Source: a virus
IMG/VR virus record: IMGVR_UViG_3300023110_000035
Span: 1 to 62,417 of that record
DNA: 62,417 nucleotides
Reading direction: 5' to 3' (one strand)
Part shown: positions 1-62,417 of the stretch, piece by piece
Numbering within the stretch: position 1 is the first letter of the stretch
Layout: every line of letters starts with the position of its first letter
Position numbers and translations under genes: made by a program
Notes under the pieces: model-generated
The model's input: the letters and a program-made list of their open reading frames with translations, nothing else
Database searches by the model: none
Told to the model about the DNA's origin: nothing

Positions 1-23
1 TTTTACAAACCAATTACCCATTT

Positions 24-272
24 TTATAGATTTTCAATTATGTAATCCTTTACTTCATCTCTTTTTGCCTCAAAGAGTTCTTCAGATATAAGTTCAACAC
101 CAGCCACATCACCACCTATATATACATCTCTCATATTTTCATATCCACCATCGTTATCAAAACTCATAGCTATACATTTATTTGTAAAGTTAGTAGTTAC
201 ACAAATTACCTCATGTGTTTCATCTACTAACTTAAAATAAGAATCTCTTTCTTTAAAATAATGATTTGCCAT
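24..272 (-). CDS. Small hypothetical protein (82 aa)
   Basis: Complete 82-residue ORF starting ATG at 272 and stopping at 24. I do not recognise a family. The protein is acidic, has no signal peptide and no membrane segment, and ends in a helix-like, charged segment (SEELFEAKRDEVKDYIIENL). A TATTTATA element lies 22 nt before the start (295-302, inside the end of the preceding gene), so it probably has its own late transcript. It follows the amidase and an SGQI-type protein, so a small virion or lysis-related accessory role is possible, but nothing in the sequence shows it. Confidence 0.6.
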   Translation of the reverse strand: MANHYFKERDSYFKLVDETHEVICVTTNFTNKCIAMSFDNDGGYENMRDVYIGGDVAGVELISEELFEAKRDEVKDYIIENL

Positions 273-283
273 AATAACTTTTT

Positions 284-832
284 TTAACTTTGATTATAAA
301 TACTAACCAGTTCTGATGATTGAACATATAATCTAGAATAATTTCTATAATTTCTTGCTGGTTCATTAACACGCAAAAGCCATCCTCTTTGATTTGAATA
401 TATAGCTCTAAAAGCAGTTGTCCAAGATGAACCCCAACCAATACTATTATCAAAATAAACATCTAAACCATTATAAAATGGAATACGAAGCCAACCACGT
501 ATACTTGTGGTTCCCCATTGCCAACTTTGACCTAAAGCTGTTCCATCATATCTAAATTCCCAAGCTCTAGTATCTGCATCAGCTCTTCTTTCGGTTTGAA
601 AAAGATTTATTGTAGAACTTACTGCATTATGCCTATATCCATACCAATCAGACCAAGCATAACCATTATTTGTTTTACTGATTCCATTTGTGGGATATCT
701 TGCTGATTGAGTGTTGATAGAACCATATCTACCATTTCTAGCATTCCAAATAGACATATAGGTAGAGTATGCTCTACCAAATTCATTATTTATATTACCT
801 GCCGTTATTTGACCAGAAAGTGTAAGTGTCAT
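284..832 (-). CDS. SGQI-type small tail/fibre protein (182 aa)
   Basis: The N-terminal 65 residues carry a motif series seen in many phage fibre-associated proteins: SGQITAGNINNEFGR, then YGSINTQSARYP and a closing SDWYGY. The remainder is rich in Trp, Tyr and Asn (WGSSWTTAFRAIYSNQRGW) with no Cys, consistent with an extracellular beta-sandwich. The 163-aa protein at 16996-17487 has the same N-terminal domain, so the two are paralogues with different C-termini. The gene starts 14 nt after the amidase gene ends and probably shares its transcript. A receptor-binding or decoration role is inference; membership of the SGQI/YGY group is seen directly. Confidence 0.65.
   Translation of the reverse strand: MTLTLSGQITAGNINNEFGRAYSTYMSIWNARNGRYGSINTQSARYPTNGISKTNNGYAWSDWYGYRHNAVSSTINLFQTERRADADTRAWEFRYDGTALGQSWQWGTTSIRGWLRIPFYNGLDVYFDNSIGWGSSWTTAFRAIYSNQRGWLLRVNEPARNYRNYSRLYVQSSELVSIYNQS
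295..302 (-). promoter_or_regulatory. TATTTATA element before the 82-aa gene
   Basis: Exact TATTTATA on the gene strand, 22 nt upstream of the ATG at 272 and overlapping the 3' end of the 182-aa gene. It is one of a set of identical or one-base-variant octamers at a constant distance from starts in this window. Promoter function is inferred from that recurrence. Confidence 0.5.
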
Positions 833-846
833 AACTAACTTTTATA

Positions 847-1758
847 TTATAGAGATACTAACATATCCATCAACTCTTGTTGAGGGAATAAATCGAATTT
901 ATCTTTACGAGTGTTGGTATGTGTCCAAGTTCCTTTTACTTTACCATAGTAAGCATCTTCATTGAACTCAAATGCAGCTGCACCTTTTTCTTTGATTAGG
1001 GAAGGTAATCCAGCTCTGATATCAATTCCATCTCTTTCACCAATAAACTTCATCCACTTTTCTAATTGTTCGATTTGTTTATCAGAATATCTATGCCAAG
1101 TTTTGTGTCCTCTAAATTCTTCTTTTAGAGTTACAATTTGTGAATCTGCTACTTTTGTACCAGCATATGTTTTTCCATCTACCACATATCCAAAGTTACA
1201 AATCTCAATTCCTACTGAGTGTACATGCATATGTTGTGAACCATTCTTACCTAAATGCCATGCATAGTTACCTTGTGGGAAACATTGTACCAATTCTCCA
1301 TCATATACTTCGTTGTTTCCTTTTACTGATGGTCCACCCATTACCCATTCGGTAGCAATAGTTCCATTATCTCTATCCCAATACTCAATACATTTGTATG
1401 GATTATGCCATCCAGCAGTATGATGTAAGAAAAGGTATTCGTATTTTACAGGCCCATGTTTGTACTCATCTTCAGGCATAAAGTATTCTACATACTCTAA
1501 TCCACCTTCGTTTACTTTTTTCTTTGAGTAGATATCTGGTGCATCTGATTCTTCTTGTCCAGTTACATCAGTATCATTTAATCCCATTGCTGCCCAAGTT
1601 CCTTTTCCAACTAAACCATCGGCAGTTAATCCATTTAAGGATTGAAAATCTTTTACGGCTTGTTCCGTACCTTTTCCGAAGATACCATCAGCACCCAATC
1701 CTAAGAATTGTTGAACTGCTTTTACATCTTCACCTCTTGAACCTACTTTTAATAGCAT
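847..1758 (-). CDS. N-acetylmuramoyl-L-alanine amidase with peptidoglycan-binding domain
   Basis: Predicted cell-wall hydrolase that cuts the amide bond between MurNAc and L-Ala. Residues 1-60 form a PG_binding_1 domain (DVKAVQQFLGLGADGIFGKG, then DGLVGKGTWAAMG). A polar linker follows to about residue 100, and residues about 105-290 form an Amidase_2/PGRP-type domain. Visible zinc-site candidates are the LHHTAG motif (H112/H113) and H280 in THTNTRKDKFDLFP, with D289 in the place of the usual Asp/Cys ligand. No signal peptide or membrane segment is present. It lies in the tail cluster without a recognisable holin, so it may be a virion-associated lysin used at entry or the endolysin used at exit; position favours neither firmly. 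The start is ATG at 1758, 12 nt after the preceding stop, with no clear Shine-Dalgarno. Confidence 0.88.
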   Translation of the reverse strand: MLLKVGSRGEDVKAVQQFLGLGADGIFGKGTEQAVKDFQSLNGLTADGLVGKGTWAAMGLNDTDVTGQEESDAPDIYSKKKVNEGGLEYVEYFMPEDEYKHGPVKYEYLFLHHTAGWHNPYKCIEYWDRDNGTIATEWVMGGPSVKGNNEVYDGELVQCFPQGNYAWHLGKNGSQHMHVHSVGIEICNFGYVVDGKTYAGTKVADSQIVTLKEEFRGHKTWHRYSDKQIEQLEKWMKFIGERDGIDIRAGLPSLIKEKGAAAFEFNEDAYYGKVKGTWTHTNTRKDKFDLFPQQELMDMLVSL

Positions 1759-1770
1759 ATTATGTGTTTT

Positions 1771-2172
1771 TTATTTCTGATTAAATTCTATAACCTCAAA
1801 GATACGAGTCTGAATACGTTTCGTACCCTCAGTATTTGTAAGTATTATTGAATTTCTAAATTTTTGCCAGTCTATTACAAATGTCTTATCTAATACACCA
1901 CCATTTTCTTCTCTCACTAATTGGTTTAATGCGTTAATGGTGTATAAAGTATTTGATTCTTTTTTTCTGTGTATTAGTATTGTATCTTCTAAAGGTTGTG
2001 GTGGTTTGAACTCCGTATTTATATTATAGGTAACGTAAAGTTCATCTAAGTTTGACTTATTTTGTAAGATATAGATATAGTTATACACTATCACATAAGT
2101 CTCTCTGATATCCTGCAGAGTCTTTTGTAACCCATCCTTTGAAGTAAATGTACACAATAATTGTGTTTTCAT
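1771..2172 (-). CDS. Conserved hypothetical protein (133 aa)
   Basis: Complete 133-residue ORF, ATG at 2172. It has an N-terminal LLCTFTSKDG strand and helix, a Tyr-rich segment (IVYNYIYIL) and a TYNINTEF motif. I recall similar small proteins of unknown function in T4-like phages but cannot name a family with confidence. It is the first gene of a likely transcript (133-aa, amidase, SGQI protein) because a TATTTATA element lies 28 nt upstream and the two following genes are closely packed. No membrane segment or metal site is visible. Confidence 0.6.
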   Translation of the reverse strand: MKTQLLCTFTSKDGLQKTLQDIRETYVIVYNYIYILQNKSNLDELYVTYNINTEFKPPQPLEDTILIHRKKESNTLYTINALNQLVREENGGVLDKTFVIDWQKFRNSIILTNTEGTKRIQTRIFEVIEFNQK

Positions 2173-2200
2173 AAATTTTTTTATATATTAATCAATCACC

Positions 2201-2208
2201 TATAAATA
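2201..2208 (-). promoter_or_regulatory. TATTTATA element before the 133-aa/amidase unit
   Basis: Exact gene-strand TATTTATA (context GATATTTATAGG) 28 nt upstream of the ATG at 2172, in the 58-base gap after the 701-aa gene. It would drive the 133-aa, amidase and 182-aa genes. Confidence 0.55.
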
Positions 2209-2230
2209 TCACAGAATATTTTTAGGATAA

Positions 2231-4336
2231 TTATATATCAATCTCTTTACCTGACTTATTATCTACAGCAACTCCATCATCATTTAAATCAATATCAGCT
2301 GGTTCACCATCACCAGTGAATGATAATTGACAACCACCACCAGTTCTACCAGCAGTTCTTTTAGTTCTAAATGTTATTGAATAATCATTTGGATTGTTAG
2401 TACCATTATCAGTAACAAACTTAGGGTCTCCATTTTCATCATAATATTGTTTATTATGTTCCAATTGAGTTAATGTTTGATTTGTTCTGATATTATTTGC
2501 TATCTCAATTGCAGATAACAAACTCTCTACTTTTACACCTGCCTTTTGGACAAGGTTACTAACATTATTTTCACCAATTAATGCAGCTGCATGTTCTTTG
2601 GTGATAATAGAACCTAACTCTTCTTTATATTTATCTTCAATTTCGGATAATTTTTTACCAAATAATTTCCAATATTCAGTCTTATCTGCTGGATTTAAAT
2701 CGGCTACTTCTCTTTTAATTCTATCAACCTCATCCATATAATTGGCTACGATAGTTGATATCTTAGAAGTTTCCTCTTCACTAAAAACTTCACCCAATCC
2801 AATCTCATTTAATGTATTATTAATAAAGTTAGTAGTCTTTTCTTTGGTTTGTTCATTAGATTCACCTCTAATCAAATCATCATTTATAAGTAACGTATAA
2901 CCATCTTGTCCTAAATACATTCCTTGATTATTTTGTTTACTTTTATCTTGGTGTAATTCACAAATTGTTTTTGAGTTAGCTGGACATCCATATGTTCTAC
3001 CTTCCTTACCCCATTTACAACTTACTAAAGAAACTCTTTCTAACATACCACCTTTAATTTTATCACCTGCTGGGAAATTTCCTGCTGATGGTAGGTACAC
3101 CTCTTCACCATTTGCCAATTCTTGTTCATATAAGTTGTTTTCGGCTAATTGTTTTAATATAGCATTTGCAACATCAGCATCTGCTTTATGTAAATCAACC
3201 ATTAACTTATTATAAGAATCAGCTATTGCTTGTGCAGCTTCAGGTGATGGTATTTTTACATTTTTTAATATATCATCCATTCGTTTCTTATGGGATTCCA
3301 AACCAGTTAATACACCTTCATCAACTGTATTATTTTTTACCTGCTCTTTTGCAAAATCAATAGTATTTTGTAAAGCGGGATTATTAATACTTTGTGCTAA
3401 GTAATCTTTTGAATAATCACTGGATGGCATTTTAACATTTCCATCTTCATCTTTTAATCCAAATATTCCATGCAATGATGGTCTAATTTTTTTAAGAACT
3501 GGATGTGATTCGAAATATTCAGATACCCTTACATCATCGGATGGTTTTATGATATTTTCATTTCCTAAATCAGGTTTTGCTGCTGTTGTAAAACCTTGCT
3601 TTACACTTTTAGCATCGAATGTTTTTAATTCAACTAAAGCCGATACCCTAGCAACTAAATCTTTTGATTTTGCTGTTCCAGCATCTCCACTAATTATTTT
3701 ACGATTTCCACCTAATTTATTAAAGTATGCCTTTTTTCTATTTTCATTTGTAGAAAATCCAGCATTATCAACTAACCATTGTGCAGCTTCTCTTTTTTCT
3801 TCTTCAGATTTACTATCATCGTAAATAATATTTATTTTTTTCAATGATTCCTTAATAACTTCCTTTTGAGTATCATTCAAATTATTTATTCGTTGTTCTA
3901 CTCTTTTTTCAAAATCATTAGTTATTTTTTTATTTTCTGGAGATATTTGTGAAGTACTATCATCCTTATTTTTTTCTAAATCAGGTGCTTCATATCCACT
4001 ATCTTTGGAGAACATACTCTTTTTATTTACTTTGGTAGTATCATCCTGCTTATCATCTTTTGTATGAGTACCAGCTTTTATCGCAGCATCTCTATTTTCT
4101 TCAGAATCAAAATCAACAACTTGTCCACTTTTTTTACTTACAGCATAAAATTTTTCACCATCAGCTTCAAATAAGTTACTGAATAATTCGCCTTTGATTT
4201 CCCACAATCCCATCTCATCCAATACTTCAGATAAAATAGTAAGGTGTTCTGATTTTTTAAGGTCTACAATACCTTGTTTCGTTCTATACGAAACTTCCGT
4301 TAATAAATCGTTTATAAACTGGTTAAAATAATTCAT
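2231..4336 (-). CDS. Large hypothetical virion-associated protein (701 aa)
   Basis: 701 residues. The N-terminal part (about 1-45) has a helix-rich LTEVSYRTKQGIVDL / HLTILSEVLDEM motif. Residues about 60-95 look like a short strand-turn domain (FYAVSKKSGQVVDFDSE...KAGTH) that I associate with T4-like phage proteins of unknown role. A long charged helical middle follows. Around residues 420-460 there is a Cys/His cluster (SCKWGKEGRTYGCPANSKTICELH) that could bind zinc or a cluster. The C-terminus is basic and then acidic (FRTKRTAGRTGGGCQLSF, then DIDLNDDG). A good AGGAAG Shine-Dalgarno lies 10 nt before the ATG, and a TATTTATA element lies 21 nt upstream. I do not assign a function. Its size and late-type promoter suggest a structural or packaged protein. 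Confidence 0.6.
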   Translation of the reverse strand: MNYFNQFINDLLTEVSYRTKQGIVDLKKSEHLTILSEVLDEMGLWEIKGELFSNLFEADGEKFYAVSKKSGQVVDFDSEENRDAAIKAGTHTKDDKQDDTTKVNKKSMFSKDSGYEAPDLEKNKDDSTSQISPENKKITNDFEKRVEQRINNLNDTQKEVIKESLKKINIIYDDSKSEEEKREAAQWLVDNAGFSTNENRKKAYFNKLGGNRKIISGDAGTAKSKDLVARVSALVELKTFDAKSVKQGFTTAAKPDLGNENIIKPSDDVRVSEYFESHPVLKKIRPSLHGIFGLKDEDGNVKMPSSDYSKDYLAQSINNPALQNTIDFAKEQVKNNTVDEGVLTGLESHKKRMDDILKNVKIPSPEAAQAIADSYNKLMVDLHKADADVANAILKQLAENNLYEQELANGEEVYLPSAGNFPAGDKIKGGMLERVSLVSCKWGKEGRTYGCPANSKTICELHQDKSKQNNQGMYLGQDGYTLLINDDLIRGESNEQTKEKTTNFINNTLNEIGLGEVFSEEETSKISTIVANYMDEVDRIKREVADLNPADKTEYWKLFGKKLSEIEDKYKEELGSIITKEHAAALIGENNVSNLVQKAGVKVESLLSAIEIANNIRTNQTLTQLEHNKQYYDENGDPKFVTDNGTNNPNDYSITFRTKRTAGRTGGGCQLSFTGDGEPADIDLNDDGVAVDNKSGKEIDI

Positions 4337-4357
4337 ATGTTAAATCTTCCTATATCC

Positions 4358-4365
4358 TATAAATA
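4358..4365 (-). promoter_or_regulatory. TATTTATA element before the 701-aa gene
   Basis: Exact gene-strand TATTTATA (context AATATTTATAGG) 21 nt upstream of the ATG at 4336, ending at the stop codon of the polymerase-like gene. The Shine-Dalgarno AGGAAG lies between it and the start, which fits a short 5' leader. Confidence 0.55.
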
Positions 4366-5649
4366 TTAAAGTTTTGAGTAATCCGTTCCCCAACTAGCTT
4401 TTATAGGAAAACCATTACTCTCTACTATTTCTTTCAATTTAAGAGCATGTTCTTTAGGAGTATCTAACGGAAAAGAAAATAGGAATGAATCATAAGTATA
4501 TAAGGTCAACTCAATGTCGGTTTGTTGAATAAACTCCAACACTTTTTGGATTGTTTTCATATTCAACTCAGTTTCAGTTGCTTGTAATAAATAGTTGAAT
4601 ACTTTTTGAGGATTTGAATCTTCTATCGATGAGAGAGGTATATTTCGATTGTAAGTCGATACATAACCCATTTCCGATGCCTTACTCCACATTACATCGA
4701 TGTACTCTCTAACCTTCTTATAATAAGGAATAGAATCAAACTCTTCGGGTATCCCACCATAAAGGAGTTGGAAAGTAATTCCTTTGGATTCATCATAAGG
4801 AACTCCATATTGGTCCGCTAACCATTGGTGAACGGAAGTATTGGGTAAATCGTAATCAATCAACTTACCTATGATTCGGGGGTGATAGGCATCATAATCC
4901 ATTTGTAAGAATATGTGCCCATCTTTGGGAATAAATACTTCTCTCGTTCCATCCTTTTTATTTAAAGCAGAGAAGTTGATTCCCCCAAATCGGTTGGAAG
5001 GACGGGATGTAATGGTATATGGGTTGTATTCGGTATATACGATATTATTATGTAAATGTTTAGAAGCTTGTGGATATCTATCAAAAAATTTTTCCCCTTC
5101 GACCCGAACACCATATCGTTCAATCTGAGATAAAAGAGGAATCATCGTATCATCAATCCAACTTTTAGGAGATAAATCGGGAGGAGGAATAGTACTACTT
5201 ATATTATCAACAAATGATTTTAAGTACTCTCCCCACTTCATCAAAGGTGCTATCTTTCCTAAACCATCTCTTATACCCATTCGGGTATAATGTGATATAA
5301 ATGGTTGATTTTGTACCTCATCGGGTATAGTTTGATTCTTTTCAAAGAAGTAATAGTTGGATATATCAAAAATATTTTGTATATTTGTACCAGTTTGTAA
5401 TAATCCTTTCTTATTCCATACCCATTTTGGTTGTGTAGATTTAGAAAGGTCTAAGTGATGGGATTTACCATCAATATGATTATATATGAGAATAAAGTCA
5501 GTTTTTCCCACTCTTATGAATAAGAAAGCAAGTTCATTGTTCATTGGATGTTTATCCAAATCAGACCATATAGGAATTACAATTGAGGGATTATTTTCCC
5601 ACATTTGTATAAAATTCTCCTTCTCTTTATTAGATTCTACTACAATCAT
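4366..5649 (-). CDS. Family-A DNA polymerase-like protein (427 aa), atypical active site
   Basis: The C-terminal half has the three motifs of a PolA-type palm and fingers. A TSRPSNRFGGINFSALN segment (214-230) leads into motif A with D251 (LQMDYDAYHPRII). Motif B is SKGITFQLLYGG (K289, F293, Y297), and motif C is LYTYDSFLF (D387). A QATETE segment (356-361) matches the conserved Q-containing helix. Three usual residues differ: the position of Klenow E710 is H256, that of R754 is Y285, and the HDE triad of motif C is Y-D-S. The N-terminal 150 residues resemble a reduced 3'-5' exonuclease fold (IPIWSDLDKHP) without a visible D-x-E triad. At 427 residues it is much shorter than full PolA. It sits alone between tail genes and has its own possible Bacteroidetes-type promoter. 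It may be a specialised or inactive polymerase; family membership is firm, activity is not. Confidence 0.8.
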   Translation of the reverse strand: MIVVESNKEKENFIQMWENNPSIVIPIWSDLDKHPMNNELAFLFIRVGKTDFILIYNHIDGKSHHLDLSKSTQPKWVWNKKGLLQTGTNIQNIFDISNYYFFEKNQTIPDEVQNQPFISHYTRMGIRDGLGKIAPLMKWGEYLKSFVDNISSTIPPPDLSPKSWIDDTMIPLLSQIERYGVRVEGEKFFDRYPQASKHLHNNIVYTEYNPYTITSRPSNRFGGINFSALNKKDGTREVFIPKDGHIFLQMDYDAYHPRIIGKLIDYDLPNTSVHQWLADQYGVPYDESKGITFQLLYGGIPEEFDSIPYYKKVREYIDVMWSKASEMGYVSTYNRNIPLSSIEDSNPQKVFNYLLQATETELNMKTIQKVLEFIQQTDIELTLYTYDSFLFSFPLDTPKEHALKLKEIVESNGFPIKASWGTDYSKL

Positions 5650-5653
5650 CTAA

Positions 5654-5685
5654 CAAATATAAGAAAAATATTTGTAATATCCAAA
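5654..5685 (-). promoter_or_regulatory. Bacteroidetes-type promoter candidate before the polymerase-like gene
   Basis: On the gene strand TTTG (5685-5682) is followed by a 20-nt spacer and TATATTTG (5661-5654). This matches the Bacteroidetes sigma-A consensus TTTG / TAnnTTTG at its usual spacing. It lies directly between the stop of the 117-aa gene and the ATG at 5649, so transcription would begin at or very near the start codon. A chance match in AT-rich DNA remains possible. Confidence 0.4.
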
Positions 5686-6039
5686 TTATTTTTTATGAAA
5701 TTGTAAAAGGTTAGGTAAGTAAAGTTGGATTTTAGGAATCGTTTGAGATGCAATCCTTACCGATGCTGAGTTTGATTTTTTAACATCATCAACATCACCT
5801 ATAATTCTCCAATCTAAAGAAGTTATATTGTAAAAAGAATTCTGAGATAGTTTAGCTGTAGATTTTTTTCTTATCTCATAAATTACAGAGTTTATATCAT
5901 TAGCTTTCTGAACAAAGTATCTAACAATGTATCCTCGTTTATAATCTATATCAGTTGGGGATGGAATATGAGGTACTATTTTAATTTGATTAAAATCCTT
6001 TGGTAAATCTACTATTTTATTATATCTATCTAAACTCAT
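5686..6039 (-). CDS. Hypothetical tail-cluster protein (117 aa)
   Basis: 117 residues, ATG at 6039, starting 2 nt after the hub gene stops, so it is the last gene of the tape measure-to-hub operon. The sequence suggests alternating strands (KIVPHIPSPTDIDYKRGYIVRYF) and a helix, without Cys or membrane segments. The segment DYKRGYIVRYFVQKAND and the closing LPNLLQFHKK recall small proteins that follow baseplate genes in T4-like phages, but I cannot name the family. A baseplate accessory or assembly role is inferred from position only. Confidence 0.55.
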   Translation of the reverse strand: MSLDRYNKIVDLPKDFNQIKIVPHIPSPTDIDYKRGYIVRYFVQKANDINSVIYEIRKKSTAKLSQNSFYNITSLDWRIIGDVDDVKKSNSASVRIASQTIPKIQLYLPNLLQFHKK

Positions 6040-6041
6040 AA

Positions 6042-8255
6042 TTATTTATTATTTCTATATCCACCAGTTACTTCAGTTGTCCACATCATACCATCTAAAG
6101 TATGTTTAACACTTAACACTTGAAAAAATCCATTATTGTATATGGATGGAATCCCATTTACTTTAAACATATCACCTCGCCTTATACCACTCACACCATG
6201 AATTTTGAAACTAAAATTAATCGGCATTAATGGAGTAGCGGATGATGTTTTTTCATCATGCCCACTTTTAAGTGCACTAAATATAGTCGAATCTTTATAT
6301 GCACCTAAATAGCATAAATCATAAAGGTCTACACCATCTACTGAAGTTTTATCACTTATTTCAACTTTTGGATAAAATCTAGCTTTACCCATCATAATAG
6401 CTAAATTAGCTTCTGCTATATCTGCCTTATCTTTTTCAGTTGTATTATCATCATCCTTTTTATTGGTTTCTTTTCTTTTTAATTTTACCGCTAATTGGTC
6501 ACTAAGAGCTTCATCTTGTGTAAAAAGTGATATCTTTTTAGAATCTGAATTCAAATCTGCTCCTAATTTAGAACCTATTATCTGATTCATTTTATTCCCA
6601 CTAATATCCAAATCCAAAGATGCATCTATAAACACAGAATCAGCACCAATCATTTCAAATGTATATGTTGGAGTTTGTTTTCCATTAGTTATTAGATTCA
6701 TTTCAACTATTTTTAGCTTACTTACCGATTTATCATCAACGATAACATCCGATTCTTTTATTTGAAAATCCCACATACCATTTACAGCTGATGACATTCC
6801 ATTTAAAATTTGATACAATGCATCTTTTATATAAAATTGCTTAGTATCCAATACACCTTTAAAAAAATCAAAGTTAACATACAAATCTTTTAAGTATCCC
6901 CATTCATTGGATGATTTAAAAATCTTTTTATCAGGACTCGTATAATCGTTTGGATTTGGAAACTTGATTCTATCCAGTGGTGAATTATTTACTGTACCCG
7001 CCTCTCTTATTTGACTTACTGTTGGTAAATCGGAACTATTGGATGTAATCGCAGATAAATTAAATTTAGGAGATTGTGGGTTTGGTATAAATAACTTATC
7101 AGGTTCAGTACTATATATTTTTTCAAAAGCTGTACAAGCGGTATCTTTATAATCGATTTCAAACGTTACCTCAGTACCATCAGGCAATTCATAACCAGAA
7201 ACACCTATTTCATATATAATATCCATCATAGCATCAAATCGTATGAATCTCTCTTCTGCAGTTATTTTAGTTCCTGCAGGGAATTTTACAGCTTTACCAT
7301 CAATAGTCACCTTACCAGCTTTTACTTCCCATCCAACCAAAGGTAGTTTAAATCCATCAGAAGCATCGTTTATTTCTTCAATTACCTCATCATCAAAATT
7401 AATCAATTTAGTATCATCTGCTGCAAATTTACCTCTCAACCCCTTTACTGCTACTGTTTGTCTTGTTTGTGGTAAATCATTGAACATTTTCATAAATCGT
7501 TCATCACCTAAAGTACTATCTGCGGTATTTATGTAATTTAAACCAAACACTTTTGCGCTTGGAAGTTTTTTTTCTTCATTTAGTTTTTGGTCACCAGTTT
7601 CACTACTCAATAAATAAGTTGGTAATTCGGTATATCCCGTACAATTTACATTTATTGTCCATTTATCACCATCTAATGAAACACCACCACCAGTTGTAAA
7701 TCCTAAATAGTTATCATATTCACCAACAGTATTTTGCCTAACAACATCTCTATTTGATGCATTTTGATATTTAGATATCTCCGATGCTTTTAGTGGAGTT
7801 AATCCACTTACACCAGATGAAGTATTCCAACCCCATTCTAAAAATATACTCATACCAGGTTCTAAAAAATATCTGGTTAATGTTTCCATTTGTTCTTTGG
7901 TAAAACAGGTTATAGAAAAATTTGCTTTTCTACTTAAATTACCAGCACCCTCATCTACTTCTAATGAAGTTACAATTGGTGAAGGTCTATATCCCTGCCC
8001 AACAGATGGATTTACATCAGCTCCTTCCCAAGTTGTACCAATTCTACCTGCTTGTGTAGATGAACCATATGTTCTACCCGCTGCTCTAAATAAATTATTA
8101 TTTGGGTTTGAATCTAAAACCAATCCTGCACCACCACCAGAAACTAATCTTACAAATGGATTAAGTTTAGATATTAATTGTGGATTTCCTACTCTTTTCT
8201 TTAAAGTACTCTTAACAAAATCCTGAATATTTGTAAAATTCGGAAATGAAGCCAT
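6042..8255 (-). CDS. Baseplate hub-like protein (gpD/gp27 position, 737 aa)
   Basis: Likely central baseplate hub on which the tail tube is built. The N-terminal part has FLEPGMSIFLEWGWNTSSG (about 130-148), a motif I know from large baseplate proteins of T4-like marine phages. The C-terminal part (about 680-737) reads GIRRGDMFKVNGIPSIYNNG, then FQVLSVKHTLDGMMWTTEV, the strand pattern of the gpD/gp27 hub fold. The gene directly follows the LysM protein, the same order (X then D) as in P2-like tails. Residues about 560-610 form a charged, Lys-rich insertion. At 737 residues it is much longer than T4 gp27 (391), so it may include further domains; no lysozyme-like domain is visible. The start is ATG at 8255, 5 nt after the previous stop. 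Confidence 0.65.
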   Translation of the reverse strand: MASFPNFTNIQDFVKSTLKKRVGNPQLISKLNPFVRLVSGGGAGLVLDSNPNNNLFRAAGRTYGSSTQAGRIGTTWEGADVNPSVGQGYRPSPIVTSLEVDEGAGNLSRKANFSITCFTKEQMETLTRYFLEPGMSIFLEWGWNTSSGVSGLTPLKASEISKYQNASNRDVVRQNTVGEYDNYLGFTTGGGVSLDGDKWTINVNCTGYTELPTYLLSSETGDQKLNEEKKLPSAKVFGLNYINTADSTLGDERFMKMFNDLPQTRQTVAVKGLRGKFAADDTKLINFDDEVIEEINDASDGFKLPLVGWEVKAGKVTIDGKAVKFPAGTKITAEERFIRFDAMMDIIYEIGVSGYELPDGTEVTFEIDYKDTACTAFEKIYSTEPDKLFIPNPQSPKFNLSAITSNSSDLPTVSQIREAGTVNNSPLDRIKFPNPNDYTSPDKKIFKSSNEWGYLKDLYVNFDFFKGVLDTKQFYIKDALYQILNGMSSAVNGMWDFQIKESDVIVDDKSVSKLKIVEMNLITNGKQTPTYTFEMIGADSVFIDASLDLDISGNKMNQIIGSKLGADLNSDSKKISLFTQDEALSDQLAVKLKRKETNKKDDDNTTEKDKADIAEANLAIMMGKARFYPKVEISDKTSVDGVDLYDLCYLGAYKDSTIFSALKSGHDEKTSSATPLMPINFSFKIHGVSGIRRGDMFKVNGIPSIYNNGFFQVLSVKHTLDGMMWTTEVTGGYRNNK

Positions 8256-8260
8256 ATAAC

Positions 8261-8551
8261 TTATTGTTTAAATTGATTGTTTATCTCTATAAAGTTTTGT
8301 GGGATTCTTAAAATTGTTCCATCTTTTAAACCAAATGGTGCATTGTGTATATTATTAGCAGATGCTATAATCCACCAAAGGGATGCATCTCCATAATATT
8401 GATAAGCAAGTGTATCTAATCTATCACCAGTTTCAGATGCTACATATATATCATTATCCTTCAATGGAATTTCAGGATAAATTTTAGAACGATATACTGT
8501 TCTTCCATCATCTAACTTTTTGGTTTTATTATTTTGATATCTACTTGCCAT
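8261..8551 (-). CDS. LysM-domain baseplate protein (gpX/gp53-like, 96 aa)
   Basis: A compact LysM-type protein. Residues 37-90 read DIYVASETGDRLDTLAYQYY, then GDASLWWIIASANNI and LKDGTILRIPQ, the usual two-strand, two-helix LysM pattern with the W-W-I-I-A-x-A-N signature. In contractile tails, short LysM proteins (P2 gpX, T4 gp53, Afp7-type) sit between the tube cap and the hub and bind sheath or wedge. It lies between the 577-aa cap-like protein and the hub, 6 and 5 nt away, in one operon. The N-terminal 35 residues (DGRTVYRSKIYPEIP) are the strand that usually precedes the domain in gp53-like proteins. Confidence 0.85.
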   Translation of the reverse strand: MASRYQNNKTKKLDDGRTVYRSKIYPEIPLKDNDIYVASETGDRLDTLAYQYYGDASLWWIIASANNIHNAPFGLKDGTILRIPQNFIEINNQFKQ

Positions 8552-8557
8552 AATTTA

Positions 8558-10291
8558 TTAAGTTGTTGGGTCAAATGTATAAAGTTTTCTATTACCATCT
8601 TCAGTACCAGTTTCTTTTCTATTTTCAACAAATTTAAGAGTAATGGCAACATCAACTATTGTTGGTAATCTATAACCCTTCATATCTATTTCAGTACTAG
8701 ATGGGTTTTGAGCTATACCATTTGGTGGTCCATATAAAGCATTTGTTGTAGTAGTAACAACATTGTTTAAATGGGATTGTTCTTTATCAGCTACTTGCCA
8801 AGGTGTATTATCATCAATAGTATATGAAAGAGATTCTATAAATGATGCCTTTTTATTATACATATCACCCAATGTAAACATTATAAGCGGTGATTTTATC
8901 GCTGAGTTACCATAATAATCAGCTGGATATGTTAATCCAGATAAGAAGTTAAGTTTTTCCCAAGCTTTTTTATGTTCTAATACATTTAAAGAATATACTT
9001 TAAAGTTAAAACTAACACTTCTTTCAATACCATCATATGTATAAAAATTAAATGGATTTCCAATAAACTTTTGTCCACTCCAAGAAGGAGAAAAGGTTTC
9101 ACTTAGTCCACTAATCGTTGCTCTAAAATTTGCTGAACGTAATGCTCCACTAACTGTACCTAATGAGGTAAATTTAAGGGTTACGAAATCTAACTTATCT
9201 AACTCCTCATCATCTTCACCATTATATACACCACTAGCATTTACACTATCACCAATAGTGTACATACCTCTTTTTGTTTCTAAGAAGTTTTCCTTAGATA
9301 CACTTTTATAGTTTTCATTTTTTGTTATATTAGAAAATTTAGATGCTCTTTCTGGTTCTTCAGTAAATTTAATAGTTGGTACATTTTCAACAACTTGTTT
9401 AGTCGATAAATCGTTTACATCATCACCCTCTTTAATAATCGTTTTACTATATCGGTTACCCTTTTTATCCTCCGTTAATCGTTGTGCTCCGGTAGTTGGT
9501 TCTAACGAACCATAGTTAAATCCATACTTACCCCAATTTTCTAAACTTTTATCAGTATATAAAGTTGGGAATTCGTTAGATGGAGTTGGTGTAATTCCAG
9601 TTGGTATCCTACCTGTTGCTAATCCCAATGAAGTACCACCCCTACTACCAAATATTTTTTTACCTAACTCTTGCTTACCTGCTTTAATTGCACCACCCAC
9701 TAAATTTCTACCAATAGCATCGGGTGTACCTCCACCAGCATTTTCACCAATAAATCCTAAAAGTTTTCCTGCAGCTGTTCCTTCAGCTGATTTTAAAACC
9801 TTTTGTAATTGACTCATTCTTTTTTGAGTTTCACCAAGTTTTTCAGCTTCTAATCCACTTACCACAAATGTTGGAATTGCTTTGGTTGGTAATCCTAATG
9901 CACTTTTTACACTTGATGCCGCACTTCCTATCTTAGCCATCAATCCACTAGCACCAGTTACTTCACCAGATGTTTCTGCTTTCATTTTGGATATAGAATC
10001 GGTTGTTCTTAATGTGATTCTTGGTGTATCTGAACCATATATCATAGGAATAGAACCGAATCTAATAACTCTTAAACCAGTGAGTTCTTCCTCAACCAAA
10101 GATTCATCAGTTCTTACACCTAAAACTTTTCTAGCACCTCTAGCCAACAACATACCAGTTATATTCACCAATGGATTTGATGAGGATATTCTTATATCCT
10201 TACTATTTCTAATAGCATAAGCTTCTTCAGCGGTTTTTCCACCTTGAGATGGTAATTGTTTACTTTTAAATAATTCTTCTAATGTTGGCAT
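8558..10291 (-). CDS. Baseplate / tail-tube initiator-like protein (577 aa)
   Basis: Probably the protein that closes or initiates the tail tube at the baseplate (position of T4 gp48/gp54, P2 gpU, Mu gpN). The C-terminal third (about 355-577) has a strand-rich pattern typical of this group: LDFVTLKFTSLG, then LSETFSPSWSGQKFIG, YTYDGIERSVSFNFKVYSLN, PLIMFTLGDMY and SYTIDDNTPWQV, ending LPTIVDVAITLKFVENR. The N-terminal half is lower in complexity, with a short coiled segment (EKLGETQKRMSQLQKVLKSA) and glycine-rich stretches. The spacing of 6 nt on both sides puts it in the tape-measure operon. Function is inferred from the C-terminal pattern and from gene order. Confidence 0.6.
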   Translation of the reverse strand: MPTLEELFKSKQLPSQGGKTAEEAYAIRNSKDIRISSSNPLVNITGMLLARGARKVLGVRTDESLVEEELTGLRVIRFGSIPMIYGSDTPRITLRTTDSISKMKAETSGEVTGASGLMAKIGSAASSVKSALGLPTKAIPTFVVSGLEAEKLGETQKRMSQLQKVLKSAEGTAAGKLLGFIGENAGGGTPDAIGRNLVGGAIKAGKQELGKKIFGSRGGTSLGLATGRIPTGITPTPSNEFPTLYTDKSLENWGKYGFNYGSLEPTTGAQRLTEDKKGNRYSKTIIKEGDDVNDLSTKQVVENVPTIKFTEEPERASKFSNITKNENYKSVSKENFLETKRGMYTIGDSVNASGVYNGEDDEELDKLDFVTLKFTSLGTVSGALRSANFRATISGLSETFSPSWSGQKFIGNPFNFYTYDGIERSVSFNFKVYSLNVLEHKKAWEKLNFLSGLTYPADYYGNSAIKSPLIMFTLGDMYNKKASFIESLSYTIDDNTPWQVADKEQSHLNNVVTTTTNALYGPPNGIAQNPSSTEIDMKGYRLPTIVDVAITLKFVENRKETGTEDGNRKLYTFDPTT

Positions 10292-10297
10292 AATCTA

Positions 10298-12697
10298 TTA
10301 TGTTGCGTATGAATTACTTCCTACTCTACTTACTACTCTTGAAACTCCAGCAGTTACTCTCTGTCCATCTAAATAAACTGCCACTTTACCATTATTTAAA
10401 TCTTCTCTTAATCCTCTAATTTCATTTATTAAATCAGAATCAGAACCACCACCTTCTTCACCACCACCTAATAGTGAATTTAATCCTTGAGATACTGCTC
10501 CAACAGCTGATAGCATCATCAATCCAGGTCCTGCAACTACTCCAGCTACACCTAATGCTATTAACGAAGCTGATAACCCCAGTAGTGAAATTGATAATAA
10601 TGCAATGCTGTCGGTTAATCCTACCATTGCATCAAGAACCGTAGATACAGACATTAATTGTGGCATTAAAGTTCCGATACCACTAGCCATCATTGCAAAT
10701 CCAGTTCCTATCGCTTGAAGTGCATGTCCTAATACCAATACTGATGCCGCTATTACTAACATTGCTGCTGCTCCAGCTAAAATTGCTACTGCACCAACTC
10801 CACTCATCATAATAGCACCTAATAATGATACAGCTCCAACTAAGGCTAACATTGATACTACCGCCATTCCAACGGCTTCCCAACTAACCTTCATAAATTC
10901 TTGTACTGCTTTTCCAAATACGAATACGGCACCAGCTACAATTACCATTGCTGCAGCACCTTTAAGAACTGCATTCATATTGATTTTGGACATACCTTCC
11001 ATAATTCCACCACCAGGTCCTCCTTTCGGAGCCTTTATAGATTTACCAGATTTACTACCTATACTTTCAGTAACAGAAGGTTTACCACCACCTCCACCAA
11101 ATAAGTTACCTATTTTTGATGCGGCTGCTTTGGCAATATTTTTAACAAACTCACCGGATTTTTTAGCAATACCACCCATATCGATACCCAATGATTTAAA
11201 TCCAGTTCCTATTTGGCCCGTCATAGTAATCATACCACCTAAACCTTTTAGACCTGTACCTAAATATTTGTTTAACCCAGCGTTTATAGCTTCACCTGCA
11301 GCTGAGAATTTGGATTGCATTACACCACCTAAAGTGTTTGCTTTTTCTTGATTTGATGCCATCTTTTGAAGTTCACCAACCGATACACCTAATAAATCAG
11401 CAGTAGCTTTCTTTTGGAAGTAATCCATTTTATTGAATTCTTCAATACCACCTAACGCATTTAGTGTTTCATTAGTTGCTCCTTCAATATCACCTTGCAT
11501 AGCTAATTGTCTAGCTTTATCCAAATTGATATTTTTTCCTAACATTGCACCTAATTCTAATTCCTTAGTGATTGAAGATTCAAAATCTAATAAACCTTCT
11601 GCAATACCACTAAGTGTACTCATATTAGTACCTAACTTAGATGCGAATCCAGCTGCTCTTAAAATATTTTCTCCACCATCTTTACCAAATAATGCAAACT
11701 CTTCGGTTGATGCTGCTAAATCAGCCATAAGTGCTGATGGAACTATTCCATTTTGTTTTGCAAATTGCTGAGTAGTTTTAACCATATCAGCAGCAATATC
11801 AGTTGAACCACCAGCCATTCTTGCAAATGAACCAGTTAATGCAACCGCTTCGGTATTTGAAATACCCATATTTGTTGCCATCAATCCAATATTGGCTTGA
11901 GTTTTAAAGGTTGCAGCTTCAGTACCACCAAACTCACTAGCCAATGCTTTTACAGTCCCAGCAGTATCTTCAAATACAAATCCTAAAACACCAGCAGATG
12001 CGGTTGTTCCGTTTAATATATCAAATCCGTTTCCTAACTCCTTATTTACATCTGCGAATTTATCTGCTAAAACACCAGCACCAACAACCAAACCACCAAC
12101 TAAAGCTTGTGGTCTACTAAGGAATGTTCTTAGAGTTGCTCCAATTGATGCTATTTTAGTTTGAATGGTATCATATGTAGCTGCTTGGTCTTCTAAAATT
12201 TTTCTTTCTTCATCAGTTAAGTTAGCTAAACTATCGGCTATTTGATTTTGTTTTTGTAGATTAGTAACTAAACCTTTACTTCGGTTATCCAAAGAGCCCA
12301 TTAGCTTATCTCTCTCATTCATCAAGTCAATTCTAGCAAACTCATCATCAGGACTAATCTGAGCAATGCTACGATTGATATCCATTATCTTTAAGGCAAC
12401 TTGTTGATTTTTTTTCTGCCCTTTATATGCTATCTGCGCCCCTTCTTTCTGAACAGAAGTTAAATCAGAGTACATAGATGACATTGATTTTATAGAGGAT
12501 TCTTCAGCTACAAATAAATCAAGATTCTCTTTATTTAACTGTTTAACTTCTTTTGCAGTTTTTACTATTGCTTTTTTGTATCTTTCTAATTGTTTTGTTT
12601 GTTTTTCGGTCAAGGCACTACCAAGAGCATCAAGTTGGTTTATTTCACCCTTGAGTCTTTTAATCTCTTTTAGTAAGTCTGCTTTACTTTGTGCCAC
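10298..12697 (-). CDS. Tail tape measure protein (799 aa)
   Basis: Sets tail length and is threaded through the tube. Residues 1-180 are strongly helical and charged (KEIKRLKGEINQLDALGSAL), predicted coiled coil. The middle is Ala/Gly/Met-rich with repeated short helices. Residues about 574-745 hold several hydrophobic helices (MVIVAGAVFVFGKAV, AGAAAMLVIAASVLVLGHAL), the usual membrane-active part of tape measures. The C-terminus ends in VYLDGQRVTAGVSRVVSRV, a common tape-measure ending. The start is GTG at 12697: AAGGAG lies only 5 nt upstream and overlaps the stop of the 67-aa gene, so the two are translationally coupled. By the 1.5 angstrom per residue rule, 799 residues predict a tail of about 120 nm. 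Confidence 0.85.
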   Translation of the reverse strand: MAQSKADLLKEIKRLKGEINQLDALGSALTEKQTKQLERYKKAIVKTAKEVKQLNKENLDLFVAEESSIKSMSSMYSDLTSVQKEGAQIAYKGQKKNQQVALKIMDINRSIAQISPDDEFARIDLMNERDKLMGSLDNRSKGLVTNLQKQNQIADSLANLTDEERKILEDQAATYDTIQTKIASIGATLRTFLSRPQALVGGLVVGAGVLADKFADVNKELGNGFDILNGTTASAGVLGFVFEDTAGTVKALASEFGGTEAATFKTQANIGLMATNMGISNTEAVALTGSFARMAGGSTDIAADMVKTTQQFAKQNGIVPSALMADLAASTEEFALFGKDGGENILRAAGFASKLGTNMSTLSGIAEGLLDFESSITKELELGAMLGKNINLDKARQLAMQGDIEGATNETLNALGGIEEFNKMDYFQKKATADLLGVSVGELQKMASNQEKANTLGGVMQSKFSAAGEAINAGLNKYLGTGLKGLGGMITMTGQIGTGFKSLGIDMGGIAKKSGEFVKNIAKAAASKIGNLFGGGGGKPSVTESIGSKSGKSIKAPKGGPGGGIMEGMSKINMNAVLKGAAAMVIVAGAVFVFGKAVQEFMKVSWEAVGMAVVSMLALVGAVSLLGAIMMSGVGAVAILAGAAAMLVIAASVLVLGHALQAIGTGFAMMASGIGTLMPQLMSVSTVLDAMVGLTDSIALLSISLLGLSASLIALGVAGVVAGPGLMMLSAVGAVSQGLNSLLGGGEEGGGSDSDLINEIRGLREDLNNGKVAVYLDGQRVTAGVSRVVSRVGSNSYAT

Positions 12698-12702
12698 CTA
12701 AT

Positions 12703-12708
12703 CTCCTT
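12703..12708 (-). promoter_or_regulatory. Strong Shine-Dalgarno deciding the GTG start of the tape measure
   Basis: AAGGAG on the gene strand, 5 nt before the GTG at 12697 and overlapping the stop codon of the 67-aa gene. It is the best ribosome-binding site in the window and supports the GTG rather than a downstream ATG. Confidence 0.75.
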
Positions 12709-12910
12709 ATTTAGAATATTTTGCTATAATAGCATCCAATTCGTCTCTTTCCTTTTTAATCTTATCCAATTTATCGAGAACAGGTTTTGGTATTCCTCTC
12801 TTCTTTGCCCTTTGTATAAATCTATCCTGAGTACCTTTTTGCATATCACTCAAGAAACGATTAATAAATCCAGCAATTGAAGCTTCGCTTATTTGTTTTT
12901 TATTTTTCAT
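12707..12910 (-). CDS. Small helical protein before the tape measure (67 aa)
   Basis: 67 residues, almost entirely charged helix (QKGTQDRFIQRAKKRGIPKP, then LDKLDKIKKERDELDAII), with no membrane segment or Cys. It lies exactly where many T4-like marine phages carry a short helical protein between the assembly chaperone and the tape measure. A role with the tape measure or its chaperone is inferred from position. It is the first gene of the operon running down to the 117-aa protein, with a TATTTATA element 24 nt upstream and the tape-measure Shine-Dalgarno at its 3' end. Confidence 0.65.
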   Translation of the reverse strand: MKNKKQISEASIAGFINRFLSDMQKGTQDRFIQRAKKRGIPKPVLDKLDKIKKERDELDAIIAKYSK

Positions 12911-12922
12911 AATGAATGTCCA

Positions 12923-12942
12923 TATTTATACAACTATAAATA
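12923..12942 (-). promoter_or_regulatory. TATTTATA element in a perfect palindrome before the tape-measure operon
   Basis: On the gene strand TATTTATA (12942-12935) is followed by GTTG and TATAAATA (12930-12923), so the two octamers form a perfect inverted repeat. The first matches the element seen at other starts (24 nt from the ATG at 12910). The second is the canonical T4 late promoter -10 sequence, only 12 nt from the ATG. This is the only site where both orientations occur together. Confidence 0.5.
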
Positions 12943-12948
12943 TTGGAT

Positions 12949-12986
12949 AAAAAAAAAGTAAGGATTATTTCCTAACCCTTACTTTT
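12949..12986 (-). terminator. Intrinsic terminator after the 83-codon frame
   Basis: On the gene strand AAAAGTAAGG (12986-12977) pairs perfectly over 10 bp with CCTTACTTTT (12963-12954), with a 13-nt loop. The T run covers the end of the stem and continues to 12949, nine T in all. The hairpin overlaps the stop codon of the 83-codon frame (12965-12967), so it ends the chaperone transcript before the tape-measure operon starts. Confidence 0.8.
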
Positions 12987-13216
12987 GATTTACGTTCCAT
13001 TTTTTTATATTCTTCGGATTCTTTCTTTTTTAACTCTGCTAATTTATTGAAATAGAATTTTCGCCATTGAATTGGCATGAAGTAAACATCTCTCCAAGTA
13101 AATCCGTTACCAAAGTTAACCAACTCCCAAATTTGGTTATGAAGTTGGATACTATAATCATTCGGAAGGGTAAAAAAACGATACCCCAAACGGGATATCG
13201 AGCGCCTCCTCTTCAC
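12965..13216 (-). CDS. Overlapping frame, probable frameshift extension of the gp26-like protein (gpGT-like)
   Basis: An 83-codon frame that could begin with GTG at 13216 and lies inside the 3' end of the 257-aa gene in the +1 (= -2) frame. Its sequence is far better conserved-looking than chance: LHNQIWELVNFGNGFTWRDV then YFMPIQWRKFYFNKL, a motif I recall from small proteins beside gp26 in T4-like marine phages, followed by a basic helix. The GTG has no Shine-Dalgarno, while the two frames share a run of seven U (gene strand 13178-13172). I therefore read it as the second part of a fusion made by ribosomal frameshifting, equivalent to the T part of lambda gpGT. The fusion would have about 320 residues. 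Confidence 0.6.
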   Translation of the reverse strand: MKRRRSISRLGYRFFTLPNDYSIQLHNQIWELVNFGNGFTWRDVYFMPIQWRKFYFNKLAELKKKESEEYKKMERKSKVRVRK

Positions 13217-13931
13217 CCGTCAACTCTGATACAAAGTTAAATTTTAAATCCATATCTGGACTGATTTCTCTTACAAATTTTCTGAATGCTTTTGTGTCTA
13301 ATGCTAAGAATGCGTTTTGAACCCACTTAGTAATATAACCTCTATCTTGATTTCCATCTACTGATTGAATCATATATTTCAAACGAGTAGTTACATCAAA
13401 TGAAGTATCACCTTTACCTTTATATAATCTAGCTAATGCTTGATTTTCTTTTGTAATTTCAAGTTCATCACCATGTGTTAGAAGTTTAAATTCCAACTCT
13501 GCCCCACTTTTTGGTAATTTAAATTTATAAAGATTTTCACCATTTAAGATTTCTTCGTTAAAATCTTTGGTTTTTACTTTAGATAAATCAATAGTTACAT
13601 TTTGTGGTTCTAATGTAGATGGGTCAGTTACTTCTACATCATAGTTAGGACCATAACCCATTACTCTTGTTGCTAAAAGAATAGCGTTTTTATCACCAAT
13701 AAAGATATCATTGATATCTACATTTGGTTCTACAACAACTGATTCAAATAGTTTATCTAATACTACACCTTTCTTAATTAAGGATTGTGATGCAAGAATA
13801 TCTTCTTCTCTTGCTGTCATATACTTAATTTCAATGTTTCCTTTTCTTAATGGATGTCCTTCTGGATAAACTAACCCTTTTGATGGCAAATCTACCACCT
13901 CAGTTGGGAATTCGAATTTATTTTCGCTCAT
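13158..13931 (-). CDS. gp26-like tail assembly / baseplate hub assembly protein (257 aa)
   Basis: Belongs by pattern to the T4 gp26-like family. Its start region reads FEFPTEVVDLPSKGLVYPEG, then HPLRKGNIEIKYMTAREEDI and LIKKGVVLDKLFESVV. The middle has GDKNAILLATRVMGYG, and residues 190-230 include YMIQSVDGNQDRGYITKWV. The gene lies between the tube and the tape measure, the place of the G/GT tail assembly chaperones of long-tailed phages. A chaperone role around the tape measure is therefore likely. It has an AAAGG Shine-Dalgarno 6 nt before the ATG. It is isolated by terminators on both sides (13990-14016 and 12949-12986). Its 3' end overlaps another frame through UUUUUUU, suggesting a longer frameshifted form. 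Confidence 0.75.
   Translation of the reverse strand: MSENKFEFPTEVVDLPSKGLVYPEGHPLRKGNIEIKYMTAREEDILASQSLIKKGVVLDKLFESVVVEPNVDINDIFIGDKNAILLATRVMGYGPNYDVEVTDPSTLEPQNVTIDLSKVKTKDFNEEILNGENLYKFKLPKSGAELEFKLLTHGDELEITKENQALARLYKGKGDTSFDVTTRLKYMIQSVDGNQDRGYITKWVQNAFLALDTKAFRKFVREISPDMDLKFNFVSELTGEEEALDIPFGVSFFYPSE
13170..13180 (-). other. Candidate +1/-2 ribosomal frameshift site (U7)
   Basis: In the zero frame the gene strand reads TCG TTT TTT TAC; in the second frame CGT TTT TTT ACC. Seven T run from 13178 to 13172. A P-site tRNA-Phe on the second TTT can move +1 or -2 and still pair with TTT, after which ACC is read. The zero frame ends 4 codons after the TAC (CCT TCC GAA TGA). A -1 shift would not reach the second frame. 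Confidence 0.5.
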
Positions 13932-13951
13932 AATTAACCTTTATTTGTTTG

Positions 13952-13959
13952 TATATATA
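13952..13959 (-). promoter_or_regulatory. Weak late-element variant before the gp26-like gene
   Basis: TATATATA on the gene strand, 20 nt upstream of the ATG at 13931, where the TATTTATA element stands in other genes. Because a strong terminator lies just upstream, a promoter is required somewhere between 13932 and 13990, and this is the best candidate. Confidence 0.3.
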
Positions 13960-13989
13960 AGTATATCAAAATAAAAAAGTTGTAAAACG

Positions 13990-14016
13990 AAAAAAGGTTC
14001 TCACTAAGAGAACCTT
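13990..14016 (-). terminator. Intrinsic terminator after the tail tube gene
   Basis: On the gene strand AAGGTTCTC (14016-14008), a 5-nt loop and GAGAACCTT (14002-13994) form a perfect 9-bp stem, with a run of six T ending at 13990. It lies 31 bases after the tube stop codon and would limit read-through from the very strongly expressed tube gene. Confidence 0.85.
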
Positions 14017-14047
14017 CTTCAATTTATAGATAGTAGTGGATAATATC

Positions 14048-14536
14048 TTAAAATTCTAATATTGCGTAATCATAAGAAAGCGTTAATTCAATATCGGCAG
14101 GGTCATTAGATGCGAAATCTAAATCATTGAAATTAGCTGCTTGAATGAATGCACCTTTTAGTTTCCATTGTTCAATTTTATCACCAACAGGTCCTAACAT
14201 ATAGAAATCGATATCTTTTTTGTAGAAATCTGCGTATCCTTTTCTACCAGTTAAAGATTCATATCCTAATCTCACCCATTCCATCACTTGTTGTGCTCCA
14301 CTTGGAACGATTGGGTCATATAATGTGATTGTGATATCTTGCCACTCACCCTTACCTTGTAATTTTCTATAAGTGTTAATGTGGTCTAACTTCACAGTTT
14401 CGAAATTGATAGATGGTCTCGCTGCTGTTTTAATTAAGTATGATTGAATACCATCAATCTCCATAATATAGCGATTCTTCATCTTCGGTTCGAAGTTGGT
14501 GAAGAACATTTCGTTAAATTCTAATACTTCTGCCAT
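14048..14536 (-). CDS. Tail tube protein (gp19-like)
   Basis: 162 residues, almost the same length as T4 gp19 (163). It forms the inner tube of the contractile tail. Sequence features of the tube family are visible: KNRYIMEIDGIQSYLIKTAA and RPSINFETVKLDHINTYRKL near the N-terminus, WQDITITLYDPI in the middle, and a C-terminal DPADIELTLSYDYAILEF. The gene follows the sheath gene, as in T4. Its own near-match to the late element (gene-strand TATTTATT) lies 22 nt upstream and a strong terminator follows, consistent with the very high copy number required. Confidence 0.93.
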   Translation of the reverse strand: MAEVLEFNEMFFTNFEPKMKNRYIMEIDGIQSYLIKTAARPSINFETVKLDHINTYRKLQGKGEWQDITITLYDPIVPSGAQQVMEWVRLGYESLTGRKGYADFYKKDIDFYMLGPVGDKIEQWKLKGAFIQAANFNDLDFASNDPADIELTLSYDYAILEF

Positions 14537-14558
14537 TTTTTTATTTCCCTTTTATACT

Positions 14559-14566
14559 AATAAATA
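14559..14566 (-). promoter_or_regulatory. Late-element variant before the tail tube gene
   Basis: TATTTATT on the gene strand (context AATATTTATTAG), one base from the consensus, 22 nt upstream of the ATG at 14536, in the 51-base gap after the sheath gene. Confidence 0.45.
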
Positions 14567-14587
14567 TTAGTTATTCATTTTTTTGTT

Positions 14588-16897
14588 TTATGCTGAGAAC
14601 GATGCTCCCGTTGGTAAGATGTTGAAATCAATTACAATGAATTCAGCGGTCTTAGCAGGTTGTAGGAAAATCTGTCCAGCTAAAATGTTTCTATCAACCA
14701 CATCAGGTGTGTTGTTAGTCTCATCCATAACTACTTTAAATGCGTACAACCCTTGTCTTTGTTGAATACCTTCTAAGTAAGGTTGTACTGTGTTGATAAA
14801 TCTACCTCTAGTCGATGCCGTATTTTGTTCGAATACTAAGAATCGAGATGTAGATGCCACAAATTTCTTAACATTGATTAATAATCTTCTAACATTGATT
14901 CTATCCAATGCCGATGCTCTATCTTGCAATGTTTTCTGTCCGAATGCCACAATACCTTGTCCAGGGAATGAAGCGATTGGGTTTACTTTGTTTTCATATA
15001 GAGTATCTCTTTCAGAATGTGTTAATCTATTCAATACCGATGCTGCTCCTACGATACCTCCTCTATTTAAACCAGCAGGTGCGAACCATTCAGCTGCAAT
15101 AGCGTCATTAGCTGCATATACAGCAGGTAATAGTACTGAAGGTGGTACACTTACTAATTTGTTAGTATTTGAATCTACTGTCTTAACCCAAGGATAGTAA
15201 GTTCCAACATAGTTAGAATCTACAGCGTTAGCTTGTGTTGTTACATCTGAGATAGTTGAACTAGCATCAGCAAAATCTGCGATGTAAAATGCATCTTGTC
15301 TAGCTTCAACAATATCAATTGCTTTACTAACAACTCCAGGGTGTAATGTTCTTACAACACCAGGCGTTACTAACATATTGATATCCCATTCATCAGCGTT
15401 TGAAATTGCGTTCAAACCTTTTGAGTATGATAAATAACCACCAGCCGAAGTTGATGATAAATCAAGTCCTTGCGAATTTCCAGCACTCATATCAGAACCT
15501 AATTTGATATCAGTTGCAGGAGATTGTCCATCAAATCCACCTTGGAATGCTACTGAGAATTGTCTTTTCACCATATCAGATGAATCAGAACCACTCATTA
15601 CATAAGAAAGTTGAGAATCAAATCCAAAGTCAACGTTTGAACCAACTCCTACACTTTCAGGTAGAGGTTTGATATAATTGTTGTTGTCATATTTTATACC
15701 AGTTGTTTCGAAATCAAAACCAGCGTAGTATGTTGGGTTACCAGCAGTATTCACTACTGAACCAGTTTGATAAACAACAGCAGGTACGATAGTTTCAGTA
15801 TCTGCTAATATTGGATTAGAGTAAGCTCCGTGTCCGAATGGTGCAGCTGATACAGGATATGAACCTTGTGCTGCTACTTGTACTCTAATATATTTTGAAT
15901 TATTTACCCAATCACCCCACTCAGTAATCTTACCATTTGAATCAATAGTTAAGTATCTATCACCGATTCTTCTAGCGATAAAGTTTGGTGATGCTGGGTC
16001 TAAGTTTACATTACTAAATGTTTCTAATACAACAGGTCTTTTATCCGTATCAGAGAATGAACGAATTGTTACTGTAAATACTGAATAATCAGTTCCTCCA
16101 TCTTCACCGGCAGCTTTCACATTGGAGATTGAAATTTTAAATCTGGAGTTTTCGTTTGTACCATATCCTAATGTATGGAATTTAAATAAATCACTTCTTA
16201 CACCTGAAATTAATTGTGATTTAACAAATGGTGTAGATGCCCAACTTGCTTCATATGTAAAGTTTTGAGTTGGTAATACTTCAGCTACAACAGCTTCTCC
16301 ATTTGCAACTTCTAAATTGATATCATCTACTGCATCTTTAAAGTAAGTGTAAACATATGCATCCTTCGAACCTAATGGGTCTGAACCAAATACATCAGTT
16401 ACATCATTACCAGCTGATGATAATAGTGAAGAAGATACTTCACCAATACCACTACCACTTACTACAAATGAACCAGATGTAGTTAATGATGGGGATACAG
16501 TAAAAGGACCAAATCCTACTTCATCATCACCATTTACACTACTATGTAATGTTGAGATAAGTTTTTTACTTCCATCCGAACCACTAGCAATCAAACCAAT
16601 AGGTGTAGCTTGAGTATAACCAGCATCAGCGCCAGTTTTACCTAAAACTCTTACGATTGTTGCTGTTCCAGCTTCTCTAAGATAGTTTTGTACTGCGTAC
16701 TCCGTATAATAAGTTCCATCAGGTGTTCCGAACTTATCTTCAAATTCTGATTGTGTTCTTACAATCGTAGGAACGAATGCTGGTCCTTGTTTGAAAGGTC
16801 CTACAAATGCTGCTCCTATTTCTCCTACCCCTTGAGCTAAAAAAGAGAGGTCATTTTCTCTCGTAAATACTCCGGGTGATACTATTCTTTCTGCCAT
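14588..16897 (-). CDS. Tail sheath protein (gp18-like)
   Basis: 769 residues (T4 gp18 has 659). It forms the contractile outer sheath. The N-terminus has the sheath signature SPGVFTRENDLSF and AFVGPFKQGPAFVPTIVRTQ. The C-terminal third, the most conserved part of sheaths, has RRLLINVKKFVASTSRFLVF, then LEGIQQRQGLYAFKVVMDE and closes with TAEFIVIDFNILPTGASF, the segment that links to neighbouring subunits. The middle (about 130-450) is Ser/Gly-rich and is the variable outer domain. GGAG lies 10 nt before the ATG. The 98-base upstream gap contains two late-type elements. Confidence 0.93.
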   Translation of the reverse strand: MAERIVSPGVFTRENDLSFLAQGVGEIGAAFVGPFKQGPAFVPTIVRTQSEFEDKFGTPDGTYYTEYAVQNYLREAGTATIVRVLGKTGADAGYTQATPIGLIASGSDGSKKLISTLHSSVNGDDEVGFGPFTVSPSLTTSGSFVVSGSGIGEVSSSLLSSAGNDVTDVFGSDPLGSKDAYVYTYFKDAVDDINLEVANGEAVVAEVLPTQNFTYEASWASTPFVKSQLISGVRSDLFKFHTLGYGTNENSRFKISISNVKAAGEDGGTDYSVFTVTIRSFSDTDKRPVVLETFSNVNLDPASPNFIARRIGDRYLTIDSNGKITEWGDWVNNSKYIRVQVAAQGSYPVSAAPFGHGAYSNPILADTETIVPAVVYQTGSVVNTAGNPTYYAGFDFETTGIKYDNNNYIKPLPESVGVGSNVDFGFDSQLSYVMSGSDSSDMVKRQFSVAFQGGFDGQSPATDIKLGSDMSAGNSQGLDLSSTSAGGYLSYSKGLNAISNADEWDINMLVTPGVVRTLHPGVVSKAIDIVEARQDAFYIADFADASSTISDVTTQANAVDSNYVGTYYPWVKTVDSNTNKLVSVPPSVLLPAVYAANDAIAAEWFAPAGLNRGGIVGAASVLNRLTHSERDTLYENKVNPIASFPGQGIVAFGQKTLQDRASALDRINVRRLLINVKKFVASTSRFLVFEQNTASTRGRFINTVQPYLEGIQQRQGLYAFKVVMDETNNTPDVVDRNILAGQIFLQPAKTAEFIVIDFNILPTGASFSA

Positions 16898-16925
16898 AAT
16901 TTTATTTCTCCAATAAGTTTATTTT

Positions 16926-16954
16926 GATAAATAAATCAAATACACATATAAATA
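16926..16954 (-). promoter_or_regulatory. Two late-type elements before the tail sheath gene
   Basis: On the gene strand an exact TATTTATA (16954-16947) lies 49 nt from the ATG at 16897, and TATTTATC (16933-16926) lies 28 nt from it. The nearer, one-base variant is at the spacing seen elsewhere. This is the only gene with two tandem copies. Confidence 0.45.
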
Positions 16955-16995
16955 TAACGAAAATCTTCAAAAGATAAATTTCAATTTTTTTAAAT

Positions 16996-17487
16996 TTAAA
17001 TTGTACAAAGTGAAGGTGATGTGTACCAGCTATTCCCCGTCCAATATCTAACAGTAAATCCTTCACCATAAGGTTGGTCCGAATACCAACCAGGTACAGC
17101 GAAAACATTAAAATTTGTTCCTCTGTAAACAGATACAGTCCACCAATTCCTATCAGGGTCCTCCCAAAATATTCTTGCTTGGTCATTCCCAGCACAAGAT
17201 TCGAGTGGACCAGCTTGACCACTACTTCCCCTATTTGAATATCCAGCCATCAATTCGCCGTATCTTCCAGGTCCAACAGGCCCACCACCAGCATCATGGT
17301 CATATCCATACCATTCACTAAATGCAGCTGGATTTGCAGATAATGGTCTTGCACGAGAATTTGTATTAATAGTACCATATCCACCATTCTCAGCAGTATC
17401 AATTGAAAATGCACCTGAACTAATAGTTCTATTTAGTTCGGTTATAAGTGCAGATGCCGCTATTTGGCCTGATGATGGTATTGCCAT
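16996..17487 (-). CDS. SGQI-type small tail/fibre protein (163 aa)
   Basis: Starts with SSGQIAASALITELNR, continues YGTINTNSRARPLSANPA and FSEWYGYDHDA, the same domain as the 182-aa protein at 284-832. A Gly-rich linker (GGGPVGPGRYGELMAGYSNR) is followed by a C-terminal beta domain with two Cys (LESCAGNDQARIFWEDPDRN, and the closing PSLCTI). It lies just downstream of the 173-aa gene (18 nt) in a transcript from the element at 18050. Attachment to fibres or surface decoration is inferred from the domain and from its location beside the fibre genes. Confidence 0.65.
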   Translation of the reverse strand: MAIPSSGQIAASALITELNRTISSGAFSIDTAENGGYGTINTNSRARPLSANPAAFSEWYGYDHDAGGGPVGPGRYGELMAGYSNRGSSGQAGPLESCAGNDQARIFWEDPDRNWWTVSVYRGTNFNVFAVPGWYSDQPYGEGFTVRYWTGNSWYTSPSLCTI

Positions 17488-17505
17488 AATACAATCAATT
17501 ATTGG

Positions 17506-18027
17506 TTATGCATCTACAACTACATCACCAAAAATAGATTTTAGTTCTACTTTTAGTAATGGATATGCAAAATCATAAATAGATGAACCAGTTATTGCAT
17601 TGGTTGAAATCACATTTGCAGTATAATCTTCACTACCACTAACATTTACAGTATCATAAGTCCAAGATGATTGGGTAATCATACTTTCAGGATCTTCTGG
17701 GTCTGGAACGATTGATTCAACCGATTCAGATACAGTTTCTACTCGTAAATATTCTCTAGTTCTTACTTGTGATTCAGTTAGGTGAAATACATATTCTTCT
17801 TTAACTTCATAACTTTTTGCTTCCCACTCTTCTACTAACATAGCAGGTGAATGTTCATCAAATAAATCTTGAGATGCACTTGCAGCAGCCCCCTGATTTA
17901 AGTATAAAGTTGGGTTAACTCTAAGAAATCCATTTGATTTTCTAAATTCAAAAGATTCGATTCTTACATATCCCTCAGAAGTAATACCTCTACTTGTACC
18001 GATTTGTTTTTGTATTTCTAAAGCCAT
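17506..18027 (-). CDS. Small fibre-region structural protein (173 aa)
   Basis: 173 residues, with the start region MALEIQKQIGTSRGITSEGY, VRIESFEFRKSNGFLRVNPT and a C-terminal IYDFAYPLLKVELKSIFGD. I recall similarly sized proteins with a MALEIQK start and a YDFxYPLLK ending beside fibre genes of T4-like phages; their role is unknown. The middle is acidic (ESIVPDPEDPESM). It is the first gene of a two-gene unit (173-aa, 163-aa) with a TATTTATA element 22 nt upstream. Confidence 0.6.
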   Translation of the reverse strand: MALEIQKQIGTSRGITSEGYVRIESFEFRKSNGFLRVNPTLYLNQGAAASASQDLFDEHSPAMLVEEWEAKSYEVKEEYVFHLTESQVRTREYLRVETVSESVESIVPDPEDPESMITQSSWTYDTVNVSGSEDYTANVISTNAITGSSIYDFAYPLLKVELKSIFGDVVVDA

Positions 18028-18049
18028 TTTATTTTTTTATCTTTATGTT

Positions 18050-18057
18050 TATAAATA
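18050..18057 (-). promoter_or_regulatory. TATTTATA element before the 173-aa/163-aa unit
   Basis: Exact TATTTATA on the gene strand (context TTATATTTATAAAC), 22 nt upstream of the ATG at 18027, in the 50-base gap after the 3781-aa fibre gene. Confidence 0.55.
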
Positions 18058-18077
18058 TAACTATATTAGTAAAAAGA

Positions 18078-21000
18078 TTAATTTTTATTAATTAACTGAT
18101 TTACCAATTCTTTTAATTCGTTTATTTCTTTTTGTTGATTTTCAATTACACTTTCCAATTCTTTTACTTTAGAATTGTTCCAAGTTACAATCTTATTCTG
18201 GTCTTTTATACCTTCAATCACCAATGGAACTAATCTATCGTACTTAATTGTTAAGTAATCTTCACCTGATTTAGAGTATAGGTTTCCATTTTCATCATAA
18301 TCAGAATCAAATGGTGCTAAGTGAACTACTTCGGGTACAACATCTCTAACCTGTTGTGCCGATAAACCTACTTGTAATCCTTCTTCGGTAAATCCAACTT
18401 TTTTTGCTAACTCATTAGTTTCATAGTAGAAACCATCTAATGAAAGGATTTTAGAAAGTGCGTTTCCGATTTTACCTTTCTTATCTTTTAATCTTTCATC
18501 TGAGTAGTATGCGATAATATCTTGTGTACATCTAAATACTCGAGTAGCGTAGATTTGTGAGTTGTTTACTTCAAATCTTTCTGAACCACCAGTTACAACT
18601 CTGAATTGGTCTGATGCGTGGAATTGAATATAAGTGTTAGTATCACCTCTATGTCTTAACCAAGAAGCCATCTCCAATGTATTGAACCTAGAAGTAGATG
18701 CTGGGTCTGCGTAGTATGATGTTGAGTTACTATCATAATAAATCGAACCATATACTCTATTATAGAAGTATGCAATTGCGTTGCCATTTTCTCTACCAAT
18801 ATATGCTACATTCTGAGAATTACCAGAACCATTATCATGTATTCTTAGATAAGAGTTAGTATTATTATTGTTACTATCTAATCTAATATTAACATCATTA
18901 TATGAGTTAATAGACATGTTATCGGAGAATCCACCGGTATTAGAAGTAGATGCGATACCATGATTAGAATATGAATTGTAATTCGCATTCCAGTCAAAGG
19001 ACATGTATGCTATTCTATGTAAAGATGATGAATATGTACCATACCCCTGTGCATATCCCCTACTACTACTTGAACCAAAGTATGATGTATTGGTAACTGT
19101 TGCGTTAAATCTAGAAGTAGAGTTAAAGTTACCATAGTATCCAGTATCGTGGTCATAGTAGATTCCCGCTCTTACTTGGTCTCTTACATAGATACCATAA
19201 GATTGAGTACTCATTTGGTCTGTACCATTGTGGTATAATGATAACGAACCATTTCTCCGAGCATACAACATCCACTCATTATCAATATCATTGTAGATAC
19301 CACATTGGTTGTTATCTGCTGACATGAACACATATCTAGCATTGATTGAGTATCCTTCCCAACCACCTTTACCACTACCATGTGTTTGAACAGTACCATA
19401 GTTACCATCTACACCACCTTGACCAGCTCTGAATGTTACTTCGTTGTTATCTCTTAATTCTACATAAGAATCCCGTGCTACTCTTACTGCCCATTGTCCA
19501 TCAGAATCTAAAATACCAATATTATTAGAATCATCTGCGTAGAAATATCCTCTAATGGTACTTTGGAAACCATCTCTAATTCTAATACCATGCGGGTTAC
19601 CACTTCTTGCGATTGTCCAATATTCTCCAGATGAATAGAAGTGATTTCCAGAACTTTGGTTATATAAACCTTCGTTTTGGTTGTAGTTTCTGAACCAATC
19701 ATCAGCGTAGAAGTTCCACGCTCTTGCAACGTTCATACGAGATGTACTATCACCATTCCAATAGTAAGATGTATTGTTTCTATCGTAGATGATATTTGGT
19801 CTAATATCGTTGAAGTAGGATACATTATCAAAATGACCATAATAAGAAGTGTTATTCCTATCATAGTAGATGTTTGCCCTCATATCGTTGAAGTACGATG
19901 TAGAAGCAGGGTCTGCGTAATATCCTGTATTGTTTTGGTCATAGTAACGAGGAGAGTAAGTTACATCATAGTTGTACATCCAACCATCTACTCTCAAGTT
20001 CAAGTTACCACTATCCGAACTCATTCTGAATTCATCAGTACCAGTTCCGATAAAGTCAATACCAGTTCTACTATCCCAATGTGTATTAGTTCTGAATCTT
20101 ACAGTACCACCACCATATGCAGGCATTACAATAGAAGATGCATTATTGAACCACAACCCACTTCCATTATTTACTCTGTTACCAGAAAGTTGTTCGATAT
20201 TTGGTTCGTTACCATTGATTTCATATACACCAGGTCCCCACCATTTTAATTGTGAGTTAGCATCGGTTGAGTAGTATAAGTAAGTTCTATGAGTTTGGTT
20301 TCTCGTACCAGTGTATCTCATTTTGTAATCAGTAGATGTTGCTATCTTCTGACCTGTATCTAATCTCCAAACACCACCCAAACCACTATTTGAAGTTCGA
20401 GGGTGATTGTTTGCGTAAACAAATCCAATTGCCAAACACCAAACTCCTTGTGGGAGTGAACCGATACCAAATGCGTGGAAGTATGGGTTACCATTTGCCG
20501 AACCACTCATATTAAGTGTTTCACCACCACTACAACCAAAGTAGTAAGTACCTGAAGTTTGTGAAGATTCTCTCTTCACATATGTTACCCACATATATGA
20601 TTTGTTACCATCTAAGTTTGATACAGTTTTGTTCCAACCACCATCAGAGTTAGAACCAGCATCATTACCTAATGCTCTCCAAACAATAGCTGGTCTACCC
20701 CAAGGGTCATAATCTTGTATGATTGAGTTTTCATATGATGCTCCATTGTTTGAGAATGTTCCACCCAATGCAGCTGCACCATTACCAGTTCCACTTACTA
20801 CCCAATCTTCAGCGGTTGCTAAGTTAGTAAATGTACCAACGTGGTGGTTACGAGAGTTAATTGCTTTCTGTCCACCTACTCTTAGGTTGTAAGTAACTTC
20901 AACATCTTGAGAACTTCTACCAACTGAGAATAACATTGTTGATAAATCTTCATTGTTGTACATTCTGATACCACCATAACCAGGTTGTGCACCCATACGG

Positions 21001-24000
21001 ATACCAGTATGCCATCTTAAATCTAATTTAGAGTAATTACCACCATAGTTTTCTCTATTTGTACCAATGTAGTAGTTACCATCTGCATCAGAGTTACCAC
21101 CACCAAAATGTAATCTCGTAGATGATACTGAGTTATATGCGTTGTAATCAAATCTACCACCAATAACAACTCTATTGATAAATTCAGCTGCGTACATACG
21201 AGAAGTAGAACCACCATGCCAATAATATCCAGTACTTCCTCTATCATAAAGAATGTTTACTCTAACATCGTTCATATACGATGTAGAAGCAAAATCACCA
21301 TAATAAGAACCATTGTTTCTATCATAGAATCTATCAGCGTAGTGATATCCAACAGTCTCTCCACCATTTGACCGAGTCTTTATCTTCTCAGAACCATCAT
21401 AGTACATTGATGTTTGTACATTGGTTGTTCTAACTGCCCATTGTCCATCTCTATTTAATAGACCGAAGTTAGCACCAGCCCCATCTGAATAAACATATCC
21501 AGCTCTTGTACCACCACCAGTATAGAATTTGATACCACCAGTATTTGCATCACCAAACTTATAGTTTAGGTAAGAATCATTACCTTCATCATAAAATCTA
21601 ACATTTGCGTTAAAGTGTAATTGGTTTACATAGTTGATATCATAGTTGTTCATATGGAAATGACGATACCAATAAACATATCCATTGTTATTGGTAATGT
21701 ATCTCATCATTAAGGTATCTGAGTTTGCATTTCTCATATACCAAGAGAAAGTGTATCCACTATCCCAATACCAATGTGCACCATATGAAATAGCATGATA
21801 ACCACCCTCACCAAAGTATAAGTGAGAATCACCACTATCAGTAGCACCCACATATAACATATCGTTGATGTGAGTTCTATCATCGTTACCATTACCTATT
21901 CGGTTTCGGTTACCATTTACATATAAGTTGTTTTGTACAGTAGTTGTACCATTATTTACTTCAAATCTTTCACCACCACCAGTTACAACTCTCCATTGGT
22001 CTGCTGCGTGGAATTGGATATAAGTGTTAGTATCTCCATCGTGGTAAATCCGGTCATTTAAGAAGATATCTTCTACATCGTAGATTCTACCATTATCCAT
22101 ATATAAATCAGTACGGATAATAACCGAACCATTTACATCTAATCGTTGTGAAGCAGTTGTGTGTCCAATACCCACATTACCACCACTTGCACCATTGATG
22201 TAGGTGTTTTGACCTGAACTATATTGTAGTTGTAATGGCCTTGCTGGCGAATAAACTTGGTCGTAGTTAATCCTTAAACCATTTGTAATACCAGAAGTAT
22301 TAAACTCAACCCAATCTAATCGAGATGAAGAACCTTGGAATCTAAGGATATCTGCCGGTCCATCATATTCAATTTTAGGTCCACCATATCCATATTGATG
22401 GAATTGAATTTGGGGTTTACGAGAGTTTGTACCTGTATTACCACTTTGAATCTGAATTGCAGTTGATGCTACAATGGATGGTTTATGAAATTGTCCACTA
22501 TCACCAACCCAGTTAGCAGTACCATCATTGTAGTAAGATGAGTAATCGTTAGCGTAGTAATCATATTCATCAGTATATCCACCTTTTGCAAATATCTGTC
22601 CATCAACTGCTAATAGTGAAGCCGCCCGAGCATTACCACTATGCCATTTACCTAATCTCCAACCACTATTTTCATCGTTATTGTTTGATACCGCAAATGT
22701 AATACCTCTATCGTAACTAGCATCAGAATACATAGTTGTAATAAGTAAATCATGTGCTCTAGAGGCATCTGCTGCTAAACCTGATGCTTGTGATTTTGTA
22801 TTTGCTGTACCAGTAAACCAAGTACCATTACCAGCACCAATCCAGAACATTTGATGTCCTTGAAAGTGTAAGTTTGTTTGTGCATTCTGTCCAACTGAAT
22901 CCCAACTTGATGAAGTACCTAAAATGTGATATTTTCCATCGAAATCTAAAGTACCACTACCATATGCATTTCCACTAATAGTAACACCATCACTTCTAGT
23001 TTCAAATTTCATTGAACCATTATGGTATAACTCAACTTCAGCGTTTCTTCTGAAGATTGCCATCCACTCATTATCTACATCATTGTAGATACCAGCAGTA
23101 CTACTATGGTCAGACATGAATACATATCTACCATTAATTGAGTATCCACCCCAACCACTTCTAGTTGTTCTAGTTTCAACTGTACCATAGTTACCACTTA
23201 CAGTATCTCTACCAATTCTAAATTCTTCAGTTGTACCATCGGTATAGAACTGAGTACCATAATCATTTTGGTGTCTGATTGCCCAACTTCCACCAGTATC
23301 TAAAATACCAATTTGATTAGAACTATTTGCGTAGAAAGAACCTCTTTCGGTACTTCCATTAGTTTTCATTCTAATTCTTATAGAAGATGCTGAATCTCTA
23401 GCAGTCCAAGATGCATCTGCATCTGAAACCCAATGTGCTCCAGTTGCTTGGTTATATAAACCTTCACCACTTTGGTTGTTTCTAAACCAACCATTGTTAT
23501 AAATTTCGTTAAATGTTACACTATCCGTTGTACGAACATATTGGTTCATATTTGCAGCGTATGGATAGTTTGTAGAATCTAAGATTCTTCTCCAACCAGA
23601 ATAGTTATCGTTATTCCATTGAGTTTTGTATGCTAAATCACCAGTATGTGCTGCGTATAATTGGAATGAATGGTTTGCACCTCTATAACTTATAACACCA
23701 CCATATGTGTAAACTCCAGTTGGGTGATTTGAGAATCCAGAAGCCAAATTATTGACCTGAATATAGTTCATTTCACCAGCGGAATTTGTCCAATCTTGGA
23801 AGTTACCACCACTTACCGAACCACCATATGTGAATATATTGTATGCCCCTACTGAAGTACTTTGTCTATAAAAGTTAGTAGCGTATAAATCTCCAACATT
23901 TTGATTTACACCATAAATCGGAGATACTCTCATTGTTACCGTTACCTTCTTAGAAGAAGATGGTTCGGTTGAGTTTGTTATAGATGTTACTCTATTTCTA

Positions 24001-27000
24001 TCATCACCACCAGCATCTCTTACATGAACTGCGAATGAATTCCAATAAGATACTCTTGGCCACCAGAATGCAAGTGTTCCACCATTATCAAACACTTTCA
24101 TTGTAGTAAATCCAGATTTACCTAAATGTAAACCTGAATGATTAATGATAGTATTGTTGTATAGGTAACCTTGTACTATAAAATCAAATGGTGAATCAGA
24201 AGAATAACTTTTACCAGTTGCTTCTAATACAAACGATGCCCCATTTTGAGTATTTGAAGTAATATCAGTTTGTACTAATGTTCCAGATGTAAAATCAGAA
24301 CCTGAATGTTTTCTTGTAGTAACATAGTTTCCATTCAATAAAAGATTATTACCAGCGATAGTTACAGCACTGTTATTAACTTCTAATCTTTCTGTACCAC
24401 CAGTTACAACTCTCCATTGGTCTGCTGCGTGGAATTGAATATAAGTATTTGAATCTCCTTCATGAATGATTTGGTCTACACCAACTATATCATTATTGTT
24501 CATATCAAGGGTTCCACCTGATATACTAAATCCATTACTTACATAACTTCTTTCCCAAGATGAAATTAATGCTCTTACTGTACCATCATTTCTTCTCAAT
24601 CTCATATCAGGGTAACCATTACTACCTACCCAGAATCCAGATGAGTTGTCATTACCAACACCTTGTGTTACAAATATAAATGACCATGTACTATTTCTTA
24701 CTTCTCTAAGAGAAATAGCGTTATCATTTATATTATTTAAATCCATATCAATAGCATGGCTATTGATTACTAAATTAGTAGCTAATGTGGTGTTACTATT
24801 GTTTACTTCTAATCGTTCACCACCACCAGTTACAACTCTCCATTGGTCTCCAGAGTGGAATTGCATGTAAGTATTCGTATCACCTTGGCTGTAAATAGCG
24901 TTATCTAAATAAATGTTTTCAACAGTATTTAAATTACCATTTCCTAAATTTAATCCAGCAAATGTTGGTGAATCCGTTGTACGAACATCTTGATTCATTC
25001 TGAACGCATATGGAATATTTCCATCATGTCCTATTGTTCTCCAATTTTGATATGTTCCAGCTTGCAATCTTCTAAATCTGAAATCATCTGAGAAGAAACT
25101 AATTGCTAATGTTGCACTATAATAAGTTGATGCGTTACCATGTCCTAATCTCATCCCATACCACCAATTGGTATCAGGATTAAGAGTTGAGTTATTGAGT
25201 GCGTTCCAATATTGGAAACTATCTGATTCAGTACCAGTATTTGATGATAATCTTGTTGCTGCATCAATAGAACCATTTATAGTACCACTTACAGTCAATC
25301 CATTTAAGTTCGAAGTTCCTGCAGGATTTACATAATAATTATCATCATTCGAATCATAGTAAATTGGTGCATACATTGCTACACCAGCATCAACTATCTT
25401 AGCTGCATCAATCGAACCTAAATAAAGAATCGAACTTGCTGCGTTCTTATCACCATAGAAAGTGAATGTACCACCATGACTCTGTCCTCTGAATGATGGA
25501 TTACCATCACCAACATTGATATAAACATCAGCACCACTACCATCAAAGTATCCGAAGTTTGTAGTGTTTACATTCGTAGAATTTACTCTTGAGAAGGTTA
25601 CAGTATCTGAAGTACGAACATTTTGATTCATTGCGTACAACTCATTATCACCCTGTCCAGTATTTAATGCAGTTGTATTTACAACACCACTAAATGTTGC
25701 TTCACCTGATTTGTTAATTGTTAATAATGATTGAGCTGAGTATTCAGATTGTCCACCAGATGCTTGATATCCAATTTGGTAATTTGCGAAACCACCACTA
25801 TATCTTAAACCAGCAAACCATTCTTGTCCACTATAAGATACATCAGTAAAGAAAGTACCAATTGCTCTACCTTCATAACCACTCATATTGATTACAGCAG
25901 TTGCTGCAGGTGAACCAGCAGTATTAGTTGCTATAATATTTAGAGAAGTTCCAGTGTTTCCACTATCACCAACTGTTAAATTATCAAATGTAGGTGAATC
26001 AGTTGTACGAACATTCTGATTCATATTATAAGCATATGGTTGAGATACACTATCTAATATTTGTCTCCAACTTCCCCAAGTAGTGTTACCAGTACCCATT
26101 CTACTCCATAATCTACCATTTGCAGTATATGCAATCTGAATTGGATATCCACCACTTAAATCAGTACCACCACCATAACTTCTCCAAGTCATTTGGCCGT
26201 TGTAAGAACCACCATCACTTAATCCATTGGTTGCGTTACTTTTGAAATCAAAGTAAACACCGTTTTGACGAGATGAAGGAGTATCATTTGTAGAACGAGT
26301 ATCATTTGAATCTACCGCTTCTGCTCTATCAGCAGTTCCGGTTAAATTACCAACAAATGATGCATTTACCTGATTAAATGTTACATTATCAGAGGTACGA
26401 ACATTTTGGTTCATTAGGTAAACCTCAGTAGCACCCTGCCCAGTATCAATAGTACCACCAATCGTTACATTACCAGACATAGTCCAATTACCAGATGAAT
26501 CCGTATAGTCATCATCGGTTACAAATCGTAATCTATCTGGATTAGTACCTTCATCCATTCGAATCATTTGCCTACCACCAGCTACCAACTGAAGGTCATC
26601 TCCACCTACGAACCGAATGTATGTATTTGTATCACCACCATGTCTAATATAAGAATCTACATCTAAAATTGGTGTCCTTAACCGAGTTTCAGCGTACCAA
26701 TTATCTTCTGATTCATCCCAATAAAAACTTCTAGTATCCGAATCACCTCTTAAAACTTCAATACCAGCATCTTCAGAAGGAGTACCTGATGTAAAGTTTG
26801 AATTAAGAGTTATAATATTATCTGCTAACTGAATGGTTTCGGTATTCACAATTGTTTGAGTACCTGTTACATTCAGATTACCTGTTATGTTTAGGGTTGT
26901 ACCATCAAAAGTAAGGTTTGATTCAACAGTTGCGTTTGGTGCTGAACCATTTAGTGTGATTAAGCCATTATCGGTGTTACCAGTTAAGGATAGAGCTCCA

Positions 27001-29423
27001 CTTGAACCAGCAGAACCACTTGAACCACCACTACCAGAAGTACCCGATGAACCTGATGAACCTGAAGAACCAGCACTTCCACTTGTTCCAGCACTTCCAC
27101 TTGTTCCTGCGCTTCCAGAACTACCAGATGAACCTGCCGTTCCCGCAGTACCTGATGTACCACCACTACCAGCGGTTGCTGATGTACCACCAGAACCACT
27201 TGTTCCACCACTTCCAGAAGTACCTGATGTACCTCCACTACCTGATGTACCATCTGAACCAGAAGTACCTTGTTCACCACTTGTACCTGATGAACCTCCA
27301 CTACCTGATGTACCTGAAGAACCACCAGTTCCTGCAGTACCCGATGTACCACCACTACCAGCAGTACCACCAGAACCAGAAGATGCTGAAGTACCTGATG
27401 TACCTCCACTTCCAGAAGTACCTGATGTACCTCCACTACCAGAAGAACCAGCTGAACCACCAGTACCAGATGATGCTGAAGTACCTGATGTACCTCCACT
27501 ACCTGATGAACCAGATGTTCCGTCATCTCCGTCATCTCCATCATTACCAGAAGTTCCACCTGAACCACTTGTTCCAGATGTACCTCCACTTCCAGAAGTA
27601 CCAGATGAACCACCTGCACCAGTTATACCACTCGAACCAGTTGAACCACTTGTTCCACCACTTCCACTTGTTCCACTTGTTCCAGAAGAACCAGTTGTAC
27701 CAGATGAACCTGTTGTACCTCCACTACCAGATGTACCAGCTGAACCTGTTGTACCTCCACTACCAGAACTTCCTCCACTACCTGATGTTCCACTTGAACC
27801 ACCCGTACCAGAGGAACCACCACTACCAGCGGTAGCTGATGTACCTGCTGTACCCGTTGAACCACCAGAACCACTTGTTCCACTACTTCCACCACTTCCG
27901 CTTGTTCCACTACTTCCACCACTTCCGCTTGTACCAGATGAACCTCCACTACCAGCAGATGCAGATGAACCAGATGTTCCTCCACTACCTGATGTACCGC
28001 TTGTTCCTCCACTACCACTACTTCCGCTTGAACCAGTTGTACCTGAAGAACCACTTGTTCCACTTGAACCAGCAGTACCATCCGTACCATCATCACCAGA
28101 AGTACCACCAGAACCAGATGTACCAGCTGAACCTACTGAACCAGATGTACCAGCTGAACCACCAGTACCACTAGTACCACCAGAACCAGATGTACCATCA
28201 TCACCAGATGTACCAGCAGAACCCGATGTACCTGCACTACCCTTTGTACCAGATGAACCTCCACTACCAGCAGTTCCAGAACTTCCTCCAGAACCAGATG
28301 TTCCAGATGAACCCCCACTACCAGATGTACCAGATGAACCTCCACTACCAGATGTACCAGATGAACCTCCACTTCCACTTGTTCCACTTGAACCAGACGA
28401 ACCTCCACTTCCACTTGTTCCACTTGAGCCTCCAGAACCAGATGTTCCACTTGAACCACCAGAACCAGATGTTCCGCTTGAACCACCAGAACCACTTGTA
28501 CCAGATGAACCTCCACTACCAGAAGTACCTGAAGAACCAGATGAACCAGATGTACCTGATGTACCAGAAGATGATGCGTTAAACTTTCTTTGGAATGTAC
28601 CTGTTGTTGTATCGAAAACTACCACTTCGTTAGATGTACCAGCTGGTAAATCATCCGCAGTTAAGTTTCCACTAAAATCTATATTACCATCAACACTTAA
28701 ATCACCCTTTACACCAACCGAACCAGTTAATTCTTGCTTATCTGATGCAGAATCACCAAATTTGTTTGAACCAGTAGCATAAACTACTGAAGATGATAAG
28801 TATGTTGTATGAAGTTCGGTAGAAGTAATTCTACCAGCTACTGTTAAATCATTACCAACAGTTAAATCAGTTCCAATGTTAGCTGATTTATCTATTGTTA
28901 AACTATCGTTACTCCTTATAGAACCACTTACATCTAATGTACCACTTACTTCAGTATTTACATTTATTTCAAGTCCTAAGTTTGGAGATATTACAGCTTC
29001 AGCTGAACCTGATTTTAATCTATCAATATCACCAATGGAGTCCGCATTAATGTTTGTGATTCCACTACCATCACCACTAATTACTCCACCAACTGTTAAA
29101 GATTCGGATACATTTAATGCACCACTAATAGATGTATCTACATTTACTTTTAATCCTTTATCGGGTGAGATTACTGCTGATGATGAACCACTTATTATTT
29201 TAGAAGCGGCATCTGCTGAAAGAGCCTCAGTAGGTATATCATATAAACCAACACCACTACCTGTAAATTGAGAAGCAGAAACACTACCCTCAACATTAAG
29301 GTTGTTTATAATATCAACTGATTGAGTTGATATAGTTGCCTGCCTTACCCCGTTTACATCAACAGAGAGTAAAGATTGACTGATTTGATTTATACCATTT
29401 GGGTCTATACCTTTATAGCTCAT
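18078..29423 (-). CDS. Giant tail fibre with collagen-like stalk and S74 chaperone end (3781 aa)
   Basis: Three regions are visible. Residues 1-280 hold GSGxGLYDIP-type repeats and a GRITSTELHTTYLSSSVVYA segment shared with the 4577-aa protein. Residues about 283-808 are a Gly-X-Y collagen-like stalk. From about 810 to 3640 there is a long beta-rich shaft of repeats: MNQNVRTTDSPTF (5 copies), GDTNTYIQFHAADQWRVVTG (5 copies) and YYDxNNTxYYxxxxSTSxxN (many). Residues 3641-3781 are a peptidase S74 intramolecular chaperone beginning YSDERLKDKKGKIG, with GLSAQQVRDVVPEVV, YDRLVPLVIEGIKDQ and a C-terminal coiled coil (KELESVIENQQKEINELKEL). Such ends trimerise the fibre and then cut themselves off. 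It starts at ATG 29423, 11 nt after the 110-aa gene. Confidence 0.88.
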   Translation of the reverse strand: MSYKGIDPNGINQISQSLLSVDVNGVRQATISTQSVDIINNLNVEGSVSASQFTGSGVGLYDIPTEALSADAASKIISGSSSAVISPDKGLKVNVDTSISGALNVSESLTVGGVISGDGSGITNINADSIGDIDRLKSGSAEAVISPNLGLEINVNTEVSGTLDVSGSIRSNDSLTIDKSANIGTDLTVGNDLTVAGRITSTELHTTYLSSSVVYATGSNKFGDSASDKQELTGSVGVKGDLSVDGNIDFSGNLTADDLPAGTSNEVVVFDTTTGTFQRKFNASSSGTSGTSGSSGSSGTSGSGGSSGTSGSGGSSGTSGSGGSSGTSGSGGSSGTSGSGGSSGSSGTSGSGGSSGTSGSGGSSGTSGSGGSSGTSGSGGSSGTAGSGGSSGTKGSAGTSGSAGTSGDDGTSGSGGTSGTGGSAGTSGSVGSAGTSGSGGTSGDDGTDGTAGSSGTSGSSGTTGSSGSSGSGGTSGTSGSGGTSGSSASAGSGGSSGTSGSGGSSGTSGSGGSSGTSGSGGSTGTAGTSATAGSGGSSGTGGSSGTSGSGGSSGSGGTTGSAGTSGSGGTTGSSGTTGSSGTSGTSGSGGTSGSTGSSGITGAGGSSGTSGSGGTSGTSGSGGTSGNDGDDGDDGTSGSSGSGGTSGTSASSGTGGSAGSSGSGGTSGTSGSGGTSGTSASSGSGGTAGSGGTSGTAGTGGSSGTSGSGGSSGTSGEQGTSGSDGTSGSGGTSGTSGSGGTSGSGGTSATAGSGGTSGTAGTAGSSGSSGSAGTSGSAGTSGSAGSSGSSGSSGTSGSGGSSGSAGSSGALSLTGNTDNGLITLNGSAPNATVESNLTFDGTTLNITGNLNVTGTQTIVNTETIQLADNIITLNSNFTSGTPSEDAGIEVLRGDSDTRSFYWDESEDNWYAETRLRTPILDVDSYIRHGGDTNTYIRFVGGDDLQLVAGGRQMIRMDEGTNPDRLRFVTDDDYTDSSGNWTMSGNVTIGGTIDTGQGATEVYLMNQNVRTSDNVTFNQVNASFVGNLTGTADRAEAVDSNDTRSTNDTPSSRQNGVYFDFKSNATNGLSDGGSYNGQMTWRSYGGGTDLSGGYPIQIAYTANGRLWSRMGTGNTTWGSWRQILDSVSQPYAYNMNQNVRTTDSPTFDNLTVGDSGNTGTSLNIIATNTAGSPAATAVINMSGYEGRAIGTFFTDVSYSGQEWFAGLRYSGGFANYQIGYQASGGQSEYSAQSLLTINKSGEATFSGVVNTTALNTGQGDNELYAMNQNVRTSDTVTFSRVNSTNVNTTNFGYFDGSGADVYINVGDGNPSFRGQSHGGTFTFYGDKNAASSILYLGSIDAAKIVDAGVAMYAPIYYDSNDDNYYVNPAGTSNLNGLTVSGTINGSIDAATRLSSNTGTESDSFQYWNALNNSTLNPDTNWWYGMRLGHGNASTYYSATLAISFFSDDFRFRRLQAGTYQNWRTIGHDGNIPYAFRMNQDVRTTDSPTFAGLNLGNGNLNTVENIYLDNAIYSQGDTNTYMQFHSGDQWRVVTGGGERLEVNNSNTTLATNLVINSHAIDMDLNNINDNAISLREVRNSTWSFIFVTQGVGNDNSSGFWVGSNGYPDMRLRRNDGTVRALISSWERSYVSNGFSISGGTLDMNNNDIVGVDQIIHEGDSNTYIQFHAADQWRVVTGGTERLEVNNSAVTIAGNNLLLNGNYVTTRKHSGSDFTSGTLVQTDITSNTQNGASFVLEATGKSYSSDSPFDFIVQGYLYNNTIINHSGLHLGKSGFTTMKVFDNGGTLAFWWPRVSYWNSFAVHVRDAGGDDRNRVTSITNSTEPSSSKKVTVTMRVSPIYGVNQNVGDLYATNFYRQSTSVGAYNIFTYGGSVSGGNFQDWTNSAGEMNYIQVNNLASGFSNHPTGVYTYGGVISYRGANHSFQLYAAHTGDLAYKTQWNNDNYSGWRRILDSTNYPYAANMNQYVRTTDSVTFNEIYNNGWFRNNQSGEGLYNQATGAHWVSDADASWTARDSASSIRIRMKTNGSTERGSFYANSSNQIGILDTGGSWAIRHQNDYGTQFYTDGTTEEFRIGRDTVSGNYGTVETRTTRSGWGGYSINGRYVFMSDHSSTAGIYNDVDNEWMAIFRRNAEVELYHNGSMKFETRSDGVTISGNAYGSGTLDFDGKYHILGTSSSWDSVGQNAQTNLHFQGHQMFWIGAGNGTWFTGTANTKSQASGLAADASRAHDLLITTMYSDASYDRGITFAVSNNNDENSGWRLGKWHSGNARAASLLAVDGQIFAKGGYTDEYDYYANDYSSYYNDGTANWVGDSGQFHKPSIVASTAIQIQSGNTGTNSRKPQIQFHQYGYGGPKIEYDGPADILRFQGSSSRLDWVEFNTSGITNGLRINYDQVYSPARPLQLQYSSGQNTYINGASGGNVGIGHTTASQRLDVNGSVIIRTDLYMDNGRIYDVEDIFLNDRIYHDGDTNTYIQFHAADQWRVVTGGGERFEVNNGTTTVQNNLYVNGNRNRIGNGNDDRTHINDMLYVGATDSGDSHLYFGEGGYHAISYGAHWYWDSGYTFSWYMRNANSDTLMMRYITNNNGYVYWYRHFHMNNYDINYVNQLHFNANVRFYDEGNDSYLNYKFGDANTGGIKFYTGGGTRAGYVYSDGAGANFGLLNRDGQWAVRTTNVQTSMYYDGSEKIKTRSNGGETVGYHYADRFYDRNNGSYYGDFASTSYMNDVRVNILYDRGSTGYYWHGGSTSRMYAAEFINRVVIGGRFDYNAYNSVSSTRLHFGGGNSDADGNYYIGTNRENYGGNYSKLDLRWHTGIRMGAQPGYGGIRMYNNEDLSTMLFSVGRSSQDVEVTYNLRVGGQKAINSRNHHVGTFTNLATAEDWVVSGTGNGAAALGGTFSNNGASYENSIIQDYDPWGRPAIVWRALGNDAGSNSDGGWNKTVSNLDGNKSYMWVTYVKRESSQTSGTYYFGCSGGETLNMSGSANGNPYFHAFGIGSLPQGVWCLAIGFVYANNHPRTSNSGLGGVWRLDTGQKIATSTDYKMRYTGTRNQTHRTYLYYSTDANSQLKWWGPGVYEINGNEPNIEQLSGNRVNNGSGLWFNNASSIVMPAYGGGTVRFRTNTHWDSRTGIDFIGTGTDEFRMSSDSGNLNLRVDGWMYNYDVTYSPRYYDQNNTGYYADPASTSYFNDMRANIYYDRNNTSYYGHFDNVSYFNDIRPNIIYDRNNTSYYWNGDSTSRMNVARAWNFYADDWFRNYNQNEGLYNQSSGNHFYSSGEYWTIARSGNPHGIRIRDGFQSTIRGYFYADDSNNIGILDSDGQWAVRVARDSYVELRDNNEVTFRAGQGGVDGNYGTVQTHGSGKGGWEGYSINARYVFMSADNNQCGIYNDIDNEWMLYARRNGSLSLYHNGTDQMSTQSYGIYVRDQVRAGIYYDHDTGYYGNFNSTSRFNATVTNTSYFGSSSSRGYAQGYGTYSSSLHRIAYMSFDWNANYNSYSNHGIASTSNTGGFSDNMSINSYNDVNIRLDSNNNNTNSYLRIHDNGSGNSQNVAYIGRENGNAIAYFYNRVYGSIYYDSNSTSYYADPASTSRFNTLEMASWLRHRGDTNTYIQFHASDQFRVVTGGSERFEVNNSQIYATRVFRCTQDIIAYYSDERLKDKKGKIGNALSKILSLDGFYYETNELAKKVGFTEEGLQVGLSAQQVRDVVPEVVHLAPFDSDYDENGNLYSKSGEDYLTIKYDRLVPLVIEGIKDQNKIVTWNNSKVKELESVIENQQKEINELKELVNQLINKN
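18081..18503 (-). other. Peptidase S74 self-cleaving chaperone domain
   Basis: Residues 3641-3781 of the 3781-aa fibre. The conserved Ser (S3641, codon 18501-18503) of YSDERLKD is the expected self-cleavage point, and the domain keeps the LSAQQVRDVVPEV and YDRLVPLVIEGIKD motifs of the family. After trimer folding the 141-residue piece would be released. The other two giant fibres have no such end. Confidence 0.85.
26995..28580 (-). repeat. Collagen-like Gly-X-Y stalk of the 3781-aa fibre
   Basis: About 525 residues (about 175 triplets) of Gly-Ser/Thr/Ala/Gly-Ser/Thr/Gly with Gly at every third place, mostly GTS, GSS, GSG, GSA. Proline is absent, and charged residues occur only as rare Asp/Glu. 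Codons vary among synonyms (TCT, TCA, AGT; ACA, ACT; GGT, GGA), so the DNA repeat is much looser than the protein repeat. Confidence 0.85.
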
Positions 29424-29434
29424 ACATTATTACT

Positions 29435-29767
29435 TTATGTAATTTCTAATACTGATACCACAACATCTGCTGATGAATTCACCGAAGATGTTACAGTTAT
29501 TGAATCATTTGCTTCCAATACTACCTTTTGGTCCCCACCAACTAAAATTGTTGAAGAACCTTGTGGAATCACAGCACCTTTTAATAAATATTTAGTTACT
29601 CCAGCAGAGTCATCAGTTAATTGAACATCAACATTAATATTTTGTGATACTATATTTGCCACATTTACACCAATCACAGTTGCAGATGTTGCAGCAGGAC
29701 AGGTATAAGCTGATAAACCACTGGTTCCAGCGGGTCCTTTAATACTATTTTTAAACGTATTTGCCAT
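29435..29767 (-). CDS. Small beta-sandwich virion protein, SVLEI type (110 aa)
   Basis: Begins MANTFKNSIKGPAGTSGLSA, continues YTCPAATSATVIGVNVANIV, INVDVQLTD, then AVIPQGSSTILVGGDQKVVL and closes DVVVSVLEIT. This is a pattern I know from small structural proteins repeated beside fibre genes in T4-like cyanophages and other marine phages; their exact role is not established. The 287-aa protein at 45261-46124 has the same start and end with an insertion. The gene is tightly packed between the 105-aa gene (11 nt) and the 3781-aa fibre (11 nt), which suggests that the three are used together. Confidence 0.7.
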   Translation of the reverse strand: MANTFKNSIKGPAGTSGLSAYTCPAATSATVIGVNVANIVSQNINVDVQLTDDSAGVTKYLLKGAVIPQGSSTILVGGDQKVVLEANDSITVTSSVNSSADVVVSVLEIT

Positions 29768-29778
29768 ATTTTATCTTT

Positions 29779-30096
29779 TTATCCTAATGCAATTGCAAAT
29801 GCTATTGCTGAATCTAAAACATTTACACCATCAACATTGAACGAATCATTAGGTCCAACGTTAACAGAACCACTAACTTGAATGGATTGAGAAACAATTA
29901 CAGATGTACCTGATGTGTTTTCTTCACCTATTGTGATTGTATCCTTTACAATCAATCTATCGAATTCAGCTTCAGTTACCGAAATATCACCAGTAAAAGA
30001 ACCAGTAAAGCTACCAGTAAACGAACCACTTAAATCAGCGTATGCTGATAATGATTGTTCTATCGAACCTGAAAAAATCGGCGAATCTATTCTCAT
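29779..30096 (-). CDS. Short fibre-repeat protein (105 aa)
   Basis: 105 residues built from the same short repeat vocabulary as the giant fibres: DLSGSFTGSFTGSFTGDISV, then EFDRLIVKDTITIGEENTSG, SQSIQVSGSVNVGPNDSF and a short closing helix (NVLDSAIAFAIALG). It resembles a single N-terminal repeat unit of the 4577-aa or 3781-aa protein with its own end, so it may be a truncated relative or an adaptor. It is the first gene of a unit that includes the 110-aa and 3781-aa genes, with a TATTTATA element 22 nt upstream. Confidence 0.6.
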   Translation of the reverse strand: MRIDSPIFSGSIEQSLSAYADLSGSFTGSFTGSFTGDISVTEAEFDRLIVKDTITIGEENTSGTSVIVSQSIQVSGSVNVGPNDSFNVDGVNVLDSAIAFAIALG

Positions 30097-30118
30097 TTAT
30101 CTATCCATTGGTTATAGG

Positions 30119-30126
30119 TATAAATA
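30119..30126 (-). promoter_or_regulatory. TATTTATA element before the 105-aa/110-aa/3781-aa fibre unit
   Basis: Exact TATTTATA on the gene strand (context TTATATTTATACC), 22 nt upstream of the ATG at 30096. It would drive an 11-12 kb transcript for the 3781-aa fibre. Confidence 0.55.
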
Positions 30127-30146
30127 TAACTAATTTTCATTTACTA

Positions 30147-30602
30147 TTATGGCTTTGTTGGCCAAGTTACTTCAAATGGATTAGATTGAGTTGTAATATC
30201 TCTTAATGATTGTCTGTATGATTGCCATAAGGCTAATTTAGAACCACTAATTGGAGTATCATTCATTTGTGTCCAATCACATTCACTTAGTAAATTATTT
30301 CTTGTTTCTCTAATTTCTGTCCATTTTTCTTCTTTCCTTTGCAAAATCTCTTCAGAAGAAGCTGAGGAGGTTATCCAATTCTGAATATAGACAGAACCAC
30401 TTTGAATTGGTGTACCTTCGATATAATTTTTTTCATAATCAGAATCTATATCAACAGAAACTGAAACAACTGGGTATGTATGGAAAGATGCCAATACATC
30501 ATTTGTTAAGTTTTTTGGAAAACTTATATTTGTATTCTCACTCCTTAGATTATCTAAAGTGTAGGGATATGTTATTTCTGAACCACTTACTTTTATATAC
30601 AT
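30147..30602 (-). CDS. Phage tail (fibre) assembly chaperone-like protein (151 aa)
   Basis: The C-terminal 65 residues match the pattern of the phage tail assembly chaperone group (Phage_tail_APC type): KWTEIRETRNNLLSECDWTQ, then DTPISGSKLALWQSYRQSLR and NPFEVTWPTKP. The R-x-x-RN-x-LL-x-x-xDWTQ core, the W-x-x-YRQ-x-LR helix and the closing V-x-WP are all present. The N-terminal part is Ser/Tyr-rich and beta-like. It lies between the DUF285-like protein and the 105-aa protein, among fibre genes, so a fibre-assembly helper is the best reading. It starts at ATG 30602, 12 nt after the previous stop. Confidence 0.7.
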   Translation of the reverse strand: MYIKVSGSEITYPYTLDNLRSENTNISFPKNLTNDVLASFHTYPVVSVSVDIDSDYEKNYIEGTPIQSGSVYIQNWITSSASSEEILQRKEEKWTEIRETRNNLLSECDWTQMNDTPISGSKLALWQSYRQSLRDITTQSNPFEVTWPTKP

Positions 30603-30614
30603 AACTTTATATTT

Positions 30615-31496
30615 TTATTTCCAATTTGCTGGTATTGATGCGTAATTTCCTAATCCAGTTGCATTTCTAAATGCATATAAACCTAATGGTACTGGATTTC
30701 TAGTCCAAAGTTCGGGTGCATTTCCTGTCAATGAATTAGAAGTTGTTGGCATTCTAAATACTGAGAAAAATGTTGTAACTGATGTATTATTATCAAATAA
30801 TCCCGTTGGGATTGAACCTAATGATGTACAACTTTTAAATGTTGATGAAAAGTTAGTTACATTTGTATTATTATCAAATAATCCAGATGGTATAGAACTT
30901 AGTGAAAAACATTGGTTAAATGTTGAGTTAAATGATAGAGCTTGTGTACAATTATCAAAAAATCCACTTGGGATTGATGAAATAGACATAAACGAAAAAC
31001 TATCTACGAAAGATGTTACATTAACCATAAAATCCAACAAACCACTTGGTAATGATGTTATACCAGTACGTCTAAAAAAGTTATCTAAATTAAATATAGT
31101 ACTTAATCCTTCAAAATCAGTAGTTGGTACAGATGTTAAATTAGTACAACCATGAAAGTTTAATGTTCTAAATGAAGTTTCACCCCAAGAAATAACTGCT
31201 GTATATAATCCCCTATATAAAGAATTATTATCTACCTTAAAAGAAGGTACAGTTCCATTTAATGAAATATCATAAGTACCAGCTGAAGTAAAAGTGTGTA
31301 ATTTGTTTACATCAGATGATGCTTGTATTAAATTACTGTTACCATCATCCCAGTCTACTGTAAAATTAGGTGTATTACTACCATAATCAGCAATAGGCAA
31401 TTCATATGTCTGATTTGCTGATGTTGTTACTATTCTAAATACAAATGATTCCAATTCTCCTCCTGTTACGCTTGTTAATCTTCTTGCTATTCCCAT
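30615..31496 (-). CDS. BspA/DUF285-like leucine-rich surface protein (293 aa)
   Basis: The N-terminal part (about 15-90) looks like a PKD/BspA entry domain (NFTVDWDDGNSNLIQ, HTFTSAGTYDISLNG). Residues about 110-260 hold about five repeats of the DUF285/BspA leucine-rich type: SLSSIPSGLFDNNTNVTNFS, then STFKSCTSLGSIPTGLFDNN. The family is known from surface and adhesion proteins of bacteria and some protists, and from scattered phages. There is no signal peptide, as expected for a virion protein. It lies directly after the 4577-aa fibre (17 nt) and is probably on the same transcript. A host-recognition or adhesin tip role is inference. Confidence 0.72.
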   Translation of the reverse strand: MGIARRLTSVTGGELESFVFRIVTTSANQTYELPIADYGSNTPNFTVDWDDGNSNLIQASSDVNKLHTFTSAGTYDISLNGTVPSFKVDNNSLYRGLYTAVISWGETSFRTLNFHGCTNLTSVPTTDFEGLSTIFNLDNFFRRTGITSLPSGLLDFMVNVTSFVDSFSFMSISSIPSGFFDNCTQALSFNSTFNQCFSLSSIPSGLFDNNTNVTNFSSTFKSCTSLGSIPTGLFDNNTSVTTFFSVFRMPTTSNSLTGNAPELWTRNPVPLGLYAFRNATGLGNYASIPANWK

Positions 31497-31512
31497 TTTA
31501 TATAACTATTTG

Positions 31513-34500
31513 TTAACTCATATTTGCCGCACTTAGGAAGCCATAATAAGTTGTTCCCGTATCATAAGTATAGAATACTAAGATATCTTTACCAGAAGTA
31601 GTTAGGGTTGGTGCGTTACCATTTGCCCATAATACTCCAGTTGGCCAAGTTATTGTATGTGCTCCACCATTTTCTAATACCAATGTAAATCCAAATGCTT
31701 TTGGTGCACCTGGTGGATTATCAAATGTAAATGTTGCGTTATTTGTTACTTCATATTCAAAGTTGTTTGCATCTTCTAAATCTAAAGTTACACTAGCTCC
31801 AGAACCAGCATCATAATATTGTTCTTGGAATGTTTTAGCCGTAATAAATCCAGAGCCAGAAATTTGTGTTGATTCTAATGTTAATCCATCAAATATTAAA
31901 TTAGATTCTACCGTTGCATTTGGTGCTGAACCATTTAGGGTAATTACACCATTATTAGTAGCTCCTTGTAATACTAATAAACCACTTGTACCCGATGTTC
32001 CGAATCCACTTGTACCACTCGAACCAGCAGTACCAGTTGCATCAACACCCGAAGTACCAGATGTACCACTACTTCCTTCAGCTGATGTACCTGATGTACC
32101 AGCTGAACCATTTGAACCTAATCCAGATGTACCATGTGAACCACTAATACCAGAAGTACCACCAGTACCTGTTGTACCACTTGTTCCATCAACACCACTT
32201 GAACCAAAGAATGTACCATCTAAACCACTTGTTCCACTACTTCCACTTGTTCCAGAAGAACCATCAGTACCCGTAGTACCTGATGAACCAGCCGTACCAC
32301 TACTTCCAAATAATGTTCCATCTAAACCACTTGTACCACTTGTACCAGTTTGACCTGATGAACCAGATGTACCAACCGTACCATCTCTACCAGATGTACC
32401 ACTACTTCCTTCAGCTGATGTACCTGATGTACCATCAGTACCTAATCCAGAAGTACCAGAAGTTCCAGCACCAGATGTACCCGATGTACCAGCTTCTCCA
32501 CTTGAACCAGAAGTACCATCACTACCAAAGTTAGTTCCATCAATACCACTTGAACCTGATGTTCCATCTATACCAGATGTACCTGCTCCAGAAGTACCAG
32601 ATGTACCTGTTGTTCCACTTGTTCCACTTGAACCAAAGAAAGTTCCATCTAAACCAGAACTACCAGATGTACCTGATTGACCAGATGTACCGGCCGAACC
32701 AGATGTTCCAGTTGTACCAGAAGAACCACTTGTTCCAGCAGAACCAAAGTTCGTTCCATCTAAACCAGAAGAACCCGAAGTACCAGTTGTACCCGATGTA
32801 CCACTCGTACCAGCTCCAGATGTACCAGCAGTACCCGAAGAACCGAAGAAGGTTCCATCTAAACCACTTGTACCCGATGAACCTAATCCACTTGTACCTG
32901 ATGTTCCAGTTATACCAGAAGAACCACTCGTTCCAGTTGTACCACTACTTCCAAAGAATGTACCATCAACACCACTTGAACCACTTGTACCATCAACACC
33001 ATCAGCACCAGAAGAACCTGAAGTACCTGCTCCGCTTGTACCAGAACTACCAGCAGTACCTGAAGAACCGAAGAATGTACCATCTAAACCACTTGTACCA
33101 GATGTACCATTTGTTCCAGAGGAACCATCAGTACCTGATGTACCACCACTACCAGATGTTCCAGCTCCAGAAGTACCACTTGAACCTGAAGTTCCTTCAG
33201 CTGATGTACCACTTGAACCCGTTGTACCACTACTACCACTTGTACCAGCTGAACCATCAGTACCAGCTCCACTTGTACCAGCCGTACCAGAAGAACCTCC
33301 ACTACCAGCGGTTCCAGTTGTACCACTACTTCCAAAGAATGTACCATCTAATCCAGATGTTCCAGAAGAACCACTTGTACCAGCTGAACCATCAGTACCT
33401 GCTCCGCTTGTACCAGAAGAACCAGCCGTTCCACTACTTCCGAAGAATGTACCATCTAAACCACTTGTACCGCTTGAGCCAGAAGTACCCGAAGAACCAC
33501 CTGAACCACTACTACCAGTAGCACCATCTATACCAGATGAACCACTGCTTCCACTTGTTCCATTTGTACCCGATGTACCACTACTTCCTTCAGCAGATGT
33601 ACCACTTGAACCAGCACTACCACTACTTCCACTTGTTCCAGAAGAACCAGATGTACCATTAGTACCAGATGTACCAGCTGAACCAGAAGTACCTTCAGCA
33701 GATGTACCACTTGAACCAGCGGTTCCACTTGTAGCGCTTGTTCCACTACTTCCACTTGTTCCACTTGTTCCAGATGTACCACTACTTCCTTCAGCGGATG
33801 TACCACTACTTCCACTTGTTCCAGCTGAACCCGATGTTCCATCAGTACCACTTGTTCCCGCTGAACCTGAAGTTCCACTACTTCCACTTGTTCCAGATGA
33901 ACCAGTTGAACCAGATGTACCAGCTGAACCTGAAGTTCCATCGGAACCAGAAGTACCACTACTTCCATCAGTACCAGATGTACCCGAAGAACCACTTTCT
34001 CCACTTGTACCTGATGTACCAGCTGAACCAGTTGAACCTGAAGTACCTGAAGTTCCAGACGTACCATCTGAACCAGATGTTCCAGATGTACCATCCGAAC
34101 CAGACGTTCCACTTGAACCACTTGAACCAGTTGTACCCGATGAACCACTACTACCACTTGTACCAGCAGTTCCATCTAATCCACTTGTACCAGACGTACC
34201 ATCAGAACCAGATGAACCTGAAGTTCCAGAAGTACCAAATGAACCAGTTGTACCAGCTGAACCAGTTGTTCCACTACTACCACTACTACCACTTGAACCA
34301 GCTGAACCAGAAGAACCTTGTTCTCCACTTGTTCCACTACTACCACTTGTACCAGCAGAACCTGAAGTTCCTTGTGCTCCACTACTACCACTACTACCAC
34401 TTGTACCAGATGAACCAGCTGAACCAGCCGAACCAGTTGAACCATCTGAGCCCGATGTACCTGATGTACCACTACTTCCAGAAGTTCCACTTGTTCCAGA

Positions 34501-37500
34501 AGTTCCACTTGTTCCGCTTGTTCCAGAAGTTGATGAAGAACCAGATGAACCTGATGTACCATCAGTACCAGATGTTCCAGAAGTTCCATCTGAACCTGTT
34601 GTACCAGAAGAACCAGTTGAACCAGAAGAACCCGAAGTTCCAGATGTTGAAGAAGTACCACTACTTCCAGATGTACCATTTGTTCCAGAAGAACCTGATG
34701 TACCATCAGTACCTATACCACTTGTACCAGCTGAACCTGTCGAACCACTACTACCACTACTACCACTACTACCACTACTTCCGCTTGAACCAGAAGTTCC
34801 ACTTGAACCAGAAGTACCAGTTGAACCAGTCGTACCACTACTACCAGTAGAACCACTACTACCACTTGAACCACTTGTACCAGCAGAACCTGAAGTACCA
34901 GATGAACCAGAAGTACCCGTTGTTCCAGATGTACCAGCAGAACCAGAAGTACCCGAAGTACCCCCAGTACCAGTAGAACCATCAGTTCCGCTTGTTCCCG
35001 AAGTACCCGATGAACCAGAAGAACCAGAAGTACCAGTTGAACCAGTTGTACCTGATGAACCAGCAGTACCAGTTGAACCAGCTGAACCAGTAGAACCATC
35101 AGTACCAGATGTTCCAGAAGTTCCAGTGTTACCTGATGAACCAGATGTACCGAATGAACCTGTTGTACCTGATGAACCAGTTGTTCCAGAAGTACCAGAT
35201 GTACCAGCTGAACCAGTAGAACCATCAGTACCAGATGTACCCGAAGTTCCACTTGTACCACTTGTACCAGAAGTTGCAGATGTACCAGAAGTACCAGCTG
35301 AACCATTCTTATCAACAATGTTTATAGTTCCAATCATTGAACCATGTACAGCACATTGATAAACTATACTATCAGGTGCATTTTCAGGAACTCTATATTT
35401 TATTAGTGTTGATGTATTTGAAACACCATTTGTTGGGTCATTATTTGTTGTACCCGGAACTGCATCTGTATCACCATCAGTTAATCTTAATGCAAATGGA
35501 TGTGTTCCACTTACATTACTTACATCAAAATAAAATAGTTCTCCTCTAACAACAGTTATTGTTGGGAAATCACCACTAATTCCATTAAAATTGTAAATAA
35601 ACCCATTGCTGGTAACAATGAACATTCCACCACCTTCAATACCAGATGTTCCACTACTTCCACTCGAACCAGATGTTCCACTTGTTCCAGATGTACCAGC
35701 AGTACCAGTTGAACCAGAAGTACCACTACTTCCACTCGAACCAGATGAACCAGATGAACCAGACGTTCCCTCAGAACCAGTTGTACCACTACTACCAGTA
35801 GTACCACTAGTACCACTCGAACCAGATGAACCACTTGTTCCTGATGAACCTGAAGTACCATCCGAACCTGAGGTTCCAGAAGAACCAGAGGTTCCTGCTG
35901 AACCAGTTGTACCAGCAGAACCAGTTGTACCAGAACTACCTGAAGTTCCATCAGTACCTGATGTTCCAGAAGTACCATCTATACCAGATGTACCAGAAGA
36001 ACCAGTTGTACCTGATGAACCAGTTGTTCCAGCAGTACCAGATGTACCAGCCGTACCAGTTGTTCCAGATGTACCTGCTACTTCAGCAATACTTTTAGTT
36101 TGTAATTTTTTATTAGATGTATTATAAATTACTAAATCATTCGAGGTACCTGTTTCTAATTCTAAGAATACACTACCAGTTACAAATAAACTTCCAGTTA
36201 CATTTAAACTACCACTTAATTCAGCTTTACCATCGAATGGGAATCCATCACCAGTAGAGTTACTTAATACTTCTACTAATACCCCATCCGAACCAGAAGG
36301 TGTTACACTAACACCAGAACCAGTAAAGTTCATATTTCCTACTAATCCATTTACTACTGAACCAGTTTCAAATATGTATAAATCAGTTCCACCACCACCA
36401 GCACCAGCGTTTAATGCGTATGAAGCAGTTACAGCAAAATGTGAGAAAGATGATGTAGCCACACTCATTGAAGAGGTTTGGCTATTTTGTATGTATTCAC
36501 TTAAATCAACACTAACTTCAGCATTTTCAGCGTAAGATGCTGTAATTGCGAATGAAGAAGAAAGAACGGTCATTGATGCCGTTTGTTCGTTTCTTACAAA
36601 GTTTTCTAAATCTTGTAGTGCAGCTAATGATGCTGAATCTAATCCTGCTACCGAAGATGCCGTTCCAGCAGTTTCAGCAAATATAGCATATGATGCCGAA
36701 TCAACTGTACCTATTACGTTATCTCCACTAATTGCTCCACTAATCTTAGAACCACCACTACCAACAACAATTTGTCCACTTGTTAATCCACTAAATTTAA
36801 CTTTAACAGTATTATTATCAATTGATTCAATAGCTAAAGGAATAATCATTCCATTTGAACCAGTTTCATAAACTTGTACGATTGGGTATGCTACATCAAA
36901 GTTGTGAACAATTGTTACTTCAGTTACATTTGAGAATGGTTCGGTTGTAGTTGGAGTTGATTCAGGTACAGGTACAAATTTATTAGCATCCTCATCAAAG
37001 ATTAGAATATCTCTATCTTCAGCATCACCCTCTCCTCTATAAGGTCCTTCAAATGAACCAGAGAATAATCCTCCTCTAAATATACTTGCAGTAATATCAG
37101 TTGTAATGATATTATTTTCTACTGTCAAATCACCTTCAATCGATGCAGATGTGTTTACAACAAAACCTTGAACAGGAGATACCGATGCAGTTACCGAACC
37201 AGAAGTAATTCTTGTCTGGTCTAAATCAAAGATTGCATCAGCTGGAATATCAAATAAATCTCTACCACTACCACTAAATGATGAACCACTAATTAGTGAT
37301 ATCGCTCCACTTACAAATAATGAACCAGTTAATTGTGAACCACTCTCAGGTGCAAATACTACAAATCCTTTGTTATCACTTACTTGTGCGAATGTTGAAC
37401 CAGAAGTAATTAAACTCAACTCTAAATCTGTCAACGATTCCGCTGGGATGTTAAATAACCCACTACCATCACCATCAAATCTAGATGCTGTTAGTGGTAC

Positions 37501-40500
37501 ATTTACTAATAATTTATTAGGGTCAATTACAGCTTCACCAGAACCAGATACAATTTTATCTAATTCTAAGTCTTGAAGTGCTTCCGCTGGGATATTGAAT
37601 AATCCACCACCATCACCTTCGAAGAATGATGCCGATATTGATTCTGAAATAAATACTGAACCACTAAATTCTGATTTTACTGAACCAGTAGATGATAATT
37701 GGAATAATCCAGATTCATCAACCGATGCGGTTACCGAACCAGTAGCAATTCTATCAGCATCAAATGCTAAGTTAGCAATTGATATATTTGTTAAACCACT
37801 ACCATCACCACTAATTACTCCACCAACATTTAATGATTGTGAAATTTCTACTGAACCACTAAATTCTGATTTTACACCACCAGCCGTATCTTCAACAATA
37901 AATCTTCCATCTTCTTTGGTAGATGCGGTTACAGAACCAGTTACAATTTGGTTTACATCAAATGCTAAGTTAGCAAGTGAAATATTTGTAAGACCAGAAC
38001 CATCACCAGTAATAACTCCACCAAAATCAATTGATTCAGATACTTTTAATGAACCACTTAATTCAGTTGTTACTGAAGATGTTGATTCTACTCTAAAGAA
38101 ACCATCATTAGTAACCGATGCCGTTACTGAACCTGTTACTAATCTATTTACATCAAATGATAGGTTTGCTAATGAGATATTAGTTAACTGAGAACCATCA
38201 CCTTGAAATGAACCACTAAATGAACCACTAAGTTCTAAATCTTCTCTTGTATTTTCCCATCTCTGAGAACCACTCTGCCAAACTAATAAATCACCATCAT
38301 TTGATTTAATTGAACCACTATCAACTAATATAGCATCATTTGTAGTAATTTCTACATCATGTAAATCATATAGATGGTCTCCTAAATGGGGTCTAACTAA
38401 TAAGGTTACATTCACACCATTTACTGCAGTTACAGCAGCTATTGTAGATTTTAAGTTTGGAGCTACTGGTGTTACGTTTGTTAAACCACCTGGTCTTAAT
38501 GGGTCTCCATAAAGTATATCACCTTCAGACCAAGTTTGTGAACTATCTTTTAAGTTGGCATTTTGTAATGTAGTTGTATTTATATCTCTAACATACCCAA
38601 ACCAAGTTGCAAATCCTTCGTTGTTATTTGGTATGGTTTCGGTGATAATACCTACTAAGTAATTTTCTGCATAACTTCCAGAAGTTTCTGCCTTTACAAC
38701 CCTTAATCGATTACCTTGTGCAGGTTGAGTAGGGTCTATCATTACCAATGTACCATTTAGTAAATCTCCCCCATCTTTATTTATAACAGGTGGATAATAA
38801 AGTTCTTGTCCTATTTGTTGGGTAGCTAATCCACCCTTCATTCCTAAATCAAGAGTACCATCGGTTTCATTCCATTTTAATCTACCAGGTATACTTGGAT
38901 TATCTTCATCAAAATTAATGAAATCTAAATAAGATGCGGTAATTGATGATGCAGTAATATGATTTGCTACTAATTTTTCAGTAGTTGTTGTATCAGTAAC
39001 GTTTAAATCATTTGTTACATTTGCATCTAATGTAGTAATTGTTTGAGTTACTTTTAAATCAGCTTCAACTCTTACATTATCTTTTAAATCAGTTCTACCA
39101 TCAAATACAATATTTGCATTAGATGGTTCTTCACTATAAACTTTTGCAATACCACCCATTCCAGTGTGGTTGATACAATAGTAATAAAGTGTAGTTGGAG
39201 TATCTGATGTAACATCAATTATTACTCTTGAACCACTATTTCCAGCAGCAATACTTCCAGTATCAACGCTACCAGTATATACCGAACCACCATTGTGAGT
39301 ACCATCTAATGTAGTTGAAAATCTTAAATCATGCGTATCGTTGGAACTACCACTTTGCCAAATAGTATATGTTGAACCAACTAAAAATTCTAATTTTGGT
39401 TGTTGTTCATCATCAATAAAGTATTTGTTACCACCATCAGCTGATTGTACTTCTACAACTAATGTGGTATCATCTACAAATGGTTCATAAGATGCCGATA
39501 CTAAAAATGCTCCAGAAGCTTGAGTTTCACCATCTATAAATAACCCACCAGTAATGGCTGCTATTGAATTTACTTCAAATCCTTTATTTGGAGAAACTGA
39601 TGCGGTTACAGAACCACTTGCTATAAATGAACGAGGAAGTACATCTTCAGCGAGTGCTGAAAGTGGAATATTAAATAAATCTCTACCACTACCACTAAAT
39701 GAACCACTAAAGTCTCCTAAGAATTTACTAGCACTTATTTCATTAGCTGTTATAGTGTTAGATACATCTAAATTACCAGTTACAAATGTACTACCTGTTA
39801 TATTTAGATTACCAACTACCTCAGTATCACCAATTAAATCAATTTGTCCGTATAGTGGTATTTCATCAACTATATTAAATTCACCACCCATTGCAAGGTG
39901 ATTTTCACAATTATAATAAAGTGTATCAGGAGCTGAACCAGAAACTACCCATGTGATTGTATCATTATCAACACCATTATTTGTTATTACACTACCACTA
40001 TATTCAAATCCAGTTCCATCAGAATTTTGAGTTTTTATGTAGAATGGGTGTGCTGGTGCATTTACGTTAAATGTGTAAGTTAGTCCTCTTACAATTGTAA
40101 TAGTTGGATTATCACCATCTACTCCACTAAATCTATATGAATTAGCACCATCATTGGTAATAGTAAATGAAGTATTCAACGAACCAGTATCAACAAATCC
40201 GTTTGATGATGATACTATGAAACTACCTGTTATTCTTACATCATCCTCTAAGTTAGTTGTTGTATTGACTACAAACCCTAAGTTGGGTGAAATGGATGCA
40301 GTAGCAGAACCACTAGCTATTCTCTTAGCTTCCTCAGCGAACTCAGCCGCAGGTAAGTTGGTTAATTGAGAACCATCACCCACAAAGAATGATGCCGATA
40401 CCGTACCTTCACTTGCAGTAATATCAGTACCAACTTTAAATCCTTCATTTACATCTAAACTTCCACTAATTCTAACTGAACCAGTTAATTCAGAACCACT

Positions 40501-43500
40501 CTCCGATGATTCTACAAAAAATCCTCTATCAGGTGATACAGATGCACTTACACTACCACTTGCAATTCTAAATGCCTCTTCAGTAAGTGCTGATTGTGGA
40601 ATGTTAAATAAACCACTACCATCACCAGTTATAACACCATCTACATCTAATGAGTTAGTAACAAATACTGAACCTGTAAATTCTTGTCTATTATCTAAAT
40701 TATTTCCAAATGTGTTTGAACCAGAAGATGTAATTACAACTGAATCTATAAATGTTACATTTAACTCTCTAGCATTTATAGCTCCACTTACATATAAATC
40801 ATTATCAATTGTTAAATCACCTTCAATAGAACCAGAAGTATTTACTACAAATCCAAAATTAGGTGAAATAGATGCTGTTACAGAACCACTAGCAATTCTT
40901 GGAGAATCTTCTGCTAATGCTGATTGAGGAATATTAAATAATCCAGCACCATCACCTTTAAAAATACCATCATTTATTTGAACATTTCCACTTACGAAAA
41001 GTGAACCAGTAAATAACGAACCACTATCTAATGATTCTACTACAAATCCTCTATCTGGGTCAGTTGATGCAGTTACAGAACCACTACCGATTCTTGGTGC
41101 ATCTCCACTAAGAGATGTAAATGGTATATTATTAAGTTGTGAACCATCACCAGCAAATGAACCAGAAAATGAACCAGTAAATTCTTCTGAAGTGATAATC
41201 GTAGCATCTAACTCATCTACATTAATCTTACTAGCAGTTAAATCATTTGAAATTACTACAGAACCAGTTATATCAATACTACTTGTAAATTGAGAACCAC
41301 TACCAGCATTTACGATAAAGAACTCTCCACTTTCAACCGATGCCGTAGCAGAACCACTAGCAATTATAGGAGATTCTTCAGCTTGTACATTTGTTAATTG
41401 AGAACCATCACCAATGAAAAATTTAGAAGTAATTGATTCTGAAACAAATACAGAACCACTAAATTCTGATTTAGTAGTTCCAGTAGAATCTTCTACTCTA
41501 AATATGTTACTACCAGATTCAGGCGGTACTACTATCACCGATGCAGTAATAGAACCACTTGTAATATTATTTGTAAGTAATGCATCTTCAGTTAATGCTG
41601 AACGAGGGATATCAAATAAATCCCTACCACTACCACTAAATGCACCACTAACTTCATTACCAATAAATCTATCAGCTGTTACATCATCAGCAACTTCGAC
41701 ATCTTTAGCAAATACCGTAGTTGATGCTGAAATACTAGCATCAAATGTTGCAGGTACATTTACTTGTAATCCTAAGTTTGGAGAAACCGATGCCGTTGCT
41801 GAACCAGATGCGATTCTTGGTGAATCACCAGAAAGTTGTGCAGCTGGAATATTAAATAATCCACTACCATCACCTTGGAAAAGTGATGCGGTTATTGAAG
41901 ATGATATAAATACTGAACCACTAATTCTTGTACTATCACCTAATTCAATAAGTGATACTTCAGCTTCACCTGGAGTTTGTTCTGCTTTTACAAATAATCC
42001 ACCAGTAATTGTTGTGAATGTATTTACATTCATTCCACCATCTGGATTAAGAGAAGCAGTAATTGAACCAGTTGCTATTAAATTTGATAATAATGCATCT
42101 GGTGCTAATGCTGAACGAGGAATATCAAATAAACCTTCACCACTACCACTAAACATAGATGCGGATAAACTACCACTTACTCCAAGAGAACCACTTAATT
42201 CAGTTCGTATTTCTTTTCTAGTTGTATCTTCTACTCTAAAAATACTTGGTTCATCTGAACCTGATTTGTATAATAATGAAGCCGATACTGAACCACTAGC
42301 AATTCTAAATGCTTCTTCTGATAATGCGTTTAATGGTATATTGAATAATCTACTACCATCACCTTCAAATGATGAACTTATAATTCCACTTGCGGTTACA
42401 TTACCAACAATCTCAGTTTCACCAATTAATGTTTGTTTATCTTCAGCTGAATCACCAAATATATTTGAACCAGATGAATAAACAATCGATGATGAAATAA
42501 AGTTTGTATATAATTCGTTTGTTGTAATTCTACCCGTTACAACCAAATCACTATCTATTCTAACATCTTGCTCAAATAATGAAGATGTATTAACTACAAA
42601 TCCTAAGTTTGGAGAAACGGATGCAGTTGCTGAACCACTTGCAATTCTAAATGCTTCTTCAGTTAATGCTGATTGTGGAATATCAAATAATCCAGCACCA
42701 CTACCACTAAACATGGATGCTGATACTGGGAATTCAAATGTTGAGAATGTATTAACTACAAATCCTTCATTTGGTGAGATTGATGCGGTTGCTGAACCAC
42801 TACTAATTTTGTTAATATCAAATGCTAAAGCTGATTCCGGTATATCCGTTAGCCCAGCACCACTACCACTAAATACCGATGCAGAAACTCCACTTTCTAC
42901 AAACACCGAAGAACTAAATTCTGCTCTATTAGTACCTTCTAATCTAAATCCAAATACTGGGGATACTGATGCCGTTACCGAACCACTAGCTATGAATGAT
43001 GAAAGTAATGCATCTTCAGTTAATGCACTTCTTGGAATATCAAATAAATCTCTACCACTACCACTAAATACCGAACCTGATGATAGTTTTACATCACCGA
43101 AGAATGTTGAACCACTTTCTATCGAAGTTACTACAAATCCATCTTCTGGGTTTGTAGATGCGGTAATTGAACCACTAAATATTAATGAAGTATCTAAATC
43201 TACAATAGCAGCTACTGGAATATCAAATAGTTTAGCACCACTACCACTATAAGATGAACCACTTTCTACTCTAACTTCTCCAAAGAATGTTGAACCACTA
43301 TCAATTGAAGTTACAACAAATCCATCTTCTGCATCAACCGATGCGGTTACTGAACCAGAAGTAATCTTACTTATTTCAAAAGAAAGTGCTGATTCTGGAA
43401 TATCAAATAAGTTAGCACCACTACCACTAAATGAACCACTAAATTCCCTTGCTTCAATTGATTCGGATACAAATAACGAAGAACTAAATTCTGCCCTATC

Positions 43501-45246
43501 CGCTCCAAAGAATTTAAACCCACCATCTGGGTCAACTGATGCTGTTGCTGAACCACTAGCAATTCTTGGTGAATCACCAGCTAAGTTTGAAATTGGAATA
43601 TTAAATAAACCACTACCATCACCAGTGAATATCCCATCTTCTAATGTAACTCCACCACTTACAAATAAAGAACCTGTAAATTGTGAACCACTTTCTAATG
43701 ATTCTACTTTGAATCCAGTATCAGGCGATACGGATGCAGATACAGAACCACTCTCTAAAGATGTTGCAATTAATGTTTCAGTTGCTAATGCCGATAATGG
43801 AATATCGAATAAGTTAGCACCACTACCAGAATAAGATTCACCTTCTGCTAAAGTTATACTACCACTAATTTTAACTGAACCAGTTATTTGTGAACCACTT
43901 TCTAATGATTCTACTTTAAAACCAATATTTGGGTCAACAGATGCAGTTACAGAACCTGAAGTAATCCTACTTGTTTCTTGTGCATCTTCGGTAAGAGCTG
44001 AACGAGGTATATCAAATAACCCAGCACCACTACCAGAATAAATTCCACCTTCTGCTAAAGTTACACTACCACTAATTTTAAGAGAACCAGTGAACTGTGA
44101 ACCACTTTCTAATGATTCTACTTTGAATCCAGTATCAGGTGAAACTGATGCTGTTACCGAACCGCTCTCTAATGAAGTTGCTATTAATGTTTCAGTTGCT
44201 AAAGCTGATAGAGGGATATTAAATAAATCCGCACCACTACCAGAATAAGTTGCTCCCTCTGCTAAGGTTATACTACCACTAACTTTGATAGAACCAGTTA
44301 TTTGTGAACCACTATCTTCAGATACAACAACAAATCCGAAATCAGGTGAAACCGATGCGGTTACTGAACCTGATGTAATTTGGTTGGTAACCAATGCATC
44401 TTCTGTAAGTGCTGAACGAGGGATATCGAATAACCCAGCACCACTACCACTAAATACCGAAGCGGATACTCCATTCTCTACAAATATAGATGATGAAAAT
44501 TCTGCTTTATTAGCACCTTCCAATCTGAATCCGAAATCAGGTGAAACCGATGCGGTTACAGAACCAGAAGTGATTCTGCTTGATACTTGTGCATCTTCAG
44601 TTAGTGCTGAACGAGGGATATTACTTAATCCCTCACCACTACCACTAAAGAATCCTGCACTATCAAATGGTATTTCAACAACACCTTCGGTTGTTAGGGA
44701 ACCAGTTATCTCAACTGAACCTGTAAATTCTTGTCTATCGGTTAGCTCATCACCGAATTTGTTTGAACCAGATGAGAAAAATATAGATGATGAAATAAAT
44801 TCAACTAAAATTTCTCTTGCTATAATTTTATTATCAACAACTAAATCACCAGTAAATCTACCATTACCATCAACAGTCAATCCACCATCAAAAGAACCAG
44901 ATGTATTAACTAAGAATCCAGTTTGTGGGGAAATTGATGCTGATGCTGAACCTGATATTAATCTACTAGCATCTTCTACTAAAGGTAAATTTGTTAGTTG
45001 TGAACCATCACCTTGAAATGAACCACTAAATGAACCACTAAACTCTTCTAATTGAATTTTAGTAACAAATAATCTATTACCAGCATCATCAGAAGCTACT
45101 AAAGCAAAAGAACCAGAATCAATACTACCACTTTCAGGAATACCTAAATTTGGCTCGGCTTCTGAAAGAGATAGATACTCATACCTATCCAGAGATACGT
45201 CCTGCGGACGAGTTACTTTTACTTTACCACTTAGTAATTGACCCAT
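31513..45246 (-). CDS. Giant tail fibre with cupredoxin modules and collagen-like stalks (4577 aa)
   Basis: Order of parts: residues 1-1690 hold most of about 27 beta repeats ending in GSGxxLFDIPxSAL with GSVTASVSPxxGF between them. A first cupredoxin-like module is at about 1690-1795 and a second at about 1925-2040. A fibre adaptor-like region (GTLVMIDPTQPAQGNRLRVV ... ATWFGYVRDIN) follows at about 2150-2330, then more DIP-type repeats and a VTEVTIVHNFDVAYPIVQVY domain (about 2760-2830). A collagen-like stretch lies at about 3057-3203, a third cupredoxin-like module at about 3207-3313, a long collagen-like stretch to about 4422, and a C-terminal beta domain (ANNFEYEVTNNATFTFDNPP, HTITWPTGVLWANG). 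AAGAG lies 6 nt before the ATG. No S74 end is present. Fibre function is inferred from repeats and context. Confidence 0.82.
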   Translation of the reverse strand: MGQLLSGKVKVTRPQDVSLDRYEYLSLSEAEPNLGIPESGSIDSGSFALVASDDAGNRLFVTKIQLEEFSGSFSGSFQGDGSQLTNLPLVEDASRLISGSASASISPQTGFLVNTSGSFDGGLTVDGNGRFTGDLVVDNKIIAREILVEFISSSIFFSSGSNKFGDELTDRQEFTGSVEITGSLTTEGVVEIPFDSAGFFSGSGEGLSNIPRSALTEDAQVSSRITSGSVTASVSPDFGFRLEGANKAEFSSSIFVENGVSASVFSGSGAGLFDIPRSALTEDALVTNQITSGSVTASVSPDFGFVVVSEDSGSQITGSIKVSGSITLAEGATYSGSGADLFNIPLSALATETLIATSLESGSVTASVSPDTGFKVESLESGSQFTGSLKISGSVTLAEGGIYSGSGAGLFDIPRSALTEDAQETSRITSGSVTASVDPNIGFKVESLESGSQITGSVKISGSITLAEGESYSGSGANLFDIPLSALATETLIATSLESGSVSASVSPDTGFKVESLESGSQFTGSLFVSGGVTLEDGIFTGDGSGLFNIPISNLAGDSPRIASGSATASVDPDGGFKFFGADRAEFSSSLFVSESIEAREFSGSFSGSGANLFDIPESALSFEISKITSGSVTASVDAEDGFVVTSIDSGSTFFGEVRVESGSSYSGSGAKLFDIPVAAIVDLDTSLIFSGSITASTNPEDGFVVTSIESGSTFFGDVKLSSGSVFSGSGRDLFDIPRSALTEDALLSSFIASGSVTASVSPVFGFRLEGTNRAEFSSSVFVESGVSASVFSGSGAGLTDIPESALAFDINKISSGSATASISPNEGFVVNTFSTFEFPVSASMFSGSGAGLFDIPQSALTEEAFRIASGSATASVSPNLGFVVNTSSLFEQDVRIDSDLVVTGRITTNELYTNFISSSIVYSSGSNIFGDSAEDKQTLIGETEIVGNVTASGIISSSFEGDGSRLFNIPLNALSEEAFRIASGSVSASLLYKSGSDEPSIFRVEDTTRKEIRTELSGSLGVSGSLSASMFSGSGEGLFDIPRSALAPDALLSNLIATGSITASLNPDGGMNVNTFTTITGGLFVKAEQTPGEAEVSLIELGDSTRISGSVFISSSITASLFQGDGSGLFNIPAAQLSGDSPRIASGSATASVSPNLGLQVNVPATFDASISASTTVFAKDVEVADDVTADRFIGNEVSGAFSGSGRDLFDIPRSALTEDALLTNNITSGSITASVIVVPPESGSNIFRVEDSTGTTKSEFSGSVFVSESITSKFFIGDGSQLTNVQAEESPIIASGSATASVESGEFFIVNAGSGSQFTSSIDITGSVVISNDLTASKINVDELDATIITSEEFTGSFSGSFAGDGSQLNNIPFTSLSGDAPRIGSGSVTASTDPDRGFVVESLDSGSLFTGSLFVSGNVQINDGIFKGDGAGLFNIPQSALAEDSPRIASGSVTASISPNFGFVVNTSGSIEGDLTIDNDLYVSGAINARELNVTFIDSVVITSSGSNTFGNNLDNRQEFTGSVFVTNSLDVDGVITGDGSGLFNIPQSALTEEAFRIASGSVSASVSPDRGFFVESSESGSELTGSVRISGSLDVNEGFKVGTDITASEGTVSASFFVGDGSQLTNLPAAEFAEEAKRIASGSATASISPNLGFVVNTTTNLEDDVRITGSFIVSSSNGFVDTGSLNTSFTITNDGANSYRFSGVDGDNPTITIVRGLTYTFNVNAPAHPFYIKTQNSDGTGFEYSGSVITNNGVDNDTITWVVSGSAPDTLYYNCENHLAMGGEFNIVDEIPLYGQIDLIGDTEVVGNLNITGSTFVTGNLDVSNTITANEISASKFLGDFSGSFSGSGRDLFNIPLSALAEDVLPRSFIASGSVTASVSPNKGFEVNSIAAITGGLFIDGETQASGAFLVSASYEPFVDDTTLVVEVQSADGGNKYFIDDEQQPKLEFLVGSTYTIWQSGSSNDTHDLRFSTTLDGTHNGGSVYTGSVDTGSIAAGNSGSRVIIDVTSDTPTTLYYYCINHTGMGGIAKVYSEEPSNANIVFDGRTDLKDNVRVEADLKVTQTITTLDANVTNDLNVTDTTTTEKLVANHITASSITASYLDFINFDEDNPSIPGRLKWNETDGTLDLGMKGGLATQQIGQELYYPPVINKDGGDLLNGTLVMIDPTQPAQGNRLRVVKAETSGSYAENYLVGIITETIPNNNEGFATWFGYVRDINTTTLQNANLKDSSQTWSEGDILYGDPLRPGGLTNVTPVAPNLKSTIAAVTAVNGVNVTLLVRPHLGDHLYDLHDVEITTNDAILVDSGSIKSNDGDLLVWQSGSQRWENTREDLELSGSFSGSFQGDGSQLTNISLANLSFDVNRLVTGSVTASVTNDGFFRVESTSSVTTELSGSLKVSESIDFGGVITGDGSGLTNISLANLAFDVNQIVTGSVTASTKEDGRFIVEDTAGGVKSEFSGSVEISQSLNVGGVISGDGSGLTNISIANLAFDADRIATGSVTASVDESGLFQLSSTGSVKSEFSGSVFISESISASFFEGDGGGLFNIPAEALQDLELDKIVSGSGEAVIDPNKLLVNVPLTASRFDGDGSGLFNIPAESLTDLELSLITSGSTFAQVSDNKGFVVFAPESGSQLTGSLFVSGAISLISGSSFSGSGRDLFDIPADAIFDLDQTRITSGSVTASVSPVQGFVVNTSASIEGDLTVENNIITTDITASIFRGGLFSGSFEGPYRGEGDAEDRDILIFDEDANKFVPVPESTPTTTEPFSNVTEVTIVHNFDVAYPIVQVYETGSNGMIIPLAIESIDNNTVKVKFSGLTSGQIVVGSGGSKISGAISGDNVIGTVDSASYAIFAETAGTASSVAGLDSASLAALQDLENFVRNEQTASMTVLSSSFAITASYAENAEVSVDLSEYIQNSQTSSMSVATSSFSHFAVTASYALNAGAGGGGTDLYIFETGSVVNGLVGNMNFTGSGVSVTPSGSDGVLVEVLSNSTGDGFPFDGKAELSGSLNVTGSLFVTGSVFLELETGTSNDLVIYNTSNKKLQTKSIAEVAGTSGTTGTAGTSGTAGTTGSSGTTGSSGTSGIDGTSGTSGTDGTSGSSGTTGSAGTTGSAGTSGSSGTSGSDGTSGSSGTSGSSGSSGTSGTTGSSGTTGSEGTSGSSGSSGSSGSSGTSGSTGTAGTSGTSGTSGSSGSSGTSGIEGGGMFIVTSNGFIYNFNGISGDFPTITVVRGELFYFDVSNVSGTHPFALRLTDGDTDAVPGTTNNDPTNGVSNTSTLIKYRVPENAPDSIVYQCAVHGSMIGTINIVDKNGSAGTSGTSATSGTSGTSGTSGTSGTDGSTGSAGTSGTSGTTGSSGTTGSFGTSGSSGNTGTSGTSGTDGSTGSAGSTGTAGSSGTTGSTGTSGSSGSSGTSGTSGTDGSTGTGGTSGTSGSAGTSGTTGTSGSSGTSGSAGTSGSSGSSGSTGSSGTTGSTGTSGSSGTSGSSGSSGSSGSSGSSGSTGSAGTSGIGTDGTSGSSGTNGTSGSSGTSSTSGTSGSSGSTGSSGTTGSDGTSGTSGTDGTSGSSGSSSTSGTSGTSGTSGTSGTSGSSGTSGTSGSDGSTGSAGSAGSSGTSGSSGSSGAQGTSGSAGTSGSSGTSGEQGSSGSAGSSGSSGSSGTTGSAGTTGSFGTSGTSGSSGSDGTSGTSGLDGTAGTSGSSGSSGTTGSSGSSGTSGSDGTSGTSGSDGTSGTSGTSGSTGSAGTSGTSGESGSSGTSGTDGSSGTSGSDGTSGSAGTSGSTGSSGTSGSSGTSGSAGTSGTDGTSGSAGTSGSSGTSAEGSSGTSGTSGTSGSSGTSATSGTAGSSGTSAEGTSGSAGTSGTNGTSGSSGTSGSSGSAGSSGTSAEGSSGTSGTNGTSGSSGSSGIDGATGSSGSGGSSGTSGSSGTSGLDGTFFGSSGTAGSSGTSGAGTDGSAGTSGSSGTSGLDGTFFGSSGTTGTAGSGGSSGTAGTSGAGTDGSAGTSGSSGTTGSSGTSAEGTSGSSGTSGAGTSGSGGTSGTDGSSGTNGTSGTSGLDGTFFGSSGTAGSSGTSGAGTSGSSGADGVDGTSGSSGVDGTFFGSSGTTGTSGSSGITGTSGTSGLGSSGTSGLDGTFFGSSGTAGTSGAGTSGTSGTTGTSGSSGLDGTNFGSAGTSGSSGTTGTSGSAGTSGQSGTSGSSGLDGTFFGSSGTSGTTGTSGTSGAGTSGIDGTSGSSGIDGTNFGSDGTSGSSGEAGTSGTSGAGTSGTSGLGTDGTSGTSAEGSSGTSGRDGTVGTSGSSGQTGTSGTSGLDGTLFGSSGTAGSSGTTGTDGSSGTSGSSGTSGLDGTFFGSSGVDGTSGTTGTGGTSGISGSHGTSGLGSNGSAGTSGTSAEGSSGTSGTSGVDATGTAGSSGTSGFGTSGTSGLLVLQGATNNGVITLNGSAPNATVESNLIFDGLTLESTQISGSGFITAKTFQEQYYDAGSGASVTLDLEDANNFEYEVTNNATFTFDNPPGAPKAFGFTLVLENGGAHTITWPTGVLWANGNAPTLTTSGKDILVFYTYDTGTTYYGFLSAANMS
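31983..35312 (-). repeat. Main collagen-like stalk of the 4577-aa fibre
   Basis: About 1110 residues of Gly-X-Y repeats, chiefly GTS, GSS, GTT, GSA and GTD. The phase is broken at regular places by DGTFFGSS-type inserts (10 copies with F-F, N-F or L-F) and by SAEGSS and GAGTSG inserts. Proline is absent. The stretch ends at GLLVLQGATNNG. Confidence 0.85.
35309..35627 (-). other. Cupredoxin-like module 3 of the 4577-aa fibre
   Basis: Residues about 3207-3313. The sequence reads GDFPTITVVRGELFYFDVSN, THPFALRL, then a loop, and VYQCAVHGSMIGTINIV. His of HPF, Cys, His and Met of C-x2-H-x2-M stand where type-1 copper ligands stand in plastocyanin-like proteins (Cys codon at 35353-35355). It is placed between two collagen-like stretches. 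Confidence 0.65.
35640..36077 (-). repeat. First collagen-like stretch of the 4577-aa fibre
   Basis: About 145 residues of Gly-X-Y repeats (GTS, GTT, GSS, GTA, GID) between the beta shaft and cupredoxin module 3. Composition is the same as the main stalk. Confidence 0.8.
39130..39470 (-). other. Cupredoxin-like module 2 of the 4577-aa fibre
   Basis: Residues about 1926-2039. The sequence reads KLEFLVGSTYTIWQSGSSND, THDLRFST, a 35-residue loop, then TPTTLYYYCINHTGMGGIAK. The potential ligands His, Cys, His and Met are all present. Confidence 0.62.
39865..40170 (-). other. Cupredoxin-like module 1 of the 4577-aa fibre
   Basis: Residues about 1693-1794. The sequence reads NPTITIVRGLTYTFNVNAPA, HPFYIKTQ, a loop, then APDTLYYNCENHLAMGGEFN. 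The potential ligands His, Cys, His and Met are all present. Confidence 0.65.
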
Positions 45247-45260
45247 TTACAACTCTTATT

Positions 45261-46124
45261 TTATTCGTTAGCAGTTTCTAATATAGATAAAACCACAGTT
45301 AAATCAGTAGAACCAGAAAAAACTAGTCCATAATCCTCTTCTAATACTAATTTACCAGCTACAACAGGTGAAAATGAATCTCCTTGAGGTATTGGGAAGT
45401 TTGTTACAAACTCTACTGGAGTTTGTATGGCTGTTACCGGGTCCTCAATTGTGTCTGATATTACATTAAATAGTTGATTTATGATATTTGATGAACCACT
45501 TTCTGCAATTAAATTAGTGTTTATTGATTGTGTTACGCTAGATTGATATAATCTATCCACATCATTGGAACCTGTTACTGATTCATTTAAAATAATTTGG
45601 TTAGCAAGTGTCTTTGTGTACTTTACCGCATCTATTGATGCTGTTATTTGACCTTCTGGAATTAATAAAACCCCATCCTTATCGTAGAAAGATAATGCCG
45701 CTTTATTAGTTCTAATAGTACTACCACTATTAATCATATCAAAAGTTACAGCGTTTATAGAAGTTTCTGCATAACCTTCAAATCTTGATGATGAAAATCC
45801 AAATGGAATTTCTTGAAGATTATTATTAAATCTAGTATAAGCCGCTACTTCTTTTTCAATGAAAGTTTTATTCTCAGTTATCAATGCTGATGATGAGAAG
45901 AAACTACCTGAATTATTGATACCGCTTACTTGTGGAATTGGTAGAATCCTATTAGGTGCTAATTTGATTACAACCTCTTCGGTTTGTGTACCATTATTAG
46001 TAATTTGTGCCGATAATACAATGGTAGAAACACCAGTCGGTGCCTTATACACCTGGTCTTCTTCACCAGTCAAAGTTGCAACTACCGATTTAAATGCGTT
46101 TAATGGAATTAGTTCATCTGCCAT
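45261..46124 (-). CDS. SVLEI-type beta protein with an inserted helical repeat (287 aa)
   Basis: The ends match the 110-aa protein at 29435-29767: residues 10-55 (FKSVVATLTG, VYKAPTGVSTIVLSAQIT) and 243-284 (FPIPQGDSFSPVVAGKLVLE, LTVVLSILET). Between them, residues about 84-182 look like one copy of the helical repeat of the neighbouring 4695-aa fibre: ENKTFIEKEVAAY, then NAVTFDMINSG and QITASIDAVKYTKTLANQII. The Cys-x-Arg-Asp core of that repeat is missing. It lies between the two largest fibre genes and has a TATTTATA element 19 nt upstream. A connector between fibres is a reasonable inference, not shown. Confidence 0.65.
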   Translation of the reverse strand: MADELIPLNAFKSVVATLTGEEDQVYKAPTGVSTIVLSAQITNNGTQTEEVVIKLAPNRILPIPQVSGINNSGSFFSSSALITENKTFIEKEVAAYTRFNNNLQEIPFGFSSSRFEGYAETSINAVTFDMINSGSTIRTNKAALSFYDKDGVLLIPEGQITASIDAVKYTKTLANQIILNESVTGSNDVDRLYQSSVTQSINTNLIAESGSSNIINQLFNVISDTIEDPVTAIQTPVEFVTNFPIPQGDSFSPVVAGKLVLEEDYGLVFSGSTDLTVVLSILETANE

Positions 46125-46143
46125 ATTTTTTCACTTTATCTTA

Positions 46144-46151
46144 TATAAATA
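46144..46151 (-). promoter_or_regulatory. TATTTATA element before the 287-aa/4577-aa fibre unit
   Basis: Exact TATTTATA on the gene strand (context AATATTTATATAAG), 19 nt upstream of the ATG at 46124. It would drive the 287-aa gene and the 13.7-kb fibre gene. Confidence 0.55.
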
Positions 46152-46166
46152 TTACTATTTAATTTA

Positions 46167-49100
46167 TTAACCTTCCAGAGCTAGAGAGAATGGTGTAACT
46201 AATGAGAATAATGAACGGGAGAATGTTCTACCCTGCAATGTACCAGTTGCCTGATTAATTACAAGTCCCGTACCAATCTTAAAGTCACCGAGTTCGTTAC
46301 CGGCGGTAAAGAATACTCTACCCCCACCCAATTCAACAATTTCTTTATCTGGGTCTGGTACACCATTACCACCTTGATTAGGAGGTAATGCTTTATATGT
46401 TACACCAGAACCAGCATATGAGAAATCATGTCCAGTAGTAATAATTAGTGAACCAAATAATTCCAATGGTGCATTTCTAGCAACTTTTTGGAATAATGTT
46501 CTTAAATATCTATTTGTTTCTGCCGTTTCTTTCTTTTGTTCTTCGATTACTACACTAGCATCACCATAAACACCTGTATAGTATGATTTAGCAGCTTCAA
46601 TACTTCGTTCATTACCACCATACAATAAATCAGTTGAAATAGCATCTAATATAAATCCAGTATCTCTATAACATTTTTCTTCGTTATATTCAAATCCTGG
46701 GAATGCCGCTTCAGTATATGAAATTGCTGATGATTGTAAAAACTTTTTGGCTGCTCTTAAATCAGCGTAACCATTTCTTCTATTCAAACCAGCAAATGTT
46801 AATTGTTCTTGCTTAATAACCTTTTCAGCTATTCCTTTAGCAAAATCAATACCATCAATGGTTTGTGGTTTTTGTTCGGTAATTGCTACCGATGGAATAT
46901 AGTAATAGAATGTAGCCGCCTGAATACTTCTCTCATTACCACCATATACCAAGTCGGTTCTTACTGCATCTATAATGTATCCCAAATCTCTACTACAACT
47001 TACTTCATTATATGGGAATTCACTCCAAGATGAAGATAAGAATGCAATAGTTTCTTTTTGAATAAATGTTTTGTTATCAACTAATAAATTAGCAGCAACT
47101 AATGTAGAACCTGATGGTGAATTCCACTCAACATTTTGTATTACATTTTGAGCCAATCCACTAGCATATTTTATACCTGTTGTTGTTGGGTCTAATTGAG
47201 CAACTTCAGATGGAGTTCCTCTTTCAGTTGCGGATGATGGATATAAGAAATAATAGTTACCAGCAATAACACTTCTTTCATTACCGCCATATAATAAATC
47301 AGTTGCAGCTGCATCTATAATGTATCCCGTATCTCTTCTACACTTATCTTCATTATAATAAACACCACTCCAAGATGAAGATACATATTGAATTGTTTCT
47401 TCTTGTATAAATGGTTTATTTTTTCTTAATAAATCAAATGATGCAGATACTTCGGCTGATGCTGTTACAAATTGTATATTTTGTAATAATGCTTCTGAAA
47501 TTCTTCCAGCATATTTTATACCATCAGTTGTTTGGTTTGCTTGAATTGTTGTTGCTTCAGATGGATATAGGTAATAGAATTCACCCGCTACTTTACTTCT
47601 CTCATTACCACCATATAAGAAATCAGTTGCAACTGCATCTACGATATGACCCACATCTCTAGCACATTTATCTTTATCATATTCAAATGTACTCCAACTA
47701 GCAGTTAAATATGCTAATGATTCTGATTGGATAAATGTTCTATTGTTTAATAGAGATTCATTACCAGCAATTCTTTCTGCTGATGGTGATTCAAATACAT
47801 TGTTTACAATTATATTTTCAGCAATATCACCAGCGTAGTTGATACCAGTTGTAGTTGGGTTAAGTTGTGTTGTTGTTGCAGATGATGGGTATTTGTAATA
47901 GTAATTACCAGCAATAACACTTCTTTCATTACCACCATATAATATATCAGTAGCAATAGCATTTATAATATGTCCAATATCTCTTTTACAAGTTTCTTGA
48001 TTGTAATCAAAATCACTCCAAGAAGATGATAAATAAGCAATTGATTCATCCTTAATGAAATCTTTGTTACTTCTTAACAATTCCCAAGAAGAAGATACCT
48101 CAGTTGTTGGTTCGACAAATTCAATGTTTTGAATTAATTTCTGAGTTATTCTACTAGCATAGAATAAACCATCTAATGTTTGTTCAACTTGAGAACCAGT
48201 TCCATTAGCTTCAGATGGGAATTCGTTGTAGAATTTACCATTTACAATAGATGCTGAATTTGAATTCCAAATTAAATCTTCAGCCGCACCAGAGATAATT
48301 AATCCAGTATCTCTTCTACACTTTTCTTCGTTATAATCAAAATCTGCCCACGAAGAAGATAGGTAAGCGATAGTTTCATCTTTAATAAAATCTAAGTTAT
48401 TTCTTATAATTTGATAAGCAGCTATTGTATTAGCATCAGTTGATGGTGTTGTATAATTACCAGCAGTTTCATATGAACCAGTTCCATCTACTACAATTGT
48501 AGTTACGATATCAATAGATGATGATATGAAATCTACATCTGATTGATTAGCTGATATTGAGCCAGTGTATTGAGTACCACCCATTACCTTAATGTTATTA
48601 TCAACATTTAAACTAGCTGATGGGATTGGTAAAGTATTCTTATCAATCAATTCACTTACTAACTTAGATGCGTAAATTACTGCATCAGTAGTTTCACCCA
48701 ATTGTGAAGTTGTTGCTTTAGATGGGAATTTATAGTAGTATTGCCCAGCTACTATTGAACGTTGGTTACCACCCCATCTTAAATCAGTTGCAACTGCATC
48801 TACGATGAATCCGGTATCTCTACTACAACTTACTTCGTTGTATTGTAAGTTTGGATATTTAGCGTTTACAAATGCTACAGTTTCCGCTTGAATGAATTCT
48901 CTATTTTCTCTAATTGAATCATAAACAAATTCAACTTCGTTTGATGTGGTTTGGAATGTAGAACCACTAACCAATTCTAATGCTAATGATTTAGCGTAAT
49001 TGATACCAGTTACCGTTGGGTCTTTTTGTTGGTCTACATTTGGTACACCACCTACAATTGCCGCTGATGGATATTTGTAATAGTAATCACCCGCAATAAC

Positions 49101-52100
49101 ACTTCTTTCATTACCATTGTATTTTAAATCGGTTGCTACCGCATCTACGATGTATCCAATATCTCTCTTACATTTGGATTCAGAGTAGTAGAAATCACTC
49201 CAAGAAGAACTTAGATAAGCGATTGTTTCATTTTGAATAAATTCTTTATTTTCAAACAATAAGTTGTATGATGCAGATACTTCATTCGATGCAGTTACAA
49301 ATGTTCTATTTCTAACAATGTGTTGTGCTAATGTACTAGCATAGTTAATACCATCTAATGTTTGTTGTAATTGAGAACCAGTTGCTTGTGATGGATATTC
49401 TAAATAGAATTTACCATTTACTACCGATGCTGAATTAGAGTTCCAAATCAAATCCTCAGCTGCACCAGAGATAATTAAACCAACATCTCTCTTACACTTA
49501 ATATCATCATATTCAAATGTACTCCAAGAAGATGAGATATAAGCCACAGTTTCTTCTTTGATAAACTCTAAGTTATTTTTTAACAATTGATAAGCTAACT
49601 TAGCTTTTGGAGAATCAGATGGAGTTGTGTACTCAATAATAGCTGGTGCCGAACCACTACCATTTTCAATAATATCAGTTACAATAGCTACTGATGAAGA
49701 AATAATTTTAGCTTGTAATTTATCAGCAGCTGATGATGAGATATATTGTGGTGTGTTTGTTACTTTTATTAAATTATCTATATCAGTATTATTTCTTATA
49801 ATAGATGGTTTTTGTGATAATCCATTTTCTACTATATTAGAAACTATTCCAAATCTATTTTCAACAATTGAAAATTCATTTGCTGAAGCTGATACTGAAG
49901 ATGAATATTGCGTTGTATTAGTAAATTTACGTTTGTTGTAAGTATTATCAACAAAATCATCAATTGATGATGTTGTGTTCTCAATAATATCATTAATTAA
50001 TGAGAATGATTCAGATACTAATGTTTTTTCAGAACTTACAGTGTAATCACCACTAGCAGTTACATATGAAGATGTAGTTAGTTGTTGTGGTGTGTCTAAC
50101 TCAGAAGTTTGGAAATGCTTAGCGATAGTAAATGGAATATCATCAGAACCTAATCTAATAATATCGTTAATCATATCAATACTAGCTGATATAATTCCTA
50201 TCTGAGTTTGTGAACCATTATATGATTCAGTAACTTGTAATGTATCCGTTACTTTAGTTAGTGAATTAACATTTCTAATTTCGTATGGTAAAGTACTTAC
50301 AGAACTTAGTTCAGTTCTAACAAATGTATGATTTGATTGAGGTAAGTGTTTAATTGCTCCATCAGATGCTGATACAAATGTGTGAAGTGATTGTGGTTCA
50401 TGCTTAACTGCTCTATTAGATGCAGATACGAATGTGTGTAACGAACCAGAAGCACTTCCAGCATCACCCACATTGATTGTAAATGTACCATCTTGTCTTT
50501 CCAATCCATCGTTAGTTGCTGATACAAATGTATGTGCTCCCACATATGGAGATGAACCAATATTAATATCAAATGTATTTGTAGTTACATTTGAAATCTC
50601 TAACCATCTTCCACTTGGATAATCGTAATTAGGTCTTGGATAAGATTTTGTAGTTGTATTACCATCCAATACACAAGTATAAGTTAGAGAGTTATCATCC
50701 AATTTGATGTAATCTCCATTACTAAATCCATGTGATGTGATTGTTATTGTAACATCACCAGTTGCCGAATCATAAGGTGCATCAGTTACAGTATGAGAGG
50801 TTGTACCAACTGAAGTAATTACAATTGATTTTCCTGCATATGGGTCTGAACCTGGTCTTGGATAAGAATGAGTTGTAGCATCATTATCTTGGTCACAAGT
50901 AAATGCAAATGATTCATCTTCTAATACTACACTTCTACCAACACCCAATCCGAATGATTCACTAACAGTCAATATCATATCTCCACTTAAAGCGTTGTAA
51001 GATGCAGATATAGGTGTGAAATATTTATTCGGACCTGATGCTCCTACATTAAATGTCATTGTAGTATCAGTTACAGCCGTAAGAGGAATTGAACGAACTG
51101 CTTTAGGGTCTATACCAACTCTTGGGTATGATTTAACTGATTGGTTATCATCCATATCACAAGTGAATGCGAATGATTCAGCTTCCATAATAACACCCTC
51201 ACCCACACTTAAACTATGGCTTTCCACAGTTACTACAAAATCACCAGTTGCTGGGTCATAAGTTGCGTTAGTTGGATTAAATTCTACATTTGGACCTGAT
51301 TTACCAACATTTACAGTTATAGTATTCGTTGTTACAGATTGTATTTCCAGTCTATTGTTATAAGCAGGTTGTCCAATTGATGGTAAAATGTGTTCAGTTC
51401 TATTACCATCCATATCACAAGTAAATGTGAATGAATCTGGTTTTATATAGATACCATTTTTATTAGTTAATGTGTGATTTGCAATAGTCATTACAAAATC
51501 ACCAGTAGCTGGGTCATATGTTGCATCCGTTGGAGTAAATGATTTTATTCCATCGGTTATAATCCCATTAACCATTTCAAATGATGAACTTACTTCATTT
51601 AAGTTACTACCACTAATAGCCATAGAACCACTATATTGTGGAACACCATCAATTTTGATATGATTTTCACTATTAAAGATAATTTTAGGTCTTTCTAATA
51701 TTTCGTTAAGAACAACACTATTTAAAACAGTCTCAGCGTATCTAATTCCTTCTACTGTTTCCTTTAATTGGAATGTAGTTGCTTGAGATGGATATCTATA
51801 ATAGTAATCACCAGCGATGATACTTCTCTCATTTCCTCCCCATAGTAAATCGGTTGCAACTGCATCTATTATAAACCCAGTATCTCTCTTACATTTTTCT
51901 CTATTGTAAGTAAAGTATGGATATAAACTATCAATAAATTCAACAGTTTCCGATTGAATCATTGACCTGTTGTTTCTAATTCTATTATAAGATTCTAATA
52001 GGTTACTATCAGGATTTACTAATAGTGTATTTTGAATAATTTTTTCTGATAATCCAGCTGCATGTTTTACACCAGTAATTGTTTGGTCTAATTGAGTAGT

Positions 52101-55100
52101 TGTTGCTTCAGATGGATATCTATAATAGAACTCACCCGCTACTACACTTCTCTCATTACCACCATAAACTACATCAGTTGCGATAGCATCAATAATATAT
52201 CCAACATCTCGTTTACATTTAGATTCTATATAATCAAATGTACTCCAAGAAGAACTAATGAAATGAATAACTTCATTTTGAATTAATTCTTTATTATCAA
52301 TTAATAAATCTTTAGTTGCTAATCTTTCCAATGAAGATGTTACTAGTGTTGTATTATTAATTAATTTATTTGTTAATCGTTGTGCGTAAGTAATACCATC
52401 AATAGTTTGTACTAATTGTGAACCAGTTGCATCTGATGGATATAGATAATAGAATTCCCCAGCGTTTACTGCTCTTTCATTACCACCATATACGAAATCG
52501 GTTACAACCGCATCTATAATATATCCAGTATCTCTTCTACATTTAGCTTCATTATATTCAAAAGTACTCCAAGAAGAAGAAAGGAATTGAATAGTTTCTT
52601 CTTGTATTAAACTTCTATTTTCAGAAATTAATTCTGCTACTCCTAACGTTTGTAATTCAGGTAATTGTAAAACTTCATTTTGAAGTATCTTATTAGATAT
52701 TCTTCTAGCGTAATTAATTGCATCAACAGTTTGATTTAATTGTGAACCAGTTGCTGCAGATGGATTACTATAATAGAAAGATGCTGCTTGTACTGAACGT
52801 TCATTACCACCATATAAAATATCAGTTGCTGCTGCATCTATAATATGCCCAATATCTCGTCTACACAATATATCAGAGTAAACGAAATCACTCCAAGATG
52901 ATGATATGTATTCAATCGTTTCATTTTGAATTAATAACTTATTATCTAACAATAATTGATGTGAAGCAGATGCTTCAGTAGATGGTTCTACAAATTCAAT
53001 GTTTTGAATTAACTTCTGAGTAATTTTACTAGCATATTCAATACCATCTAATGTTTGATTTAATTGAGATGTTTCAGCTTGAGATGGGTATTCTAAATAG
53101 AACTTACCATTTACTACCGATGATGATACCGTACCCCAAATTAAATCTTCAGCCGCACCAGATATAATTAAACCAATATCTCTACCACATTTAACTTCAT
53201 CATACGAAGCTGTACTCCAAGACGATGATAAGTATGCTAAACTTTCAGATTGGATAAATGAAATATTATTTCTAATAATTTCGTATGCAGCTATTGTTGA
53301 TTCATCGGTTTGAGGTCCACTTCCAGTATCATATAAACTAGCAGTGTATGAACCAGATGTACCCAATTGTACCATATTGTAAACTATCGATACCGATGAT
53401 GATACAAAACTAACATTTTCTAATGTACCACTTACCGAAGATGAAATGTACTGAGGTACATCGGTTACTTTTATACTAGCTGATGTATTATGAATTTCAT
53501 TAGGTAAACTACTTACTGAATTTTCAGTAGTTCTAACAAATGTATGATTTGATTGAGGTAAATGCTTTACTGCTCCATTTGATGCTGATACAAAAGTGTG
53601 AACCGATTGAGGTTCGTGCTTAACAGCTCCATTGGATGCTGATACAAATGTATGGATTGAACCAGAAGCACTCCCAGCATCACCTACATTAATTGTAAAC
53701 GTACCATCTTGTCTTTCTAATCCATTCGATGTAGCAGATACGAAAGTATGAGCTGCTGTATATGGAGAAGAACCAATATTAATATCAAATGTGTTTGTAG
53801 TTACATTAGAAATTTCTAACCATCTACCTGATGGATAATCTATTCCAGTTCTTGGATAAGTCTTTTGAGTTGTATTACCATCTAATACACAAGTGTATGT
53901 TAGTGAATTATCAGAAAGTTTAATGTAATCACCATTACTAAATCCATGTCCAGCTATTGTTATAGTGACATCTCCGTTTGATGCGTTATAAGGTGCATCG
54001 GTTACAGTATGAGAGGTTGTACCAACTGATGTAATTACAATTGATTGTTCAGCGTATGGGTCAGAACCTAATCTCGGATAAGAGTGAGTAGTTGCGTTAC
54101 CATCCATATCACAAGTAAATGCGATAGATTCGTTTTCTAATACTACACTTCTACCAACACCTAAACCAAATGATTCAGAAACAGTTAAAATCATATCTCC
54201 AGTCAATGCGTTATAATCAGCATTTGTTGGAGTAAAGTATTTATTAGGACCCGATGCTCCTACGTTAACAGTCATTGTAGTATCGGTGATTGAAGTAATC
54301 TTCATTGAACGACCAGCATAAGGGTCTATACCTAATCTAGGGTAAGATTTAACTGATTGGTCATCATCCATATCACAAGTGAATGCAAATGATTCAATAT
54401 CTAATATAATCCCCTCACCAACACTTAAACTATGAGTACCAGTTGTAATTACAAAATCACCAGTTGCAGGGTCATATGTTGCGTTAGTTGGATTAAATTC
54501 TACATTTGGACCCGATTTACCAACATTAACAGTTATAGTATTATCAGTTACCGATGTTATTGGTAATTTATTAGTATAAGCTATTTGACCAACTGATGGT
54601 AGATTGTGCTCAGTTTTATTATCATCCATATCACAAGTGAATGTGAATGATTCTGGTCTTAGGTAAATACTATCAGAAACACCATAACTATGATTTTCAA
54701 TAGTCATTACAAAATCACCAGTAGCAGGGTCATAAGTTGCATTGGTTGGGGTGTATCCCATACCATTTTGTAAAACATCAATAACAATTGCATAGGATGA
54801 ACTTACATTATTTAGTTCATATTCAGATGGTGTTATTGAAGATGTAATTTGTGATGTATTTGTTACTTTTATTGAACCAGATGTATTTTCAACAATAGTT
54901 GGTAAAGTACTTACCGAATCTTCGCTTGTTCTAACAAAGGTGTGGGTTGATTGTGGTAAATGTTTAATAGCTCCATTTGAAGAAGATACAAATGTATGAA
55001 CTGATTGTGGTTCATGCTTTACAGCGTTTGCTGAAGCTGATACAAATGTGTGTAAAGAGTTTGATGCCGTTCCACCATCTCCTACATTAATTGTAAATGT

Positions 55101-58100
55101 ACCAGTTTGCCTTCTTATACCACCATTAGTTGCGGATACAAATGTATGAGCTCCAGTGTAAGAAGATGAACCTATGTTAATATCAAATGTATCAGTTGTT
55201 ACATTTGAAATTTGTAACCATCTTCCACTTGGGTAATCATATCCAGCTCTTGGATAAGATTTTTCAACAGTATTACCATCCAATACACAAGTATAGGTTA
55301 ATGCTCCATCATCAACTTTAACATAATCTCCATTACTAAATCCATGCCCAGCGATAGTTAAAGTTACAATCCCAGTAGATGCATTATAAGGAGCATTTGT
55401 TGGTGTATGTTGAGTATTTCCAACTGATTTAATTTCTATCGATTTACCAGCATATGGGTCTGAACCTGGTCTTGGATAAGAATGAGTTGTTGCATCTGAA
55501 TCTTGGTCACAAGTGAATGCAAATGATTTATCCTCCAATACTACACTTCTTCCAACTCCCAATCCATGTTGTCCAACAGTTACAATCATATCACCAGTCA
55601 ATGCGTTATAAGATGCGGATGAAGGAGTAAAGTATTTATTCGGACCTGATGCTCCAACATTAAATGTTAACGTAGTATCAGTTACCGAAGTAATTGGAAT
55701 AGAACGAACTGCAAACGGGTCAATACCAACTCTTGGATAAGATTTAACTGATTGGTCATCATCCATATCACAAGTGAATGCAAATGATTCTGGTGAAAGT
55801 ACAATACCTTCTCCAACACTTAAAGTATGATTCCCAACAGTTGCAACGAAATCTCCAGTTGCTGGGTCATAAGTTGCGTTAGTTGGATTAAATTCAATGT
55901 TTGGACCTGATTTACCAACATTTACAGTTATAGTATCATCGGTTATCGAAGTTATAGTTAATTGTTTGTTGTATGCGGGTTGTCCAACTGAAGGTAATTT
56001 GTGCTCAGTTCTATTACCATCCATATCACAAGTGAATACGAATGATTCTGGCTTTAAGTAAATTCTATCACCAACATCTAAACCATGTTGAGAAACAGTC
56101 ATTACAAATTCACCATCAGCTGGATTATAAGTTGCTGCAGTTGGTGTAAATGAATCTACACCATTTTTCAATATTTCTATTGTAGTTGCAAATGATGAAC
56201 TAATTTCATGCGATTCATCAACCGAAGCACTAAATGAAGATGAATATTGAGATATGTTTGATATCTTAATATTATCAACATTGTTAGTAGTTATTTCAAC
56301 AAATCCTTTAGATGGAACTTCAATATATCTTTGAGTATCCGAAATTGGTAAATTATCAACCACATTGATAATACCACTAGCAGATACATTATTACCATTT
56401 ACATAATATAATCTATCTGGTGCTTCTAATGGAACAATAAATGTTAAAGTTCCAAAGTTTACACCATTATTAGTTACACCCTCATTATAAAGAGCTTCTT
56501 TATCCGGCTTCCTAGCGGTTTTAATATAGAATGGATTTAAATCGTATTTTAAAGCATTTACTGAGAAGGTGTACATTTCACCCCTCTTCAATGTTAAAGT
56601 TGGGTCTTTAATACCATCTCTGAATGAACCTGTATTTTCAACTAAATTGAAGTAACCTCCAGCGGATACACCATCAAACTCATCTAATTGTGCTTGATTT
56701 AAAATATAGTAATCACCAGTTTCTGGAGTAATAACTTCATAGTAAGTTGAGGTATCAAAAGAACCACTCAAACTTAAACTACCAGAAGTACCATATCTAA
56801 TGATATCGATAATATCTGAAAATGAAGATGATACTTTTAATGATTCACTAACTGATGAAGTTATAGAACCTGTAATTTGTGTATCACTTCCAAATTTAAT
56901 ACCAGCATCTGTATTTTCAACTAAATCAAAAGTTGGTATTATTGTAGTTGTTACTGTTTTTGCTAAACCATCACCATAAGAATCTTTAGGAATACCAATA
57001 GTAGAAATTGGGTCTCCTATTTGAGATTCAGGCACTGGAGCTGAACCAGTTCCGATTGTTTCTTCAGTTACAATAGAACTACCACTTTCAATAATTTTAA
57101 TTACAGTATCAAAACTTCCAGATATATCATCAAAAATAGATGAACTAATTGATGTTGATACAGAAGCTGTTACTTGTAATATTTCGGATACGTTTAATGG
57201 GGATGTTACACTCCAATCAAAACTACCTGTATTTTCAGCTATTGCTGATAATATGGAATCATTTCCAAATCTAATAATATCTTCAACTATACCAACCGAA
57301 CCACTTATGTGCTTTGATTCAAATTCAGTACCACCCATTGATGATGTTACATAATCAACATCACCAACTTTAATTCTTTTATTAATGTTTAATTGTTGAC
57401 TTGGTATTTCTAATAAGTTGGATTTAGCAACTTCACCTACAAATCCCTTAGAATATCTTATACCTTCTAATGTTTCTTCTAATTGAGTTGTATTAGCAAT
57501 AGATGGATATGAAAAATAGTATAAACCTGCGTTTTGAGTTCTTTCTACACCACCATATTTTAAATCAGTAAGTACTGCATCTAAAATGTATCCAGTATCT
57601 CTCTTACATTTTACCTCATTGTAAGAAAAGTTTGGATATGTTGTATTGATATATGTAATCGTTTCATTTTGAATTAAAGAACGATTTTCAAATATAGTAT
57701 CAATTACCTCTAATGTTGATGAAGATTGAGTTACAAAAGTTATATTTTTAACTAATTTTTCAGCAAGTCTTTTAGCATAATTTATACCATCAATTGTTTG
57801 GTTTAATTGACCATCTGTATTTGATTGGAAATTAACTGTAGCGTTTGATGGATATTTGTAATAGAAATTACCAGCAATAACACTTCGTTCATTACCACCA
57901 TATTTTATATCAGTTGCAACCGCATCTATAATATATCCAATATCTCTAGCACATTTAGCTTCATTATAATCAAATGTACTCCAAGAAGATGAAAGATATG
58001 CAATTGATTCAGATTGAATAAATCTTTTATTTTCAAATAATAATTCGTATGCATTATCAGCTTCAACAGTTGTTTCTTGGAATGTTATATCAGCAAGTAT

Positions 58101-60254
58101 ATTATCAACAACACCAGCTGCATATTTTATAGCAGTAAGTGTTGGACTTTTCTGAATAGTTGTTGCCTCAGATGGATATAGATAATAGAAGTTACCATTT
58201 CTTACCGATTCCTCGTTTCCACCAAATAATAAATCATGTGCTGCGCCACTAATGATATATCCTAAATCTCTTTCACATTTAGATTCAGAGTAGTAAAATT
58301 CACTCCAAGAAGATGAAAGATATGCAATCGTTTCTTTTTGAATAAATGGTATATTTTCTTTTAATAAAGTATATGCATTTTGATAATCAATTGTTGGGTT
58401 TTCAAAAGAAGAACTTTCAACTATTGTTGGTGCTGAACCTGTTCCATTATCTAAAATATTATAAACTGTTGAAAATGATGAACTAACTATTTCCCTAACA
58501 TCTAATGATGCACTTAAATCAGTTATATACTGAGAAGTGTTTGTTACTTTATATGATTCCGAAGTATTAGTTTCAATATCAGGTATAACATCAACACCAT
58601 TTTTAATAATCGAAATAACAGTATCAAATCTACTACTTATTGTATTTTTAGTATCATCAGTTACTGCTGATGTTTTGTATTCATCAACCCCAGTTACTTT
58701 AATTGGAGGGTTATCAGGAGTTGGAATTAAGCTTTCTACGTTTCCAACATTATCTACATAAGTATATGATGATGTAGCTGCGTTACCTCTTTCAATTATA
58801 TCTAAAACAATATCATAATTAGAGTTGATTGTATTTAAATCAGCTTCAGATGCCGTAGTTGATGAAGTTATTTGATTATCACCACTAACATTCCATATTG
58901 AACCTGAGTTATATCCCCTATCCGATGATAATGCTAGAATAGGAATCTTATCTTCAACTCCTCTTTCAATAAGATTAGATATTAATCTATAATCAGATAC
59001 AACTGTTTTTGCATCTTTATCTTTTGCTTGTGCACCTGTATTGAATATTTGTAATTCATCAGTTACCTTAATACCATCTTCGGTATTTGTAACTAAATCA
59101 GGAATTTCATCCAACCCCCTTTCAATCGTATCAACGATGATAGAGTAATTATCTTGTACATTCAAAAATGCCTCAGTATTACCACCACTACCAGTGATAA
59201 AACGAGAACCAGAAGCATACATACCAAAATCACCAAATGAGGTGTTCGAGTTAAGTAATACTGCTTGTCCACCATCAATTACCTTTACCGAGTATGCTGA
59301 GAAGTTTGTAAAGAATGATACTAACTGAATAAATCCTCTACCTACAACTTGACAACCAACACCATTAGGTGCAACCTGTGTATATGCATCCAATACCATT
59401 GATGCAAGAGGTGAATCTGGATGGATTCTATTACCATCTACATTCAATCCACCACCACCAGCAGGAATATCTTCATATGCTTCTAAGAATGAGTTTTCCT
59501 GATTGGAAATCATTGAACAGTTCTGAACATAAGGAGATGTTGTAATAAATGCGTTTGGAGCAAATGATATTGCAAAACCTTTCTGGGAATCATCAACTGA
59601 TGGAAATACTCTTAATCCAGCAAAAGTCATCTCTGCTAAATAGTTACCACTATTTACCCAAAATAAATCTTCGTTTTCATTCTTAGCAACAACTTTGGTA
59701 ACCCTTAAACCAGCTCCCCAAACAGTTGTGTTTCTTGGAAGTTCAACTGGATTATCTTCTAAGTAAGTACCAGCTTGTACATCAATTCTAAAACCAGTAA
59801 AGTTAGAACCAGTAGGTAATCCATATCTACCATCATCACCAGGTGTTACAATTTGAGCAGCTCTTTTTATTGTTTTTACAGGAAATTGAGGTGAACGTCC
59901 ATCATTGGAATCATCACCTCTAGTAGCAGATACATAAACTGTTGCATCACTACCTCCGAATTCTGCTACTGGAATACCACCAAATCTTTGAGTATCAACT
60001 GATACATCGGAAAAGGATGCCGTAGCATCTAATCTACTTTCTGCTCTAGCAAATGTTAAATCACCATCAATATTAACCGAACCAGTAATTTCAACTGAAC
60101 CTGTTATTATTTGTGGTGTAGTTAAATCACTTCCTATATTAATTGATTGAGATACTAATAAAGAACCTGATATGGAGACGTTATTATTTACGGATATGGA
60201 ATCCTTAAAAATATTTACTTCTTCAATCTGCTTTTGTGGTATTAATCTAGCCAT
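46167..60254 (-). CDS. Giant tail fibre/virion protein with beta-helix start and alternating repeat arrays (4695 aa)
   Basis: Residues 1-95 hold fibre-type strands (VSISGSLLVSQSINIGSD). Residues about 100-360 look like a right-handed beta-helix: VYVSATRGDDSNDGRSPQFP, then KTIKRAAQIV and GTYLEDNPVELPRNTTVWGA. After that, 17 helical repeats (core C-x-RD-x-G) occur in four arrays, and 12 beta repeats (core FTCDMD) in three blocks. Linkers of the type SSSFDTVISIIKNGVDVIPD separate them. A cupredoxin-like module without ligands sits at about residue 1180-1315. The C-terminus has ITTGHDFSYAGSGVTYKALP, VELGGGRVFFTAGNELGDFK and RTFSRSLFSLVTPFSLALEG, an ending I know from large structural proteins of T4-like cyanophages. 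The start is ATG at 60254, 2 nt after the 127-aa gene. No S74 end is seen. Confidence 0.82.
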   Translation of the reverse strand: MARLIPQKQIEEVNIFKDSISVNNNVSISGSLLVSQSINIGSDLTTPQIITGSVEITGSVNIDGDLTFARAESRLDATASFSDVSVDTQRFGGIPVAEFGGSDATVYVSATRGDDSNDGRSPQFPVKTIKRAAQIVTPGDDGRYGLPTGSNFTGFRIDVQAGTYLEDNPVELPRNTTVWGAGLRVTKVVAKNENEDLFWVNSGNYLAEMTFAGLRVFPSVDDSQKGFAISFAPNAFITTSPYVQNCSMISNQENSFLEAYEDIPAGGGGLNVDGNRIHPDSPLASMVLDAYTQVAPNGVGCQVVGRGFIQLVSFFTNFSAYSVKVIDGGQAVLLNSNTSFGDFGMYASGSRFITGSGGNTEAFLNVQDNYSIIVDTIERGLDEIPDLVTNTEDGIKVTDELQIFNTGAQAKDKDAKTVVSDYRLISNLIERGVEDKIPILALSSDRGYNSGSIWNVSGDNQITSSTTASEADLNTINSNYDIVLDIIERGNAATSSYTYVDNVGNVESLIPTPDNPPIKVTGVDEYKTSAVTDDTKNTISSRFDTVISIIKNGVDVIPDIETNTSESYKVTNTSQYITDLSASLDVREIVSSSFSTVYNILDNGTGSAPTIVESSSFENPTIDYQNAYTLLKENIPFIQKETIAYLSSSWSEFYYSESKCERDLGYIISGAAHDLLFGGNEESVRNGNFYYLYPSEATTIQKSPTLTAIKYAAGVVDNILADITFQETTVEADNAYELLFENKRFIQSESIAYLSSSWSTFDYNEAKCARDIGYIIDAVATDIKYGGNERSVIAGNFYYKYPSNATVNFQSNTDGQLNQTIDGINYAKRLAEKLVKNITFVTQSSSTLEVIDTIFENRSLIQNETITYINTTYPNFSYNEVKCKRDTGYILDAVLTDLKYGGVERTQNAGLYYFSYPSIANTTQLEETLEGIRYSKGFVGEVAKSNLLEIPSQQLNINKRIKVGDVDYVTSSMGGTEFESKHISGSVGIVEDIIRFGNDSILSAIAENTGSFDWSVTSPLNVSEILQVTASVSTSISSSIFDDISGSFDTVIKIIESGSSIVTEETIGTGSAPVPESQIGDPISTIGIPKDSYGDGLAKTVTTTIIPTFDLVENTDAGIKFGSDTQITGSITSSVSESLKVSSSFSDIIDIIRYGTSGSLSLSGSFDTSTYYEVITPETGDYYILNQAQLDEFDGVSAGGYFNLVENTGSFRDGIKDPTLTLKRGEMYTFSVNALKYDLNPFYIKTARKPDKEALYNEGVTNNGVNFGTLTFIVPLEAPDRLYYVNGNNVSASGIINVVDNLPISDTQRYIEVPSKGFVEITTNNVDNIKISNISQYSSSFSASVDESHEISSSFATTIEILKNGVDSFTPTAATYNPADGEFVMTVSQHGLDVGDRIYLKPESFVFTCDMDGNRTEHKLPSVGQPAYNKQLTITSITDDTITVNVGKSGPNIEFNPTNATYDPATGDFVATVGNHTLSVGEGIVLSPESFAFTCDMDDDQSVKSYPRVGIDPFAVRSIPITSVTDTTLTFNVGASGPNKYFTPSSASYNALTGDMIVTVGQHGLGVGRSVVLEDKSFAFTCDQDSDATTHSYPRPGSDPYAGKSIEIKSVGNTQHTPTNAPYNASTGIVTLTIAGHGFSNGDYVKVDDGALTYTCVLDGNTVEKSYPRAGYDYPSGRWLQISNVTTDTFDINIGSSSYTGAHTFVSATNGGIRRQTGTFTINVGDGGTASNSLHTFVSASANAVKHEPQSVHTFVSSSNGAIKHLPQSTHTFVRTSEDSVSTLPTIVENTSGSIKVTNTSQITSSITPSEYELNNVSSSYAIVIDVLQNGMGYTPTNATYDPATGDFVMTIENHSYGVSDSIYLRPESFTFTCDMDDNKTEHNLPSVGQIAYTNKLPITSVTDNTITVNVGKSGPNVEFNPTNATYDPATGDFVITTGTHSLSVGEGIILDIESFAFTCDMDDDQSVKSYPRLGIDPYAGRSMKITSITDTTMTVNVGASGPNKYFTPTNADYNALTGDMILTVSESFGLGVGRSVVLENESIAFTCDMDGNATTHSYPRLGSDPYAEQSIVITSVGTTSHTVTDAPYNASNGDVTITIAGHGFSNGDYIKLSDNSLTYTCVLDGNTTQKTYPRTGIDYPSGRWLEISNVTTNTFDINIGSSPYTAAHTFVSATSNGLERQDGTFTINVGDAGSASGSIHTFVSASNGAVKHEPQSVHTFVSASNGAVKHLPQSNHTFVRTTENSVSSLPNEIHNTSASIKVTDVPQYISSSVSGTLENVSFVSSSVSIVYNMVQLGTSGSYTASLYDTGSGPQTDESTIAAYEIIRNNISFIQSESLAYLSSSWSTASYDEVKCGRDIGLIISGAAEDLIWGTVSSSVVNGKFYLEYPSQAETSQLNQTLDGIEYASKITQKLIQNIEFVEPSTEASASHQLLLDNKLLIQNETIEYISSSWSDFVYSDILCRRDIGHIIDAAATDILYGGNERSVQAASFYYSNPSAATGSQLNQTVDAINYARRISNKILQNEVLQLPELQTLGVAELISENRSLIQEETIQFLSSSWSTFEYNEAKCRRDTGYIIDAVVTDFVYGGNERAVNAGEFYYLYPSDATGSQLVQTIDGITYAQRLTNKLINNTTLVTSSLERLATKDLLIDNKELIQNEVIHFISSSWSTFDYIESKCKRDVGYIIDAIATDVVYGGNERSVVAGEFYYRYPSEATTTQLDQTITGVKHAAGLSEKIIQNTLLVNPDSNLLESYNRIRNNRSMIQSETVEFIDSLYPYFTYNREKCKRDTGFIIDAVATDLLWGGNERSIIAGDYYYRYPSQATTFQLKETVEGIRYAETVLNSVVLNEILERPKIIFNSENHIKIDGVPQYSGSMAISGSNLNEVSSSFEMVNGIITDGIKSFTPTDATYDPATGDFVMTIANHTLTNKNGIYIKPDSFTFTCDMDGNRTEHILPSIGQPAYNNRLEIQSVTTNTITVNVGKSGPNVEFNPTNATYDPATGDFVVTVESHSLSVGEGVIMEAESFAFTCDMDDNQSVKSYPRVGIDPKAVRSIPLTAVTDTTMTFNVGASGPNKYFTPISASYNALSGDMILTVSESFGLGVGRSVVLEDESFAFTCDQDNDATTHSYPRPGSDPYAGKSIVITSVGTTSHTVTDAPYDSATGDVTITITSHGFSNGDYIKLDDNSLTYTCVLDGNTTTKSYPRPNYDYPSGRWLEISNVTTNTFDINIGSSPYVGAHTFVSATNDGLERQDGTFTINVGDAGSASGSLHTFVSASNRAVKHEPQSLHTFVSASDGAIKHLPQSNHTFVRTELSSVSTLPYEIRNVNSLTKVTDTLQVTESYNGSQTQIGIISASIDMINDIIRLGSDDIPFTIAKHFQTSELDTPQQLTTSSYVTASGDYTVSSEKTLVSESFSLINDIIENTTSSIDDFVDNTYNKRKFTNTTQYSSSVSASANEFSIVENRFGIVSNIVENGLSQKPSIIRNNTDIDNLIKVTNTPQYISSSAADKLQAKIISSSVAIVTDIIENGSGSAPAIIEYTTPSDSPKAKLAYQLLKNNLEFIKEETVAYISSSWSTFEYDDIKCKRDVGLIISGAAEDLIWNSNSASVVNGKFYLEYPSQATGSQLQQTLDGINYASTLAQHIVRNRTFVTASNEVSASYNLLFENKEFIQNETIAYLSSSWSDFYYSESKCKRDIGYIVDAVATDLKYNGNERSVIAGDYYYKYPSAAIVGGVPNVDQQKDPTVTGINYAKSLALELVSGSTFQTTSNEVEFVYDSIRENREFIQAETVAFVNAKYPNLQYNEVSCSRDTGFIVDAVATDLRWGGNQRSIVAGQYYYKFPSKATTSQLGETTDAVIYASKLVSELIDKNTLPIPSASLNVDNNIKVMGGTQYTGSISANQSDVDFISSSIDIVTTIVVDGTGSYETAGNYTTPSTDANTIAAYQIIRNNLDFIKDETIAYLSSSWADFDYNEEKCRRDTGLIISGAAEDLIWNSNSASIVNGKFYNEFPSEANGTGSQVEQTLDGLFYASRITQKLIQNIEFVEPTTEVSSSWELLRSNKDFIKDESIAYLSSSWSDFDYNQETCKRDIGHIINAIATDILYGGNERSVIAGNYYYKYPSSATTTQLNPTTTGINYAGDIAENIIVNNVFESPSAERIAGNESLLNNRTFIQSESLAYLTASWSTFEYDKDKCARDVGHIVDAVATDFLYGGNERSKVAGEFYYLYPSEATTIQANQTTDGIKYAGRISEALLQNIQFVTASAEVSASFDLLRKNKPFIQEETIQYVSSSWSGVYYNEDKCRRDTGYIIDAAATDLLYGGNERSVIAGNYYFLYPSSATERGTPSEVAQLDPTTTGIKYASGLAQNVIQNVEWNSPSGSTLVAANLLVDNKTFIQKETIAFLSSSWSEFPYNEVSCSRDLGYIIDAVRTDLVYGGNERSIQAATFYYYIPSVAITEQKPQTIDGIDFAKGIAEKVIKQEQLTFAGLNRRNGYADLRAAKKFLQSSAISYTEAAFPGFEYNEEKCYRDTGFILDAISTDLLYGGNERSIEAAKSYYTGVYGDASVVIEEQKKETAETNRYLRTLFQKVARNAPLELFGSLIITTGHDFSYAGSGVTYKALPPNQGGNGVPDPDKEIVELGGGRVFFTAGNELGDFKIGTGLVINQATGTLQGRTFSRSLFSLVTPFSLALEG
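46490..48430 (-). repeat. Helical repeat array 4 (six copies) of the 4695-aa protein
   Basis: Six copies of a ~100-residue unit with core FIQxETIAYLSSSW - YNExKCxRDxGYIIDAxxTD - YGGNERSVxAGxYYxxYPS. The first copy is of the LIISGAAEDL type, four are of the SSSWS/DA type, and the last is of the FPGFEY type. It leads into the C-terminal domain. Confidence 0.8.
48640..49610 (-). repeat. Helical repeat array 3 (three copies) of the 4695-aa protein
   Basis: Three copies: a starting LIISGAAEDL copy, one interior SSSWS copy and a closing KYPNLQY copy. They are followed by the linker LPIPSASLNVDNNIKVMGGT. Confidence 0.8.
50290..51550 (-). repeat. FTCDMD beta block C of the 4695-aa protein
   Basis: About 420 residues. 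Four beta repeats in fixed order (FTFTCDMDGN..LPSVGQ; FAFTCDMDDN..YPRVGIDP; FAFTCDQDND..YPRPGSDP; LTYTCVLDGN..YPRPNYDYPSG) are followed by four HTFV mini-repeats. It is similar to blocks A and B at the DNA level. Confidence 0.8.
51690..53310 (-). repeat. Helical repeat array 2 (five copies) of the 4695-aa protein
   Basis: Five copies: a starting LIISGAAEDL copy, three interior SSSWS copies and a closing LYPYFTY copy. They are followed by the linker ILERPKIIFNSENHIKIDGV. Confidence 0.8.
53500..54765 (-). repeat. FTCDMD beta block B of the 4695-aa protein
   Basis: About 420 residues with the same four beta repeats and four HTFV mini-repeats, in the same order as blocks A and C. It is next to block A, separated by a short KVTNTSQITSS-type linker. 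Confidence 0.8.
54900..56157 (-). repeat. FTCDMD beta block A of the 4695-aa protein
   Basis: About 420 residues with the same four beta repeats and four HTFV mini-repeats, in the same order as blocks B and C. The first repeat reads YNPADGEFVMTVSQHGL instead of YDPATGDFV. Confidence 0.8.
56310..56720 (-). other. Ligand-less cupredoxin-like module in the 4695-aa protein
   Basis: The sequence reads DPTLTLKRGEMYTFSVNALK, NPFYIKTARK, GVTNNGVNFGTLTFIVPLEA, then PDRLYYVNGNNVSASGIINV. It aligns with module 1 of the 4577-aa fibre (HPFYIKT, LYYNCENHLAMGG), but His, Cys, His and Met are replaced by Asn, Asn, Asn and Ala. The fold is therefore kept and the metal site is lost. Confidence 0.6.
57430..58400 (-). 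repeat. Helical repeat array 1 (three copies) of the 4695-aa protein
   Basis: Three copies: a starting YIISGAAHDL copy, one interior SSSWS copy and a closing TYPNFSY copy. They are followed by the linker LLEIPSQQLNINKRIKVGDV. Confidence 0.8.
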
Positions 60255-60256
60255 TG

Positions 60257-60640
60257 TTATAGAATCTCTGCAATTTTACCTTTAACTTCAAAATCAGTTC
60301 TAACCACATCGGCAGGAACTCGAGTAATATTTTCCGTAAATGTTATGGTTATTGATGTATCATCAAATGTAACACCATACCTATCGTTTGGTTGCTTTAC
60401 TCCATATAAATATACATCTAAATAATCTTTCGAATCCGCAACAACTAAATCCTCATAAACAAATCTATATCCATTTAATACCAATGTAAAGTTATCACCA
60501 TCTAAAGAAATTGAAGTGGGTATTACTTCAAAAATGAATGTATCATCAATAACTTCTAATACAAAATTTTTAAAAGCTTCCCTATCTCTTTTTTTGGTAA
60601 TACTACCTAAATCTATATGTGGTTTTGGTCTTGTTGGCAT
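60257..60640 (-). CDS. Small beta-rich protein upstream of the giant fibre (127 aa)
   Basis: Starts MPTRPKPHIDLGSITKKRDR, then a short helix and strands (FTLVLNGYRFVYEDLVVAD). The C-terminal ~60 residues (YLDVYLYGVKQPNDRYGVTF, DDTSITITFTENI, then DFEVKGKIAEIL) have the same strand order as the ends of the 124-aa and 362-aa proteins just upstream. The start codon overlaps the stop of the 124-aa gene by one base (TAATG) and the 4695-aa gene starts 2 nt after its stop, so all are translationally coupled. Function is unknown; a neck or fibre-attachment adaptor is possible. Confidence 0.6.
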   Translation of the reverse strand: MPTRPKPHIDLGSITKKRDREAFKNFVLEVIDDTFIFEVIPTSISLDGDNFTLVLNGYRFVYEDLVVADSKDYLDVYLYGVKQPNDRYGVTFDDTSITITFTENITRVPADVVRTDFEVKGKIAEIL

Positions 60641-61014
60641 TATCTTATTGTTTCTAAATCTCCTTCAATTTTTACTTCATCATCAACTTCAAATGCCCAA
60701 GGTTGTCCATAGTCTGGGTCATTTGTATTTTCAATTGTTGCTGGAAAGTTTTCTCTAATAAATTCTATATGAAAATCATTTCCAACTTGCTTGTATCTAT
60801 AATCTCTTGGAGCTATATAACCACCCCAAACAAATACATCAAATCTATTTTTTTCTTTTCGTTTAGTAGATAACCTACTATCTAAAATTTTTAACCTACA
60901 ATTTTCTACTTTCCAAATCCAATATAAAGGATGAACTAAATCGTGAGGAACCATAACGAATTCATTTGGTTCGTTAACCTGTTTCATTATATCCTTTAGT
61001 GTCTTTATATTCAT
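60640..61014 (-). CDS. Small beta-rich neck-region protein (124 aa)
   Basis: The N-terminal half has a helix and a short domain with Trp (VMVPHDLVHPLYWIWKVEN). The C-terminal half (RFDVFVWGGYIAPRDYRYKQ, GNDFHIEFIREN, then FEVDDEVKIEGDLETI) carries the same module as its two neighbours. Its ATG overlaps the stop of the 362-aa gene (ATGA). I do not recognise a named family. Position between a gp15-like protein and a fibre suggests a neck or tail-attachment component. Confidence 0.6.
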   Translation of the reverse strand: MNIKTLKDIMKQVNEPNEFVMVPHDLVHPLYWIWKVENCRLKILDSRLSTKRKEKNRFDVFVWGGYIAPRDYRYKQVGNDFHIEFIRENFPATIENTNDPDYGQPWAFEVDDEVKIEGDLETIR

Positions 61015-62099
61015 AGTTGTTCAAATTTACCCACAATATCTATTTCATCGTTTGCATCTAATTGAAACCCTAAAGTATTATTAAATGTAAATGATATTTC
61101 ATTTGTAGCTCCATTAAAAGAATAAGTGTATGTAGATGCTGGTTTAAATTCCGTATTTATATAAACTCTAAACCAATTTAATGTATCAAACGAACCTATC
61201 AATTCCGTTGGTAAAATAGGTTTTCTTACATTTGTTATTTTTACAATAGCACCATCACCAGTTACTGAATCACCTCCCATAACTAATTCAGCTTTTTGAG
61301 AACTTCTAATAGCAACAAAATCAATAACATTTTGATATTCATTATAAATGTTAGGATTTGTAAATGTTGTCCCACTTAAATCAGTTTCAACACCCCATAC
61401 AACTTTCTTTGGTGTGAATGATTTTTTAACAGTTGGCTTCTCATCATATGTTTCAGGAAGTAGGTAAGCGTTCACTACCATAGTGAAAGAAGTTCTAATG
61501 ATTCTTTCTGAACCCTCTCCTACTTCTTGTTGATTATCAAATGAATCAATACGAGTTCTAAATTTGAATCCATCATCTTTACCCCAATACCTATCAGTAG
61601 CATATTGAAATGCTTCTACAATTTTATTCATATGTTCGGTGAATGATGTCCAAATCATTACCTCATAAGTTACAGTTACATAATCAGGTACCGAAACTTC
61701 ATATTGTTCAAATGCCCTTTGTGCTCCACTTTGTAGTGAAAATCTTTCATATCTATTTTGTTTAGAATATTTTTTATAAGCTGGTAGAGTATTTACGTCT
61801 TTAAATTGTGCTAAATTTGTATCTCTTTCAATAGAATTTCTTTTGAACATTACTAAAGGAATTTGAATCCTACCTCTTTGGTCTCTCAAATATCCTTTTG
61901 CTCTAGCATTATTCCATCTTTCAGCATTACCATATAATAGAGGAACCTTAACTTTACTATTGTGTTCTTCTACATCAGGTATAATAGTATCTACCATATA
62001 CTCAGCAATAGTAGTATCTACATCTAAAAGTTTAACACCTTTAGTGTACTCCTTATCTATACCTCTTTGTAATGCTCTATTTGTTTCTTTCTTATTCAT
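61011..62099 (-). CDS. gp15-like tail terminator / tail completion protein (362 aa)
   Basis: Residues about 20-240 fit the gp15-type pattern of T4-like phages. The sequence reads HNSKVKVPLLYGNAERWNNA, RGRIQIPLVMFKRNSIERD, then VSVPDYVTVTYEVMIWTSFT, EHMNKIVEAFQYATDRYWG and SFTMVVNAYLLPETYDEK. In T4, gp15 closes the head-proximal end of the tail. T4 gp15 has 272 residues; the extra C-terminal ~110 residues here end in the beta module shared with the next two genes (WFRVYINTEFKPASTYTYSF, then LDANDEIDIVGKFEQL). The start ATG overlaps the neck gene stop (TAATG). The gp15 assignment rests on pattern and position and is not certain. Confidence 0.55.
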   Translation of the reverse strand: MNKKETNRALQRGIDKEYTKGVKLLDVDTTIAEYMVDTIIPDVEEHNSKVKVPLLYGNAERWNNARAKGYLRDQRGRIQIPLVMFKRNSIERDTNLAQFKDVNTLPAYKKYSKQNRYERFSLQSGAQRAFEQYEVSVPDYVTVTYEVMIWTSFTEHMNKIVEAFQYATDRYWGKDDGFKFRTRIDSFDNQQEVGEGSERIIRTSFTMVVNAYLLPETYDEKPTVKKSFTPKKVVWGVETDLSGTTFTNPNIYNEYQNVIDFVAIRSSQKAELVMGGDSVTGDGAIVKITNVRKPILPTELIGSFDTLNWFRVYINTEFKPASTYTYSFNGATNEISFTFNNTLGFQLDANDEIDIVGKFEQL

Positions 62100-62417
62100 T
62101 ATATAACTCTCATTTCAGTTTGAATAGAACTTCTTCTTGTCATAAATGTTGATGCAATAATTGAGAATTTCTCTCCAGTTTGTCCACCAATTAATTGGTC
62201 CTCTCTTACATTATCAATTTCAAAGTATGCATCGTTATGCATAATAATATCACCTATTTCTGGATAGAATCCTTTACCTTTTAATGTAATACGATTAAAT
62301 CTAAATTCTACGTTTTGTCCACTATCAGGTCCGAATCCTTCGTAAGAAACCGAAGAATCATCTCTTTCAATTACCGCAGTACATTCCGTACCTTGATAAT
62401 ATGATTTATTTAGAGAT
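62099..62417 (-). CDS. Neck protein, gp13/gp14-like (C-terminal 105 residues; runs out of the window)
   Basis: Partial gene: the 5' part lies beyond the right edge. The visible end translates to segments SYYQGTECTAVIERDDSS, YEGFGPDSGQNVEFRFNRIT, FYPEIGDIIMHNDAYFEIDN, VREDQLIGGQTGEKFSIIAS and a closing MTRRSSIQTEMRVI. The PEIGDII / FEIDNV segments followed by a GQ-x-F-S-I strand are the C-terminal pattern of the T4-like neck protein group (gp14, possibly gp13). Its stop overlaps the start of the gp15-like gene by one base (TAATG), the order neck - tail terminator expected for T4-like phages. Confidence 0.6.
   Translation of the reverse strand, partial: SLNKSYYQGTECTAVIERDDSSVSYEGFGPDSGQNVEFRFNRITLKGKGFYPEIGDIIMHNDAYFEIDNVREDQLIGGQTGEKFSIIASTFMTRRSSIQTEMRVI

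Follow-up and report, generated by a model that had tools for sequence, protein, structure and literature searches.

Yutin et al. 2024 (PMC11348598) described divPolA1 in 14 phages, including Flavobacterium phage immuto, as an extra family-A DNA polymerase (PolA) with a truncated thumb, an inactivated exonuclease and conserved palm residues, followed downstream by replication genes. Another extra phage PolA derivative, divPolA2 (barbaviruses; AUR84708), likewise lacks the thumb and the exonuclease. Among cellular enzymes, the actinobacterial PolA2/APEX polymerases are accessory PolAs with a dead exonuclease domain that have been proposed to be low-fidelity (PMC12926913). Their likeness to divPolA1 is by analogy only, and they are not known to have a truncated thumb. 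Follow-up literature on divPolA1 was limited to the original paper and its preprint in our search. The main text of PMC11348598 nowhere mentions ribonucleotides, steric gating or baseplates, so the points made below on the sugar gate and the promoter appear to be new.

The locus considered here lies in a 62,417-nt stretch of viral DNA (hereafter the window; IMG/VR record IMGVR_UViG_3300023110_000035), and its features are collected in Table 1. A sequence-only reading had proposed a PolA-like protein of 427 aa, leaving the strand unstated. The frame lies on the minus strand, and its identity is confirmed by Pfam DNA_pol_A (E=1.4e-7; 31.2 bits, slightly below the cut-off of 34.3 bits), PHROG_17 DNA polymerase (E=3e-14) and alignment of the family profile to E. 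coli Klenow (hhalign E=3.1e-11, covering the polymerase part; hmmsearch E=3.4e-9). A profile scan of IMG/VR found relatives at at least 571 loci, and the gene is under purifying selection (dN/dS 0.10-0.20), which together indicate that the signal is real and not due to chance.

Table 1. Features of the polymerase locus (window coordinates)
Feature	Coordinates	Strand	Basis
133-aa companion gene (HRKKxxN.YTxNxLN motif)	1771..2172	-	near polymerase in ~197 loci
701-aa protein, starts 29 nt past polymerase	2231..4336	-	homologue in 109-116 loci
divPolA1-type family-A polymerase, 427 aa, ATG start	4366..5649	-	profile matches, Klenow alignment, residue conservation
Motif C YTYDS (aa 384-388), Y386-D387 at H881-D882	4486..4500	-	alignment, conservation
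Motif B YDESKGITFQLLYG (aa 285-298), Y285 at R754; K289, F293, Y297 kept	4756..4797	-	alignment, conservation
Motif A DYDAYHPR (aa 251-258), catalytic D251, H256 at Klenow E710	4876..4899	-	alignment, conservation
Vestigial thumb (aa 178-213)	5011..5118	-	E177..T214 spacing, profile alignment
Degenerate 3'-5' exonuclease-like domain (aa 1-150)	5200..5649	-	by-eye alignment, overall fold match
Bacteroidota-type promoter TTTG-N20-TATATTTG	5654..5685	-	sequence pattern, conservation in relatives
Tail/baseplate genes upstream of polymerase: 5686-6039; 6042-8255 (baseplate hub-like); 8261-8551 (wedge subunit-like); 8558-10291	5686..10291	-	syntenic

Far from being a lone oddity, the protein belongs to divPolA1 as judged from profile comparison: the window family aligns over its full length with gp001 of immuto, one of the genomes named for divPolA1 (hhalign E=3e-120, 429 aligned columns; annotated as 'DNA polymerase family A'). 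The palm catalytic residues are conserved and the thumb is truncated, while relatives have a second, regular polymerase in the genome and replication genes downstream. The set of features that marks an ordinary PolA (DYSQIE with its Glu gate, a full thumb and an exonuclease) is not found in the 427-aa protein. Membership of divPolA2 was rejected, as there is no detectable profile similarity to AUR84708 (hhalign probability 0.25%); nor does the window family match, at profile level, the large regular PolA that immuto also encodes.

Relatives in one scan were 48-95% identical to the window protein (66 loci). The best GenBank phage matches were LR756508 (484 kb), Microcystis phage Mel-JY01 and immuto. 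A single-sequence scan of viral contigs found no relatives of the LR756508 version, and all five relatives from bacterial assemblies were on metagenome-assembled contigs. In a tree, the window protein falls in a well-supported clade of 31, apart from the immuto clade, and it shares 28% identity with immuto gp001. In one relative (L059:8001-9138) the frame is broken by 37 stops and just a 72-bit match is left; the close relative L058 differs.

The alignment to Klenow, for which E. coli Pol I residue numbers were separately checked, upholds the earlier assignment of motifs A, B and C and the retention of both catalytic aspartates, D251 and D387 (Klenow D705 and D882). Other paired positions are H256 with E710, Y285 with R754, K289 with K758, F293 with F762, Y297 with Y766, Y386 with H881 and S388 with E883. 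In ordinary Pol I, motif A reads DYSQIE and E710 is the sugar-gate position, and R754 touches the incoming triphosphate. Among 81 family sequences, non-redundant at 85% identity, D251, H256, K289, F293, Y297, G298, Q356, E359, T360, Y384, Y386, D387, R216 and N225 are invariant, with D251, K289, F293, Y297 and D387 remaining so down to about 26% identity. Position 285 is Tyr in 63 of the 81, and position 253 is acidic (Asp or Glu) in 68. The E710 position keeps its Glu in the ordinary PolAs compared (E. coli Pol I, immuto gp199 and that of mycobacteriophage Zolita) and, by eye, in divPolA2.

The palm and fingers core, the frame of motifs A, B and C and the exonuclease-like N-terminal fold are shared with Pol I. 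The thumb span, from the IER glutamate (E177) to the TGR/TSR threonine (T214), measures 37 aa here and 21-41 aa across the family, compared with 125 in E. coli Pol I, and the profile alignment has a gap that sets 193-204 against Klenow 232-330. The fingers span is 55 aa against 78. An AlphaFold2 model (pLDDT 95.6) has Klenow as its best solved-structure match in Foldseek (TM 0.67-0.71), spanning the whole fragment. Judged by eye and from this overall fold match, the first 150 aa resemble an exonuclease domain that has degenerated, in agreement with the description of divPolA1 in PMC11348598. The domain lies outside the profile alignment, and by eye its catalytic positions seem replaced (FAFDTETD in Pol I, VIPIWSDL here); H34, H58 and D95 are conserved within it. 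The suggestion that the exonuclease domain is reduced is thus close to the mark: a domain of this kind seems to be retained in degenerate form, and it is the thumb, together with some of the fingers, that has truly been removed.

The gene stands between two functional blocks. In 189 of 191 loci with at least 4 kb of upstream sequence, the genes immediately upstream are tail genes on the polymerase's own strand. Downstream, the order is best seen in a 252-kb relative (G001) whose polymerase is 95% identical to that of the window: a 698-aa gene, the 133-aa gene, an amidase, a gp32-type SSB, UvsX, FEN, DnaB and ribonucleotide reductase, and further on two Mom-like genes, PolB with an exonuclease domain, a sliding clamp and a clamp loader. 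SSB, UvsX/RecA, FEN and DnaB occur in that order in G001, immuto and Mel-JY01 (where the SSB is an unnamed gene in the corresponding position). At least one of the four is downstream in 54 of 74 loci with at least 7.9 kb of downstream sequence; in the other 20 none was detected within the stretch. The sequence-only reading had placed the polymerase far from any replication gene, which is true of the window contig only because it ends just before the point where its 95%-identical relative has the SSB gene.

The window contig is partial, and the main replicase was found outside it, in relatives: of 13 large relatives from IMG/VR, 9 have a PolB frame, the 95%-identical one among them, and Mel-JY01 has one as well; these frames are 840-855 aa long, one being truncated at its contig end. 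Since large relatives also encode this family-B replicase together with clamp, clamp loader and primase, the polymerase is, judging from close relatives, an extra one beside a full replicase. An ordinary replication gene moved by rearrangement was rejected, as relatives have this PolB replicase with clamp and loader and the order of tail genes and polymerase is common to the family, which does not fit a recent relocation. Immuto shares the second polymerase and the downstream replication genes, but its replicase is a PolA whereas that of the window group is PolB. The window group also has the 701-aa gene, the 133-aa gene and the amidase between polymerase and SSB, unlike immuto, and an exact Bacteroidota promoter abutting the polymerase ATG. 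The 133-aa companion has an invariant HRKKxxN..YTxNxLN motif and a confident predicted fold (pLDDT 93.9). Searches of PHROGs, Pfam, PDB sequences and folds gave no useful match for it, and it is possibly a partner of the polymerase.

This promoter argues against the view that the gene sits inside the tail operon. In Bacteroidota, the sigma-ABfr consensus is TTTG / TAnnTTTG, with the second element at -12 to -5 (PMC6847099). The sequence TTTG-N20-TATATTTG follows immediately on the stop codon of the preceding gene, and only 4 nt separate its end from the polymerase ATG. A single match is not significant by itself, as the pattern occurs twice in the window against 1.7 expected. Within 100 nt of the start codon, however, exact TTTG-N18-22-TAnnTTTG precedes the polymerase in 23 of 31 members of the window clade and 10 of 48 others (shuffle mean about 0.1). 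It occurs in none of 163 regions upstream of three tail gene families (0/52, 0/59 and 0/52). It precedes the 133-aa gene in 1 of 69 cases and the 701-aa gene in 0 of 29. In G001, it is also found before the SSB, DnaB and clamp genes, which appear to have longer leaders than the polymerase. Outside the window clade, 9 of 48 members, chiefly of the immuto group, have a terminator-like hairpin ahead of the polymerase (shuffle mean 0.5). Within the clade just 4 of 31 have one between the tail genes and the polymerase, so that transcription may run on from the tail genes into it.

With a promoter that is conserved, absent before tail genes and common to replication genes, and with the hairpin outside the window clade, the polymerase gene most likely heads its own transcription unit. 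It looks as if it is expressed with the DNA-copying genes rather than the adjoining tail genes. By the published spacing, the predicted transcription start is the A of the ATG, which would give a leaderless mRNA; the spacing of 4-7 nt between promoter and ATG is kept in the window clade (window 5646-5685, minus strand). Other promoter types were less telling. The window has 18 T4-type late promoters TATAAATA where 11.6 would be expected at random, which is uninformative in AT-rich DNA, and E. coli sigma70-type promoters are fewer than chance, as would be expected if the host belongs to Bacteroidota. In the relatives L128, L130, L052, L135, L031 and L129, what by eye looks like a tRNA gene end (GGTTCGAATCCC...) lies directly before the polymerase promoter.

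Family membership, domain loss, invariance of the catalytic residues, the conserved promoter sequence, synteny and co-occurrence with PolB together suggest that divPolA1 is probably an active accessory polymerase with its own promoter, which fills short gaps distributively and without proofreading beside the PolB replicase. Transcription from its host-type promoter at the border of the tail and replication genes, presumably early, would place it in line with SSB, UvsX, FEN and DnaB. The invariant catalytic residues point to an active enzyme, and the loss of the thumb and of proofreading to short, distributive synthesis, while bulk synthesis would fall to PolB. Because relatives have a complete PolB replisome and also their own primase, it would be neither the main replicase nor a primase; the latter role is made less likely by the DnaG primase found in the relatives G001, G002 and G003 and in immuto. 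Based on the neighbouring FEN, UvsX, SSB and DnaB genes, gap filling may take place in the maturation of Okazaki fragments on the lagging strand or in recombination repair, with FEN and divPolA1 together standing in for Pol I, the first as 5' nuclease and the second as gap filler. Loss of R754 and of most of the thumb may nevertheless leave the enzyme weakly active or dependent on a partner. The 20 loci in which none of SSB, UvsX, FEN and DnaB was detected also speak against this reading, as do the unrelated genes that separate the polymerase from SSB in the window group.

The same losses, including that of the exonuclease active site, could also mark a catalytically dead PolA relic that now serves as a DNA-binding or replisome-scaffold protein, much as the earlier suggestion of a non-catalytic DNA binder would have it. 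This is improbable, as D251, K289, F293, Y297 and D387, which serve two-metal catalysis and nucleotide binding and would be needless for a scaffold, are invariant in all 81 relatives. The directly adjoining tail genes, in turn, are what would be expected of a virion or late tail-programme protein that enters the cell with the DNA or helps in assembly. Such a role seems very improbable given a promoter of the class seen at replication genes and absent at tail genes, the hairpins that separate the polymerase from the tail genes in some members outside the window clade, and the replication genes that follow downstream.

A changed substrate choice is a somewhat stronger alternative to gap filling, but still an unlikely one. 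Through H256 and the acidic position 253, the enzyme might accept ribonucleotides or damaged or modified nucleotides, as a translesion polymerase or a mixed primer extender. The invariance of H256, Y384 and Y386 and the prevalence of an acidic residue at 253 are consistent with this, as is the Glu that the compared ordinary PolAs and divPolA2 have where divPolA1 has His. The Mom-type genes of G001 and the 7-deazaguanine genes of immuto would fit modified nucleotides. Nevertheless, a bulky His could still keep out the 2'-OH, and where DnaG is encoded a primase role would be unneeded. In its broadest form, divPolA1 would be a widespread class whose invariant sugar-gate His and thumbless body confer a substrate choice unlike that of any characterised PolA, beside the main replicase, a reading that we regard as unlikely. 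In G001, the two Mom-like DNA modification genes are adjacent (L274:15366-17116; Pfam E=1e-43 and 2e-45) and lie shortly before PolB.

These results extend the known range of divPolA1 from 14 genomes to at least 571 viral loci, and a thumbless second polymerase looks common in large phages of aquatic origin, of which many probably infect Bacteroidota. Three points appear to be new: the invariant sugar-gate His, the conserved promoter of a type that replication genes also have, and the conservation of the 133-aa companion. They give concrete, cheap handles on the purpose of this extra polymerase.

Two further observations concern the rest of the window. Its structural region includes giant minus-strand reading frames of 3781, 4577 and 4695 aa (18078-29423, 31513-45246 and 46167-60254), perhaps tail fibre or adhesin genes. 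In addition, two small minus-strand proteins (284-832 and 16996-17487) look by eye like paralogues (SGQI..., YG.IN..S, WYGY.H), one adjoining the amidase and the other the large tail gene at 14588-16897.

Follow-up and report, generated by a model that had tools for sequence, protein, structure and literature searches.

Putative polar arrays of phycobiliprotein-like modules in the tail fibre of a T4-like phage

The window analysed here is a stretch of viral DNA of 62,417 nt (IMG/VR record IMGVR_UViG_3300023110_000035, positions 1 to 62,417) and encodes on the minus strand, at 46167..60254, a protein of 4695 aa in which the motif C-x-RD-x-G occurs 17 times. The locus raises the questions of what these repeats are, what sets the outer copies of each group apart, and whether the motif is kept for structure or for a ligand. 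An earlier note on this DNA had counted 17 copies in four arrays of 3, 5, 3 and 6, and the same count was found in the open reading frame. The best overall explanation, with a probability of roughly 0.6, is that the tail fibre contains polar arrays of phycobiliprotein-like modules; the repeats would be units that share the phycobiliprotein-like (bilin-binding globin) fold and follow one another in a fixed direction.

The protein matches PHROG 5342 'tail fiber protein' (E=0) as well as PHROG 4527, and its gene lies in a tail gene cluster with gp15, sheath and baseplate hub genes nearby; these matches and this position mark it as part of the tail fibre in a T4-like myovirus. A Pfam scan of the whole protein and of 22 array segments gave weak, scattered and unrelated matches only, and a sequence search of PDB chains gave no match. 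All features given next are on the minus strand. Array 1 (57399..58385, aa 624-952) comprises three copies with the motif Cys at aa 660, 768 and 883; array 2 (51684..53297, aa 2320-2857) five copies with Cys at aa 2356, 2464, 2572, 2680 and 2788; array 3 (48618..49601, aa 3552-3879) three copies with Cys at aa 3587, 3695 and 3810; and array 4 (46461..48428, aa 3943-4598) six copies with Cys at aa 3979, 4089, 4197, 4305, 4420 and 4528. The period is 108 aa, or 110 or 115 where small inserts occur. Array 4 is followed by a conserved C-terminal domain (46170..46457, ..GTLQGRTFSRSLFSLVTPFSLALEG; PHROG 17885), near-invariant in 22 relatives. The next gene (45261-46124) contains a single degenerate repeat (45576..45893) in which the motif Cys, Arg and Asp are lost, and its homologues in relatives likewise carry a degenerate repeat devoid of the three residues.

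Other repeated elements were identified around the arrays. The linkers (aa 370-600, 960-1150, 3480-3540 and 3890-3930) contain a recurrent short module, 'IKVTN..QY....SSSF..V..II..G', predicted as one 20-residue helix, and three copies of a block of roughly 400 aa (FTPTxAxYxPxTGD...) lie between arrays, at aa 1370-1780, 1830-2250 and 2900-3320. Two further giant proteins of 4577 and 3781 aa are encoded on the minus strand of the window (31513-45246 and 18078-29423) and comprise long low-complexity, collagen-triplet-like SSGTSG/GGSSGTSG stretches and SGSGxGLFDIP repeats.

The copies fall into three subtypes according to their place in the array. The four first copies (58068..58385, 52980..53297, 49287..49601 and 48105..48428 for arrays 1 to 4) all combine SSSW, one of them as SSSWA, with ISGAA; in that of array 1, Trp28 is present and Thr51 and Arg60 are absent. 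The nine interior copies all combine SW (SSSW, with TASW in one) with D/N-A-x-x-TD. The four last copies (57399..57716, 51684..51998, 48618..48935 and 46461..46781) all combine Y/F-P with DA-x-x-TD; in that of array 1, YP replaces WS and Thr51 and Arg60 are present, and that of array 4 has FP. The chance of placing four 'first' and four 'last' labels exactly so among 17 copies is 6e-7. The start, interior and end subtypes described by the earlier note are thus exact in all 17 copies of the window, but the literal ISGAA form is looser in homologues, where several first copies read DGVAKD, DAVAND, VNGAAHD or ISSSAHD. On account of first copies with DGVAKD or DAVAND, ISGAA was dropped as a universal start mark in favour of the absence of Thr51 and Arg60. 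In a marine clade, NG was found at one interior position.

Homologues were collected by two scans of viral contigs, which gave about 100 loci, and the polar cap, interior and cap grammar proposed by the note is kept in these related contigs almost without exception. Column analysis placed the differences between first and interior copies at states 13, 44, 47, 48, 51, 59, 60 and 64, and those between last and interior copies at states 25-31 and 82. In a tally of 582 distinct copies (667 in a looser tally), Trp28 of SSSW is present in 446/446 copies that are followed by another copy and in only 2 of the 136 that are not; Thr51 and Arg/Lys60 are both present in 444 of the 446 copies with an upstream neighbour, and neither is present in 134 of the 136 lacking one. 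Exceptions are confined to L093, L076 and L079; the gap threshold used to separate arrays accounts for two of these exceptions. The array-length outliers L077 (8 copies) and L093 (1 and 2 copies) were rejected as artefacts of the same threshold. The note had proposed a tree as a check, and in trees of 365 copies subtype does follow array position: the position labels need 5 changes, or 15 once the diagnostic columns have been taken out; shuffled labels need at least 132. Array position decides subtype, as in a capped tandem-repeat array, and does so in the homologues too. As a pattern the two-sided joint code is practically beyond doubt.

That this code reflects physical contact between neighbouring modules is likely. 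Trp28 of one module would pack against the Thr51/Arg60 face of the next, and the start and end copies would be modules with one face switched off, the end face keeping the ancestral Y/F-P. Solitary copies from cyanophages bear on the direction of change: they lack Trp28, mostly lack Thr51 and Arg60, and have Tyr28 and Pro29 as their commonest state. Because of this, and judging by sequence comparison, the Y/F-P of the end cap appears to be the generic state, common to solitary copies and phycobiliproteins, and SSSW a derived, joint-specific feature.

Copy number varies in two ways. Homologous proteins contain as many as 25 copies, grouped in arrays of 2-7, and arrays consisting of a first and a last copy with zero interior units occur among them. 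When the window arrays are compared with the longer ones of L043 and L046, caps align with caps: the 7-copy last array of L043 has one interior copy with no counterpart in the six of the window, and the 7-copy array 2 of L046 and L050 has two extra interior copies relative to the five of the window. L043, a close relative, also has two whole arrays absent from the window. Both gain or loss of interior units and turnover of whole arrays therefore occur. The earlier view that length changes through interior units while caps stay fixed holds for these three loci and is incomplete, since whole arrays are also gained and lost. An adjustable spacer or bundle, as it also suggested, is at best part of the story, because the outer arrays hardly vary: the first has three copies in complete proteins and the last usually six.

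A capped solenoid in which fixed caps and interior gain or loss tune the length of the fibre is a tenable but tentative reading, somewhat short of even odds. It agrees with relatives differing in length by interior units only and with the conservation of the caps; the coming and going of whole arrays and the nearly constant length of the first, penultimate and last arrays speak against it, and it leaves the invariant C-x-RD unexplained. It is compatible with phycobiliprotein-like modules and does not replace them. A generic helical bundle did not hold up, as the predicted fold and the C-x-RD match phycobiliproteins instead.

The fold was predicted with AlphaFold2 for array 3 and its linkers from 23 sequences (model m705e413950d6; pLDDT 77, pTM 0.72), which gave five helices per repeat. 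In a Foldseek search of the PDB, the confident matches of this model were phycobiliproteins only, with probability about 1.00 and TM 0.55-0.74 on the target, at E-values of 0.2-1 that are not significant alone. The model of array 4 was weaker (pLDDT 68, pTM 0.45), and its listed matches above probability 0.5 were phycobiliproteins and one designed fluorescent protein only. The Foldseek viral library added nothing beyond confirming the cyanophage relatives. The globin-like helical core of the bilin-binding globin superfamily is present in the prediction; helices X/Y and separate alpha and beta subunits, as in light-harvesting phycobiliproteins, were not found in the predicted repeats.

Sequence comparison was made against 32 phycobiliproteins taken from cyanobacterial genomes, starting from a phycocyanin beta query matching PDB 4f0t_B. 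Profile-profile scores were 55.3 for cyanophage copies, 39.4 for last, 34.1 for interior and 27.2 for first copies. Among 500 decoys the top scores were 18.4 against the cyanophage, 19.5 against the last and 22.2 against the interior copies, and reversed phycobiliproteins scored 12. The decoys were single sequences, as the set of family-profile decoys numbered only 9. In the profile alignment, the C-x-R-D of the repeat falls on the bilin-attachment site Cys84-x-Arg86-Asp87 and the end-cap Y/F-P on the phycobiliprotein 'KFP'. Last copies align over 92 columns, from phycobiliprotein helix B to helix G. With C-x-RD-x-G masked, scores drop to 17-26, about the decoy level, so the sequence case rests mostly on the motif and the alignment register, and the fold prediction is the main independent support. 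The PF00502 cut-off of 22.2 bits was not reached (best 14.8 bits, in a lax search that matched 3/5 repeat-bearing records and also unrelated controls), and PF00502 was absent among the Pfam matches of the 22 array segments.

The loss of most sequence signal on masking and the Foldseek E-values above 0.1 would suit an unrelated all-helical module whose C-x-RD-x-G resembles the phycobiliprotein motif by chance. Such convergence is improbable: models of two different arrays both give phycobiliproteins as confident PDB matches, the alignments that are left once the motif is masked stay in register, the spacing from Cys to GG is 18 residues in the phage repeat and identically in CpcA, and among isolates the repeat is confined to cyanophages, in which it was found in 239 records. 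A relationship of the repeat fold to phycobiliproteins is very probable.

The cyanophage proteins with the same C-x-RD repeat are tail or baseplate proteins, identified in S-PM2, S-RSM4, S-CAM1 and P-HM2 gp7 (PHROGs 5342, 701 and 4527). One distant relative, L031 (2701-11601), carries 14 copies, most of them solitary and about 160 aa apart, which alternate between two types, GLIVDS..QSTFAGLQYW and GYMLDS..NRQAVQSGVYYY. The array-bearing uncultivated phages look like phages of Bacteroidota, as suggested by secreted-protein signals and GroEL-linked operons.

Each repeat has one Cys, which lies within an invariant C-x-R-D where the predicted third helix begins and is in register with the bilin-attachment site; a CXRD at this position is a feature of most phycobiliproteins and of two bilin biosynthesis-associated globins, BBAG-1 and BBAG-3. 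Conservation of the Cys, Arg and Asp is 100% among 291 non-redundant array copies, 288 of which contain exactly one Cys, and 96, 94 and 98%, respectively, among 48 cyanophage or distant copies. Across 59 diverse copies the invariant residues are the Cys, the Arg, the Asp and one Tyr only. Whether the Cys-x-Arg-Asp holds a covalently attached linear tetrapyrrole (bilin) is evenly balanced. If bilin is bound, the tails would carry up to 17 per chain. In the lineage of the window the phage would make the tetrapyrrole with a heme oxygenase and a ferredoxin-bilin reductase of its own, and in cyanophages it would come from host or host-plus-phage enzymes.

The genes for such a supply were found in the same genomes. 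The array-bearing contigs of at least 134 kb that were tested, near-duplicate fragments left out, are G001, G002, G004, G023, G044 and G045 (134-274 kb), and all six carry a bilin reductase and a heme oxygenase. Since G044 and G045 may be nearly identical records from a single lineage, the number of independent genomes is probably five and no more than six. G001 is a close relative of the window, with sheath and gp15 both 95% identical. The reductase was not found in array contigs of 80-131 kb nor in G003 (168 kb), which are probably incomplete records; G003 and G014 (126 kb), with arrays and no reductase, are read as fragments because they share matching repeat loci with G002 and G001, respectively. 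In 3/3 array contigs read directly (L232 2887-4061, L233 2647-3788 and L234 2398-3556), the heme oxygenase and reductase genes overlap in the manner of an operon. The pair adjoins GroES/GroEL in L232 and L233, and an invariant Glu51, His62 and Asp79 may, by spacing only, match the catalytic residues of PcyA. Reaction-centre genes of the psbA type were not found in G001, G002, G003, G004 and G014.

Arrays were not found in several large bilin-reductase phages (G037 of 453 kb, G040, G050, G038, G030 and G025), and weak repeat matches in three further array-free ones (G028, G049 and G053) lack the Cys. The latter are L311 (G028), L312 (G053) and L313 (G049), each with a single stretch 'STIKDSGLLIDAIxxDLL' in a protein of 700-1240 aa. 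Relatives by tail sheath or GroEL gave no useful set of large array-free genomes as a control, so the co-occurrence of arrays and bilin genes may partly reflect shared ancestry. Among cyanophage isolates with the repeat, 8/10 examined carry the lyase-family gene cpeT, and P-HM2 also encodes heme oxygenase and bilin reductase. In S-CAM1 and S-RSM4, cpeT (L034 12743-13279 and L038 9617-10141) is found upstream of the tail gene with the repeat, at a distance of about 2 kb or less. CpeT of G002 was rejected as a lyase for the tail on account of an apparent signal peptide.

Pigmented virions, in which the tail-fibre repeats covalently carry bilins that the phage itself makes with its heme oxygenase and bilin reductase, stand just below an even chance. 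It is also possible, if doubtful, that the reuse is structural only: the modules would descend from the bilin-binding globin fold and act as rigid spacers, and C-x-RD would be retained because folding or assembly needs it, not a pigment. A joint code this strict, together with an interior copy number that varies, fits a spacer, large bilin-reductase phages devoid of arrays exist, and the degenerate copy in the next gene suggests that the fold may not need the Cys, Arg and Asp. However, a sole, free and fully conserved Cys beside an invariant Arg and Asp is hard to explain by folding alone, and heme oxygenase and reductase genes are present in the same genomes.

Large aquatic phages are reported to carry cassettes of hemO with PcyX or PcyA; the use of the product in such hosts was called enigmatic, and a bilin-binding globin (BBAG) was named as one possible acceptor (PMC11480375). 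For the enigma of phycobilin-making genes in phages of apparently non-photosynthetic bacteria (PMC11480375), the tail repeats are put forward here as a concrete acceptor candidate, encoded in genomes that also carry such genes and having one invariant Cys each. If the pigment is real, the unexplained bilin genes of aquatic phages gain their acceptor, and the bilin would have its role in the virion and not in host light harvesting; light response, screening, redox and attachment are examples of such a role. The open-access literature yielded no description of phycobiliprotein-like domains in phage tails. The repeats give very common, unexplained cyanophage tail proteins a predicted fold and a possible pigment site, and their two-sided residue code is a simple one by which modules would be linked into polar arrays.

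Repeat proteins of the ankyrin, TPR and HEAT type carry distinct first and last units, as the phage arrays do; the phage repeats differ from them in predicted fold, and their caps differ at the apparent joint face. The cyanophage tail proteins share the repeat, but their copies are mostly solitary with other sequence between, have no Trp28 and mostly no Thr51 or Arg60. In the hemO cassettes of aquatic phages no acceptor or tail protein was identified (PMC11480375). The BBAGs are phycobiliprotein paralogues that bind bilin independently of a lyase, BBAG-1 and BBAG-3 carrying CXRD, and co-occur with heme oxygenase and bilin reductase (Rockwell 2023, PMC10151467); compared by description only, they are separate cellular proteins of bacterial gene clusters, whereas the phage repeats lie inside a virion protein. 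The phycobiliproteins CpcA and CpcB (PF00502) share with the phage repeat the helical core, the C-x-R-D at a helix start, the preceding F/Y-P and, in CpcA, the Cys-GG spacing; the phage repeat differs from them in having no X/Y helices, in its length of about 108 against about 165 aa, in its tandem arrangement within one chain and in being part of a phage tail.
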